Origin: Stomoxys calcitrans
Taxonomy: Eukaryota > Arthropoda > Insecta > Diptera > Muscidae
Direction of reading: 5' to 3'
DNA: 64,000 nt
Assembly (NCBI RefSeq): GCF_963082655.1
Contig: NC_081552.1
Coordinates: 122,984,458 to 123,048,457, forward strand
This document shows, in pieces, positions 1-64,000 of this stretch; within the stretch, counting starts at the first letter, position 1, and every line of letters begins with the position of its first letter. The notes below the pieces were generated by a model that was not told the DNA's origin, searched no databases, and saw nothing but the letters and a program-made list of their open reading frames with translations. The translations under genes and the position numbers were made by a program.

Positions 1-278
1 TATTAAAAACCTATATTAATAAAATTGAATAAAAATTCGTTCAAAATAGTTAAAAAATTTCCCAAAATTTGAGTATTATTGTATAAATTTAATTCAAATA
101 TAAGTTGTATACTTAGGTTGACAGATTTTTTAACAGAGACGATTAAATCCATTAACTTCTCACCTAGCCTTAATGCAATTATAAAGGTGTTTTTTAAACA
201 AGTTATTTTTCAGTCGTGCAATCATCACTTAAAAACTTAGAATATAATGGCAACTACCTGAGGGAATAATAATAATAA

Positions 279-486
279 AAAACAAGTAAAAAGGCGTTAA
301 GTTCGGCCGGGCCGAACTTTGGATACCCACCACCTCGGGTATATATGTAAACCACCTTCCATCAAAATCCAGGTATGGTATGCAATTTGCACTGGATTTT
401 GATGGAAGGTGGTTTACATATATACCCGAGGTGGTGGGTATCCAAAGTTCGGCCCGGCCGATCTTAACGCCTTTTTACTTGTTTTC
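279..486. repeat. Family B Helentron 3' end, inverted foldback hairpin
   Basis: Two copies of the family B 3' end face each other. Arms at about 279-372 and 392-485 are almost perfectly complementary, with a spacer of about 19 bp. Each arm contains the tail, the GTTCGGCCGGGCCGAAC stem-loop and the ACCCACCACCTCGGGTATA segment. No body of the element lies between them. It could arise by inverted duplication of a terminus. The one visible difference in the stem-loop is GAAC against GATC at the right end, so the arms are very similar and probably young. The arm sequence matches the ends of the B copies near 59.2 and 62.8 kb. Confidence 0.85.
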
Positions 487-1530
487 TTTTTTATTTAACT
501 TTGTTGCAGAAACTTTTTACATTGAAACGCAAACTACATTTTGTGCAGCTATGGTATATATTAACGCAAATGTTTTCACAAGGGATTACAGCCTGACGCA
601 CACCCTTTTTGGTAATTATTAGACTAGAAACAAAACCTTGTATCTATAACTAACACTTAAATTTCTTTTCAACAGATTTTCTGTGAATCAATAAAATATT
701 GTGGATATAGCGTAACGGAACTTCTAAGTAAATTAATATGGCGCTTTCCTATTTGCTGATACAATTGGGATTTTTTGAAGACCACTGAGAACTTGAAGTG
801 TGAATGTTTTTATTTGAATTGTTAATATATATATATGAAATACATATTCGCAAAGTGTATATATTAAAAATATTAATAAACAAAAAAAAACTAGTGTCAA
901 AGAAATAAATAAATGAATAAAAACCAAAATTTTATAACAAAAAGGTATAGTGTATCTACAATTAAAATAATTATTTCGCCCGGTTTAGTTTTAACTAAAA
1001 GGAATAGAAGTAGAGATATTGCAATTAATTTGTACAGATGTATTAATATACAGGAAATTTTCTAACATTTTATTTCATCAATTATTTTGAGTTCAGTTAA
1101 AAATATAATATACAATGGTTCGTCATATGTACCGAATAATGATTTCCACTTAGTTAACGTTGAACCATCACGAAGTTCATAGGAAGTAAGTATTTTTTAG
1201 ATATACCTTAACTAAAAACCAATAAAAATGTTTTTAGCGCTATATGAAGTTCAACTTTATTCGAAACTTTATTTTTGAGTGTATCGATCGTGTATGGAAA
1301 GGCCTCTTCAATCACTGCTGCAGATGTCGGATAATTGGGAAACAAAAAGAAGCAAGACAAATAGTTTAATAGAAATTGATACCTAGTGATTTTTTGGTTT
1401 TGATGAATCAGATTTTTTGAGTGCTATTTTTTCGAGTGATTTTTTTATTTGGGTGTAGTTATCGCTTGCAGTTTTCTTTTTTTCTAGTTATTTTGCTCCT
1501 ATGCTAAATTTAGGAAAAAGCCGAATAAAA
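487..1530. other. AT-rich intergenic DNA, nothing recognised
   Basis: Very AT-rich sequence with poly-A/T runs and short TA runs. The open frames here are short, low in complexity and resemble no family I know. I see no repeat that recurs elsewhere in the window. Confidence 0.6.
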
Positions 1531-2270
1531 ATAACAAGTAATAGCTCTTTTGTACCCTCCAGCATGGATCGCACTTGTCAAGTTCTTTGAATGACTTTTT
1601 CAAATAGAAAAACATCAGTCATAGAAAAACATCACCTTCAAAATTTCAATAAAAGCGAGTAATAATTGCGCCCTCCAGCTGCTCAAAAGTCAAGCTGGGA
1701 CATCGGTTTATATGGCAGCCATATCAGGTTATATACCGAATTAGATCATATTTGAAACAGTTGGTGGAAGTCATACCACAACGAGATATGCAAAATTTTA
1801 GCCATATTGTATAAGAATTGCGTAGTCTAATCGTGAGATCGGTTTATATGGCGGCTATATAAGAATAGGAATAGAGGCTCAAGAAGTCAAATTGGGAGAT
1901 CGGTTTATATGGCGGCTATATCAGGTTATGGACTGAATTGAACCATAGCTGGCACATTTATTGGGAGTCTCACCATAACACTTCATGCTAAATTTCAGAC
2001 AAATCTGACAAGAATTGCTCCATCTAGAAGCATAAGAAGTCAAGATCCAAGATCGGTTTATATGACAGCTATATGAAAATATGAACCGATATGGCCCATT
2101 TACAATCCCAACTGAACTACACTAATAAGAAGAATTTGTGCAAAACTTTAAATGCCATGACGATCAAAAATGTATTTACTTTATGGGGTCTTAGACCCAT
2201 ATTTTGAGGTGTTACAAACGGAATGATGAAATTAGTATACCCCTCATCAAATGGTGGAGGGTATAAAAAA
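1531..2270 (-). mobile_element. Family A Helentron-like element, degenerate
   Basis: The 3' tail side (ACAAGTAATAGCTC, then TACCCTCCAGCATGGATCGCA) lies at the low coordinate. The 5' end (CATCAAATGGTGGAGGGTATA) lies at the high coordinate. Diverged copies of the 153-bp monomer (GGTTTATATGGCAGCTATATC) lie between. The stem-loop is lost and the (GTCY)n microsatellite is absent, so this is an old, internally deleted copy. Confidence 0.75.
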
Positions 2271-2378
2271 ACAATCTTTTAATTGCCTTAATACCGCCAC
2301 CAAATTCTTAATTAGATATATAAGAAAATGTTATGCATTTTTCAATACCTTCAGTAACGCCTGAAAATTTTTGTTTTT

Positions 2379-3631
2379 CATACCCTACACCACTACTGTG
2401 GTACAGGGTATTATAACTTAGTGAATTAGTTTGTAACACCCAAAAGGAAGAGAGATAGACCCATTGATAAGTATACCGATCGGGTCAGAATCACTTTCTG
2501 ATTCGATTTAGCTATGTCCGTCTGTCTGTCTGTCCATGTTAATTTGTGTATAAACTGCAGGTCGCAATTTTCATCCGATCGTCTGGTATGGGCATGTTTT
2601 TCGGGTTAGAGACGAAGCTCCCATATATATGTTCGTCCGATTTGCAGTAATACTGCAATAAAATGGTCATTTGTTAACCAATTTTTTGGCAGGAAAAATT
2701 TTCTTATTACTCCCGACATTAATTTCAAAGAAATCGGTTCAGATTTTAATATAACTCCCATATATATGTTCGTCCGATTTGCAGTAAAAATCCAATAAAA
2801 TGGCATTATTACAAATTTCGATTCTCTCGAAATTTGGCAGGAAGCATTTTCTTTTGATTCTCGATATTATTGGTGAATTTCATGTAAATCGGTTTTGATT
2901 TAGATATAGCTCTCATATATATATGTCGCCCGATTTTCACTCCTAGAGCCACTGCAAGCGTATTTATAGACCAATCTTCCCAAAATTTTAAATAACGCTT
3001 TCCTTGAGTTTGCTCAAAATCGGTTCAGATTTAGACATAGCTCTCATATATATATTCTCGTCCGATCATTTGTAAACCGATTTTCTTGAAATTTACGGGT
3101 TTATTCAACCGTAAGAAATCGAATCAGATGGATATAGCTCCCATATATATGTTCGTCCGATTTGCAGTAACAATGCAATAAAATGGTCATTTGCTAATCG
3201 ATTCTCTCGAAATATGGCAGAAAGGATTTTCTTTTACTTCTCGACATTATATACGAATTTTATAGATATCGGTTCAGATTTAGATATAGCTGTCATATAT
3301 GTATATCGCCCGATGTTCACTTTTAGAGCCATTGCAAGAGAATTTTTTGACCAATTTTGCAAAAATTTAGCATAACGCTTTTCTCGACGAGTACCACATT
3401 ATCAAATTTTCGGTAATTTGCAATAATGTGTAATTTTGTGAACCGTAGTTCATATTTGAACATATTTGCTCGAAATGTGATACGGATTGTTTAATAACCC
3501 ATCTGAAAACATCCGTCGAGGTCAATCAAAATTGGTTCAGAATTAGACATAGCTCCCACTTTGTTCCTATTGTGTAGGTGTAGGGTATTACAAAGTCGGC
3601 ACCGCCCGACTTTTGCCTTTCCTTGCTGGTT
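2379..3631 (+). mobile_element. Family C Helentron-like element, near full length
   Basis: It starts with ATACCCTACACCACTACTG and its self-complementary partner (GTGGTACAGGGTAT). A (GTCY)n-like block, GTCCGTCTGTCTGTCTGTCC, follows near 2517. The element ends with the stem-loop AAGTCGGCACCGCCCGACTT and the tail TTGCCTTTCCTTGCTGG. The body holds diverged repeats of a CTCCCATATATATGTTCGTC unit spaced roughly 97-155 bp apart. This is the usual DINE-1/Helentron layout: paired 5' motif, microsatellite, central repeats, 3' stem-loop and T-rich tail. It codes for no protein. A second, shorter C copy lies at 39.8 kb in the opposite orientation. Confidence 0.85.
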
Positions 3632-3881
3632 TTTATATACATATTGTAGTTTTTAGTAAATATTTACAAATGGAGTGAAATTCGGTATATGTTTTCCTGC
3701 ATTAACGATGAAAATGGTATAAGGTATATTGTAAAGAAAGTTTGACGTAGGGGTTCTATCGAAACAAGATTGTCATCAAAACCAAAAGTAGGGTGGGTCA
3801 TAAGGCAAATCTCCCCCAACATCTGGGAGACCATCACTCGAGACGAATAAATTGCTATTTTGTTTTAAATATAATTTATTT

Positions 3882-5390
3882 TTATACCCTCCACCATAAG
3901 ATGGGGGGTATACTAATTTCGTCATTCTGTTTGTAACTACTCGAAAAATTCGTCTGAGACCCCATAAAGTATATATATTCTTGATCGTCGTGACATTTTA
4001 TGTCGATCTAGCCATGTCCGTCCGTCTGTCTGTCGAAAGCACGCTAACTTCCGAAGGTGTAAAGCTAGCCGCTTGAAATTTTGCACAAATACTTCTTATT
4101 AGTGTATCAGTTGGTATTGTAAATGGGCCATATCGGTCCATGTTTTGATATAGCTGCCATATAAACCGATCTTGGGTCTTGACTTCTTGAGCCTCTAGAG
4201 GGCACAATTCTTATCCGATTGAAATTAAATTAAGCACGACGTGTTTTGTTATGATACCCAACAACTTTGACAAGTATGGTTCAAATCGGTCAATAACCTA
4301 ATATAGCTGTCATATAAACCGATCTTGGGTCTTGACTTGATCCTCTAGAGTGCGCAATTCTTATCCGATTGGAATGAAATTTTGCACGTAGTATTTTGTT
4401 GTAATATCCAATAACTGTGCCAAGTGTGGTTCAAATCGGTTCATAACCTGATATAGCTGTCATATAAACAGATCTGGGCACTTGACTTCTTGAGCTTCTA
4501 GAGGGCTCAATTCCTATCCGATTTGGTTGACATTTTGCATGGCGTATTTTATTCTTACTTTCAACAACTGTGTCAAATAAGGTTCAAACCGGTTCTCAAC
4601 CTGATATAGCTGCTATATAAACCGATCTTCGATCTTAACTTCTTGAGCCTCTAGAGGACGCAAGTCTTATCCGATTTGAATGAATTTTTGCACGAAGTAT
4701 TTTGTTATGATATCCAACAACTGTGCCAAGTATGGTTTAAATTGGTTCATTACCTGATATAGCTGTCATTTAAACAGATCTGGGAACTTGACTATTTGAG
4801 CTCCTATCAATTCCTATCTGATTTGGTTGAAATTTTGCATGACGTATTTTATTCTTACTTTCAACAACTGTGTCAAATAAAATTCAAATCGGTTCATAAC
4901 CTGATATAGGTGCCATATAAACCGATCTGGGATCGTGAATTCTTGAGCCTATAGAGGTCGCAATTGTCCGATTTGCCTGAAATTTTGTACGACGTATCCT
5001 CTCATGACCATTATTATTAGGTCGCAATTGTCCGATTTGCCTGAAATTTTGTACGACGTATCCTCTCATGACCATTATTATTAGGGTCTGAATCGCTCTA
5101 TAGCCCGATACAACGCCCATATAAATCGATCTCTCTATTTTACTTCTTGAGCCCCCAAAGGGCGCAATTTTTATTCGAATTGGCTGACATTTTACACAGG
5201 TCTCCAACATATAATTTAATTGTGGTCCAAACCGGACCATATCTTGATATCGCTCTAATTGCAGAGCAAATCTATTCTTATATCATTTTTGCCTAAGAAG
5301 AGATGCCGGGAAAAGAACTCGACAAATGCGATCCATGGTGGAGGGTATATAAGATTCGGCCCGGCCGAACATAGCACGCTTTTACTTGTT
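3882..5390 (+). mobile_element. Family A Helentron-like element, full length
   Basis: The 5' end is TATACCCTCCACCATAAG with its inverted partner GATGGGGGGTATA. TAAAGTATATATATTCTTGAT and the block TCGATCTAGCCATGTCCGTCC with (GTCY)n follow. About eight diverged 153-bp-type monomers come next (ATATAGCTGCCATATAAACCG in this orientation). The 3' end has the stem-loop TTCGGCCCGGCCGAA and the tail AGCACGCTTTTACTTGTT. A 64-bp direct duplication lies inside (about 4966-5083). From memory, the AAAGTATATATATTCTTGATC and GTCY blocks match Drosophila DNAREP1/INE-1, which supports a Helentron assignment. Non-coding and non-autonomous. Confidence 0.88.
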
Positions 5391-5544
5391 AATTTTCATT
5401 TATATGTTTAAATACAATAAGTGACACCCACCCTCCCAAGAGATATACATACAAATAACAACAAAATTGCAAATGCCACGCAACGCCAAGTCTTTAGAAA
5501 CCGGCTGACCAACATGCTCATCAGTTTTGCATAAATTCTTCAAA

Positions 5545-5762
5545 AGTGTTCGAGTGCATCTTCCATATCAATGTTGTCCGATACAAGTTTAGAGAACATT
5601 ACAAGGCTGAATACCTAAGGTAATTACCTTACAAGTGTCGCCAGTGCCAAGAGTGGAAACCACCGCTGAAATTTTTTTCTGATGCTCTCGCAGGGAATTG
5701 ATCCATTTGTTCAGCGTCAGATATGACCTGCATCCTCTGAGCTAAATTGGCCCCGAGTTTCG
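5545..5762 (-). repeat. tRNA-derived SINE, degenerate
   Basis: Reading the minus strand, a decayed tRNA-like head (near 5690-5760) is followed by the GGTTTCCACTCTTGGC region and the body motif matching CTTAAACTTGAATCGGAC of the other copies (5565-5590). It is the same SINE family as the copies at 7.2, 9.0, 11.6, 18.8 and 56.8 kb, but more diverged. Confidence 0.55.
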
Positions 5763-5881
5763 AAGGCAAATATCAAAAATCATTTTTAAGTTAACTTCTA
5801 TCTTATCGATTATTTGCTATATTTCTTCACCTCAAAGCAAAAAAAATGTAACGAACAATATATATGTAAAGTAGATGGTAA

Positions 5882-5995
5882 TAGAGTATTTTAATACTCT
5901 ATTTATTTATTTTAATACTTAATACTCGGAATTTCGATTGAAATTAACTATAACAGTACTCTATACTGTTATAGTTAATTTCAATCGAAATTCCG
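5882..5995. repeat. Perfect 32-bp inverted repeat with 5-nt loop
   Basis: Arms 5927-5958 and 5964-5995 are exact reverse complements, separated by CTCTA. A second, shorter palindrome (TAGAGTATT..AATACTCTA) lies directly upstream at 5882-5902. The outer bases are CGGAATTTCGATTG. No terminal duplication or family resemblance was recognised. Perfect complementarity in both arms suggests recent origin or a conversion process. Confidence 0.85.
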
Positions 5996-6489
5996 AAAAA
6001 AATAAATTTTTAGGTAGACGCTCGCACAAGACTACTTCGACGAAAAAGTGAGTTTCGTAAAATGAAAACTACTCGCCTGTAAAGATAAAACAGGCTTGAA
6101 AGGCATCCAAAATCTTCTTCAAGTTATTTGTGCTTGAAAATGTACTAAGTCGGTCGCGGGAAAAGTACTTTAGTACTGACTTTTCCATCCCTGATACTCC
6201 CACATATGGCTTTGCATTCACCATATCGAATGCTTAAGGAAAACTCAACAACAATTGGCTGTGTTTATGCTTCTTCCTCTTTTATTGAAAATTAATTCCT
6301 TATTTTATGGTATTTTAGGAAACTTAATTTTCATACATATTCTTCGCTTCTCTTTCGATTGATGGCAATTTTATTAAACTCCATTTAGTCATTTGAACGT
6401 AATATGTACCACAAAATAGCCTTGGAAAACCCTTGGCCGGATAATAAAATATATAAATTGAGATTATGTAAGAGCTATAGGAAAGTTTT

Positions 6490-7060
6490 TCAAAAAAAAA
6501 AAAAAAATACATACAATTCAGAAAAATTTATGAAATCTTTATTTGAATCGATAGTACAGTCCATATAATTTTAATGTCTGAAGATTATTTCATGCAAATG
6601 TTGACCGTGACTTCCGCTTACTCCAATTTTGGCATACTTTTCCCAACATTTCGGGCGGTATCTCACGAATAAATAATTCAATGCTATTTTTCAATGCGTC
6701 AATTGAAGCGTGGTTGTCTGTATAGTCATGAGCTTAAACATAGTCCCACAAAAAATAGTCTAAAGGCGTTAAATAGCACGATCTAGGCGAACAATTGACC
6801 GGTGTCGAACGTGAAATAAAATGTTCACCGAACTCGCCTGTTAATAGGTCCATTGTTTCGCGTGCTGTGTGGCATATGGCACCGTCTCGTTAAAACCAAA
6901 TATCGTGCAAGTCAAGCTCTTGCTTTTTGAGCAAAAAACAGATAGCTATCATCTCACGTTAGCGCTTACCATTCATAGTTACTTTACGATTCCCATTATC
7001 TTTGGAGAAGTTATCTCCAATGATACCCCTAAACCAGTGTTACCAAAAAGATCACCCTTT
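6490..7060 (-). pseudogene. Tc1/mariner transposase remnant (C-terminal half)
   Basis: Translating the minus strand gives mariner-type blocks across several frames: a segment like LHDIWFQRDGAICHTA (second catalytic Asp of the DDE/D triad in QxDGA), then MDLLTGEFGEHFI, then SCYLTPLDYFLW (third Asp region), ASIDALKNSIE, and IPPEMLGKVCQNW. The frame is broken by stops and shifts. The N-terminal helix-turn-helix part and the first Asp region are missing. Near 7042-7058, AAAAAGATCACCCTTTATA matches the terminal inverted repeat of the mariner derivative at 57.0-57.6 kb. The left part is outside the giant palindrome and the rest is inside its left arm, so the palindrome formed after this insertion. 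Confidence 0.8.
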
Positions 7061-7184
7061 ATAGCTAGCTGAACCAGGCCCGATCCTTTCTTTAACGCGC
7101 TGATACCTTTTATTTGAGCCCTATACTACAATGGTCGATATATAAGTCCTGTTTTGGTTGAGTTTTAAGGTGGACATCGTATTC

Positions 7185-7447
7185 GTGTCATTGAAGCGCA
7201 GAGGTAAGCAAGTCCGCCAATGGTGCTAAGAGCGGCGGTTCAAATCCTGGCGAGAACATTGGAAAATTTTTAAGTTGTTGTTATCCCCTTCTAATGTTTG
7301 CGACACTTTTGCATAGACGTCATGTAAAAAATTCTCCCAATAGAGATGTTGTCCTTTATCATTGAGCTTAAACTTGAATCGGACAGCATTGACTGATATG
7401 TGAGTAGTTTGCCCCTGTTGATTAATGAAATGTTCGTGGGAATTTTT
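7185..7447 (+). repeat. tRNA-derived SINE in left palindrome arm
   Basis: The head has an A-box-like GAAGCGCAGAGGTAAGCA and a B-box GGTTCAAATCC at 7237-7247. The body contains CATTGAGCTTAAACTTGAA and GTTTGCCCCTGTTGATTAAT. The head-plus-body structure and a pol III split promoter are typical of tRNA-derived SINEs. The mirror copy lies at about 11098-11360. Confidence 0.75.
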
Positions 7448-7479
7448 TTGTTTTCTACCTTATAAATCCTTTCGGGAGC

Positions 7480-7580
7480 TCACAACAAGCCGATTTCTGA
7501 CTTAGGTGTATGTCCATAGTGGCATGGGGCGAATTAATATCCGCACCCCCTTTTCAACCTTACCTAACCTAACCTATAAT
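7480..7580 (+). mobile_element. Non-LTR retrotransposon 3' end with (CCTAA)n tail
   Basis: GGGAGCTCACAACAAGCCG, then GGTGTATGTCCATAGTGGCA, ends in ACCTAACCTAACCTATA. The same 3' untranslated sequence follows the RNase H/zinc-knuckle region of the relics at 29.2 kb (plus) and 35.4 kb (minus). This copy is severely 5'-truncated. The mirror copy in the right arm lies at about 10965-11065. Confidence 0.75.
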
Positions 7581-7584
7581 ATCT

Positions 7585-8210
7585 TTGGACTCCTATAGTA
7601 TAGTGGGTAAATATGTCCGGTTTGATGGTGTATTTTGGGACCAGATACTTGGCCCTTAAAGTAAATATAAACTTCGTGCAATACTCTCAAATACTGTTTA
7701 TTGGAGCCTTTATTACCATAGTCGGTAATTAAATCATGTTTCATTTGATCCTTATATTGACGTTGTATGTCTATTTGACGGGGAGTGATTTTTGGGGGTG
7801 GGATGGTACCTCACACATTTGTCCCAAATATGAATATCAAATTCGTGTTCTATCTCCAAATACCTTCCATTTAATCCTAAAATTGCCATGGTCGATAAAT
7901 ATGTACGGTTTAGAGTTCGTTTTAGGGCTAGCGCTGTGGCTGGCACCCCGCCACTGTGCCCGAAAATAGGTATCAAATTCGTTTTTTATTCCTAAAAACC
8001 ATCCATTTGAGTCCCATATTGATATGTTCAGGATATAAGTTCATTTTAGGGGGTGCCTTTAGACTTACCCTTAAACACTTGGCCCCAAAATTGGATTCCT
8101 TTTCTGTTCTCAAATACCCTTCATTTGACTCCCATATTGTTATGAAAAAATTGAAATTTCCTTATATGTTAAAAGTTGTAATAAATGGTCTCATTTGAAA
8201 CTTAATAACA
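7585..8210 (+). repeat. Diverged array of 125-150-bp repeat units
   Basis: Units contain variants of CATTTGAGCCCCATATTGCC, TGGTCGGTAAATATGTCCG, and TTTTGGG followed by CACTTGGTCCC. The family matches the larger arrays at 16.6-17.7 and 25.1-27.1 kb. Open frames on both strands are products of the repeat, not genes. Mirrored at about 10394-10955. Confidence 0.65.
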
Positions 8211-8960
8211 TTTATTTCTATTTAAACTTTATTTTCGATCAATCGAATTTTGTGATCAAATTAATAGAAAACGGAGCTTAGAAGAGTGACCACTTGTGAC
8301 TAGCGATCTAAAGTGAAATTGAAAAGTCGACTTTTTCTGATAATCGAAGGCGACTTTTCGAATTTTTTCGATTATCAAAAAATCGACTTTGAGACTCTTC
8401 TCGTTATTTACATTCGATTTCTGACGTGTAAAGTCGATTTAAGCAGTGGATTCGATTAACCGTTTTTGCTTGGCATGCCCACATAATTTCTCTTTTTTTT
8501 TGGAAAAATACAATAATTTGTATACTTAAACTTACGCCATTTTGATCGCTCGTTATTCTGGTCCCAAAATTTCGAATAAGCAAAATGCTTTTCTCTTTCC
8601 ATCAATTCCATTCGTACTGATCGAAAGGCTACCTTTTCTTTTGTGTCTTATGGATGGTACTATGTTCGTTTTTTCCTGTTTTTCCTCGATTACTTTTTGA
8701 AACGTTACGAAAATAACAATGATAGACTAAAAATTTTATTAAAATTTTGCCATAGGTATTGATGGAATGTCCCACTGAATGAAATCAGCAATTATATGAT
8801 CTAGAAAAAGTAATCGGTGAAAAATATCGCGAAATGCGAATAAAGTACCAGCATTTAATTGGAGTGCTGACTTCATTGGGCACCACTTACTTCTAGATGT
8901 CGATTTCAGGAAAGAACGATTGTGACTCTCAGATGTCATCATACTGAGTGAGATCTTGTG
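8211..8960. other. AT-rich arm sequence with TCGA/AATCGA clusters
   Basis: Between 8320 and 8480 there are repeated GTCGACTTTT, AATCGAAAA and TCGATTATC words. A related TCGA-rich cluster occurs at 15750-15895 outside the palindrome, so this is an interspersed repeat piece. From 8500 to 8960 nothing else was recognised; the 67-residue frame here is short and has no known motif. Mirrored in the right arm (about 9304-10078). Confidence 0.5.
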
Positions 8961-8980
8961 AATTTATGTGGATGCTACGA

Positions 8981-9156
8981 GGCCACCGTAGCGCAGAGGT
9001 TAGCATGTCCGCTTATGACGCTGAATGCCTGGGTTCAAATCCTGGCGAGACCATCAGAAAATAATTTTCAACGGTGGCTTTCCCCTCCCTATGCTGACAA
9101 CATTTGTGAGGTAATATGCCATGTAAAACTTTTCTCCAAAGAGGTGTCGCACTGCG
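8981..9156 (+). repeat. tRNA-derived SINE at the palindrome centre (left)
   Basis: The head begins GGCCACCGTAGCGCAGAGG (A box about 8988-9006), with B box GGTTCAAATCC at 9032-9042, then CTGGCGAGACCATCAG. The body runs through the palindrome spacer up to CACTGCGG, where the sequence turns back on itself. The body is truncated there; the full body is seen at 11609-11815. The head is not a functional tRNA gene: it runs straight into SINE body and lacks a paired acceptor stem. Confidence 0.8.
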
Positions 9157-9283
9157 GCAAATGTTGTCAGCATGGGGAGGGGAAAGCCACCGTTGAAAAT
9201 TATTTTCTGATGGTCTCGCCAGGATTTGAACCCAGGCATTCAGCGTCATAAGCGGACATGCTAACCTCTGCGCTACGGTGGCC
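9157..9283 (-). repeat. tRNA-derived SINE at the palindrome centre (right, mirror)
   Basis: Reverse complement of 8981-9106, pointing into the centre. The minus strand carries the same A and B boxes. It belongs to the right arm and is one product of the inverted duplication, not an independent insertion. Confidence 0.8.
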
Positions 9284-10116
9284 TCGTAGCATCCACATAA
9301 ATTCACAAGATCTCACTCAGTATGATGACATCTGAGAGTCACAATCGTTCTTTCGTGAAATCGACATCTAGAAGTAAGTGGTGCCCAATGAAGTCAGCAC
9401 TCCAATTGAATGCTGGTACTTTATTCGCATTTCGCGATATTTTTCACCGATTACTTTTTCTAGATCATATAATTGCTGATTTCATTCAGTGGGACATTCC
9501 ATCAATACCTATGGCAAAATTTTAATAAAATTTTTAGTCTATCATTGTTATTTTCGTAACGTTTCAAAAAGTAATCGAGGAAAAACAGGAAAAAACGAAC
9601 ATAGTACCATCCATAAGACACAAAAGAAAAGGTAGCCTTTCGATCAGTACGAATGGAATTGATGGAAAGAGAAAAGCATTTTGCTTATTCGAAATTTTGG
9701 GACCAGAATAACGAGCGATCAAAATGGCGTAAGTTTAAGTATACAAATTATTGTATTTTTCCAAAAAAAAAAAAGAAATTATGTGGGCATGCCAAGCAAA
9801 AACGGTTAATCGAATCCACTGCTTAAATCGACTTTACACGTCAGAAATCGAATGTAAATAACGAAAAGAGTCTCAAAGTCGATTTTTTGATAATCGAAAA
9901 AATTCGAAAAGTCGCCTTCGATTATCAGAAAAAGTCGACTTTTCAATTTCACTTTAGATCGCTAGTCACAAGTGGTCACTCTTCTAAGCTCCGTTTTCTA
10001 TTAATTTGATCACAAAATTCGATTGATCGAAAATAAAGTTTAAATAGAAATAAATGTTATTAAGTTTCAAATGAGACCATTTATTACAACTTTTAACATA
10101 TAAGGAAATTTCAATT

Positions 10117-10394
10117 TTATTTTAAAAAATTTCTGTAAGCTAAACTGCTTGAAAATAAGTTTGTCAAAATACTTATGCCGATGACTGTATATGGGACTCG
10201 ATTTGTTTGTTTGTTGCGTATAGATTTAAAAAATCGATTTTCTCGAAATGTTCACAGATTGTGTAGGTTGGTCTGGAAGGAAACATAGGCTATATAATTT
10301 TTCGATATCGGAAATGGGAGCATTAAAATTAAAGTTAAAGTATCTAGGTGGCGCTCAATCTCCTTAAAATACCACAAATAGGTTATTTGACCCA
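10117..10394. other. Arm-specific 276-bp segment of the palindrome
   Basis: This stretch is present only in the right arm. The left arm passes from CCATATTGTTATG directly to AAAAAATTGAAATTTCC near 8145. Either the left arm lost it or the right arm gained it. It contains no recognised element, no obvious terminal repeats and no convincing target duplication, which fits a deletion in the left arm slightly better. Confidence 0.6.
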
Positions 10395-11360
10395 TCATAA
10401 CAATATGGGAGTCAAATGAAGGGTATTTGAGAACAGAAAAGGAATCCAGTTTTGGGGCCAAGTGTTTAAGGGTAAGTCTTAAGGCACCCCCTAAAATGAA
10501 CTTATATCCTGAACATATCAATATGGGACTCAAATGGATGGTTTTTAGGAATAAAAAACGAATTTGATACCTATTTTCGGGCACAGTGGCGGGGTGCCAG
10601 CCACAGCGCTAGCCCTAAAACGAACTCTAAACCGTACATATTTATCGACCATGGCAATTTTAGGATTAAATGGAAGGTATTTGGAGATAGAACACGAATT
10701 TGATATTCATATTTGGGACAAATGTGTGAGGTACCATCCCACCCCCAAAAATCACTCCCCGTCAAATAGACATACAACGTCAATATAAGGATCAAATGAA
10801 ACATGATTTAATTACCGACTATGGTAATAAAGGCTCCAATAAACAGTATTTGAGAGTATTGCACGAAGTTTATATTTACTTTAAGGGCCAAGTATCTGGT
10901 CCCAAAATACACCATCAAACCGGACATATTTACCCACTATACTATAGGAGTCCAAAGATATTATAGGTTAGGTTAGGTAAGGTTGAAAAGAGGGTGCGGA
11001 TATTAATTCGCCCCATGCCACTATGTACATACACCTAAGTCAGAAATCGGCTTGTTGTGAGCTCCCGAAAGGATTTATAAGGTAGAAAACAAAAAAATTC
11101 CCACGAACATTTCATTAATCAACAGGGGCAAACTACTCACATATCAGTCAATGCTGTCCGATTCAAGTTTAAGCTCAATGATAAAGGACAACATCTCTAT
11201 TGGGAGAATTTTTTACATGACGTCTATGCAAAAGTGTCGCAAACATTAGGAGGGGATAACAACAACTTAAAAATTTCCAATGTTCTCGCCAGGATTTGAA
11301 CCGCCGCTCTTAGCACCATTGGCGGACATGCTTACCTCTGCGCTTCAATGACACGAATAC
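10394..11360 (-). repeat. Mirror block: repeat array, retrotransposon 3' end, SINE
   Basis: Right-arm counterparts of the left-arm features: diverged 125-150-bp repeat (about 10394-10955), non-LTR 3' end with AGGTTAGGTTAGG (about 10965-11065) and tRNA-derived SINE (about 11098-11360, B box complement GGATTTGAACC). All are inverted relative to the left arm. A few single-base differences separate the copies, for example in the CCCCTTCTAATG/CCCCTCCTAATG word. Confidence 0.75.
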
Positions 11361-11608
11361 GATGTCCACCTTAAAACTCAACCAAAACAGGACTTATATA
11401 TCGACCATTGTAGTATAGGGCTCAAATAAAAGGTATCAGCGCGTTAAAGAAAGGATCGGGCCTGGTTCAGCTAGCTATAAAGGGTGATCTTTTTGGTAAC
11501 ACTGGTTTAGGGGTATCATTGGAGATAACTTCTCCAAAGATAATGGGAATCGTAAAGTAACTATGAATGGTAAGCGCTACCGTGAGATGATAGCTATCTG
11601 GTCAATTG

Positions 11609-11815
11609 TTCCCTCCCCATGCTGAAAACATTTGTGAGGTAATATGCCATGTAAAACTTTTCTCCAAAGAGGTGTCGCACTGCGGCATGCCGTTCGGACT
11701 CGGCTATAAAAAGGAGGCCCCTTATCATTGAGCTTAAAAAATTTAATCGGACTGGATTTATTGATAGGCCAGAAGTTTGCCCCTGTTCCTTAGTGGAATG
11801 TTCATGGGCAAAATT
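11609..11815 (+). repeat. SINE body lying at the right edge of the palindrome
   Basis: CCCTCCCCATGCTGAAAACAT starts a SINE body lacking its tRNA head. It repeats the sequence found at the palindrome centre (9083-9156) with about two mismatches. It then continues beyond the central truncation point into GGCATGCCGTTCGGACTCGG, ATTGAGCTTAAAAAATTTA and TGTTCCTTAGTGGAATGTTC. It is therefore the missing continuation of the central SINE, relocated past the right arm. Confidence 0.75.
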
Positions 11816-12094
11816 TGTTTGTTGTATTTGATAGCGTATTTGGCGTATTTGTTTCATAGTAAATTTCAAGTAAAATTTGAAAGAAATTTAGAACTATTTT
11901 TGACTTTTTGTAACTTGTCCCCAAATTACAAATCTTGTGTTCCAAAACAACCCCAAGTAACACTGCATTTTTCAAAATAAAGCCTTCAAGCTAATCATAG
12001 GTTAGGTTAGGTTTAAGTGGCAGTCTGCCATTAGACTCTCTTAGACATTTTCGTCCATTGTGATACCACAGGAACAGAAGAAGAAAGTTGCCTT

Positions 12095-12430
12095 CTAATT
12101 CCTACCATTGAACCATCCAGATCTATTTAAAAACCCCAACAACTTGCGAATGTTCACATCCGCTAAATCAGACAGGTTCTCAAAGAAATAACTTAAAGTG
12201 GAACTCCTTCTAACTGCTAGTGCGGGACACACACACAGAAGGTGTTCTATAATCCCTTCTTCCTCGATGGCCCTACAGCTTCTGCAAAAGTCGTTGCTGG
12301 CAACCTTCAATCTGTCAGCATGTTTTCCGATTAGACAGTGATCTATCATGACGGACACAATGACTGAGACGTCTGTTCCAGCCAATGACAGCAAAGCAGT
12401 AGCCCTCTTAAAGTCAAGATGAGGCCACAT
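12095..12430 (-). pseudogene. Retrotransposon ORF2 C-terminal zinc-knuckle region
   Basis: This frame of about 111 residues contains CxxC..H..C-like spacing (DFCRSCRAIEEEGIIEHLLC) followed by CPALAVRRSSTL. This is the usual C-terminal region after RNase H in I/Jockey-group LINEs. It follows the RNase H frame after a short gap and forms part of the same broken ORF2. It is not expected to act alone. Confidence 0.75.
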
Positions 12431-12466
12431 AGTTTTTGAATGCTCACAGCCCCCTCTTTGTGACCA

Positions 12467-12853
12467 TCAATCATACGTTGCCCTTCGGGCCTGGTCCTGA
12501 AAACTTAGCTTACATGTCGCTAGAGGCATACCCACAGATTCCAGTGTCCCTGGAGTGTGTAAGGTAGTTCCTAGTCCAGCAAGCTCGTCCGCTCTACAAT
12601 TCCCTGGGATATCTCTGTGGCCCGGCACCCAGAACAGGTGAATTTTGAACTGTTCAGCTATCTCGTTGAGAGATCTAATGGCTGCCTGGCTGTCTGAGAA
12701 GATATTTATGCCAATCGTCGTAATAACATTATATCTTAGCCATCCCACCACTTCTTTAATTGCAAGGATCTCTGCTTGATACACACTGCAGTGGTCGGGT
12801 AACCTCTTCGATATGACCAGTTCTAGATCTTTAGAGTACACCCCAAAGTCCAC
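12467..12853 (-). pseudogene. Retrotransposon RNase H domain fragment
   Basis: A 128-residue frame. YQAEILAIKE carries the second acidic residue (Glu 28) and NIFSDSQAAIRSL the third (Asp 54). FWVPGHRDIPGN and CRADELA carry the terminal His/Asp segment (Asp 89). This is the classic LINE RNase H1 motif order. The first catalytic Asp region (usual YTDGS) lies just upstream and reads as NYDSDQVDFG, so it looks altered. In an intact element it would remove RNA from RNA-DNA hybrids during target-primed synthesis. Here it is a fragment of an inactive copy. Confidence 0.85.
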
Positions 12854-12985
12854 CTGGTCGCTATCGTAGTTCCAATCGGTTCTATCAGGAATAGTGGTAC
12901 TGTAGTTTTTATCAAAAAGCGGCTCAGGTAGGGGTTAATACACACTGCCTGGAACATTGGATATTGTATTAAGAATAACACAGTG

Positions 12986-13622
12986 TCAGTAGCCGCCATA
13001 TGACCAATGAGAAAGCTCCTTTAGTCTCATGGTAGTGGTCGCTGCAATTTGGGTAGCTACAATGTCCAGAGGAATGAGTTGTAGCAGTACATTCAGTGCA
13101 TAATATGGTGTCGTCCTCAGTGCGGCTGTGATGCACAAACAAGCCATCCTTTGGATCCGTTTAAGTATTGAGCAGTAGGTGGATTTTTTAAGCGCCGTCC
13201 ACCAGACCACAACACCATATAGCATAATAGATCTGACAACTGCAGCTAATTCCCAATGCATGGGGAATTAACTGCAGAGGCATAAGTTGTAGCATTAAAT
13301 TCAGTGCATCAGATGGTGTCGTCCTCATCCTTTGGATCCGTTTAAGTATTGAGCAGTTGGTGGATTTTTGAAGCGCCGTCCACCAGACCACAGCACCATA
13401 TAGCATAATAGATCTGACAACTGCAGTTATTTCCCAATGCATGACACGCGGTCTAAATCCCCAACTTTTGCCAATGGCTCTCTTGGATTTGAAGTTTAAT
13501 TTCCTCTCCAGCACAACACCCAGGTATTTTGCGCCTTCTGTAAATGGAACATTCTCTCCACCCAAGGAGACAGGTTCCACTGTAAAAAACTGGTAGAAAT
13601 TGTGACATTTGAAAATGTGCAA
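12986..13622 (-). pseudogene. Retrotransposon RT thumb/connection with internal duplication
   Basis: Frames contain GGENVPFTEGAKYLGVVLERKL, then VVRSIMLYGAVVWWTAL and STNCSILKRIQRM. These are typical LINE RT C-terminal (thumb) motifs. The block from the RQRIQ-type motif to MHWE occurs twice: 13150-13261 and 13333-13443 are about 95% alike and lie about 183 bp apart. This is a local tandem duplication that breaks the frame. Confidence 0.8.
13150..13445. repeat. Local direct duplication, about 183-bp offset
   Basis: GGATCCGTTTAAGTATTGAG begins both copies (13155 and 13338). The copies run to TTCCCAATGCATG (13261 and 13443) with only a few differences. The duplication lies within the RT relic and is a private change of this copy. 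Confidence 0.85.
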
Positions 13623-13972
13623 AACTTCAAGGTCTAGGAGGTCCGGGTGCCTCTTGGTAGGGCCCTAAAGTTGGTCACGCCGTCATTTCGAAAAATTGTT
13701 CGGGTTGCCAAATTTTCATTATTTTTTTTTTTTTTTGCTTTTGAAGAGTCCATATTGAAGATGCGTTTTAAGTGTAGACAATTTGTGTAGAAGAAAACGA
13801 TTTGTGTTTATGTGTCTTACGATTTAAAATGAAAAATTTCCGCCAAAGTCAAAAGCATTAATCGATTTTAAACTATCAGACTTTACAGCATTCAAATTCG
13901 GTTTTCTGGTTTATCTTGTATATTTGGACTAGACTTCCTCGCAGAAGTTGATTCATTTATTTTTTGAAAATA

Positions 13973-14105
13973 GTTTAAAACCCCGTTTGCACTGCTCATC
14001 AAATCCGGATTTAAGGCTCTCTTCAGCTGATTTTATAAAGGGAAAACAAATAAAGTAAACGAGCCCTTAAATCCGGATTTAAATAGTAGTGTAAACGGGG
14101 TTTAA
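13973..14105. mobile_element. MITE with 46-bp terminal inverted repeats
   Basis: The left arm (13973-14019; GTTTAAAACCCCGTTTGCAC..) and right arm (14060-14105; ..GTAAACGGGGTTTAAC) are imperfectly complementary and enclose about 40 bp. Inner words ATCCGGATTTAAGG/CCTTAAATCCGGAT also pair. It is non-coding. The long terminal inverted repeats, total length of about 133 bp and AT-rich surroundings are MITE-like. The superfamily is not assigned because I cannot define a target duplication with confidence. The remainder of 13626-14540 is AT-rich and unremarkable. Confidence 0.75.
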
Positions 14106-14540
14106 CAAATCATTTATACATATAGCGTATATATGTTCTTTGAACTACATTCATTTACAAGATGGAACTAAAATGTTATACACATCAGATAGGAATTGCA
14201 TTCCCCAGGTTCTTGACAAGCCAAGATCGGTTTCTTGTGTTTGAAGTCATAACAAAATTCATTTGTAAAAACAAACAACTCTAAATCGGAAATTCATTTC
14301 CAATCAATTTTCTCTGAACTTCACATCAAATCCCAAAGTCCAAGCGACGAAAACAATTCCCATTTTCAAAAAAATTTCCTTAAATTAAAAATTTCCTTTA
14401 AATTTGAGTACTGGTACCTTCTGAATACTGAATCACAATTAATATATATCGTATTCACTTTTTCTTCACTATTGTTTATTTTTGGAATCGAAATTTCACA
14501 TTGGGGTATGATTTGTTTACTCCTTGGTAAAGATAGATAT

Positions 14541-15748
14541 AACAAGTAAAAGCGTGCTAAGTTCGGCCAGGCCGAATCTTATATACCCTCCACCATGGAT
14601 CGCATTTGTCGAGTTCTTTTCCCGGCATCTCTTCTTAGGCAAAACAGGATATAGGAAAAGATTTGCTCTGCTATTAGAGCGATATCAAGATGTGGTCCGG
14701 TTTGGACCAAAATTAAATTATATGTGTAATATGTCAGCCAATTCGAATAAGAATTGCGCCCTTTGGGGGCTCAAGAAGTAAAATAGAGAAATCGATTTAT
14801 ATAGGAGCTGTATCGGGCTATAGATTCAGACCATAATAAACACGTATGTTGATGGTAATGAGAGGATCCGTCGTACAAAAATTCAGGCAAATCGAATAAT
14901 AATTGCGACCTCTAGAGGATCATGAAGTCAAGATCCCAGATCGGTTTATATGGCAGCTATATCAGGTTATGAATCGACTTGAACCTTATTTGACACAGTT
15001 GTTGAAGGTAAGAATAAAATACGTCATGCAAAATTTCAACCAAATCGGATAGAAATTGCGCCCTCTAGAAGCTCAAGACCCAAGATCGGTTTATATGAGA
15101 TCTATATCAGGTTATGAACCGATTCGAATTGCGCCCTCTAGAGGCTCAAGAATTCAAGACCCCAGATCGATTTAAATGAGAGCTATATCAGGTTATGGAC
15201 CGATTTGAACCATACTTGGCACAGTTGTTGAATATCATACACAAATACTTCGTGCAAAAATTCATTCAAATCGGATAAGAATTGCCCCCTCTAGAGGCTC
15301 AAGAAGTCAAGACCCCGGATCGGTTTATATGAGAGCTATATCAGGTTATGGACCGATTTGAACCATACTTAACACAGTTGTTGGATATGATAACAAAACA
15401 CGTCGTGCAAAATTTCATTCCAATCGGATAAGAATTGCGCTCTCTAGAGGCTGAAGAAGTCAAGACCCAAGATCGGTTTATATGGCAGCTATATCAAAAC
15501 ATGGACCGATATGGCCCATTTACAATACCAACTGACCTACACTAATAAGAAGTATTTGTGCAAAATTTCAAGCGGCTAGCTTTACTCCTTGGGAAGTTAG
15601 CGTGCGGACGGACGGACGGACATGGCTAGATCGACATAAAATGTCGCGACGATCAAGAATATATATACTTTATGGGGTCTCAGACGAATATTTCGAGTAG
15701 TTACAAACAGAATGACGAAATTAGTATCCTATGGTGGAGGGTATATAA
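14541..15748 (-). mobile_element. Family A Helentron-like element
   Basis: The 3' tail and stem-loop lie at the low coordinate (AACAAGTAAAAGCGTGC, GTTCGGCCAGGCCGAA). The 5' paired motif lies at the high coordinate (CCTATGGTGGAGGGTATA). A microsatellite (GACGGACGGACGGACATGG) lies near 15607-15630. About five 153-bp-type monomers lie inside, but the first-to-last spacing (about 681 bp) is not a multiple of 153. Indels have therefore disturbed the register, unlike in the 40-48 kb array. Non-coding. Confidence 0.85.
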
Positions 15749-15749
15749 A

Positions 15750-15900
15750 ATAGTCGAAGCAGTCGGCGACAAAAATCTAAATCCATTTCGATTATTTTAC
15801 TTTTCGACTTTTTTGGTTTCAAAGTCGATTATTCTACTATTTTATTTAAAAAAGTCGATTAATCGATTAGTCGAAAGTCGACTTTTAGATCCCAAGACGT
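15750..15900. repeat. TCGA/AATCGATT-rich repeat
   Basis: AGTCGATTATTCTACTATT and GTCGATTAATCGATTAGTCG include several overlapping self-complementary words. Similar words occur at 8320-8480 and its mirror. This is an interspersed repeat fragment of unknown type. Confidence 0.45.
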
Positions 15901-16183
15901 GACTGTTGGAGATCGTTTGGAGTGGATTTAACTTAAGTTTTATTAAAATAAATGGATACATTTTGTCATAAAACTTTAATTTCCGCCATTGTATATTCTT
16001 AAGCGCTTAAACTACAGCGTTTTTGGTTGAATTAGACCATTCAAATTTCCAGATCTGGACCTGGTGATGACCATCCTAATGAATTTTGCATTATCTAACA
16101 GAAAATTTTAAAAATATAGGCAATGCTCTAGCCGTAAAATAAATGACTCGCCAATAGATCCATCACCAGAGGGAAGTGAAATT

Positions 16184-16612
16184 TCCTTAAAAAATTTATC
16201 AAAATTTTATCTTAACCCACTCTTCAATTCACTTGGAACAAATTTCCCTATATGTTACCTATTTTCAAGGCACTACTGAGCCAACTGTTTGTATTATTCT
16301 TTTTTATATGGCGGCCATTGCTATACTTATTTTTTCAGAATTCTAACAAAAAACTTATTTTTGGATATTTTGATGTCAAAAAGTATTTCAGTCAGTTCAA
16401 AATGCATTATCTGAAAATAATAATGACATGTCCACATATTTTTAAATAAAAGAAAATGAAACATTTAAATGCACTATGCCAACTATTGTAAAGGTGACGA
16501 AGGAGTGCCTTGAGGATAGGCAACATAAAACTGGTAGGGAAACGTGGTCCAAACGAATTGACGAGTGGATTAAGATAAAATTTTGATAAATTTTTTAAAA
16601 ACATTTAATTTT
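16184..16612. repeat. Element-like inverted repeat with ~110-bp arms
   Basis: 16184-16290 (CCTTAAAAAATTTATCAAAA.. ..CAAGGCACTACTGAGCC) pairs imperfectly with 16500-16612 (AGTGCCTTGAGGATAGG.. ..TTTTGATAAATTTTTTAAA). The arms are diverged, perhaps three-quarters alike. About 210 bp lies between them. It resembles an old inverted-repeat transposon derivative. No transposase similarity was seen. Confidence 0.65.
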
Positions 16613-16639
16613 CAAATTGGTTTTCTACTATAAAATGCC

Positions 16640-17735
16640 TCTATTTATTGCTATAGTAGGCAAACATGGCCGGTTTGAAGGGAGTTTAGGGGACGGACCC
16701 TGAAATAATATCAGCATACTGCTAGAACATGGTTTTGTTTGAGCCCCATAATGTCAAGCATTTCAGGACCAGAAACGTGGTCCTGAAAATGGGCACGAAT
16801 TCCGTGCTCTACTCCAAAATGCCTTTCATTTGAGTCCCATATTGCCACTATCGGTAAATACGTATGTCTGATTTAGCTGTTTTTTCGGAAGTGAGGTGGT
16901 CTCCCAGACACTTAGTCCTACCCTAATATACCATACCATTCGTTAAAGCCCCATATTGCCATTGGTTTAAGGGTAGTTTATAGGATGAGGCATCCCCCCA
17001 ACAATCGGCCCCAAAGTAGATTATCAAATTCGTTTTCTAATCTCAAAAACCTTCCATTTGAGCCACATATTGCCATGGTCGGTAAATTTTGTACTCTTTG
17101 TGGAGTGTTTTGGGGAAGGTGCGGTGCCCCCTGTTGCCCCCCCCCCCCTGTTGGGCCCCCCTTCTGTTTGTTTTGGGGAAGGGATTGATCCCCAGAATAT
17201 TAGTTTCGAAAGTGGGTATTAATTTCATGCTCTACTCCTCAATACCTTTCTTTTGAACCCCACACTGACCTGGTCGGTAAATAGTTCCGATTTAGGTGTG
17301 TTTTAGGGAGTGGGGTGGTCCCCCAAACACTTAGACCTGAAAAAAATCAGCAACGTGCTCTACTCTCAAATATCATTCATTTGAACCCCATATTGCCATT
17401 GGCCTCGAAATTGGATATTGAATTCGTTTTCTAATGTCAAATACCTTTCATTTAAGCCCCTTATTGCAAATATGTCCGGTTTGGGGTATGGGCCCTAAAA
17501 ACTATACGTTATATTAGGTGGTGTTATGGGGTGGGGTTGCCCCATAGACACTTTGTCCTTAATAGTGATATAAGATTCGAACTTTAGTCCCAAAGACCTT
17601 TCATTTGAGACCCATATTGCTATGGTAGCAAATTTGTACTGTTTGGGGGTTATTTTGGGAGAGAGGAGACCCTTGGCCCTGAAAAAAATATCAACATCGT
17701 GCTCTACTCTCAAAAACCATTTATTTAAACTCATT
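16640..17735 (+). repeat. Diverged array of 125-150-bp repeat units
   Basis: Repeated variants of CCTTTCATTTGAGCCCCATA, TTGCCATGGTCGGTAAAT and a G-rich TTTTGGGG..TGGGGTGGTCCCCCA segment. A run CCCCCCCCCCC occurs near 17140. Units are too diverged for one exact period. The block is the same family as 7.6-8.2 and 25.1-27.1 kb. It adjoins the RT relic directly at about 17730. Confidence 0.75.
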
Positions 17736-18660
17736 TGAAACGCCGTCCACCAGATTATAACCCCATATAGCATTATAGGTTTGACAACGCAGTATATACC
17801 CAGTGCATAAGGTTTGAACCCCCCAACTTTTGCCAATGGCTCTATTTCAGGTGTATTGGGCAAGAGTTGCCTTTCTTTCAAAATGTTGGATTTGGAGTTC
17901 AATTTCCTGCCCAGAAAGACACCCAGATTTTTTACACTTTCAGTAAATGGAACATTCTCTCTTCCCAAGGAGAAATGTGTCACTGCAGGTAACTTGTATC
18001 ACCTGCTGCTGTTGCGCGTCGAGCTTCCTGAACACACTAACCACGTCATTAGCATACGCGACCACTTTTACACACTTTTCTTCCAGAGACAAAAATATAT
18101 TTTTATTGGCTATATTCCAAAGAGTAGACAGTACACCTCCTTGAGGTGTTCCTCAGCAGTTTTAAAACAGCACCATATTTTAAAACCTACAGATCCCAAA
18201 CCTGCCGTAATGTATCTTTTTTTTAGCAAGTAAGTTATTAACAAACTTTCTTACGTGTAGATGTCTAGAAACTCCAACTCCTTCATAATTGACGACGGTT
18301 TTACATTTTTGAAAGCCCCTTCAATATCAAGAAATGCTGCCATTATATATTCCTTGACAGCGTGAAAGGTGTTTCAGTGGACTTACCCTTACTATTTGCA
18401 TGCTGTTACCGAGACAGGCAATCTCAAGGGATCTTTGCCATAAGGAATGTTTCTACTAACCTTTCAAGAGTCTTCAGCATGAAGGATGAGAGACTAATAG
18501 GACGAAAATCTATCGGTTCCGTGTGGTTTTCTGCTTACGGAATGAAAATGACCTTTATGTCCCTCCATCCCACAGGTATTTACGACATGCTGATACAAGC
18601 AGAGTATATCTCCTTAAGCCAAGGAACCAGTCTATATGGCAAAGCTTGAAGTTCAACCGG
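17730..18660 (-). pseudogene. Non-LTR retrotransposon RT fragment
   Basis: On the minus strand, from 18660 down, frames give IDFRPISLSSFMLKTLERL, the diagnostic RT N-terminal motif. After many stops come LGRENVPFTESVKNLGVFLG, then a VVKPIMLYGVIIWWTAF thumb motif. It resembles the thumb of the 12-13.6 kb relic but is a separate, more decayed copy. Endonuclease, RNase H and the 3' end are absent. It is truncated against the repeat array at about 17730. Confidence 0.75.
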
Positions 18661-18669
18661 TGACGTATT

Positions 18670-19440
18670 CGGTCTGGTGGAATCTTAAATTCCCTCATCC
18701 GTAGATCGCATTTGCCAAGTTCTTTGAACAAATTATCGTAAAATTATAGATGATATGGGAACCACCTTGGTGAGTAGGTTTGCGTGCCTGCCTATCGTGA
18801 CAAAACGCACAAGGTTAAAATGCTGCCGGCGAGAATCCCTTAAAACAATTTTCTGTGGTGGCTATCTCCCCACCAAATGCTGACAAGATTTATAAGTATT
18901 TCAGCCGTGTCCAACTTCTCAACAGAGTGGTCTGTCCCTCTGGCACCCCGTTCGGTGTCGGCATAAAACAGGAGATCCCCTTACATTGAGCTTAGATTTG
19001 AATTGGGCAGCACTCAATTGATATTGTGAGAAATTTGTTTCCGTCTGATTTGTTCCGTAACGGGATATTTCGAATATACTAAACCACATTGATATGTCCA
19101 GTTATAAATCTATTTGGAATATACTTACATGGTTTAATCGGCTAGAAATTGAGCCCTGTAGAAACTTTAAAGATCAAATGGGAGATCAGTCTTTGGATGT
19201 AGAAAGTGGTAGCAAATTACCATTTGCAAAATTTTGAGGCAAATCGCTAAAGAAGTCAGTATTTGTGCAAAATTGCAAGCGCCTAGCTTTAATCACTACG
19301 GAAGCATGTTTTTGACCGGCAGACGGACGGACAGGCAGTGCAAGATCCACCTAAAATATAATAACCATCAAGAATTTATACACGTTGCAGGTCTTAGACC
19401 TTTATTTTTATGTTTACCAAAAGGGGCTACATTGAAGGTA
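18670..19440 (-). mobile_element. Family A Helentron relic interrupted by a SINE
   Basis: The left part (about 18675-18735) has CCCTCATCCGTAGATCGCAT, matching the 3' portion of A. The right part (about 19100-19430) has TTTGTGCAAAATTGCAAGC, GGCAGACGGACGGACAGG and ATCAAGAATTTATACACG. These correspond to the microsatellite and 5' blocks. The tRNA-derived SINE (18765-19075) sits between. It is old and heavily mutated. Confidence 0.6.
18765..19075 (+). repeat. tRNA-derived SINE, diverged full-length copy
   Basis: The head is CCTTGGTGAGTAGGTTTGCG with a weakened B box, followed by GGCGAGAATCCC. The body has CCCCACCAAATGCTGACAAG, GGCACCCCGTTCGGTGTCGG, ATTGAGCTTAGATTTGAATT and TCCGTAACGGGATATTTCG. 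It is the longest single copy showing head, body and 3' end together, and is useful for defining the family. Confidence 0.7.
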
Positions 19441-19839
19441 AGACCTAGAATACTAAAATTTGATACTTATATGTATACCATTTGTGCCCTGAACGGTAAA
19501 ATCGCGAAAATGATGTATAGGAGCCGTACCACAAGATTAACCTATGTGTCCAATATTTGGCACTGATATAGGAACGGTTAATACAACTTGTCATCCTAAA
19601 TTTTGTTATTGAATAGCATTATTCGTTCAGACAGTTGTGTCCCTAGAGCAAACACACAGGCAGACGGAGGAACCACACGGAAAGACATATAACCATGCGG
19701 ATGGAAGATAACCACACGGATGGACAGATGAACCTAAGTCGACTGTTTCAAATATTCAATATTTTGTTCCAATAGTCGGGAGTCGGGACAGCCACAGAAA
19801 GTCGGGATTATCCATCCGACCATCTGGCAAGCCTAATTG

Positions 19840-21030
19840 GAACCACTCTTCCTCAAGACACCGGACACTTGCGGTGTGGACGATTCCTTCTTAGATGCTT
19901 TATTAACTGCTGCTGGCGCATGAGCCCAATCCAACCGGATGACCCTCCCACACAGGGCTTGTCGAGTCCCGTGGCAGGGTGATTTTCAGCCTCCTGCAAT
20001 TCGCCAGACTTTTGCGATGTGGTAAGTGTTCAGCAACAACTGCTGAGTCATCCCCTCATTGCCCAACCCCACCATAGGATACAACTCCATCAGACTTGTT
20101 GAGGTCTGCGAGACAGCTGGAGCTAAGTACGAATACTGCATGTCTCCGGTCACCATCAGCCTCATCCAATCTACCAATGTTCCATTCGGTGGTAGAAAGA
20201 TTGGGATTACATTCCCTAAGTCTTCCAAATATGGATTCAGGATCTGAGGGAATCCTTGGTATCCAAGTGTGTGCCATTAGTCGATAAGGAACATCTTCTT
20301 TCTTTACTAAATCCAGTACTGCACCTGCCCAGATCTGGCCAATCCTCTTTAGGGCGCAACGATATATGTCAATTGAGCCTGCAACCTGCATTGTCGCAGA
20401 CTGGAGGAGGCCTATGTAATTCCGCAAGGACATCGGAGAATACACTCTAGTTGTTCCTAGATATGCAGCCCTGTTCTTCTCCCTTGCCGACAACTACCAT
20501 CACCAAGCTGTCCTTAGCGACTTAAGCAATGGTACTTGGACGCATATTACTATTGTTCGCCTTAGTTCTTTTGAGAATAGGATGCCCCAGGTGACTGTAG
20601 CCTAGTCGTTTAGTCTTTGGTGTAGGCCGTTCAGCGAAACTCCAAGCCCGATTAAGGAAGTCTCTCTCCTTATCGGCAAGAGTCTCAGGATCATACGCAC
20701 CAAGCCTCTCAATAAACCTGGGCGAGATGTGCCTCTTATTATTCCAACCTCTTAAAGAGGGTATTGATTTGTCAGGTTCCGCCTTGTCCTTAAGACTAGA
20801 CCCGGTTGTATTCGTCAAAAGCCTCTGCTGGCCAATTATCTGTCGGCTAATGGAGCCTGGCGCAACCGCTCCACCAGTCAGGGTCTCAGTAGTAGACAGC
20901 GTTTTACGGCCTGATTTCTCCACAGCAGCTGTTGGTTCTTTGGAGTCCATTCTAAGCCCACTCCGGGGCTCTAGATCTGCCGCTCCACTGGGAACAGACG
21001 CAGATCATCAACCGTCTAACGGATAACACT
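19840..21030 (-). pseudogene. Non-LTR retrotransposon ORF1-like relic
   Basis: Two consecutive minus-strand frames (20950-20522, about 142 residues; 20493-19986 in two registers) form one broken protein. The first begins MDSKEPTAAVEKSGRK and is basic and low in complexity. The second holds HTWIPRIPSDPESIFGRLR, NLSTTEWNIGRLDE and VFVLSSSCLADLNKSDGVVSYG. I recall such blocks from insect retrotransposon ORF1-type proteins (possibly the DUF4780 family). The N-terminus resembles the MNSKDPTAAMVTSDRS start at 39630, so it is probably ORF1 of the same LINE lineage. Its role would be nucleic-acid binding in the RNP. Frameshifts near 20500 and 20230 make it inactive. Confidence 0.65.
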
Positions 21031-21377
21031 ATCGTAACTATCCTTGAGTGACTTAAAAATTTATCCGAAAATAAACTATTACGAGATACAGAAAATTCAT
21101 GCGGAGCGAAATAAAAATACGTCCGCTCCACTCAAAGGATCAAACAAGAATCCAAGAACAAGAATTAGTTTGTTTTATTTTATTCCATATAATATTACTT
21201 TGTTTCCTTTTTCATTCTAGATATTCCAGATATCTAAAACTCCGGTTAATATAATTAAAACCACAAGCAACCAGATAAATGTCCATTTTATGTAAGTTCT
21301 ATTTCAATTATTTTGTTGTTACTTCACGAATGATTTTTTCTTTTATTTTTATTTTCGACATTCTATGCGGCTTATCA

Positions 21378-21616
21378 TACCTATTGCCCTAAAAGTAATT
21401 GCTGATTTTTTAAAAGAAAGTAAATGCATTTTTAATAAAACTTAGAATGAATTTTAATCAAATATACTTTTTTTACACTTTTTTTCTAAAGCAAGCATAA
21501 AGAACAGCTGATAACTGACAGAAGAAAGAATGCAATTACAGAGTCACAAGCTGTGAAAAAATTTGTCAACGCCGATTATATGAAAAATCCGCAATTACTT
21601 TTTGGGCAACCCAATA
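21378..21616. mobile_element. Mariner-type MITE, about 235 bp
   Basis: Left terminus TTGCCCTAAAAGTAATTGC and right terminus GCAATTACTTTTTGGGCAA are inverted repeats extending into GATTTTT/AAAAATC. TA dinucleotides flank a plausible element at 21378-21379 and 21615-21616. No transposase is encoded. The termini are typical of mariner elements in insects (AATTACTTTTTGGGCAAC). This is an internally deleted derivative and is unrelated to the other mariner lineage in the window. Confidence 0.75.
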
Positions 21617-22065
21617 GAATTAGCCGTGGCTTGTGCACCAAATATGTCCAAATTGGCTGGATGAATGGTAAAAACGAGTCAAAGGATACAGGTAGTCACT
21701 CATCATAAAAATAAATAAATGTTATAGATAATTCATTTATAAATTCGAATGAAAATTGAAGTGCAAGTGTAACTAAACAATAAATTTTGTGTTTTCAGCT
21801 TGATTTAAACTTGGAAATTAATGGTCATTATTCAAAGTTAATTTTTTTGATTAATCGACAATTATGCAATTAAAATAATAGCATATTTTCAAATAGATAA
21901 TAAATGTTTTAAAGAATAATACTTTTCAGCCACAATTTATTACAGAATATAAAAACTTTAGGTAAAATTTTCATGGGAACTTGTTAATTTCACTACCTAA
22001 TGCAAATAAAAAAACTTACTTTAATTTATTCTCTTTATACCTTATACGTTGAAATTAACTTTCAT
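21617..22065. other. AT-rich intergenic DNA, nothing recognised
   Basis: AT-rich, with no recognised motif or repeat apart from short A and T runs. The region 21030-21377 is similar. Confidence 0.5.
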
Positions 22066-22067
22066 AA

Positions 22068-22480
22068 AACAGGAAAAGCGTGCTAAGTTCGGCCGGGCGC
22101 AATTTTGGCAACCCACCACCATGGATTCTGCTAAACTATCGGATCTATATCTGGTTATAGACCGATTTGACCCGTACTTGGCACAGTTGTTGGAAATCAT
22201 AACAGATGTGCAAAATTTCGGACAAAAATTGCGGATTCCAAGGGCACAGGAAGTCAATTCGGAAGATCGGTTTTAAGGGGAGCTATATCAGATTATAGAC
22301 CGATTTGAACCGTATTTGGCACAGTTGTTGAAAGTCATAACAGAACACTATGTGCAAAATTTTAGCCAAATCTGAAAAATATTCGGGCTCAAGAAGTCAA
22401 ATCGGGAGATCGGTTTATATAGGAGCTATATCCAAATCGGAACCGATATGGCCCTTTTGCAATCCCCAACGATCTTCATT
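22068..22480 (-). mobile_element. Family A/B-like Helentron, 5'-truncated
   Basis: The 3' end has GGAAAAGCGTGCTAAGTTCG, a damaged stem-loop and ACCCACCACCATGGATTCTG. Three diverged monomers with GACCGATTTGA and CACAGTTGTTG follow. The sequence stops after CCGATATGGCCCTTTTGCAAT, so the microsatellite and 5' end are missing. The ACCCACCACC word mixes A and B character. Confidence 0.75.
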
Positions 22481-22499
22481 AATACTAAGATATAAACAG

Positions 22500-23175
22500 A
22501 CAAAGAAACAATTTTTACTTTTGGAGCTTCTAGAAGCTCTAATTTGTGTGCAAATCATGGTCAATTGTACTACCATTTGGTAAATTTTCATTCATTTGGG
22601 CTTAACTTTATGCATCTCGAAGAACATGATACACAGATGGATCAAGGCTAGAGGACAGAGTTAGCCGGGGTCTGCATAGAGAACCCGGGAACTGAGATCT
22701 GTTTCCGACTGCCTGACCATAATACAATGCTACAAGCCAGTAAACTGGCCATCAGGGCAATAAATACCAGGACGGTGAAGTTTGGAGTGTTAGAAGGAAA
22801 TAAACACCTAGGCCATAGTGTGTAAGGGGGAATGAAAGAGCAGACGCTTTTGCAGGCAAGGCCAAAGGACTGCCATCAATAAACTTGGTTAACCCAAAGC
22901 CTTTCAGGTCGACGAACGCCCAACACTTTGGAACAGCGAAACTGCGGTAGGAAGAAGAAAATCCTATGGGGAGATTCGGATCGTGACAAGATGAAACTAG
23001 TACTACAAGGCAGTAAGAAGTAGGTCAGTAAAGCTTTTGATTTCATAACGGAACATTTAGGACTACGAGCTCACTTATGCAATATAGGAGCGGCAAGTGA
23101 TAGCATGTGTAGGGCATGTGGGGAAGATGATGAGGTGTTCGAGCATTTTCTTTCGCGGCAAACAGACGCTGGCAA
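22500..23175 (+). pseudogene. Non-LTR retrotransposon RNase H to C-terminus relic
   Basis: About 22633 onward, frames give ACAGATGGATCAAGG (TDGSR, the first RNase H Asp), ENPGTEICFRLPDHNT with shifts, and a WVPGH-downstream region. Near 23090-23150 a segment reads SMCRACGEDDEVFEHFL, the CxxC..H zinc knuckle shared with the 29.0, 35.6 and 52.9 kb relics. It ends abruptly before the usual 3' end. The 46 bp at 22502-22548 matches 27500-27545 inverted, so that stretch is a separate repeat. Confidence 0.75.
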
Positions 23176-23510
23176 TTAGGTGGGCACACAATACCACACA
23201 GTAGAAAAAGTTGGTCGAAAATTTAAATTTTTGTTATTCGAATTTTAGCAATGAAAATGAGTCAAAGAGCCAAAACTTTAACATAAAGATGCTATCTTTA
23301 AATTTATAGCCTGTTTGTCGTTCGGCCTGCGAACAAAAAAATACAGATTTTGGTTTGTGTATCTCATTTTAAACGACAATCTAAAAAAGCGAAAGCATTC
23401 CCATGCAAAAATGGGTCATGTATATCGTCACAGTTGTCAACAAACTGTTACGAAACCAGTCACTTGTTAACTTACTTTCAAACGAGAATTTCAAAGCAAA
23501 AAACAAGTAA
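23176..23510. other. Intergenic DNA, nothing recognised
   Basis: No repeat or motif recognised. The frame from 23350 is mostly non-repeat until it runs into the family A end, so it is not a credible gene. Confidence 0.4.
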
Positions 23511-24972
23511 AAGCGTGCTAAGTTCGGCCGGGCCGAATCTTATATACCCTCCACCATGGATCGCATTTCTCGAGTTCTTTTCCCGGCATCTCCTCTTAGG
23601 CAAAAACGAATATAAGAAACGATTTGCTCTGCTATTAAAGCGATATCAAGATATGGTCCGGTTTGGACCACAATTATATTATATGTTGGAGACCTGTGTC
23701 AGCCAATTCGAGTAAGAATTGCGCCCTTTGGGGGCTCAAGAAATAAAATAGAGAGATCGATTTATATGGGAGCTGTATCGGGCTATAGACCGAATCAGAC
23801 CATAATAAACACGTATGTTGATGGTCATGAGAGGATCCGTCGTACAAAATTTCAGGCAAATCGGATAATAATTGCGACCTCTAGAGGCTCAAGAAGTCAA
23901 GATCCCAGATCGGTTTATATGGCACCTATATCAGGTTATGAACCGATTTGAATCATACTTGGCACAGTTGTTGGATATCATAACAAAACGCGTCGTGCAA
24001 GATTTCATTCCAATCGGATAAGAATTGCGCTCTCTAGAGGCACAAGAAGTCTAGATCCAAGATCGGTTTATATGGCAGCTATATCAGGTTATAAACCGAT
24101 TTGAACCATACTTGGCACAGTTGTTGGATATCAAATCAAAATACGTCGTGCAAAATTTCATTCCAATCGGATAAGAATTGCGCACTCTAGAGGATCAAGT
24201 CAAGACCCAAGATCGGTTTATATGACAGCTATATCAGGTTATGGACCGATTTGAACTATACTTAGCACAATTGTTGGATATCATAACAAAACATGTCGTG
24301 CAAAATTTCATTCCAATCGGATAAGAATTGCGCACTGTAGAGGATCAAGTCAAGACCCAAGATCGGTTTATATGACAGCTATATCAGGTTATGGACCGAT
24401 TTGAACTATACTTAGCACAATTGTTGGATATCGTAACAAAACATGTCGTGCAAAATTTCATTCCAATCGGATAAGAATTGCGCACTCTAGAGGCTCAAGA
24501 AGTCAAGACCCAACATCGGTGTATATGAGAGCTATATCAGGTTATTGACTGATTTGAACCATACTTGGAAAAGCCGTTGGATATAATAACAAAACACCTC
24601 GTGTAAAATTTCATTCAAATCAGATAAGAATTGCACTCTCTAGAGGCTCAAGAAGTCAAGACCCAAGATCGGTTTATATGGCAGCTATATCAAAACATGG
24701 ACCGATATGGCCCATTTACAATACCAACCGACCTACACTAATAAGATGTATTTGTGCAAAATCTCAAGCGGCTAGCTTTACATCTTCGGAAGTTAGCGTG
24801 CTTTCGACAGACAGACGGATGGACGGACAGACGGACGGACATGGCTAGATCGACATAAAATGTCACGACGATCAAGAATATATATACTTTATGGGGTCTC
24901 AGACGAATATTTCAAGTAGTTACAAACAGAATGACGAAATTAGTATACCCCCATCCTATGGTGAATGGTATA
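23511..24972 (-). mobile_element. Family A Helentron-like element, near full length
   Basis: The 3' tail and stem-loop are intact at 23511-23545 (AACAAGTAAAAGCGTGC, GTTCGGCCGGGCCGAA). Nine or so monomers follow. Two adjacent ones (about 24190-24480) are nearly identical, indicating a recent local duplication. The (GTCY)n complement ACAGACGGATGGACGGACAG lies near 24808. The 5' end is ATCCTATGGTGAATGGTATAA, with the paired motif slightly mutated. Non-coding. Confidence 0.87.
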
Positions 24973-24994
24973 ACAAGTGAAATTACAAAATTAT

Positions 24995-27370
24995 ACAAAT
25001 ACTAGCTGACCCGGGCCCGCTTCGCTGCGCCCTCTTTTACTTTATATGGAACAAAAGTTTCCTTGGAGTATTTATTTTCGAAAATCTTTTAGTAAAATAC
25101 CATGCTAACATGACTAAGAGTTTAACAATATAAGTGCCTTATTTGAATCCCATATGATCTTTATTGGTATACGAATTTAAGTTTGGATGTAAGGTGCACT
25201 CCATTCTTAAAATACTTCATTTCAGCCCGATATTGTCATGATTTCTGATTTAGTGGTGTTTTTGGCGGAGAGGTCCCCCAGATACTTGGCTCTGAAAAAA
25301 TATCAGCATCGTGGTCTTCTCTCAAATACCATTTATTTAAACCTCATATTGCCATTGGCTTAAGAAGAGTTTACAGGATGAGGCGTCCCACAAACACATG
25401 GCCACATGGTTTTCTAATCTCAAATACCTTTCATTTGAGCCACATATTGGCATGGTCGAAAAAATTTTTCCATTTGGTGGATGTTTTGGGAAAGGGGTGA
25501 TGCCCTAAATACATGGTCCTACATTTGGATATCAAATTCGTATTTTACTCCCAAATATCTTTATTTGAGCCCCATATTGCGATGGTCAGTAAAAAATTGC
25601 ACTTTGTTGGGTATTTTGGGCAAGAGGTAGACCCCCAGAAAATTGGTCCCGAAAATGGGTATCAATTCTTGCTCTACCCCCCAATACCTTTCATTTAAGC
25701 TCCACATTAACATGGTCGGTAAATATGCCCGATTTAGGGGTGCTTTGAGAATTGGGGTGGTCGCCCAAACACTAAGCCAGGAAAATATATCAGAAACGTG
25801 CTCTATTCTCATATATCTATATGTCACTTATTTGAACCCCATATTGCCATTGGCCTCAAAATTGGATATCAAATTCGTTTTCAAATCTCATTTAAACTCC
25901 TTATAGCAAAAGTCAGCAAATATGTCCGGTTTGGGGTATTGGCTCTAAAAACTATGAATATTTAGCTCCACTCTCTTTAAGACCCAAATTGTCTTGGTGA
26001 GGAAATACGTCCTATTTGGGGGTTCTTAAGGTGGTGGGACGTCCCCTAGGCAGTTGGCCCATAATGTTGATATCAGATACGTGGTCTACTCCCACATATC
26101 TTTAATTTGAGCCCCATATTTCCATAGTCGGCAAAAATGACCGGCTTTGGGGGTGTTTTGGGGGATTGGCCGCCCATCCCCAAAAGTGAGTTTATCTTGT
26201 AAATATATATCGGATTCCTGTTTCACTTTAAAAACCCTCTTATTTGAGCCTCATATTGCAATAGTCAGAAAAAACTTATTATTTGGGTGGTGTTGTGGGG
26301 GTGGCGTGGTCCCATAGACACTTTCCCGGGTATTGATAACAAAGTCGTGCTTCACTCCCAAAGACCTTTCATTTGAGCCCCATATTGCTATGGTCGTAAA
26401 TTTGTCCCCTTTGGGGGATGTTTTTGGTGAGAGGCGGCCCCCCAAACACTTGGTCCCATATTTGGATATCAGATTCAAATTCTACATTCAAATACCTTTT
26501 ATGTAAGCCCCATTTTCCCATGGTCAGTAAATGAGTCCTGTTTGGGGGGTGTTTTGGGAAAGGGGTGGACCCCCAGAAACGTGATCCCACATTTGGATAT
26601 CAGATTCGTATTCTACTCGCAAATACCTTTCATTTGAGTCCCATATTGCCATGGTCGGTAAATATGTCCGATTTAGGGGTGTTTTGGGGGTTGGGTGGTG
26701 TTGTGGGGTTGGGGTGGCCCCATCGACACTTTTCCCGAATATTGATATCAGATTTGTGCCTTACTCCCAAAGAATTTTCATTTAAGCCCCATATGGCTAT
26801 GGTCGTAAATTTGTTCCCTTTGGGGGGGGGAATGGTTTTTGGTGAAAGGCGGCTCCCCATATTGCCATGGTTAGTAGATATTTCCGATTTAGGGGTGTTT
26901 TTGGGCTTGGGGTGGTCCCCCTAGCACTTGGTCCGACAACTGGATATCAGATATGTTTTCTTATCTTAAATACCTTTCATTTGAGTCCCATATTGTCGTG
27001 ATTGGCCTAAATATATATTTGGTAGGTTTTAGGGTGGGACAGCCCCCCTAGGTACCCCATCCGAAATTTTAATACCAAATTTTTATTTTTAGGGTACTAT
27101 ATTAGAGCACACAAAATTTTGCTTAAATCGCACCACCCATCTCCGAGATCTGGCGTTTCTGAAAATTAGCGTAAGGGGGAGGGTCCGCCCCCCCTTCAGA
27201 TATCAAAAATGTAGTACCCTATTTTCACCACGGGGTCATTATACACCATCTGTGAAAATTTTAAGAAAACCGGTTCAGCCGTTTCTGAGTCTATAAGGAA
27301 CACACAAACATACAAACAAACAAACAAACAAACCTACAAATAAACATAAATTGATTTTTATATATAAGTA
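24995..27370 (+). repeat. Long array of diverged 125-150-bp units within a larger repeat
   Basis: It opens with ACTAGCTGACCCGGGCCCGC and GCGCCCTCTTTTACTTTAT. It closes with CGGTTCAGCCGTTTCTGAG, a (CAAA)n run and TTTATATATAAGTAG. Terminal words of this kind (CTAGCTGACCC.. and ..TCAGCCGTTT..) are widespread in arthropod interspersed repeats, but I cannot name the class. Between them lie about fourteen units with CATTTGAGCCCCATATTGCC, TGGTCGGTAAAT and GGGGTGTTTTGGG. Spacing between successive CATTTGAG words is mostly 123-148 bp. Short frames on both strands come from the repeat and are not genes. Confidence 0.75.
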
Positions 27371-27499
27371 GTAGAAGATTAACATTAAAGAACCTAAGTG
27401 ACCACCACGGATTCTTTGATAAAAGTAAGAGGCCAAAAAATGTTGTCTATAACAATTTACGGACATCTCTCTTAAGCGTACTCCAGGGAATATGGACAC

Positions 27500-27890
27500 A
27501 AATTAGAGCTTGTAGGAGCTCCAAAAGTAAAAATTGTTTCTTGATTCCTCCCGGTTGTTGTTGTTGTAGCCACACGTATATATCTGAATGTGGCGTTCCT
27601 CGTTAAGCTCCATAAATGAGCAAGCTCGTTCCAGTCCAAAAGACCAATCACCATGGGTACAAGATGGCCATTGGTTATTTAAATTCGCCAATAACTCGCC
27701 AATAACTGGAGCACTCCACTATACACAACCTGTGGACACGCCCGGTAGCTCGCAGCTAAGCTTCTCGTGACAACGATGAGCTCAAAATTTGGGTCTGTGT
27801 GGTGCTAGTAGTTATCCCGTGCCGGGATGACTCCAGTTACTTATAGAATGTTGGACTCCTTCTCACCCGCCAAAAACTAAATAAATAAAC
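27500..27890. repeat. Unclassified interspersed repeat fragment
   Basis: The AAATTAGAGCTTGTAGGAGC segment (27500-27545) recurs inverted at 22502-22548. GGTTGTTGTTGTTGTAGCC follows, then GC-richer DNA to about 27870 (GTGCCGGGATGACTCC). The TTGTTGTTGTAGC start resembles 5' regions of fly LINEs from memory, but this is weak. No protein was recognised. Confidence 0.4.
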
Positions 27891-27907
27891 GCCAACGGAT
27901 AGTTCCA

Positions 27908-28445
27908 TTTTTTTTGTATACACTCTACCATAGGATGGGGCTATACTAATTTCGTCATTCTGTTTTTAACACCTCGAAACATGCGTCTAAGACCCCATAA
28001 AGTATATATATTTTTGATCGTCGTGACATTTTAAGTCGAACTAGCCATGTCCGTCCGTCTGTCTGTCGAAAGTACGCTAACTTTTGAAGGAGTAAAGCTA
28101 ACCGCTTGAAATTTTGCACAAATACTTCTCATTAATGTAGGTCGGTTGGGATTGTAAATGGGCCAAATCGGTCCATGTGTTCATATAGCTGCCATATAAA
28201 CCGATCTTGGGTCTTGACTTCTTGAGCATCTAGAAGGCGCAATTTTCCTCCGATTTGACTGAAAGTTTGCTCATAGTGTTTTGATATCACTTCCAACAAC
28301 TGTGCAAATATGGTTCAAATCGGTTCATAACCTGATATAGCTGCCATATAAACCGAACTAGGGTCTTGACTTCTTGAGCTTTTTGAAGGCGCAATTCTTA
28401 TATGATTTGGCTGTAATTTTGTACGTGGTGTTTTGGTATTTTGAA
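27908..28445 (+). mobile_element. Family A Helentron-like element, 3'-truncated
   Basis: The 5' end (TATACACTCTACCATAGGATG), the ACCCCATAAAGTATATATA block and TAGCCATGTCCGTCCGTCTG are present, followed by two and a half monomers. The stem-loop and tail are missing. The element stops at about 28445 in sequence that is not part of the family. Confidence 0.8.
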
Positions 28446-28561
28446 CTATTGTAGTATGTCATTGAAACAAAGAAAATCGCAACATATTTGCACACTCGTA
28501 CATATAAATTTGTAGTAGATTAGGAGAAATCGAAAATAAAAACATTAACTTACGTATGTCT

Positions 28562-29325
28562 GGGCGATCACGGAATGCGTGCGGTGGTGTGGTACTAGCG
28601 CGAGGATGTCGAAATGGCTATAAGGGCAACAACAATCAGGAGGGTAAGGTCACGAACAGTCTTGCAGTGGAAGAAAGAGATTAACGCCTTCTCTGAGGAT
28701 GGCACAATCCGCATCGGTTGGGTGCCGGGCCATAACGGGGTAGACGATTTGGCAGTGAAGGCCAGAGAACTGCCGTTAACCCGAAACATTTCGGATCGAC
28801 GCTGTCCGATTTAAGGGCATGGACGACAAACGCTCATGCAACACTGTGGAATAGCAAAGCAGTCAGTAGGACAGCGAAAATCCTATGGGGTGATCCGGAA
28901 CGTGAGAGGACGAGGCTATTACTGAAAGGAAGTAAGAAGGAGGTCATTATAGCTTTTGGTGTCATTACGAGACATATAGGACTATGAGCTCACTTAGGCA
29001 AAAGCGGTGCTGCAAGTGATAGCATGTATAGGGCATGTGGGGAAGATTATGAGACGTTGGAGCATTTCCTATGGAATTGTCCGGGTTTAGCGGCTTACAA
29101 ACACCGGTACTTAGGTGGAGACACGATACCAGACATGAACCAACTTAGGGGATTAGTATGGAAAACAATTAAGGACTTTGTAAGTAGCACAGAAATCCTA
29201 ATTTTTTTGTTACTTTTTAGTTTTTCGAGCGCACAACAAGCCGATTACTGGCTTAGGTGTATGTCCATAGTGGCATGGGTCGCATTAATATTTGCACCTT
29301 CTTTTCAACCTAACCTAACCTATGT
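28562..29325 (+). mobile_element. Non-LTR retrotransposon 3' part (RNase H, zinc knuckle, tail)
   Basis: 28608-28810 encodes an RNase H C-terminal portion with RIGWVPGHNGVDDLAVKAREL. After a frameshifted stretch, 29015-29200 encodes SMYRACGEDYETLEHFLWNC (CxxC..H..C knuckle), then AYKHRYLGGDTIPDMNQLRG and WKTIKDFVSST. The 3' untranslated part carries CACAACAAGCCGATTACTGG and CCATAGTGGCATGGG. The end is AACCTAACCTAACCTATG. It is the best-preserved 3' end of this LINE family here. ORF1, endonuclease and RT are absent (5' truncation). Sister copies: 22.6, 35.4-39.6 and 52.8 kb. Confidence 0.85.
29024..29325 (+). pseudogene. LINE ORF2 C-terminal zinc-knuckle frame
   Basis: The frame starts at MYRACGEDYETLEHFLWNCP and keeps the three Cys/His positions. 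It ends by reading through the 3' untranslated region, so the natural stop has been lost. The related segment at 52923-53117 reads MCRACGEDDETLKHFLCHCP. Part of an inactive element. Confidence 0.75.
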
Positions 29326-29434
29326 GCAGGCGAAGAATTGAATTCGACATACACAAACCGAAAAACATTCCATTTTGAGCGATTGTTGTTTGTTCGTCTG
29401 GACTATTGATGGACATCCACAAACAGGCTACTAA

Positions 29435-29860
29435 TTATACCCACCACCATAGAATGGGGTAATATTAATCTAGTCATTCCACTTGTTACACCTCGATATA
29501 TTGATCTAGGACCCTATAAAGTATATATATTCTTGATCGTCTCAACATTCTGAGTTGATCGAGCCATATCCGTTCGTCTGTCAAAATCACAATAGCGGTC
29601 GATCACGTAAAACTAGCCTCTTGAAATTTTGTACAAATACTAAGTATTAATGTAGGTCGTTGGGGATTGCAAATGGGCCATATCGGTTCAGATTTGGATA
29701 TAGCTCCCATATATACCGATCTTCCGATTTGACTTCTTGGGCCCCCGGAATGGCCCAATTTTCGTCCGATGCGGCTGAAATTTTGCACATAGTGTTCTGT
29801 TATGGCTTCCAACAACTGAGCCAAATCGGTCTATAACCAGATGAAGCTCCTATCAGGAAC
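29435..29860 (+). mobile_element. Family A-like Helentron, 3'-truncated
   Basis: TATACCCACCACCATAGAATG, then the CCCTATAAAGTATATATATTC and GTTGATCGAGCCATATCCG blocks. Two diverged monomers with CTCCCATATATACCGATCTTC follow. The microsatellite has shrunk to GTCTGTC. The stem-loop and tail are missing. The TGCGGCTGAAATTTTGCAC words match the 22.1-22.5 kb copy better than the main A copies, so this may be a subfamily. Confidence 0.7.
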
Positions 29861-29936
29861 GCAGCCTGGATTTTATTTTATTTTTTTTTTTTGGCGGGGG
29901 GGGGATCCTCTTAAGAGTATTTTCCTTTTGTAGCAC

Positions 29937-30690
29937 AACAAGAATGTTGTCTTCCAATGCGTCAATTGAAGCGGTCTGAGCTTTAACATAGCCCCACAAA
30001 AAATGGTCTAGAAGCGTTCAATCGCACGATTTCAGCGGCCAATTGTCCTATGCCGAATATAAAATAAAATGTTCACCAAACTCGCCACTCAATAAGTCCA
30101 TTGTTTTGAGTGCTGTGTGGCATTTGGCACCGTCTTGTTGAAACCACATGCCGTGCATGTCAAGCAGTTGCATTGTAGGCAAACAAAAAAGTTGGGAATC
30201 ATCTCACGATAGCGCTCATATTTCACAGTTCTTTTACAATTCGTATCACCTTTGAAGAAGTAATGTCCAATGATGCCACCAGCCTATAAACTAGTTGAGA
30301 ATTGAATGAGATACACCTTATGATAAACACTTTGCTTTACTTTATTACAATTTACATTAGTAAACCTTTTGTAATATAAAACTCATTGTCAAATATGTAA
30401 TTTTAGAGTTTCAGTTCAACTAACGAATTCAATTTAACAAAACCGCTTCAAACTGTGACTTTTTCTGGATGCATTGGTAGCTCTTGCAATGTCTCTGGCT
30501 GCTCTTCACTCCAAAATCGACAATTCTGCTTATTACATACCCATTGAGCCAAAAATGGGCTTCGTCGTAAAATGGAAGAAGCGCGCGATGAGCTTTGTTA
30601 ACAGAGCACGCATTTTGATAATAAAATTTAATAATTTGCAGGCGTTGATCATTTGTAAGACGATTCATGGTGAAATTATAGACCAACTCC
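29937..30690 (-). pseudogene. Tc1/mariner transposase pseudogene, rearranged
   Basis: On the minus strand, 30690-30480 reads NRLTNDQRLQIIKFYYQNAC (N-terminal helix-turn-helix). It jumps directly to PFYDEAHFWLNGYV (first catalytic Asp), so the linker is deleted. About 150 bp of unrelated AT-rich DNA (about 30310-30460) interrupts the frame. 30300-29937 then continues with GGIIGHYFFKG, MWFQQDGA-type sequence (second Asp), DLLSGEFGEHFI and the SCD/LLDHFLWGYVKA region. It is the same lineage as the relics at 6.5 and 57.0 kb. Multiple stops make it inactive. Confidence 0.8.
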
Positions 30691-30699
30691 ATATGAGAT

Positions 30700-33430
30700 G
30701 GAGTTGTTTTCATTTGTGCTGCCCTGCAAAAGGAAAATACTTTTAAGAGCATAACTATGTATGTTTTTATTTTCATTTCCTTTTTTCTTTAAATATTAAG
30801 GGAATTGAAATCTTGAAATGCCTTTTCAGCAAAATCAACTATTTTGATATATGCCTCCATTCAAGTAAATGAGCCATATGTTAAAAAAATTCGATCCCAA
30901 AATGTCTAAGATTTGGATTTGAGCACAACCTTTAATGTGGCCTATGTATGCATGTCAGGTTGCCGAAATACAAAAATGTCATCGAACTCGAAATCAACAA
31001 GAATTAGGGCAAGGTATTTATTTACCACAAACGCTTCAAGAATTTTTCTTATTCAGCCCTCGAGTCCACGTCGTCCGCGTTTCATACATATACTTAACAC
31101 TTCCAATTGGAATTTAATCCCGCGCAAAAGATTTCACCGAATGTTTTAAAATTTGACCAGAAAGTCTTTTATAAAACGCGTAAATATCTACTAAAGGAAA
31201 TATTTTTGATTCTTTGATTGGATTATTATAAAGAAAATGTCAAGATTTGTTGATAGTATTATATAAACAGTTACAGTGTCCATTTTTATTTGATCACATA
31301 TGTAAGGAATTAAATTTATAAATATATCACGATAAATTCACGCATCAATCAAATCTCATTTACTCACATTTGCAGCACATAGATATCTTGTGCTTTATAA
31401 TATACGCGCAAGGTTGGATACATTTTCTGGGAAAAGGGAGATATATACCCAAAAGCTTTTCAGTATTAGTCTGGCAATCTCAATGGCAATTATATCAGTG
31501 ATAAAAGAAATTAATCTTAAAATTATTGCAGCTAAGGCTTTTTCTAAACATTTTTTATTATAAGTGCTACAAATTTGGTTAACCAAATAATGTGAACTTA
31601 TCTTCGAATGGGGCTATAAGTATGATTTAATCACCTTACTTTTTTTGAAATTTAATAATTTAATTAAAAAAATCATTAATTCAATAAAGTCAATAAACTT
31701 GCCAATTAGGTGCGGAAGAGATCAATAACAACAATTTAGTTTGAGAAATGCAAGAATAAAAAAAGTTATCCGAATCGAATTGTCCTGTGAATATAAGTGG
31801 CAAGTTCAGGATAGACGCATCAATAATACATATTTATGTATTTACACTCAAGAAATTTTGAGCCTCAACACCAGTTCAAATGAACTAACATTGGGAAATA
31901 TTGAACTTCCCAAGGCGCTATAGAATTATAGGCTCGCTACGAGTTCAATAATTTCATCACAGTTTCAAAATTGTTTTTACATACTATTAGTTCAGTTTTC
32001 ACTTCTCACTGGTAAAATATTAACTAACAAGCATTGAAATTGAAATTTTAAATTATTGAAAAAATCGCTATTTACGACTCTTTGAAGCATCTAATTATAG
32101 ATTGGCGGACACATTTAATTACATAACCCAGTTTCGCCTGTCTCCCATCCGCACGCTCTCAATTGCTCAGCTGTTTTGAAGAAGACAAATTTAATATGAA
32201 AAATTGCAATTATACATTAAATAAGGCTTTGCCTTATGTCGCAGCCAAGTGTTCAACCGAGAACCTTCCGTTTAATAAGCGGACGCTTTACTCATTCATT
32301 CACATCACTATTATTTGAGTTTTCGACTATTTTCTTCTTTCAATATTCGCTAACCACCCAAAGGCAAAACATTTTCCAGCTCTTTTCCATCAAAGAAGGC
32401 CACTCTATTTTGTTTAGGTTTTAGATTTTCTAATTATAGACACAATGTTCATCTTCAGTGGAAGTGACCATAATTTCAAATAACATAATCAATACAAAGG
32501 TCCCGAGTTCGAGTCTCGAGCAAGAAAAATGATTTTTAATTATTTCATACTTTAAAATTATGTCCCACATTCAGCGTAGTTAATTCATATTTATGTAGTT
32601 AATTCATATTTACGATAAACATTTTTCTGAGTGTATATCTAGAAAATATTTTATGAACGAAAATCATATATTCAGTGTGGAAACCAGGGCTTTGGAGTCG
32701 AGTAATTTTGACTCAACTCGGACCACATACATTTTTTAATTTTTTCCTTGATTTTTGGCTCATGTTCTAGTTCGAGATCGTATTCAATGCTTTATATTCA
32801 AATTATGGCATAGCAAAGTTTTTATTCAAAACACTTTGAATGGCGGTGGATAATGATTTCATGTATTACGTACGTCGTACGTATGTACGTCATGTATTTC
32901 CATCAATACCTTTGTCAAATTGATTAAGATGTCCTACATACCCAAAGACTATTGAGTACGGTAATGAGCACGCTTTTGCATTGAAATAGGGCTCAATAAG
33001 TCATCTAACTCTACTTAGTGCAGTAAGAGAGAAGAAAGCCTTGCTTTCCACTATTCCAGTACAAACTTATCATCAATGCTAAGAACAACAAACACATCTA
33101 CATTGCCAAACTCTTTCTTTCTTTGTGCACTTGAACATTATTTGAATGTCAATGCAAATGCTTTTTCTGCTTTGACCTACAGCACAGCGACGGTCTGATT
33201 CGGTTGTTAGCGGTTGAACGAATGAGGCTATCTGCATCAAATTTCTCATAAATATTTCTTTTCGATGTTGATCGTAGGCTGTTGGAAATGTGTCATTTGT
33301 CCAGATTGATTTCAGTTTATAAAACATAACAAATTTTAAGATACTTAAACATGGTTTTTACTACTGAGTACGCACTTCAAACTGTTCGAAAATTGAGCTT
33401 ATTAAAATACGGGTGCAAGTTTTTAATATT
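30700..33430. other. Gene-free AT-rich intergenic stretch
   Basis: The longest piece without a recognised element. Open frames are all 60-80 residues and none has a motif I know. At 32490-32525, GGTCCCGAGTTCGAGTCTCG resembles a tRNA T-arm/B-box, and may be the tail of an unknown tRNA-derived SINE; the D-arm half is not convincing. At 32866-32890, TACGTACGTCGTACGTATGTACG is a short palindromic cluster. At 32575-32620, GTTAATTCATATTTA is repeated in tandem. Nothing else stood out. Confidence 0.5.
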
Positions 33431-33436
33431 TTTTAA

Positions 33437-33570
33437 CGGTTCAGATTTAGATGCAGCTCCCATGTGTATGTGTCGCCCGATATTTACTTCTAGAGCCTTT
33501 GTTAGGGCATTTATCAACCGATCATAGCAAAATTTTACTCAACTATTTCCTCTATGACTCCTTAAATATG
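33437..33570 (+). mobile_element. Family C Helentron internal fragment
   Basis: GGTTCAGATTTAGATGCAGC, then CTCCCATGTGTATGTGTCGC and GCCCGATATTTACTTCTAGA match the body of the C element at 2.9-3.3 kb. Neither terminus is present. Confidence 0.65.
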
Positions 33571-33599
33571 TACGGATTTTGTTCGAAATTCTACACAGT

Positions 33600-34060
33600 G
33601 AAAAGATTTAAATAGAATTTTCCCAAAAAGAAAATATCAATGCAATTTTTTGTAAGACAAAATTTCAATTAATTTTTTTTTAAATCATAAAATTTTAGTG
33701 ACATTTTTTCTAAACAAAATTTTATCGAAATTTTTTCCAAGCACAAAATGATTTTTTTTACAAAATTTTAGTGCAATTTTTTCTAAAGAATTTTTCAATG
33801 AAATCTGTTTTAAAGACATATTTGTAATTATAAATTTTCCATACACAAAATTTTGAAGACATATTTCAAATAAATTTTTAAAAACCAAATTTAATTGATA
33901 TTTTTCTTAAATTTTCTGAAGAGAAGATTTCAATGCAATTTTCTCAAAATTGTAATGAAATTTTTTTTCTAAAGAGAAAATTGTATTAACATGCTTTAAA
34001 GACAAAATTTTAATGTCATTTTATGACATGACAACCAAAAACCCATGTTTTTAAAGTTAG
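33600..34060. repeat. Degenerate AAAATTTT-rich minisatellite
   Basis: A word of the type AAAATTTTAGTGAAATTTTT with CTAAAGACA linkers recurs at about 25-35-bp spacing with much drift. It continues weakly at 34200-34340. Similar A/T minisatellites are familiar in calyptrate fly introns and spacers. It yields low-complexity frames (33685-33888, minus) that are not genes. Confidence 0.6.
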
Positions 34061-34348
34061 CTAGAAAAAATTGTTTTTTGCTTTGTAATAGTATTTCCCT
34101 GTTTTCCTAGATCGCAATTTCGTTTGGTACCACCCAAACTCCTCTGTAGGATTTGTCAAAAAGGTCTGTATTCTAGTATGTCTTTGTTTTCTTTCTTTTT
34201 TTTTTTCTTAATTTCAATAAGATTTCTGCGAAAAAAATTATGGAAAAATTCTTCATAAACAACACTTTAATATCTTTTTCTCCAAAACCAATATTTCAAT
34301 AAAAGTTTCGCTAAGAAAAATTTCCTTGAAATTTAATTTTTTTCTGTT

Positions 34349-34920
34349 TTATGCCCTCCACCATAGGATGGGGGAATACAACTTTCGTCATTCCGTTTGC
34401 AAAACATAGAAATATTGGTCTGAGGCCCCTAATAAGTTTATATTTATCACCATCGTCTAAACATTCTGAGTCGATTTAGCCATGTCCATATGTCTGTCCG
34501 TTAGTGTTGGTCGGTTGTCTGATGAGTGTATGTCGTTTGGGATTGTGAATGGACCATTTCGATCCATGTTTTTATATAGCTGGCTTCTGTAGCAATCCGA
34601 TTTGGCTATAATCTTTTATAAGGTGTTTTGCTGTGACCAACGACTGTGCCAAGTAAAGTCCGAATCGGTTCACAACTTGACATAGCTCACATATAAACCA
34701 ATCTCTCGATTATATTTTTTGATCCCTATTGGGCGAAATTTTGCACAATGACTTCTACTATGGCTTCCAGCATCCAAGCCAAGTATGGCCCGTTTTGATC
34801 TATTATCTGATATAGCTCCAATATTATACCAATTCTTATCCATTATCTTTGTTTACCTAAAAAGTGATACCGAGCAAATTACTTGACTCAAACGAAACCT
34901 GATGGAGGGTATATAAAATT
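34349..34920 (+). mobile_element. Family A-like Helentron, internally deleted
   Basis: The 5' end (ATGCCCTCCACCATAGGATG) and a shortened microsatellite (CCATGTCCATATGTCTGTCC) are followed by diverged monomers and TATCCATTATCTTTGTTTACC. The 3'-proximal CTGATGGAGGGTATATAAA is present, but the stem-loop and tail are gone. An old copy. Confidence 0.75.
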
Positions 34921-35379
34921 CACAAAAAGTTATGAAGGCTTTATAAACAACTTATAGGCATTTGCACCAAAAACCGTATTAAAAAACTTTTAATAGTCTA
35001 TTAAGAGTTTAAAGAAGCTTTGTGCAGTGAGCATAAGTTATAGTAAGCTCTGACCTACTTTAACCAGACATTAACCTCTCTTATTGTATTTTTGGCAAAA
35101 TAAATATCTGTTGAAAAAACAGATTTTTTTTACAGATTTTCGAAAATAATCTCCTTACGAAATGCCATATGCATTTTAAAAATGTGACGAAAACGATTTC
35201 TTTTAGTGGCTACATATAATCGAAAGAATTTGGACCGGAAGCGTATACACATTTTGAAACATGCCCATGAGTCCGAAAAAGTCAAAAGCAAAAACAAATA
35301 TTTTTTATTTGGTGTCTTTAATTTTTTGTGGGGTGTGTACCAGTTGATTGCAAATCTATTGCAACACATAGTTTAGGTT
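34921..35379. other. AT-rich intergenic DNA, nothing recognised
   Basis: No repeat, motif or credible coding frame. The minus-strand 79-residue frame is low in complexity and matches no family I recognise. Confidence 0.45.
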
Positions 35380-35499
35380 GAAAAAATGTTAATTAACCCG
35401 CCCCATGCCACTATGGACATACACCTAAGCCAGTAATCGTCTTGTTGTGCGCTCTAAAAACTAAAAAGTAACCTCAAAAAAGAAAAGTTTTATGTTAGG

Positions 35500-36290
35500 A
35501 ATTCCGTGCTACTTACAAAATCCTTGTTTTCCATACCACTCCCCTAAGTTGGTTCATGTCTGTTATCGTGTCCCCACCTAAGTACCGGTGTCTGTTAGCC
35601 GCGAAAGCAGTGCAATGACACAGGAAATGCTCCTACGTCTCATCATCTTCCCCATATGCCCTACACATGCTATTACTTTGCATACCGATTTTGCATAAGT
35701 GAGCTCGTAGTCCTATGTGTCCCATTATGACACCAAAAGCTATACTGACCTCCTTCTTACTTCCTTTCAGCAATAGCCTCGTCTTCTCACGATCTGGATA
35801 TCCCCATAGGATTTTCGCCGTCCTATCGACTGTTTAGCTGTTCCACAGGTTTACATGCGCATTCGCCGTCCCCGCCCATAACTCGGACTGATTAGACCCG
35901 AAAGGCTTCGGGTTAACCAAGTTTATTGACGCCAGTTCTCTGGCCTTCACTGCCCATTCATTCCCCCTTGCTCCGTTATCCAAACCGGCACTCAAACGAT
36001 GCGGATTGTGCCATTCTCAGAGAAGGCGTTAATCACCTTCTTATACTAGGGGACTGCTCGCGACCTTACCCTCCTTTGATATTGCTCTTATGGCTATATA
36101 ACTGTGCATAAAAATGTTCACACTCGACATCCACTCGACGTTAGTACCACACCACCTTACACATTCCGTGATCGCCCGGATCTCCGGCAGCAGGGCTGTA
36201 TTATGGTCAGGCAGTCTAAAACAGATCTCAGTCCCTGGTTTCGTAATGTAGACCAACAGGCCCACTCTGACCCTAGCTTTATCCACCCGT
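35500..36290 (-). pseudogene. RNase H and C-terminal knuckle of the 35-39 kb LINE
   Basis: 36286-36041 reads MDKARVRVGLLVYITKPGTEICFRLPDHNTALLPEIRAI, so RNase H is recognisable with its Glu-bearing EIRAI segment. The following FMHSYIAIRAI has lost the usual SDSQAA Asp. Downstream, in other frames, come RIGTVPGH-like text and, at about 35680-35560, a MCRAYGEDDET..HFLCHC knuckle. Catalysis is very unlikely. Confidence 0.75.
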
Positions 36291-36388
36291 GTAACATGAT
36301 CTTCCAGATGGCAATACTAGGGTTCCGTCAGTCAAAAATTGTGCCGCTGGCAGCAGTGCCTCGCACTCGACCTCAAGTGACGTCTCAG

Positions 36389-37650
36389 TTATCCGATCGG
36401 AAACTTTTCCTTTACTTTCAGGTTTCCTATCGTCGCCTCGATTGTACCGCGATGGTATGAGCTGCTTCCATCCTTAATCCATTCTACAAGCGCCTTAAGT
36501 CTCATAGACGCAATGACTGAGTCACATTTCATCTGTATGTCAATTGGAAGGATATTTAGAAAAGTCTCAAACGCCCAGTGGACGAGGTCCTCATCGGTCC
36601 GCTTATGCCGAGACAACATGGATTTAGGCCCTATTTCCAGCCTACGGCCCGTCTACAGTGTCCAACATTTGTGAGCGTTCTCAGTACGCTCCTGAATGTG
36701 ACACTTCCAATAAAGTTTCCTATCCAAGATCGCTAATAAGTATTTTACCTTGTCAGATATCGAAATCGTTTTATTGAGGAAACGGGGTGCGTTAAATTGG
36801 CCACCTTCGTCTTCCTCGTGAACATGCATATTTCAGTCTTCTCTGGGTTAACATTGAGAACTCTGGGTCTAGCCCAGAAATATGCCCTATGCAATACCTT
36901 TTCAGCCCTTCTGCATAACTGCTTCGGAACCTTTCACCTAAGAAGTATTAGGTGCATAGCAGACGGGTTCTTATCCCTCCTCAGTTAAGGGACCTCTAAG
37001 GACCCGGAACTGGTCTATGGATGGAATTAATGTATAGTTCCGTATATTTTTGAACGCTCCTTCGATGTCAATGCAAACTGCCAATGTGTACGTTTTGGCA
37101 TCGAAGGATTCTTCTATTTTATGGATTCTTTTATTTATATGCAACCTCGTGCAGGGCAGTCTCCACCGACCTTCCCTTGACATAGGCATACTGTTTGCAT
37201 CTAAGCAGTTCGCTGGATGTCCTATTCTTTATCATGGTATCTACAATGCGTTCCATGGTTTTGAGTAGAAAGGACGTAAGGCTTATAGGTCTTTAGGACT
37301 TTAGTGTCGCATGCCTTGCCTTGCCGGTCTTGGGTATAAATACCATCCTTGCCTCCTGCCAGACTTTCGGAGTATGAAAATAGTCTGCCTCCTTCTGTAG
37401 TAACGCGCGAAATATTCCATCAGGTCCGGGTTACTTAAATGGTTTGAAGCTCCTCAAGGATTCCTTCACCACAAATTCCGTAATTATAAACCTTCGATCA
37501 ACGTCATTATTCCAAGATTCCGGTGTCTCCTTGAGTCCCGTCGTATCCTGTGAAAAATAAGGTTTCATCAAAAGCCTCAACATGTCCTCCGTTGTCTCTG
37601 CTCTCACTCCCATGTCGTCTACTAAAGTTTCAGTTTGGACATGTGTTTTT
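36389..37650 (-). pseudogene. RT domain relic of the 35-39 kb LINE
   Basis: Pieces in order on the minus strand: 37613-37431 ends ESLRSFKPFK, the start of the SFKPFKSPGPDG motif. 37189-36971 holds TLAVCIDIEGAFKNIRN, RT motif A with the first catalytic Asp. 36619-36389 holds the thumb-like HWAFETFLNILPIDIQMK and SVIASMRLKALVEW. No clear YADD box was found between them. At least three frame breaks are present. Confidence 0.75.
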
Positions 37651-37663
37651 GAAAGAAAATTGT

Positions 37664-38227
37664 TTAACTTGGCGGCATTAACGCTATCGACCTGTTGGCA
37701 GAAATGCTTCCAGGAGGTACGTTTTGCCGCTCTATACGTGCTCTGTTAAAAATACTGCAGACCTCTTTCCCAATATTGCGAATCTCTCCGATCATCCGGG
37801 GTTTTTTTTGGGTTGATTTCCTTTCTTCGAAAGACCCCACCAGTGTAGTCGTAGTCCTGTTGACATCATCGTCAGTGTCTTCTATGCTTGGACAATCTAA
37901 ATTATCTTGTCCAAGTCTTTTTTTGAGTAGCCTTCCGAATTTTGTCCAGCTGGTTTTCCACTTATTCCGGAAGCTTATCGGATTCTGCGCTGGCCGTGCT
38001 ATTCTAAACCTAATGTAGCGATGGTCAGAGAAAGAGTGTTCCATGGAGACCCTCCAATCCTGAACCTCATCGATTACATTTCCCGAACATATTGTCTCGT
38101 CTAATAACTTCTCCCTAATCCCATTAACAAAGGTAGCGGCGTTATCAATATTAAGTGTTATAAGGTCGTTAGTATTCAAAAACTCTGCCAGGGCTTGGCC
38201 CCGCCTGCAGTGTTGGTACTGCACCAC
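37664..38227 (-). pseudogene. Endonuclease (EEP) C-terminal half of the 35-39 kb LINE
   Basis: A 187-residue frame, the longest in the window. It contains ALAEFLNTNDLITLNIDNAA (strand preceding the catalytic core), FVNGIREKLLDETICSGNVI and SMEHSFSDHRYIRFRI, in which SDHRYI is the conserved Asp-His of apurinic-type LINE endonucleases. It continues into a linker toward RT. In a live element it nicks the target for reverse transcription. The N-terminal half lies in other frames upstream, so the gene is broken. Confidence 0.85.
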
Positions 38228-38665
38228 GAAATGTGGTGAGAGTTCGTACGCACCCTATTAGTACCTCGTTTCCCGTCTGCTTTGCTTTCCTCACCAGCCG
38301 TTGCAGCTCCGACGTGGGTGGCGGTGTCGGAGAATTGAAAGGCAGATAAAATGACGCCAGGTATGCTCCACTGTCGCCCTGTCTCACCACTGTTGCATCC
38401 GACGTTGACAACTCTGGGGAAAATACACAATTTAAATTTTTATGACAAATAACGCAGGTCCTAATAGTAATTTTAAGTAAATATGTTCCAGTCCAGAAAC
38501 TTTGTTTCGGGTCATCCATGGCTCCTGAATTAAGGCTATAGAATCTTGCTGATTTTCTCCATCAGAGCGTGAGTAGCTGTCTCGCTCCGGTGGAGGTTTG
38601 TCTAGATGATTTCCATTATTGGTCCTCCAGTAGATGTTTTTCTTGGGAGTAGGTGATGGTCTCAA
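38169..38665 (-). pseudogene. Endonuclease N-terminal half of the 35-39 kb LINE
   Basis: 38665-38432 contains SIALIQEPWMTRNKVSGLE, the QEPW motif with catalytic Glu. The next frame (38519-38169) contains CHKNLNCVFSPELSTSDATVV and RLVRKAKQTGNEVLIGC. Frameshifts separate the halves. The overlapping alternative frame at 38430-38176 carries TNSHHISW, the normal continuation (DxNxHH-type). Confidence 0.75.
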
Positions 38666-38669
38666 CGTT

Positions 38670-39650
38670 TTCTCCCCGTTCTTTAGGTTGCATTGAGTTT
38701 CCCGTCACTGTACTGATTGATGTTTGTTAATGTTGAGAGTCGGTAATGGTTCCATCATCGGGTCCCTGTTCGTTAAGCTATATTCAGTCTACCGTACCTG
38801 CAATGAATGATGTTCCAATATTAGGATCTTTGTCTATACTATTCTTCCAAATCTTAATTAAATCGGCTTCCTGGGTGTAGGTAGACCATAACCTATACAG
38901 CCTAACCATCGTTGGCTCCCTGTGGGTAAGCCGGCATTGAGTTCTTTGTCACTGCACTGTCTGATGTTTCCGCATTAAGATCTATATCCATCGTATTCTT
39001 CCCAATCTCGAGAAAGTTGTTGATGGTTCCGTCGTCGGGTCCCTGTTCGTTAGTCCTGTTCCGACTTTGTCTCCCTCCACAGAACACTGTCTGGTGTCTC
39101 CATTGCGAGAGGGCTGGCTTGGTCTTCCCAGAGTACTTGAAAGCGGGAGGCTTTTTTTCAGCATTTTAGCAGTGTTATGCTCTTCGGGAGATCTGATTCT
39201 GTTTCTAGCTTCTATAGAATTGCTTGGAATGTCAGTTCTATCCCTTCCAGCACATTCTATCCCTTCCACATTCGCCCGATTGCGCTGCCTGTATATACTC
39301 TTATGTCTCCTACGTCGTGCTCGGATCGCTTTCTCGGTCTGCTTGTGAGTTTAGCAAAGCCATCGCGCACTTCCGCCGTCATCCCGCTGCCTTCATCTCT
39401 TGATTCGCCTGCGATGACTGTTTCAGTGATACTTTACTTAAAGGCTGGGGACGAGCTGTGCATCCCTCTGGTTTATCGGTCTCTTCCTCATTAATTAGTC
39501 TGACGACTAGTTGTGCGCTTGAAGCATTACTCTCGATTACAGGTGCCAAGGCACCCACACTTTTAGGAGGGGAAGCCAACATGCTGCGGTCTGACGTCAC
39601 CATCGCAGCTGTTGGATCTTTGGAGTTCATTTTGAGCCTACTCCAAAAAG
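38670..39650 (-). pseudogene. ORF1 of the 35-39 kb LINE
   Basis: It starts at 39630 with MNSKDPTAAMVTSDRSMLAS, paralleling MDSKEPTAAVEKSGRK of the 20.9 kb relic. The sequence is Ser/Lys/Arg-rich and unstructured. Further downstream frames (39269-38902) are also low in complexity, with a near-repeat of GNDGT..TDEQGP-like text: the word GTCGGGTCCCTGTTCGTTA recurs at 38757 and 39034. The function would be RNA binding. It is broken. Confidence 0.6.
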
Positions 39651-39777
39651 GCTTTAAAATTTTGTCGTAGTAGGTATCCGAGATACGGATACTTTCTTCG
39701 ATGAGCGAAATGAAAACACGTCCGCTCCACTCAACGGCTGCTAATATTTCAACACATAGAATTAATTAAACAACCAG

Positions 39778-40272
39778 TAAGGAAGGGCAAAAGTCGGGCG
39801 GTGCCGACTGTATAATACCCTACACCTACTTTTAAGTACAATGTGGGAACTATATCCAATTCTGAACCATTTTTGATGGACCTCGGCGAACAAAAATTTG
39901 TTCAAACTGTAATAACTACGGTTGACAAATGACAACATTATTGCAAATAACTCAAAATCTGATGAACATATATATGGGAGCTATGTCCAAATCTGAACCC
40001 ATTTTTTTCCAATTTCAATAGGCTTCGTCTTTAGGCGGAAAGACACGCCCATACCAAATTTGGAGACGATCGGATGATAATTGCGACCTGTAGTTTGTAC
40101 ACAAATTAACATGGACAGACGAACAGACAGACGGACATAGCTAAATCGAATCAGAGAGTGATTCTGAGTCGATCGGTATACTTATCAATGGGTCTATCTC
40201 TCTTCCTTTTGGGTGTTACAAACTAATTCAATAAGTAATAATACCCTGTATCACAGTAGTGGTGTAGGGTAT
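39778..40272 (-). mobile_element. Family C Helentron-like element, internally deleted
   Basis: The 3' tail and stem-loop lie at 39778-39806 (GCAAAAGTCGGGCGGTGCCG). The microsatellite complement ACAGACGAACAGACAGACGG lies near 40115. The 5' end ACAGTAGTGGTGTAGGGTATA lies at 40252-40272. The central repeats are nearly all missing compared with the 2.4-3.6 kb copy (about 495 bp against 1250 bp). Confidence 0.85.
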
Positions 40273-40386
40273 AATAATCATTTAATTACTTAAAGGCGTT
40301 AAATAAGCCAATAGGAGTTGTTGTTAAGTCACGCTGGTTATAATTCATTGCAATTTGAGATAGCTATTTGAACAATTTTTGTGATT

Positions 40387-40441
40387 ATACCCTACACCAC
40401 TACAGTGGTCCATGGCATTATAACTTAGTAAATTTGTTTGT
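40387..40441 (+). mobile_element. Isolated family C 5' end fused to a family A body
   Basis: ATACCCTACACCACTACAGTG through AATTTGTTTGTAAC is the first 55 bp of a C element. It then switches to GAAACACGTCGTGCAAAATT, the interior of an A monomer in inverted orientation. TAAC is shared by both sequences at the join (CATAACGAAACAC in A; GTAACACC in C). Confidence 0.8.
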
Positions 40442-40972
40442 AACGAAACACGTCGTGCAAAATTTCATTCCAATCGGATAAGAATTGCGCACTCTATAGG
40501 CTCAAGAAGTCAAGACCCAAGATCGGTTTATATGGCAGCTATATCAGATTATATACCGATTTGAACCATACTTGGCACAGTTGTTGGATATCATAACAAA
40601 ACACGTCGTGAAAAATTTCATCCCAATCGGATAAGAATTGCGCACTCTAGAGGCTCAAGAAGTAAAGACCCAAGATCGGTTTATATGGCAGCTATATCAA
40701 AACATGGACCGATATGGCCCATTTACAATACCAACCGACCTACACTAATAAGAAGTATTTGTGCAAAATTTCAAGCGGCTTGCTTTACTCCTTCGGAAGT
40801 TAGCGTGCTTTCGACAGACAGACGGACGGACGGACAGACGGACAGACATGGCTAGATCGACATAAAATTTCACGACGATCTAGAATATATATACTTTATG
40901 GGGTCTCAGACGAATATTTCGAGTAGTTACAATCAGAATGACGAAATTAGTATTGTATAGGAGGGTATAAAA
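40441..40972 (-). mobile_element. Partial family A Helentron at the array's left edge
   Basis: It begins inside a monomer and contains about three monomers, the microsatellite (GACAGACGGACGGACGGAC near 40815) and the 5' block. Its 5' terminus reads TATTGTATAGGAGGGTATAA, lacking about 11 bp of the usual CCCCCATCCTATGGTGG region. This variant terminus is shared by all internal array copies. Confidence 0.85.
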
Positions 40973-41104
40973 ATGGACCCCCACCAACGTTGAAAACCCA
41001 CACAAACGAAAAAACCACCTTGATTTGCGGATCTGCACATGGAATGTCCGCACTCTCTATAGAGAAGATGCAGTATACGCGCTGGCGGATGTATTAGAAA
41101 AGTA
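40973..41104 (+). pseudogene. RTE-like endonuclease N-terminal fragment, copy a1
   Basis: Translates to a segment like RICTWNVRTLYREDAVYALADV, the start of the EEP endonuclease of RTE-type/craniofacial-development-protein-2-like retrotransposons (TWNVRTL carries the metal-binding Asn). It ends VLEKYK, where the Helentron interrupts it. Markers TTGAAAAC and CCTTGATT make it type a. Confidence 0.85.
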
Positions 41105-42425
41105 CAAGTAAAAGCGTGCTAAGTTCGGCCGGGCCGAATCTTATATACCCACCACCATGGATCGCATTTGTCGAGTTCTTTTCCCGACATCTCTTCTTAG
41201 GCAAAAAAGGATATAAGAAAAGAGTTGCTCTGCTATTAAAACGATATCAAGATATGGTCCGGTTCGGACCACAATTAAATTATATGTTGGAGACCTGTGT
41301 AAAATTTCAGCCAATTCGTATAAGAATTGCGCCCATTGGGGCTCACGAAGTAAAATAGAGAGAACGATTTATATGGGATCTGTATCGGGCTATAGACCGA
41401 TTCAGACCATAATAAACACGTTTGTTGATGGTCATGAGAGGATCCGTCGTACAAAATTTCAGGCATATCGGATAATAATTGCGACTTCTAGGGGTCAAAA
41501 AGTCAAGATCCCAGATCGGTTTATATGGCAGCTATATCAGGTTATGAACCGATTTCAACCTTATTTGACACAGTTGTTGAAAGTAAAAATAAAATACGTC
41601 ATGCAAAATTTCAGCCAAATCGGATAGGAATTGCGCCCTCGAGAAGCTCAAGAAGTCAAATCCCCAGATCTGTTTATATGACAGCTATATCAGGTTATGG
41701 ACCGATTTCAACCATACTTGGCAAAGTTGTTGGATATCATAACGAAATACTTGGTGCCAAAAATTAATTCCAATCGGATAAGAATTGCGCCCTCTAGAGG
41801 CTAAAGAAGTCAAGACCCCAGATCGGTTTATATGGCAGCTATATCAGGTTATAGACCGATTTGAACCATACTAGGCACAGTTTTTGGATATAATAACGAA
41901 ACACGTCGTGCAAAATTTCATTCCAATCGGATAAGAATTGCGCACTCTAGAGGCTCAAGAAATCAAGACCCAAGATCGGTTTATATGGCAGCTATATCAG
42001 ATTATATACCGATTTGAACCATACTTGGCACAGTTGTTGGATATCATAACAAAACACGTCGTGAAAAATTTCATCCCAATCGGATAAGAATTGCGCACTC
42101 TAGAGGCTCAAGAAGTAAAGACCCAAGATCGGTTTATATGGCAGCTATATCAAAACATGGACCGATATGGCCCATTTACAATACCAACCGACCTACACTA
42201 ATAAGAAGTATTTGTGCAAAATTTCAAGCGGCTTGCTTTACTCCTTCGGAAGTTAGCGTGCTTTCGACAGACAGACGGACGGACGGACAGACGGACGGAC
42301 ATGGCTAGATCGACATAAAATTTCACGACGATCAAGAATATATATACTTTATGGGGTCTCAGACGAATATTTCGAGTAGTTACAATCAGAATGACGAAAT
42401 TAGTATTGTATAGGAGGGTATAAAA
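41105..42425 (-). mobile_element. Array family A Helentron, 6 monomers
   Basis: The 3' end (ACAAGTAAAAGCGTGC, stem-loop GTTCGGCCGGGCCGAA) adjoins the RTE fragment at 41104/41105. Monomers begin at 41366 and every 153 bp to 42131. The microsatellite lies near 42268-42298. It ends in the variant 5' terminus before the next RTE fragment. Confidence 0.9.
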
Positions 42426-42557
42426 ATGGACCCCCACCAACGTTGACAACCCACACAAACGAAAAAACCACCATGATTTGCGGATCTGCACATGGAATGT
42501 CCGCACTCTCTATAGAGAAGATGCAGTATACGCGCTGGCGGATGTATTAGAAAAGTA
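42426..42557 (+). pseudogene. RTE-like endonuclease N-terminal fragment, copy b1
   Basis: Same 132-bp fragment with type b markers (TTGACAAC, CCATGATT). It again ends at VLEKYK. Confidence 0.85.
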
Positions 42558-44490
42558 CAAGTTAAAGCGTGCTAAGTTCGGCCGGGCCGAATCTTATATA
42601 CCCACCACCATGGATCGCATTTGTCGAGTTCTTTTCCCGACATCTCTTCTTAGACAAAAAAGGATATAAGAAAAGAGTTGCTCTGCTATTAAAACGATAT
42701 CAAGATATGGTCCGGTTCGGACCACAATTAAATTATGTGTTGGAGACCTGTGTAAAATTTCAGCCAATTCGTATAAGAATTGCGCCCATTGGGGCTCACG
42801 AAGTAAAATAGAGAGAACGATTTATATGGGATCTGTATCGGGCTATAGACCGATTCAGACCATAATAAACACGTTTGTTGATGGTCATGAGAGGATCCGT
42901 CGTACAAAATTTCAGGCATATCGGATAATAATTGCGACTTCTAGGGGTCAAAAAGTCAAGATCCCAGATCGGTTTATATGGCAGCTATATCAGGTTATGA
43001 ACCGATTTCAACCTTATTTGACACAGTTGTTGAAAGTAAAAATAAAATACGTCATGTAAAATTTCAGCCAAATCGGATAGGAATTGCGCCCTCGAGAAGC
43101 TCAAGAAGTCAAATCCCCAGATCTGTTTATATGACAGCTATATCAGGTTATGGACCGATTTCAATCATACTTGGCAAAGTTGTTGGATATCATAACGAAA
43201 TACTTGGTGCCAAAAATTAATTCCAATCGGATAAGAATTGCGCACTCTAGAGGCTCAAGAAGTCAAGACCCAAGATCGGTTTATATGGCAGCTATATCAG
43301 GTTATGCACCGATTTAAACCATACTTGGCACAGTTGTTGGATATCATAACAAAACACGTCGTGCGAAATTCCATTTCAATCGGATAAGAATTGCGCCCTC
43401 TAGAGGCTCAAGAAGTCAAGACCCAAGATCGGTTTATATGGCAGCTATATCAGGTTATGGACCGATTTGAACCATACTTGGCACAGTTGTTGGATGTCAT
43501 AACAAAACACGTCGTGCAAAATTTCATTTCAATCGGATAAGAATTGCGCACTCTAGAGGCTCAAGAAGTCAAGACCCAAGATCGGTTTATATGGCAGCTA
43601 TATCAGGTTATGAACCGATTTGAACCATACTTGGCACAGTTGTTGGATATCATAACAAAACACGTCGTGCGAAATTCCATTTCAATCTGATAAGAATTGC
43701 GCTCTCTAGAGGCTCAAGAAATCAAGACCCAAGATCGGTTTATATGGCAGCTATATCAGGTTATAGACCGATTTGAACCATACTTGGCGCAGTTGTTGGA
43801 TATCATAAAAAAACACGCCGTACAAAATTTCATTCCAATCGGATAAGAATTGCGCACTCTAGAGGCTCAAGAAGTCAAGACCCAAGATCGGATTATATGG
43901 CAGCTATATCAGATTATAGACCGATTTGAACCATACTAGGCACAGTTTTTGGATATAATAACGAAACACGTCGTGCAAAATTTCATTCCAATCGGATAAG
44001 AATTGCGCACTCTAGAGGCTCAAGAAATCAAGACCCAAGATCGGTTTATATGGCAGCTATATCAGATTATATACCGATTTGAACCATACTTGGCACAGTT
44101 GTTGGATATCATAACAAAACACGTCGTGAAAAATTTCATCCCAATCGGATAAGAATTGCGCACTCTAGAGGCTCAAGAAGTAAAGACCCAAGATCGGTTT
44201 ATATGGCAGCTATATCAAAACATGGACCGATATGGCCCATTTACAATACCAACCGACCTACACTAATAAGAAGTATTTGTGCAAAATTTCAAGCGGCTTG
44301 CTTTACTCCTTCGGAAGTTAGCGTGCTTTCGACAGACAGACGGACGGACGGACAGACGGACGGACATGGCTAGATCGACATAAAATTTCACGACGATCTA
44401 GAATATATATACTTTATGGGGTCTCAGACGAATATTTCGAGTAGTTACAATCAGAATGACGAAATTAGTATTGTATAGGAGGGTATAAAA
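42558..44490 (-). mobile_element. Array family A Helentron, 10 monomers
   Basis: The longest array member. Monomers run from 42819 to 44196 with exact 153-bp register. The tail reads ACAAGTTAAAGCG, a private A-to-T change. It carries the TATGTGTTGG type b marker. Confidence 0.9.
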
Positions 44491-44622
44491 ATGGACCCCC
44501 ACCAACGTTGAAAACCCACACAAACGAAAAAACCACCTTGATTTGCGGATCTGCACATGGAATGTCCGCACTCTCTATAGAGAAGATGCAGTATACGCGC
44601 TGGCGGATGTATTAGAAAAGTA
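44491..44622 (+). pseudogene. RTE-like endonuclease N-terminal fragment, copy a2
   Basis: 132-bp fragment with type a markers (TTGAAAAC, CCTTGATT), matching copy a1 rather than its neighbours. Confidence 0.85.
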
Positions 44623-46096
44623 CAAGTAAAAGCGTGCTAAGTTCGGCCGGGCCGAATCTTATATACCCACCACCATGGATCGCATTTGTCGAGTTCTTTT
44701 CCCGACATCTCTTCTTAGGCAAAAAAGGATATAAGAAAAGAGTTGCTCTGCTATTAAAACGATATCAAGATATGGTCCGGTTCGGACCACAATTAAATTA
44801 TATGTTGGAGACCTGTGTATAATTTCAGCCAATTCGTATAGGAATTGCGCCCATTGGGACTCACGAAGTAAAATAGAGAGAACGATTTATATGGGATCTG
44901 TATCGGGCTATAGACCGATTCAGACCATAATAAACACGTTTGTTGATGGTCATGAGAGGATCCGTCGTACAAAATTTCAGGCATATCGGATAATAATTGC
45001 GACTTCTAGGGGTCAAAAAGTCAAGATCCCAGATCGGTTTATATGGCAGCTATATCAGGTTATGAACCGATTTCAACCTTATTTGACACAGTTGTTGAAA
45101 GTAAAAATAAAATACGTCATGCAAAATTTCAGCCAAATCGGATAGGAATTGCGCCCTCGAGAAGCTCAAGAAGTCAAATCCCCAGATCTGTTTATATGAC
45201 AGCTATATCAGGTTATGGACCGATTTCAACCATACTTGGCAAAGTTGTTGGATATCATAACGAAATACTTGGTGCCAAAAATTAATTCCAATCGGATAAG
45301 AATTGCGCACTCTAGAGGCTCAAGAAGTCAAGACTCAAGATCGGTTTATATGGCAGCTATATCAGGTTATGCACCGATTTAAACCATACTTGGCACAGTT
45401 GTTGGATATCATAACAAAACACGTCGTGCGAAATTCCATTTCAATCGGATAAGAATTGCGCCCTCTAGAGGCTCAAGAAGTCAAGACCCAAGATCGGTTT
45501 ATATGGCAGCTATATCAGGTTATGGACCGATTTGAACCATACTTGGCACAGTTGTTGGATGTCATAACAAAACACGTCGTGCAAAATTTCATTTCAATCG
45601 GATAAGAATTGCGCACTCTAGAGGCTCAAGAAGTCAAGACCCAAGATCGGTTTATATGGCAGCTATATCAGGTTATGAACCGATTTGAACCATACTTGGC
45701 ACAGTTGTTGGATATCATAACAAAACACGTCGTGCGAAATTCCATTTCAATCTGATAAGAATTGCGCCCTCTAGAGGCTCAAGAAGTCAAGACCCAAGAT
45801 CGGTTTATATGGCAGCTATATCAAAACATGGACCGATATGGCCCATTTACAATACCAACCGACCTACACTAATAAGAAGTATTTGTGCAAAATTTCAAGC
45901 GGCTTGCTTTACTCCTTCGGAAGTTAGCGTGCTTTCGACAGACAGACGGACGGACGGACAGACGGACGGACATGGCTAGATCGACATAAAATTTCACGAC
46001 GATCAAGAATATATATACTTTATGGGGTCTCAGACGAATATTTCGAGTAGTTACAATCAGAATGACGAAATTAGTATTGTATAGGAGGGTATAAAA
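44623..46096 (-). mobile_element. Array family A Helentron, 7 monomers
   Basis: Monomers run from 44884 to 45802 in exact 153-bp register. Type a marker TATATGTTGG. It corresponds to the 6-monomer copy after the dimer duplication, so one monomer was gained or lost since. Confidence 0.9.
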
Positions 46097-46228
46097 ATGG
46101 ACCCCCACCAACGTTGACAACCCACACAAACGAAAAAACCACCATGATTTGCGGATCTGCACATGGAATGTCCGCACTCTCTATAGAGAAGATGCAGTAT
46201 ACGCGCTGGCGGATGTATTAGAAAAGTA
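46097..46228 (+). pseudogene. RTE-like endonuclease N-terminal fragment, copy b2
   Basis: 132-bp fragment with type b markers. It is the copy physically closest to the rest of the RTE element, which resumes at 47872. Confidence 0.85.
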
Positions 46229-47871
46229 CAAGTAAAAGCGTGCTAAGTTCGGCCGGGCCGAATCTTATATACCCACCACCATGGATCGCATTTGTCGAGT
46301 TCTTTTCCCGACATCTCTTCTTAGGCAAAAAAGGATATAAGAAAAGAGTTGCTCTGCTATTAAAACGATATCAAGATATGGTCCGGTTCGGACCACAATT
46401 AAATTATGTGTTGGAGACCTGTGTAAAATTTCAGCCAATTCGTATAAGAATTGCGCCCATTGGGGCTCACGAAGTAAAATAGAGAGAACGATTTATATGG
46501 GATCTGTATCGGGCTATAGACCGATTCAGACCATAATAAACACGTTTGTTGATGGTCATGAGAGGATCCGTCGTACAAAATTTCAGGCATATCGGATAAT
46601 AATTGCGACTTCTAGGGGTCAAAAAGTCAAGATCCCAGATCGGTTTATATGGCAGCTATATCAGGTTATGAACCGATTTCAACCTTATTTGACACAGTTG
46701 TTGAAAGTAAAAATAAAATACGTCATGCAAAATTTCAGCCAAATCGGATAGGAATTGCGCCCTCGAGAAGCTCAAGAAGTCAAATCCCCAGATCTGTTTA
46801 TATGACAGCTATATCAGGTTATGGACCGATTTCAACCATACTTGGCAAAGTTGTTGGATATCATAACGAAATACTTGGTGCCAAAAATTAATTCCAATCG
46901 GATAAGAATTGCGCACTCTAGAGGCTCAAGAAGTCAAGACCCAAGATCGGTTTATATGGCAGCTATATCAGGTTATGCACCGATTTAAACCATACTTGGC
47001 ACAGTTGTTGGATATCATAACAAAACACGTCGTGCGAAATTCCATTTCAATCGGATAAGAATTGCGCCCTCTAGAGGCTCAAGAAGTCAAGACCCAAGAT
47101 CGGTTTATATGGCAGCTATATCAGGTTATGGACCGATTTGAACCATACTTGGCACAGTTGTTGGATGTCATAACAAAACACGTCGTGCAAAATTTCATTT
47201 CAATCGGATAAGAATTGCGCACTCTAGAGGCTCAAGAAGTCAAGACCCAAGATCGGTTTATATGGCAGCTATATCAGGTTATGAACCGATTTGAACCATA
47301 CTTGGCACAGTTGTTGGATATCATAACAAAACACGTCGTGCAAAATTCCATTTCAATCTGATAAGAATTGCGCTCTCTAGAGGCTCAAGAAATCAAGACC
47401 CAAGATCGGTTTATATGGCAGCTATATCAGGTTATAGACCGATTTGAACCATACTTGGCGCAGTTGTTGGATATCATAAAAAAACACGCCGTACAAAATT
47501 TCATTCCAATCGGATAAGAATTGCGCACTCTAGAGGCTCAAGAAGTCAAGACCCAAGATCGGTTTATATGGCAGCTATATCAAAACATGGACCGATATGG
47601 CCCATTTACAATACCAACCGACCTACACTAATAAGAAGTATTTGTGCAAAATTTCAAGCGGCTAGCTTTACTCCTTCGGAAGTTAGCGTGCTTTCGACAG
47701 ACAGACGGACGGACGGACGGACGGACAGACGGACGGACATGGCTAGACCGACATAAAATGTCACGACGATCAAGAATATATATACTTTATGGGGTCTCAG
47801 ACGAATATTTCTAGTAGTTACAAACAGAATGACGAAATTAGTATACCCCCCATCTTGTGGTGGAGGGTATA
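46229..47871 (-). mobile_element. Array family A Helentron, 8 monomers, intact 5' end
   Basis: Monomers run from 46490 to 47561. The microsatellite is extended (five successive GGAC steps near 47705-47740). Its 5' terminus is the complete CCCCCCATCTTGTGGTGGAGG form, unlike the other array members. The RTE reading frame resumes immediately after GGGTATA. ACAAG occurs at both host junctions. Confidence 0.9.
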
Positions 47872-48270
47872 ACAAGGCAGATATTACCGCCTTACAGGAA
47901 ATGCGATGGACTGGGAATGACGTCACTACAACACCAAACAGTGACGAACTATACTATAGCTGACATAACACGAGGCATGAATTTGGCTGTGGATTTGTGG
48001 TTAGTCGGAGACTGAAACACCTTATCTCCAGCTTTACTCCGGTGGGTGAGGGGCTAGCCACAATCCGCATAAAAGCCAAATTTGTCAACATCAGCCTTAT
48101 TTGTGCTCATGCCCCGACGGACGACAAGGACGAGCAGACCAAGGATATTTTCTACGAGCGCCTAAAGAGAGAATATGACCGCTGCCCCGCCCATCATATT
48201 AAAATCGTTCTGGGAGATTTTAAACAAGCAAGACATTTTTGGTCCAACAGTCGAAAAGTTTAGCCTCCAC
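47872..48270 (+). pseudogene. RTE-like endonuclease, main part
   Basis: ADITALQEMRWTGND, then (after a frame break at about 47965) FGCGFVVSRRLKHLISSFTP, IRIKAKFVNISLICAHAPTD, KDEQTKDIFYERLKREYDRC and IKIVLGDF (usual GDFNA; here GDFKQ, so the Asn is lost). These are successive core motifs of the EEP endonuclease. The N-terminal strand lies in the 132-bp fragments upstream of the Helentron. Confidence 0.85.
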
Positions 48271-48539
48271 GAGATCCAGTAATGGGTTGAGGCTAATAGA
48301 TTTCGCCGCGGCAAAAACATGGTAGTTAGTAGCACCAGATTTCAACATAAAAATATTCACAAAGCCACATGGCTGTCACACGATCAAAACCAAATTGATC
48401 ACGCTGTGATAGATGGAAGATATTCATCCAGCGTGTTAGATAAACGAAACGAACAAACGAACGAATATAGATTCGGATTATTACCTTGTTACAGCAAAGG
48501 TTCGCACCCGTCTGAACATGGCGATGAAAGTACGATCTG

Positions 48540-49915
48540 ACACTACACGGAAGCTGGACATTGAAAAGCTGCAAGCAGATGGCAGCGGCATACTCCACTC
48601 GAAGGACCCAACTGCTTGATGAAAGCACTCCTTGTTCCGATGATATTATGGCGCAGTGGCAAACTATTGTCCACACCATAGAAAATGCTGCGAAATCCGT
48701 ACTTGGGTACCGATGAAGGAGAGGTATCAGGAGAAAAGGAGAGAGGAAAAACGTCTATTCCGCAGAAAGAAAAAGGAAATGGAAAGACGAGAGTGTAAGC
48801 GAATTGAGATGTACAGGAGTTAGAATGAAGTCCGGAAATTCTACCAAATAATTAAACATCAAGCCGATGGCTTTGGTGCAGGCACATCCTCCTGCAGAAT
48901 GAGGTTTACCTCCTAGTCAGAATGAGGTCCAAGTAGCAGTAACCCGACAAAAGAACAGACAGGCAGCAGGAGCCGACGGGTTACGCTGAACTATTTAAGA
49001 CCGGAGGCGACACGCTGATAAGGCGTATGCATCAGCTTATCTACGCAATCTGCTTAGAGGAACGCATACCCGATGATTGAAACCTCAGCATACTATGTCC
49101 CGAACTCAAGAACAGAGTCAAGACGGAATGTGCCAACTACAGAGGAATAAGTCTCCTTCCCATCACATACAAGATACTGTCGAGCGTACAGTGTGAAAGA
49201 TTAAAACCCAAAGTCAATGAGATAATTGGGCCCTAGACCAGATATTCACACTGCGCCAAATCTTGGAAAAGACCCGAGAAGGACAAATTAACACCCACCA
49301 TCTCTTTGTTGACTACAAAGACGCTTTCGATACTCCTTTACGTTCAAAAGTATTTCAAGCCATGTCTGAGTTTAGTTTCCCTGCAAAATTAATTAGGCTC
49401 TGCAGGATGATACTTGCTGATACGCGTTCCTCAGTAACAATAGGAAAGTATCTCTCGGAAACATTCAATACCAAACGAGGTTTCAGACAAGTAGATATCC
49501 TATCGTGTGATCTCTTTAATATCCTGCTGGAGAAGATTATACGAGATGCAGAAGTGAATAGATATGGCACACTAATCACAAGAGAAATGGATCTTGCAGT
49601 AAATGGAGATAAGACGAAATTGATGGTTTCAACTCCCAAAACGTCTTGTACAACCGAGCAGATAAAGAAAATGGAGAAAGTTAGGAACCACAACTTTGAG
49701 ATAGGCAGTAACTTTATCTACTTCTGCACCGCCGTAACTGAAACGAATGACACCAGTTTTGAGATAAAGGGATGAATAATACTGGCAAACAGATGCTACT
49801 TTGGACTAAGTAAGCAGTTTAAAAACAAGGCCAACTCTCGACAAACGAAGATTACACTATACAAGACACTTATACTACCCGTGTTGTTATAAGGTTCTGG
49901 GCATGGGTACTTGTG
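48540..49915 (+). pseudogene. RTE-like reverse transcriptase, YADD box deleted
   Basis: Frames give NRQAAGADGL (RT start motif), AELFKTGGDTLIRRMHQLI, CANYRGISLLPITYKILSS, then a 170-residue frame (49263-49775). That frame has HHLFVDYKDAFDTPLRSK (motif A Asp), RLCRMILADTRSSV and TKRGFRQVDILSCDLFNILL. RDAEVNRYGTLITREM then joins directly to DLAVNGDKTKLMVST. The segment that normally carries YADD between these motifs is missing. The thumb begins at about 49680. Confidence 0.85.
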
Positions 49916-50745
49916 AAAGCAGATAAGATAATTAATATTTATCGGATTTGACCGGTTTTTGTTATATAAGTAAGCTTACAGCCATATTTTTCCAGGCTTT
50001 TTGACAAATACCTCAGACTTACTTTCATCACTTAACAAGAAGTCCTTTCAGTAAGAAACCTAATTTTTTTCGTATAACTAGTTTGTTTAAAGATGAATCA
50101 ATGTTTTTTTTAATCAAACGCATTACTACATTTCATTTTGATGCTCACGGTATACTCCACAAAATCACCACCCCTACTATAAGAAATCGCGCATGAATTA
50201 TTTTTAAGGTGTTTTATGTCTGGCAGATGAATTTGCTAAACTTCAATGAAATAAAACTGGTTTAAAAAACTCGTTGACAAACAAATTTACTGTGAAAACT
50301 TTCAGAAATTATAACCCCATGTACGAAATTTTAATTGCGAATTTTACAGCGGTATATAGTTGAAATGATTTTTTAAACTGTTTACACCAACACAAAATAC
50401 GAAAAAAAATCTGTGTATTAGAAAACTGTCCGGAAATTGGAACCAGAAGCTCTAATATCAGAAAGTTCCGAGGTTCAAATTTCCGAGATCTATTGTAATA
50501 TCATAAAAATCGTTTTTTTTTTCCTGTAAATAGTACTTTCATCCCTATTTGGAATTGTCCATGTCCCAGATTTGCTGTTGTACAGTGTATTTATTCGACA
50601 TAAATTTCTATTTGTGGTCACATCCTAAGCACTCAGAGAAATGTGTTAGTAAAATAGCAAAAATGTTTGCTGTAACAGCAGAAAATCTGCTGAAAATGGG
50701 ACAGCAGCAATTTCTTGCCAAAGCAGCAAGGATTTTCTGTTGTTC
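49916..50745. other. AT-rich intergenic DNA, nothing recognised
   Basis: AT-rich; no repeat shared with the rest of the window. The frame from 50549 mixes unique and repeat sequence and is not credible as a gene. Confidence 0.5.
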
Positions 50746-50747
50746 TC

Positions 50748-51500
50748 ACACCAGGCACGCCTCCGTGTGCCCTCTTTTAGAATACACAGAACAAAAATGT
50801 CTTTATATTCAAAATCTAAACTTCTAGGCTTTATTATTGCATCTTGACTTGTGTAAAATTTTGCAAAAAGTGACATCTTAACTTGTTAGTAAAATAAAAA
50901 GAAGATGCCGCTTTTTTCAAAAACGGTATTCATTTTCTGCAGTTTTCAAAAGGTGATAAGATGTTTGCACCCTAAAAATATCAAAAATACTTTTTGAAGT
51001 TGAAAATAACATCTAATGTTTTTATTTAATTTTTATAATATTTCAGAACTAAATTTTATCTAATTTTCTGAGACTAAATATCTAGTAAATAATATTGATA
51101 CTTGTCAACAAAAAATGTACGTTTAAAATTGCCTCAAATGTTCATTTCAAATGCAGTAATTATTGTTTTTTTATTTATAATTCAGAAAGCTGCAACTGTG
51201 TCTTGCACGGCTAAAAATTTTAATATAAGATCGGAAAAGAGTGTTTTATCATTATTTCTCTGGGAAAGACTAAATAAATTCATGGCTTCATATGTTCTTC
51301 TGAATTTACATTCTTATACTTTTTAATGGCTTATCCTAAATTAATCATTTAATTCGTATTCTACCCGCATATACCTTTCGGTTGGCCTCAATATTGCTAT
51401 TATTAGGCTACATATAAAGTTTTTGGGCGACTATCAGGGGCTTAACTTTATTTTTCAATGTAAGGTTCGTACGCTTAACTTAATTTCATTTGATCGGCCT
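50748..51500 (+). repeat. Diverged copy of the 25 kb repeat
   Basis: ACGCCTCCGTGTGCCCTCTTTTAGAA corresponds to the GCGCCCTCTTTTACTTTAT start at 25.0 kb. Near 51355-51450, TTCGTATTCTACCCGCATA and GGCCTCAATATTGCTATTA match the diverged 125-150-bp unit. The middle is unrecognised AT-rich DNA. Confidence 0.45.
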
Positions 51501-51526
51501 ACATATTCGCTTGGAATGTTTTTTTT

Positions 51527-52645
51527 TTATACCCTCCACAATAGGATGTGGGTATACTAATTTCGTCATTGCGCTTGTTACACCTCGAAATAAGCGTCTA
51601 AGACCCCATAAAGTATATATATTCTTGATCATCTTGACATTTTAAGTCGATCGTGCAATGTCCGTCCGACCGTTTGTCTGTTGAAAGTGCGCTATCTTTC
51701 GAAGCAGTAAAGCTAGGCGCTTGAAATTTTTCACAAATACTTCTTATTAATGTTGGTCGGTTGGGATTGTAAATGGGCCACATCGGTCTACGTTTTAATA
51801 TAGCTGCCATTTAAACCGATCTTTGGTGTTGATTTCTTGAGCCGTTAGACAGCGGATTTCTTATCCGATTTCGCTGAAATTTTGCACGTGGTGTTTTAGA
51901 ATCATGCCAACAACTGTACTAAGCATGGTATAAATCATTCCATAAACCGATCTCCCGATTAGAGTTCTTGAGCTTCTGGAGGGCAAAATTCTGATTCCAT
52001 TTGGCTGAATCTTTGCACATATTTTTGAGGAATGGCTTTCAACAACTTTTAGAGCCTCTTTAGGGCGATTTGAATAAAACGATCTTGTTTCATGATGATC
52101 TTGTTTCATATTTCATAGTATGTTCGTACTCTACTCCTAAAACCCTTTTATTTGATATCCAGACAGGCACAAACAGGCTGTATGTCCCTTTGAGAAGGTT
52201 TGGCGGCCCTTGAGATACTTGGTCTAAAATTTTGACATTAAATTTGTATTCTACTCTCTGTTATTATTTAAAACGACTTGAAGGTTTCGTGTACATTTTT
52301 TAACTGTCTTGTTTATATACTTAATCTTACAATGTTAAATTTAAAATCGCCGACGTGTGCCAAATGTGGTATGAATCGTTCCATTTCCTGATATAGCTCC
52401 TATATCCTCTATAGGGCGATTTGGCTAAAATTTTGCACAATTGCATCTTCTATGGTCCCCAACGTCTAAGCCGAGGATGGCGCAAATCGGTTCATGATCT
52501 GATATGGTTGTAATGGCATAGCAATTCTTATCCATTATCTTTGATTTACCTATAAAGAAATACCGGGCAAAGAACATGACAAATGAGATCCATGGTGGCG
52601 GCTATATAAGATCTGGTCCGGCCGACCTTAGCCCCCTTTTACTTA
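51527..52645 (+). mobile_element. Family A Helentron-like element with internal insertion
   Basis: The 5' end (ATACCCTCCACAATAGGATG), the ACCCCATAAAGTATATATA block and the CAATGTCCGTCCGACCG microsatellite remnant are present, with diverged monomers to about 52110. 52110-52330 is foreign sequence, partly of the diverged 125-150-bp repeat type (TACTCTACTCCTAAAACCC). The 3' part resumes at about 52350 and ends with GGTCCGGCCGACC and CCCCCTTTTACTTATT. Confidence 0.75.
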
Positions 52646-52829
52646 TTATATTGTCTAAAGTTTATATCCCATCATCTAGGCAACACCTTGGTGTTCTGCC
52701 ACTGAAATCAAATTTTAAGCGAACAATCATTTTTAAGTCCTTTATATTAATCGTATCATAAACCCAAGGAATGTTTGATATAGACTCGAGTAAAATCTTC
52801 CGTGATTTTGACCATGTGGTAACCACATA

Positions 52830-53290
52830 AGGAAGTAAGGAGCAAGTCAGTATAGTTTTCGGTGTTATAACGAGACACATAGGACTACGAGCATATGCAG
52901 AATTGACGCGGCAAGTGATAGCGTGTGTAGGGCATGTGGGGAAGATGATGAGACGTTGAAGCATTTCCTATGTCATTGCCCGGCTTTCATGACTAACAGA
53001 CACCGGTACATAGGAGGGGACACAATACCAGACATGAACCAACTTAGGGACGTGGATTGGAAAACAATAAAGGATTTTGTAAGTAGCACGTTATTCCTAA
53101 AGGTCAAAACAGAATGAGCGCGTTGAGCTTTGGTTGTGAGCGTTGCGTTGAAAAATGCTACTCTGCAAACAAATCTCGTAAGAGCAAAAATCAAAAGTTA
53201 AAGAATTTTAAACTGTTTAGGCCTTTTCTTTTTTGATATTAATGTTTAGAGTGCACAACAAACCGCTAACTAGCTTATGAGTTAATAACA
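52830..53290 (+). mobile_element. Non-LTR retrotransposon 3' fragment
   Basis: GAAGTAAGGAGCAAGTCAG through GTTATAACGAGACACATAGG corresponds to the segment before the zinc knuckle in the 29.0 kb copy. 52923-53117 then reads MCRACGEDDETLKHFLCHC, RHRYIGGDTIPDMNQLRD and WKTIKDFVSST. GTGCACAACAAACCGCTAAC marks the diverged 3' untranslated region. Heavily 5'-truncated, no clear tail. Confidence 0.75.
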
Positions 53291-53334
53291 ATATACATTT
53301 TTTTGATGTTCCTTATATCGTTAAAGTGCAGCCG

Positions 53335-53530
53335 TGACACAACACAGTTATCCTTTCCTCAATATTAAAATCATATTTCTGGAGGTCTAATCTCATTCTT
53401 GTCGGTTTTGATTGTTGGTTTTTCTTGGAGAACAAGTATGATAGCGGTCGGTGATTGCTCTTCACCAAAAACTGGTTTCCATACATGTAAGGCCTAAAGT
53501 TGTTGATAGTCCGATTAACAGGTGCTAGTT
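53335..53530 (-). pseudogene. Gypsy RNase H fragment
   Basis: Minus-strand frames give INNFRPYMYGNQFLVKSNH, then PLSYLFSKKNQQSKPTRMRL and DLQKYDFNIE. This is the standard gypsy RNase H segment, though the usual TDH core reads SNH here. It is separated from its RT by the nested Helentron. Confidence 0.75.
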
Positions 53531-53551
53531 ATTGTTCAATGGCCGATTTAT

Positions 53552-54659
53552 TACACCCTCCTTCATTGGATGGGGGTATACTAATTTCGTCATTCTGTTT
53601 GTAACTCCTCGATATATTCGTCTAAGACCCCATTAAGTATACATATTCTTGATCGTCATGACATTTTAAGTCGATCTAGCCATGTCCGTCCGTCTGTCAG
53701 TCGAAAGCACGCTAACTTTCGAAGGAGTAAAGCTAGCCGCTTGAACAAATACTTCTTATTAGTGTATTGTTATTTATATAGCTGCCATAAAAACCGATAT
53801 TTGATCTTGACTTCTTGAGCCACTAGAAGGCACAATTCTTATCCGATTCGGCTCAAATTTTGCATGAGATGTTTTATTATGACTTCCAGTAGTAAGTATG
53901 GTTAAAATTGGTCCATAACCAGATATAGCTGTCATATAAACATATCTGTTGTTTTGACTTCTTGAGCGGCGAGAGGGCGCAATTCCTATCCGATTTGCCT
54001 GAAATTTTGCACAACGTGTTTCGATATGACTTCCAATAACTGTGCTAACTATGTTTTAAATCGGTTCATAACCTCATATAGCTGCCATATAAACCGATCT
54101 TGAATGTTGACTTCTTGAGGCACTAGAGGGCGCAATTCTTATCCGATTTGGCTGAAATTTTGCATGTGTTTTGTTATGACTTCTAACAACTGTGTCAAAT
54201 AAGGTTCAAATCGATCCATAACCTGATATAGCAGTCATATAAACCGATCTGAGATCTTGACTTCTTAGGCCCCCAGGGAGGTGTAATTATTATCCGAAAT
54301 TTTGTACAACGGCTTCTCCCATGACCTTCAACATACTTGTCATATATGGTCCGAATCGGTGATACAGCTCCCATATAAATCGATCTCCCTATTTTACTTC
54401 TTGAGCCCCTAAAGAGCGCAATTCTTACTCGAATTGGCTGAAATTTTACATAATGGTTTTACTATGGTCTTCAACATTCAATTCAATTATGGTCCGAATC
54501 GGATCATAACTTGATATAGCTCCAGTATTAAATCAATTATTTTCTTTAATCCTTTGTTTGCCTAAAAGAAGATATCGGGAAAAGAACTCGACAAATGCGA
54601 TCTACGGTGGAGGGTATATAAGATTCGGCCCGGCCGAACTTAGCACGCTTTTACTTGTT
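53552..54659 (+). mobile_element. Family A Helentron nested in the gypsy pol remnant
   Basis: The 5' end is ACACCCTCCTTCATTGGATG with GGGGGTATACTAATTTCGTC. The microsatellite GTCCGTCCGTCTGTCAGTC follows, then six to seven monomers. The 3' end has the stem-loop TTCGGCCCGGCCGAA and tail AGCACGCTTTTACTTGTT. The gypsy sequence continues on both sides, so this insertion is younger than the retrotransposon. The junctions sit in T-rich sequence with no obvious target duplication, as expected for Helentrons. Confidence 0.87.
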
Positions 54660-54930
54660 TCTTTCTCCATTGGTAGAAGATCTGGAAGCATATGCCGCCG
54701 TTAATTATGTAACATCAAATCTTGATTCGGGACTGCACAACATGCGTATTAATTCGCATCTGTGACTATGCAAAATTTTTTATTGCTATCTGGGTAGTTG
54801 GATTTAAAAGTGAAATTTTAAAATATTGAAATGATTTTTCGCAATCTTCAGGCCATACAAATTTTACATTTTTTCTCGTCAATTTAGTAAGTTGTAAAGA
54901 ATGTTCCAAGAAGTTGTGGATAAATTGTCT

Positions 54931-55620
54931 TTAGTAATTACCGAATGGGGCAAATCTTTTAATTTCCTCAGCATTTCTTGGAGTAGGATATGATTTGATA
55001 ATGCCATATTTGCTGCTATCAGGAAGTATTCTCCTTATTTGTGTACATATATGTCCTAAAGTTAAATTATGTTTTCGACAAGTTAAAAAGACAGCTTGCA
55101 TATTGATTTTCATGTACTTTTCAGAGCATTCAGTCATTAAAAGGTCATCTGTATAGAGAAATGCCATTGACATCATTCTCTGGAAGGAATTTTGTGCTTC
55201 TTCTATTCCGTATGGAAGTATCTTAAAACGGAATGATCCTTCCTTTGAAGAGAACGATGCAATGTCTCCAGACTCTTTTTCCAGTTCAATTTGATGGAAC
55301 CCTGACAACAATTCAAGACAGGAAAAATATTTTGCGCTTCCTAGCTGATCAATAATATCCTCTATTCTAGGTAGAGGATATTTATTTGCTATAAACTTTT
55401 TATTATTTTGCCTATAAGCTACTACAAGTCGCCATCTCTTCTCTGGGTTACTAGGTAAAGATTTCCTTGGGACAGGTAGTATTGGGCAATTATAGAATGA
55501 AAACGAGGGTCCAATAATGTCAACATTTTTAAGTTTCTCTACTTGTCTACTAATTTCTTCCTTTTGACTGTAGGGAATTCTATAGTTCTTGATGTAAACA
55601 AGTCCGCTACTCTAAACTTT
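54931..55620 (-). pseudogene. Gypsy reverse transcriptase fragment
   Basis: The 126-residue frame 55311-54931 has LSGFHQIELEKESGDIASFS, EGSFRFKILPYGI, FQRMMSMAFLYTDDLL (YxDD at residues 53-56), FLTCRKHNLTL and YPTPRNAEEIKRFAPFGNY. About ten residues between FQRMMSMAF and LYTDD are missing relative to the family. Upstream (55600-55311), other frames give CPILPVPRKSLPSNPEKRWR and NKYPLPRIEDIIDQLG. The family is Ty3/gypsy, perhaps 412/mdg1-like. Confidence 0.85.
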
Positions 55621-55859
55621 TGTACCAAAGATGGTTTGTATAAATTGTAACTGTTTCTAAGGCAAAAATGTCCAAAAATTCCTTTACATAGTTCAGTTAG
55701 GGGTTTTAGCAAATTTAAATTTATTTTTCAGCCAAAGTGTTAGATAAACCATCAGTGATATTAGCTGATGATTATGCCTTTGTCAGCTCCTGGATTTTGT
55801 CTGCAAAAACACTCGCTGATTTATTAAGTTGCCCTACATTAGTCGCTTCACCTTTGACG

Positions 55860-56340
55860 GACTTTTTAATTTTGTTATTATGTGTTTGATGGTCCCTTCT
55901 GACCTGATAAGGTTTCTCACCGTTCCTTTTAATTTTGTCTTAATGACTCTCACTGCAATCTACTCATGAGGTTTCTTTTAATGAATCTACAAGATCTAAT
56001 GCATCAAGAAAACTCTGCAAATTTTCGGGACTTCCGCTAAAGAGCGCTATGACACTTGAGGTCAAGCTCCGAAAAGCCGTAATCGATTGTTGCATGTTTC
56101 TTGTCTCTTTAAGACTATCAAAGAGCTGCTAAGAATTCCACAGTCGACATTATCGCCTAGTTCCTCTAATTAATTGTAGAAAATGACCTGGTCATGGAGA
56201 CTCACAGATAATCTATTTTCTATGCCCTCAGCTTCCAATAAACTTACTAGTTTATTTCGCACATCCAAAAAATGCCTCTGCAGCTATTTTGTGGGAGTGG
56301 GTAGGACTATCGTAATACCGTTTTAAAAATATCTGATTTT
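55860..56340 (-). pseudogene. Possible gypsy gag remnant
   Basis: Minus-strand frames give RNKLVSLLEAEGIENRLSV and LHDQVIFYN, then a run with several stops ending LVDSLKETS. It is in the right place and orientation for gag upstream of the pol relic. The similarity is from memory and modest. Confidence 0.45.
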
Positions 56341-56689
56341 TCAAGGGCTTTAAACAATATCTTCAGGTGTTGTTCTTATGTGTCACTTTTTATTGGTCGA
56401 ACCACTTTCAGACTTTTATATAACTTATAGAAGTTATATTCCTTAATTGCTATAGCTATTCTGATTATGGATTGGATTGAATCCATTTGAATTTTAAATT
56501 CAAAAGATTTTTTTGTTGATTTTAAAACTAATATTTATCTTTATTTTATCTTTCTCTTCGTACAAACGTACAGATCATCATACATTTTCATGGCCATTTT
56601 CAATTGGAGCTGCCCTAATATAATATTTTCTTAGAGCTCTCTTATGGAATTGGTAAAGAGTTGTCAATAGTTTCTAACTACTAAATTTC

Positions 56690-56882
56690 CCATGAACATT
56701 CGGCTTTATTTGCCGAGTCCGAAAGACGTGCCGTATAGCGAAACCCTTTGGTAGAGAAATTTTAATATACCAGGATATCTCACAAATGCCAGCAATAGTA
56801 AGGGGAAAACGACAGTTAAAAAATTTTCTGATGCTCACGCCAGGATTTGAACCCAGGCGTTCGACGTTATAGGCGGCTGCCA
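56690..56882 (-). repeat. tRNA-derived SINE
   Basis: On the minus strand the head has GGGTTCAAATCCTGGCGTGA (B box) near 56845-56862, with body words TGCTGGCATTTGTGAGATAT and GGCACGTCTTTCGGACTCGG and end CCGAATGTTCATGGG. The A box is damaged (GGCAGCCGCCTATAAC). It lies just outside the mariner foldback element. Confidence 0.7.
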
Positions 56883-57011
56883 ATAGTCCAATTATGATGA
56901 TAAGATAGTTTGTAGAACTTTCTTCTTTCATCACAATTTCGTTTACTACATTGGCATTGGGATCTCTATTTTGGGTTCCGTACCTCCCATATTTAACAAT
57001 TATGATAACTA

Positions 57012-57618
57012 AAGGATGATTTTTTTGAGGTTAGGATTTTCATGCATTAGTATTTGACAGATCACGTGGGATTTCAGACATGGTGTCAAAGAGAAAGATG
57101 CTCAGTATGCTTTGACATTTCATCATGAATAGACTTACTAACGAGCAACGCTTGCAAATCATTGAATTTTATTACCAAAATCAGTGTTCGGTTCGAAATG
57201 TGTTCATTCACCATAACGTTGCGTCCAACAGCATCTTTGAAAAAATACGGTCCAATGATTCCACCAGCGTACAAACCACACCAAACAGTGCATTTTTCGG
57301 GATGCATGGGCAGTTCTTGAACGGCTTCTGGTTGCTCTTCACTCCAAATGCGGCAATTTTGCTTATTTACGTAGCCATTCAACCAGAAATGAGCCTCATC
57401 GCTGAACAAAATTTGTCAAAATTTGAACACATTTCGAACCGAACACTGATTTTGGTAATAAAATTCAATGATTTGCAAGCGTTGCTCGTTAGTAAGTCTA
57501 TTCATGATGAAATGTCAAAGCATACTGAGCATCTTTCTCTTTGACACCATGTCTGAAATCCCACGTGATCTGTCAAATACTAATGCATGAAAATCCTAAC
57601 CTCAAAAAAATCACCCTT
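57012..57618. mobile_element. Mariner foldback derivative with 195-bp inverted arms
   Basis: Arms 57012-57206 and 57424-57618 are near-perfect reverse complements of equal length and enclose 217 bp. The ends AAGGATGATTTTTTTGAGG and AAAAAAATCACCCTT are flanked by TA on both sides (57010-57011, 57619-57620), the mariner target duplication. Each arm encodes the same N-terminal helix-turn-helix start (NRLTNEQRLQIIEFYYQNQC). The centre encodes a minus-strand DDE fragment. So the transposase 5' end has been copied onto the 3' side in inverse orientation. Non-autonomous. Confidence 0.88.
57086..57409 (-). pseudogene. Mariner transposase catalytic fragment in the foldback
   Basis: MFSDEAHFWLNGYVNKQNCR carries the first catalytic Asp. 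RIWSEEQPEAVQELPMHPEK, TVWCGLYAGGIIGPYFFKDA and GRNVMVNE follow. At about residue 69 the frame runs into the right part of the element's own left arm, read backwards (EHISNRTLILVIKFN). It has no second or third Asp, so no catalytic triad. The same family as the 6.5 and 30 kb relics. Confidence 0.85.
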
Positions 57619-57621
57619 TAT

Positions 57622-59141
57622 AACAAGTAAAAGCGTGCTAAGTTCGGCCGGGCCGAATCTTATATACCCTCCACCATGGATCGCATTTGTCGAGTTCTTT
57701 TCCCGGCATTTTTCTTAGGCAAAAAAGGATATAAGAAAAGAGTTGCTCTGCTATTAAAACGATATCAAGATATGGTCCGGTTCGGACCACAATTAAATTA
57801 TATGTTGGAGACCTGTGTAAAATTTCAGCCAATTCGTATAAGAATTGCGCCCATTGGGGCTCACGAAGTAAAATAGAGAGAACGATTTATATGGGATCTG
57901 TATCGGGCTATAGACCGATTCAGACCATAATAAACACGTTTGTTGATGGTCATGAGAGGATCCGTCGTACAAAATTTCAGGCATATCGGATAATAATTGC
58001 GACTTCTAGGGGTCAAAAAGTCAAGATCCCAGATCGGTTTATATGGCAGCTATATCAGGTTATGAACCGATTTCAACCATACTTGGCACAGTTGTTGGAT
58101 ATCATAACAAAACACGTCGTGCGAAATTCCATTTCAATCGGATAAGAATTGCGCCCTCTAGAGGCTCAAGAAGTCAAGACCCAAGATCGGTTTATATGGA
58201 AGCTATATCAGGTTATGCACCGATTTCAACCATACTTGGCACAGTTGTTGGATATCAGAACGAAATACTTCGTGCAAAAATTCATTCAAATGGGATAAGA
58301 ATTGTGCCCTCTAGAGGCTCAAGAAGTCAAGACCCAAGATCGGTTTATATGGCAGCTATATCAGCTTATAGACCGATTTAAACCATACTTGGCACAGTTG
58401 TTGGGTATCATAATAAAACACGTCGTGCGAAATTCCATTCCATTCGGATAAGATTTGCGCACTCTAGAGGCTCAAGAAGTCAAGACCAAAGATCGGTTTA
58501 TATGGCAGCTATATCAGGTTATGGACCGATTTGAACCATACTTGGCACACTTGTTGGATATAATAACAAAACACGTCGTGCAAAATGTCATTTCAATCGG
58601 ATAAGAATTGCGCACTCTAGAGGCTCAAGAAGTCAAGACCCAAGATCGGTTTATATGGCAGCTATATCAGGTTATGGACCGATTTGAACTATACTTGGCA
58701 CAGTTGTTGGATATCATAACCAAACACGTCGTGCAGAATTTCATTCCAATCGGATAGGAATTGCGCACTCTAGAGGCTCAAGAAGTCAAGACCCAAGATC
58801 GGATTATATGGCAGCTATATCAAAACATGGACCCATATGGCCCATTTACAATACCAACTTACCTACACTTATAAGAAGTATTTGTGCAAAATTTCAAGCG
58901 GCTAGCTTTACTCCTTCGGAAGTTAGCGTGCTTTCGACAGACAGAGGGACGGACGGACGAACGGACGGAGGGACGGACGGACGGACGGACGGACAGACGG
59001 ACGGACATGGCTAGATCGACATAAAATTTCACGACGATCAAGAATATATATACTTTATGGGGTCTCAGACGAATATTTCGAGTAGTTACAAACAGAATGA
59101 CGAAATTAGTATACCCCCCATCTTATGGTGTAGGGTATAAC
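57622..59141 (-). mobile_element. Family A Helentron-like element, 7 monomers
   Basis: The 3' end abuts the mariner element's TA flank. The stem-loop GTTCGGCCGGGCCGAA and tail are intact. The first monomer starts at 57884 and the last at 58801, a distance of 917 bp (six periods minus one). The microsatellite is the longest in the window. The 5' end is CCATCTTATGGTGTAGGGTATAA. It runs directly into the 3' tail of the family B element, so the two are in tandem. Confidence 0.88.
58936..59008. repeat. Expanded (GGAC)n / (GTCY)n microsatellite
   Basis: About 73 bp of GGAC units with GGGAC, GAAC and AGAC interruptions inside the family A element. Other A copies have 20-40 bp here. Length variation at this position is a hallmark of DINE-1-type elements. 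Confidence 0.85.
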
Positions 59142-59142
59142 A

Positions 59143-60668
59143 AGTAAAACGGCGTTAAGTTCGGCCGGGCCGAACTTTGGATACCCACCACCTCGGATAT
59201 ATATGTGAACCACCTTTCCTCAAAATCCGGTGCAAAATTCATACCTTATGCCCCATAGCAGCTATGTTCCGATTTTTACCAGATACTAATAAGTAAAAGT
59301 TATTCTTCAATTGTATATAACAAAATATTGGTCTTTTTAGTAGTTATATCTAAAAATAAACCGATCTGAACTATATACCACACGGATGTCGAAAAGCATA
59401 ACGAAAGTCAGTGTGTCAAATTTCAATCGCAATCGGATTAAAAATGCGCCTTTTATGGGGCCAAGACTTTAAATCGAGAGATCGGTTTATATGGCAGCTA
59501 TATGCAAATCTTGATCGATCTAGACCAACTTGAAGAAATATGTGGAGGGGCTTAAGTTAACTCTTTGTCCCAAATTTCGGCAACATCGGACAATAAATGC
59601 GCTTTTTATGGCCCCAAAACCTAAAACCGAGAGATCGGGCTATATGGCAGCTGTATCCAAATATGGACCGATCTGAGCCAAATTGACGGAGGATGTTGAA
59701 GGGCCTAATACAACTCACTGTCCCAAATTTTCTCAAAATCGGATAATAAATGAGGGTTTTATGGGCCTAAGACCCTAAATTGGAGAATCGGTCTATATGG
59801 CAGCTATATCCAAATCTGAACCGATCTGAGCCATATTGACGGACGATGTCGAAGGGCCTAACACAACTCACTGTCCCAAATTTCAGCAAAATCGGATAAT
59901 AAATGTAGCTTTCATGGGTATATGACCTTAAATCGGAGGATCGGTCTATATGGCAGCTATATCCAAATCTGAACCGATCTGAGCCAAATTGACGGAGGAC
60001 GTCGAAGGGCCTAAGACAACTCACTTTCCCAAATTTCAGCAAAATCGGGTAACAAATGTAGCTTTTATGGGCCTATGACCCTAAATCGGAGGATCGGTCT
60101 ATATGGCAGCTATATCCAAATCTAAACCGATCTGGGCCAAATTGACGGAGGATGTCAAATGGCCTAACACAACTCACTGTCCCGAATTTCAGCAAAATCG
60201 GATAATAAATGTGGCTTTTATGGGCCTAAGACCCTAAATTGGAGGATCGGTCTATACGGCAGCTATATCCAAATCTGGACCGATCTGGGCCAAATTGACG
60301 GAGGATGTCGAATGGCCTAAGACAACTCACTGTCCCGAATTGCACCAAAATCGGATAATGAATGAGGCTATTATGGGCCTAAGACCCTAAATCGGCGGAT
60401 CGTTCTATATGGGGGCTATATCAAGATATAGTCCGATATAGCCCATCTTCGAACTTAACCTGCTTATGGACAAAAAAAAGAATTTGTGCAAAGTTTCAGC
60501 TCAAAATCTCTATTTTTGAAGACTGTACGGACGGACATGTTTAGATCGTCTTAGATTTTTACGCTGATCACGAATATGTATACTTTATAGGGTCGGAAAT
60601 GGATATTTCGATGTGTTGCAAACGGAATGACAAAATGAATATACCCCCATCCGTCGGTGGTGGGTATA
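59143..60668 (-). mobile_element. Family B Helentron-like element, near full length
   Basis: The 3' end is AACAAGTAAAACGGCGTTAAG, stem-loop GTTCGGCCGGGCCGAAC, then ACCCACCACCTCGGATATA. The body has six or so monomers of a different, B-type unit (GATCGGTCTATATGGCAGCT, CTGTCCCAAATTTC) spaced close to 158 bp. GTACGGACGGACATGTTTAG near 60525 is the reduced microsatellite. The 5' end is CCATCCGTCGGTGGTGGGTATA. No protein is encoded. Confidence 0.85.
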
Positions 60669-60669
60669 A

Positions 60670-62838
60670 AAAGATGGAAAGACGATCTAGAGTCTTGAAA
60701 TCACGCTACAGTCTTTAAAAATAGATATATTGAGCTGAAACTTTCCACAGACCCTTTTTTTCATAAGCAGGTTAAGTTCGAAGATGGGCTATATCGGACT
60801 ATGTCTGATTTAGCCCCCACATATAGCTAATTTGGCCTAGATCGGTCCAGATTTGGATACTGCCATATAGACCGATCCTCCGATATAAGGTCTTTGGCAC
60901 ATAAAAGCCAAATTAAATATCCGATTTATCTGAAATTTAAGACAGGGAGTTGTGTTAGGCTCTTCGAGATCCTTTGTCAATTTGACCCTGATCGGAACAG
61001 ATTTGGATATAGCTGCCATATAGACCGATCTCTCGATTTAAGGTTTTGGGCTCACAAAAGGCGCATTTATTATCCGATGTCGCCAAAATTTGGGACAGTG
61101 AGTTTAGTTAAGCCCCTTGACATACTTCTGCAATATGGCATCGATCTGTAAGGATTTGGATATAGCTGCCATACAGACCGATCTCTCGATTATAAGTTTT
61201 GGACCCATAAAAGACGCATTTATTGTCCGATGTCGCTGAAATTTTAGAGAGTGAGTTGTGTTAGGCTCTTCGGCAGGTTTCTGCAATTTGGCCCAAATCG
61301 GTCCAGATAGGTCTACATCTGCCATGTAGATCTATATCTCGGTTTAAAGTCGTGACCCCACAAAAGGCGCATTTATAATTCGATTTCACTGAAATTTGAC
61401 ACAGTGACTTATGTTAGGCTTTTCGACATCCGTGTCGTTTATGGTTCAGATCGGTATATTTTTATACAATCCACCATAAGATGGGGGGTATACTAATTTC
61501 GTCATTCAGTTTGTAACTACTCGAAATATTCGTCTGAGACCCCATAAAGTATATATATTCTTGATCGTCGCTACATTTTATGTCGATCTAGCCATGTCCG
61601 TCCGTCTGTCCGTCTGTCGAAAGCACGCTAACTTCCGAAAGAGTAAAGCTAGCCGCTTGAAATTTCTTATTAGTGTAGGTCGGTTGGTATTGTAAATGGG
61701 TCATATCGGTCCATGTTTTAATATAGCTGCCATATAAACCGATCTAGGGTCTTGACTTCTTGAGCCTCTAGAGGGCGCAATTCTTATCCGATTGGAGTGG
61801 AATTTCGTACGACGTGTTTTGTTTCGAAACCCAACAACTGTGCCAAGTATGGTTCAAATCGGTTCATAACCTGATATAGCTGCCATATAAACCGATTTTG
61901 GGTCTTGACTTCTTGAGCCTCTAGAGGGCACAATTCTTATCCGATTTGAATGAGTTTTTGCACGAAGTATTTCGTCGTGATGTCGAACAACTGTGCCAAG
62001 CGTGGTTGAAATTGGTTTATAACCTGATATAGCTGTCATATAAACAGATCTGGGGATTTGACTTCTTGAGCTTCTAGAGGGCGCAATTCCTATCCGATTT
62101 GGCTGAAATTTTGCATGACGTATTTTATTTTTACTTTCAACAACTGTGTCAAATAAGGTTGAAATCGGTTCATAACCTGATATAGCTGTCATATAAACCA
62201 ATCTGGGATCTTGACTTCTTGACCCCTAGAGTTCGCAATTATTATTCGATATGCCTGAAATTTTGTACGACGGATCCTCTTATGACCATCAACAAACGTG
62301 TTTATTATGTTCTGAATCGGTCTATAGCCCGATATAGATCCCATATAAATCGTTCTCTCTATTTTACTTCGTGAGCCCCAATGGGCGCAATTCTTATTCG
62401 AATTGGCTGAAATTTCATATAGGTCTCCAACATATAATTTAATTGTGGTCCGAACCGGACCATATCTAGATATCGTTTTAATAGCAGAGCAACTCTTTTC
62501 TTATATCCTTTTTAGCCTAAGAAGAGATGCCGGGAAAACAACTCGACAAATGCGATCCATGGTGGAGGGTATATAAGATTCGGCCCGGCCGAACTTAGCA
62601 CGCTTTTACTTGTTATATATAGCTACTAAAAAGATCAATATTTTGTTATACACAATTGAAAAATGACTTTTGCTTATTAGTATTTGGTCCAAATCGGAAC
62701 ATATTTCGATATAACTGCTATAGGACATAAGGTGTGCAATTTTCACCGGAATTTGATGAAAGGTGGTTTTCATATATATTCGAGGTGGTGGGTATCCAAA
62801 GTTCTGCCCGGCCGAACTTAACGCCTTTCTACATGTTT
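60670..62838 (+). mobile_element. Second family B element, inverted, interrupted by A
   Basis: It starts without its 5' end at GGAAAGACGATCTAGAGTC and reads through B-type monomers to GGTTCAGATCGGTATATT (61455). It resumes after the nested A at AGCTACTAAAAAGATCAAT (62621) and ends with CCAAAGTTCTGCCCGGCCGAAC and TTAACGCCTTTCTACATG. The resumed part aligns with the 59.27-59.34 kb segment of the first B. The two B copies are head to head. Confidence 0.82.
61462..62614 (+). mobile_element. Family A Helentron nested in family B
   Basis: The 5' end is ATACAATCCACCATAAGATG with GGGGGGTATACTAATTTCG. The microsatellite is CCATGTCCGTCCGTCTGTCC, with five to six monomers. The 3' end has the stem-loop TTCGGCCCGGCCGAA and tail AGCACGCTTTTACTTGTT. 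B sequence continues on both sides, so A is younger. The AT-rich target has no clear duplication. Confidence 0.88.
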
Positions 62839-64000
62839 AAAAATCGTATATATGTATTTAATATTGATCTTACTTGACGGTTAAAAATTGCCTGATAGCT
62901 TGCTGTGTTTGTCTTTTTGTCCTGGCCTTGCTGATGTTTCTATTCTTTTTTACCACATTCATTGGCGTCGCACAGTGGCCCGAACAGAGCAAACAGATCG
63001 CAAAAATCAATATGTTCATGTGCAGCTACGAAATTATTAAAATACCTATCTTGTGTAAAACATTCCAATGATTTCAAAAATGCTACCCATAGATATGTAC
63101 GATTTTTAGTTTAGTAGATATGACCGTTCATTCGATGACCGTTTATTCGATTTTCGAAAGAGTGTAAAATTTTTAGGTAATTTAGTGCAATTTAAGTATA
63201 ATATCTCGAAAACCAGATAAGGAATTGTCATATTTTATTTTTTCATACGATGGATATAGTTAATAAATGTAGAATTATCAAAAAAATAATAATGACAGTT
63301 TTGATCTTCTCTATGCAAAAACTTTGATGGAAAATAAAAATATTTATTCTCTAGGGACTCCTTGATTGTCGATTGACATAATTAAAAAGAGCCTAGTTAC
63401 CGGTACTTGCCCCATTTTCATTTAGAGGCAAAAATTTAATAAAGATATGGGTTAAGCGTTGTATGCATATACAACATAATTGTAAAACATTTGAACGGAC
63501 AAAGATATCTACATGAAACTTGATATAGTGAATGTGGTTCCCAACAAAAAGGGAAAAGGAGACCCTGGTAGCTCTGGACTACCAGGGCTTGAATGTTAGT
63601 CACCTTGGGTATTTCAAATTATAAAGTGCTGCCAAATAAACATTTAAAGGTCGCTATAGAGCTCTTTTATTCCTACAAAAACATGCCAACATGCCTGCTG
63701 TTTTTGCCAAATCATATAAACAAAAGCCGTCCGCTGTTTTTGCCAAATCATATAAACAAAAGCCGTTCGCTTAGATTACGTTTCTGAACTAATCCTATGT
63801 TCTAAATTCCTAAATCAAAGCGGCTAATTTCCCAGGTTTCCCCTGTTTTTACCAACGTCCATCTAAAATGCAAGGCTATCATCAGTGATAGCATAGATTT
63901 AACGAAAAACAAAATGTCATTCCGACATCTTTGCCTTGAATACCTACTTATTCAACATTAGTCCAGGTCCAGAAGGAAAGACGATTTTACCAGTATGACA
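62839..64000. other. AT-rich intergenic DNA with a hairpin and a short repeat
   Basis: Mostly AT-rich. 63563-63587 is CCCTGGTAG-loop-CTACCAGGG (9-bp stem, 7-nt loop). 63698-63769 holds two 36-bp direct repeats (CTGTTTTTGCCAAATCATAT..). The frame 63593-63787 is explained by that repeat and is not a credible gene. Confidence 0.6.

What the first reader, a model, noticed from the sequence alone, without database searches (positions are those of the whole stretch)
40973..47871. Higher-order satellite-like array born from a Helentron inside a retrotransposon
Units of one 132-bp RTE endonuclease fragment plus a family A Helentron start at 40973, 42426, 44491 and 46097. The spacings (1453, 2065, 1606) differ by exactly 4 and 1 times 153 bp. 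Monomer counts are 6, 10, 7 and 8, with no indel breaking the 153-bp register. It looks like early satellite formation caught in the act: monomer, composite unit, array. Central tandem repeats of Helentrons giving rise to satellites are described for Drosophila DINE-TR1; the capture of a host retrotransposon fragment in each unit is what seems unusual here.
Basis: seen in the sequence. Interest (0 to 1): 0.9.

Follow-up and report, generated by a model that had tools for sequence, protein, structure and literature searches.

The report
Transposon pair duplicated by unequal crossing-over
In a fly genome, two copies of the same mobile element sit side by side in another mobile element, and mispairing between them has most likely copied the short stretch between them into a four-unit tandem array; this is an unusually readable example of a familiar process rather than a new satellite.

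Summary
It explains the array.

X and the last Helentron, Y (46229-47871), point the same way and flank 132 bp of an RTE retrotransposon (R). The three internal Helentrons (H1-H3) are hybrids: left parts match Y, right ends match X, including an 11-bp deletion and three derived SNPs. Each switches inside a different 153-bp monomer. Unequal crossing-over between X and Y predicts this. R need not have been captured; it is the spacer between two direct repeats.

Derived SNPs, polarised with other genomic copies, fit two doublings: X-R-Y, then X-R-H-R-Y, then X-R1-H-R2-(Y/X)-R1-H-R2-Y. One further monomer exchange (H1 versus H3) is needed.

Elsewhere, 36 other R matches (40 of 1085 candidates scored) lie at least 14 kb apart, and 13 of the 13 with enough sequence read straight through Y's site. 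A rolling-circle origin from Y predicts Y-type right ends inside the array; 0 of 3 are seen.

Verdict: a clear case of non-allelic recombination between Helentrons. It may be a seed for a composite satellite; nothing found shows a satellite now.

The parts
40441..40972 (+). X: truncated family-A Helentron (2.2 monomers, x1 x2, X-type right end lacking 11 bp next to the subterminal repeat). Its left edge abuts a reversed end of another Helentron family (40384-40444). The published DINE-1/Helentron orientation is the minus strand.
40973..41104 (+). R1: RTE endonuclease fragment, derived bases at 40994 (A) and 41020 (T)
   Evidence: Pfam PF03372 over the joined fragment
41105..42425 (+). H1: hybrid Helentron, monomers a b c d/x0 x1 x2; switches from Y-like to X-like between about 41791 and 41853
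42426..42557 (+). R2: RTE fragment, ancestral bases at the two variable sites
42558..44490 (+). H2: hybrid Helentron, monomers a-g h/x0 x1 x2; switches at about 43892-43914; shares derived G with Y on its left and derived T with X on its right
44491..44622 (+). R3: identical to R1, same two derived bases
44623..46096 (+). H3: hybrid Helentron, monomers a-f g' then X-type right end; switches at about 45736-45788
46097..46228 (+). R4: identical to R2
46229..47871 (+). Y: Helentron with both ordinary ends, monomers a-h; inserted in the RTE at GAAAAGTA/CAAGGCAG
47872..49990 (+). Rest of the same RTE element, continuing in register from R4 (stop codon inside the frame; the right limit is only the end of the stretch compared)

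Best explanation
Two family-A Helentrons (X and Y) came to lie in the same direction 132 bp apart in one RTE copy. Misaligned pairing of X on one chromatid with Y on the other, in register with their 153-bp monomers, followed by crossing-over (non-allelic homologous recombination, NAHR), duplicated everything between the crossover points: one hybrid Helentron (Y left / X right) plus the RTE spacer. A second X-by-Y crossover then doubled the two-unit array to four units. Where each crossover fell among the monomers set the monomer counts, so unit lengths differ by multiples of 153 bp. Shown from sequence: the hybrid structure, the switch points, the empty RTE site at Y and the shared derived SNPs. 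Inferred: crossing-over between chromatids rather than another homologous route (break repair, or re-integration of an excised circle), and that X too was an insertion into this RTE.
For:: X, H1, H2 and H3 share one right end (11-bp deletion and SNPs); Y has the ordinary end. H1, H2 and H3 follow Y with 3, 5 and 7 mismatches over 818, 1466 and 1245 bp, then switch to X-type sequence in monomers 4, 8 and 7. One search, with outgroup matches: derived 40994A (31 of 36 other RTE copies have C, 4 have A, 1 T) and 41020T (35 of 36 have A) are shared by R1 and R3; derived 41284G (28 of 29 outgroup matches have A, 1 a gap) by H2-left and Y-left; derived T at 40881 (38 of 38 have A) by X and H2. These are the groupings that a Y-left/X-right crossover of a two-unit array predicts; 13 of 13 other RTE copies with at least 8 nt downstream read through the Y site; in L070 a family-A Helentron insert with RTE sequence on both sides lies at the same RTE nucleotide as X, so this site does take Helentrons.
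Against: The two-step history predicts H1 and H3 to be alike; they share SNPs but differ in monomers (6 versus 7, with x0-x2 only in H1), so at least one more exchange or conversion is needed. X lacks monomer x0, which H1 and H2 carry, and differs from both at two bases in x1 and one in the microsatellite, so X must have been shortened and changed later. No RTE 5' sequence was found left of X within 30001-41110, so X's insertion into this RTE is not proved. Only four SNPs order the second event, and one of them (40994A) also occurs in 4 of 36 other RTE copies. The L070 insert has two left ends 116 bp apart, so it is itself compound. Outgroup counts are BLAST matches, some from overlapping loci (L006, L009).
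Confidence: 0.9

Rival explanations
1. Rolling-circle transposition of Y read through its end, captured R, and a concatemer of Helentron+R was laid down at the locus. In the published orientation (minus strand) R does lie just past the Helentron terminus, so the direction would fit.
For: Helitrons are described as capturing genome fragments and as using rolling-circle replication (PMC12628747, passages). R lies on the side of Y that carries the stem-loop end.
Against: A circle of Y plus R would join R to Y's own right end. All three internal joints instead have X's deleted right end (0 of 3 Y-type). Copies from one circle would be expected to share one internal structure (inference), but the three hybrids switch in three different monomers. 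None of the 57 match rows outside the array carries more than 11 bases of R.
Confidence: 0.03
2. Homologous excision of a circle (R plus a Y/X hybrid) by X-by-Y recombination, then re-integration by homology at the same locus, instead of crossing-over between chromatids.
For: It gives the same hybrid joints. Extrachromosomal circles made of exact multiples of tandem repeats are reported (PMC3225859, start of abstract in the listing).
Against: Needs more steps. The R1R2R1R2 order comes from one chromatid crossover but would need a two-unit circle. It cannot be excluded by sequence alone.
Confidence: 0.06
3. Assembly artefact: one Helentron in the RTE expanded or collapsed wrongly by the assembler.
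For: No reads were available. Highly similar repeats are a known risk.
Against: Private SNPs in the second and third units (41110, 41201; 41302, 41323, 41341), different monomer counts, and a consistent order of shared changes.
Confidence: 0.04
4. A dispersed young satellite of which this is one array.
For: Composite monomers made of several transposons are proposed to form from transposon nests (PMC12628747, passages).
Against: 36 other scored R matches are at least 14 kb apart, with one R in each fetched stretch. The nearest two, 14.5 kb apart, have near-identical upstream flanks and look like a duplicated locus. Limit: 40 of 1085 candidates were scored.
Confidence: 0.03

Closest known systems
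Tandem arrays of nested transposons in Drosophila melanogaster, e.g. the invader1->DM88 nest at Hsp70B (Bergman et al. 2006, PMC1794594; passages and a figure legend seen)
   Same: A transposon-in-transposon nest multiplied in tandem at one locus.
   Different: Here the recombining repeats (two Helentrons) can be named, the crossover intervals placed within tens of bases, and the order of events read from SNPs; I do not know how far that was done for those loci.
DINE-1-associated duplications: hydra exon 1 (PMC2374699, passages) and the Stellate / beta-NAC families (PMC3359341, passages)
   Same: DINE-1/Helentron copies proposed as homologous targets for unequal or non-allelic recombination.
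   Different: In the passages seen it is inferred from proximity ('remains to be mysterious' in PMC3359341); here the hybrid elements themselves are present. The spacer is an RTE fragment, not a gene.
Composite satellite monomers from 'TE graveyards' (PMC12628747, passages)
   Same: A unit combining pieces of two transposon types, tandemised, with unequal exchange among the proposed routes.
   Different: Four units at one locus; no spread and no large array found.
DINE-TR1 and Helentron central repeats becoming satellites (title and count listing only; otherwise recalled)
   Same: A Helentron with central tandem repeats.
   Different: There (recalled) the internal monomers expand; here the whole element plus spacer is the unit and the monomers mainly provide the register.

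Membership tests
Non-autonomous Helentron / DINE-1 (features from PMC4067079 and PMC2374699, passages) | Subterminal inverted repeats of about 13 bp at both ends | tested here: met
   Y: 14 positions with one mismatch; most other copies listed show the same 15-bp repeat at both ends without that mismatch. H1-H3, with X-type right ends, keep only part of it (10 positions, one mismatch).
Non-autonomous Helentron / DINE-1 | Stem-loop near the published 3' end (window left end) | tested here: met
   6-bp stem, -5.3 kcal/mol; 21 of 200 shuffles fold at least as well (z -1.39), so present but not remarkable by energy.
Non-autonomous Helentron / DINE-1 | GTCY microsatellite and central tandem repeats | tested here: met
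   GACG/GACA run (GTCY on the minus strand) and 153-bp monomers.
Non-autonomous Helentron / DINE-1 | Insertion between T's / T-rich target, no target-site change | tested here: inconclusive
   Copies listed are mostly flanked by A's on the element's window strand (T's on the published strand). The Y site is GAAAAGTA/CAAGGCAG with CAAG shared by element and target, so the exact edge is ambiguous.
Non-autonomous Helentron / DINE-1 | Moved by a Rep/helicase-encoding partner | not tested
   No partner was sought.
RTE-clade non-LTR retrotransposon (R and downstream) | Endonuclease domain continuous with its downstream part | tested here: met
PF03372 E 1.1e-8 over the joined fragment. Eight relatives, picked from the 54, align without interruption across the junction.
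Satellite DNA | Long tandem arrays and/or many copies of the unit in the genome | tested here: not met
   Four units at one locus; 36 other R matches at least 14 kb apart (40 of 1085 candidates scored, so not exhaustive).
Tandem duplication by NAHR between transposons | Hybrid repeat at each internal joint, with parental repeats at the two ends | tested here: met
   H1-H3 hybrid; Y intact and X, though truncated on its left, at the ends.

The most novel reading that the evidence does not exclude
Helentrons land repeatedly at one nucleotide of this RTE family (3 of 36 other copies and X here). If a second Helentron lands nearby in the same direction, the RTE copy becomes a ready-made tandem amplifier whose exchanges are kept in register by the 153-bp monomers. 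On this reading the insertion hot spot plus roughly nucleosome-sized central repeats would be a recurrent route by which composite satellites start in this fly and its relatives, with this locus caught after the two-to-four-unit step.
Probability: 0.12. Interest if true: 0.6.

Novelty: new member of a known kind. Interest (0 to 1): 0.35.

Why it matters
Here both parental repeats and three different hybrids survive, outgroup copies polarise the SNPs, and the order 1 -> 2 -> 4 units can be read. It makes a general proposal about the birth of composite satellites testable by looking for one-, two- and four-unit haplotypes in populations.

Tried and rejected
Rolling-circle capture of R: rejected because the internal joints carry X's right end, not Y's. 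Reading L006/L009 (C1:84.137-84.139 Mb) as similar head-to-tail arrays: rejected, since two of the joints read as Helentron ends next to monomer sequence of another Helentron, i.e. nested insertion. Two copies that seemed to match the X-type end (L010, L011): they have the ordinary right end. One of the two other window copies aligned (at 15496) has a different deletion at the same place, so losing part of this end is not unique to X, but its sequence is not X's. The X-type end string was found in 1 of the 35 loci held at that time, L001, which is the window's own array. RTE 5' sequence to the left of X: not found in 30001-41110. Identifying the species was not pursued; a fly is inferred from the named proteins and the Helentron type. 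The direct repeats seen in random samples L021, L025 and L032 were not examined further. The search (downstream RTE part, genome-wide) did not complete and not repeated.
Full report
OBSERVATION. The window lies at C1:122984458-123048457 of a 1.07-Gb genome in 297 contigs. The four RTE fragments (R1-R4, 132 bp) start at 40973, 42426, 44491 and 46097. Tandem Repeats Finder lists it as a 2.2-copy array at 40441-40773.

THE INTERNAL HELENTRONS ARE HYBRIDS. Aligning the right ends of X, H1, H2, H3 and Y with two other copies from the window shows that X, H1, H2 and H3 share an 11-bp deletion beside the subterminal repeat and the same SNPs, whereas Y has the form seen in most copies listed; one of the two other window copies (15496) has a different deletion there. 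The X-type end occurs, allowing 3 mismatches, only at the four right ends of X, H1, H2 and H3 in the window, and exactly in 1 of the 35 loci then held, L001, which is the array itself. On the left side all four full elements share Y's sequence. Comparing in register: H1 follows Y with 3 mismatches over 818 bp up to 41790, then becomes X-type; H2 follows Y with 5 over 1466 bp up to 43891, then becomes X-type; H3 follows Y with 7 over 1245 bp up to 45735, then becomes X-type. As monomer strings: Y = a b c d e f g h; H2 = a-g h/x0 x1 x2; H3 = a-f g'; H1 = a b c d/x0 x1 x2; X = x1 x2. The three switch points lie in monomers 8 (H2), 7 (H3) and 4 (H1). Exchange in register between 153-bp monomers would be why unit lengths differ by whole multiples of 153.

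R IS A SPACER. The joined sequence R + 47872 onward gives a Pfam endonuclease match (PF03372, E 1.1e-8). Eight relatives, chosen from 54 found, align without a break across ...LEKYK-ADITALQEMRW. The genome search with R scored 40 of 1085 candidates: the 4 array copies at 98-100% and 36 others at 90-93%. I fetched stretches at all 36; each holds one R. Of these, 13 have at least 8 nt beyond R, and 13 of 13 continue as RTE with at most 2 mismatches; the other 23 are too short on that side to judge. So Y is an insertion at GAAAAGTA/CAAGGCAG. On the other side, by eye, 33 of 36 end in RTE-like sequence (typically ...GGAATAGTAAAA) before R. In the other 3 (L038, L061, L070) a Helentron right end abuts R at the same position as X does here. 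In L070 RTE sequence lies left of the insert (158 bp at 96%), so a Helentron went in at X's site; this insert has two left ends 116 bp apart and is itself compound. In L061 a left-end-like match lies about 1.8 kb to the left and no forward RTE flank was found beyond it; in L038 no left end was found in the roughly 5 kb held to its left. The window has no RTE 5' sequence left of X in 30001-41110; X's left edge joins a reversed end of another Helentron family. That X was an insertion into this very RTE is therefore likely, not proved.

ORDER OF EVENTS. Outgroups are 36 RTE copies and family-A matches in L002-L035 (these are BLAST matches, L006 and L009 overlap). A at 40994 (C in 31 of 36, A in 4) and T at 41020 (A in 35 of 36) are shared by R1 and R3. 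G at 41284 (A in 28 of 29) is shared by the left parts of H2 and Y. T at 40881 in X coordinates (A in 38 of 38) is shared by X and H2. Three SNPs of the X-type end (42234, 42322 and 42386 in H1 coordinates; the X-type base in 1 of 35, 3 of 39 and 2 of 36 outgroup matches) and the 11-bp deletion are shared by X, H1, H2 and H3. At two further sites (42310, 42374) it is Y that differs from the outgroup. One crossover of Y's left part with X's right part in an array X-R1-H-R2-Y yields X-R1-H-R2-(Y/X)-R1-H-R2-Y, which puts these shared changes where they are found. The first step, X-R-Y to X-R-H-R-Y, is the same kind of crossover. What does not fit by itself: H1 and H3 should be twins but differ in monomers from the fourth on; one later exchange or conversion is required, and which of the two changed is not settled. 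X must also have lost x0 and its left part, and gained two changes in x1 and one in the microsatellite, after the exchanges.

RIVALS. Helentrons' published orientation is the minus strand here: the stem-loop is at the window's left end of the element. So a rolling-circle read-through from Y would indeed run into R. But its circle would join R to Y's right end, and 0 of 3 internal joints do so. Excision of a circle by X-by-Y recombination and re-integration cannot be excluded by sequence, but needs more steps. Assembly error is unlikely given private SNPs but was not tested with reads. A satellite is not supported: 40 of 11,512 Helentron candidates were scored, giving 65 match rows; by my count 8 lie in the array and 57 elsewhere, and none of the 57 begins before query base 122, i.e. 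none carries more than 11 bases of R. The tool warns that such counts are lower bounds and that very common words are skipped.

OPPORTUNITY. In 20 random 10-kb stretches (200 kb; from C1, C2, C4 and C5) there were 15 left-end matches over 150 bp and 19 right-end matches over 230 bp to family A, many of them diverged (from 70% identity), and RTE matches in 3 of 20, none with R. Extrapolated (inference), tens of thousands of such ends exist, so direct pairs close together should be common. A simple scan for direct repeats found some in 5 of 20 stretches; I looked further at only L020 and L028, neither of which is an array of this kind.

COMPARISON. Tandem arrays of nested transposons are described in D. 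melanogaster (PMC1794594, passages). Unequal or non-allelic recombination between DINE-1 copies has been proposed for hydra exon 1 (PMC2374699, passages) and for Stellate relatives (PMC3359341, passages). Composite satellite monomers from transposon nests are proposed in PMC12628747 (passages). Helentron features are from PMC4067079 (passages). Passages on tandem Cassandra elements in plants (PMC7215508) were seen and not used further. Eight literature searches did not list a paper whose title names a Helentron-RTE composite array; I saw only listings and the named passages, so that is a weak statement. DINE-TR1 itself is known to me from the listing and recall. I file the finding as a new member of a known kind: tandem duplication by NAHR between transposon copies.

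Noticed in passing
L038, L061, L070 (RTE copies elsewhere) and window 40972/40973: In 3 of 36 other RTE copies a Helentron right end abuts the RTE at the same nucleotide as X does here (TAGTAAAA/ACGGACC), with different Helentron sequences: a possible insertion hot spot. L070 has RTE on both sides of a compound insert; the left sides of L038 and L061 are unresolved.
   Followed up: partly
window 59431-60422, 60829-61431 and other rows: Diverged Helentron-like arrays in the same window also have a 153-bp period, although their monomer sequence differs clearly; the period seems better kept than the sequence.
   Followed up: no
L006/L009 (C1:84136969-84139580) and L013: Helentrons inserted inside the monomer arrays or near the ends of other Helentrons, giving head-to-tail copies by nested insertion rather than by unequal crossing-over.
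   Followed up: partly
L028 (C5:12504444-12514443): A tandem repeat with a period of about 331 bp fills most of this random 10-kb sample at about 99% identity: a true satellite candidate.
   Followed up: no
L020 (C5:57632605-57642604), locus positions 2649 and 5907: A 3.25-kb stretch is directly duplicated with 100% identity; very recent duplication or an assembly effect.
   Followed up: no
C1:114599007 and C1:114613477 (L065, L064): Two RTE copies 14.5 kb apart with near-identical upstream flanks: apparently a duplicated locus.
   Followed up: no
window 40384-40444: The left edge of X joins a reversed terminal fragment of another Helentron family whose forward copy lies at 40215-40275 (85% identity).
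   Followed up: partly
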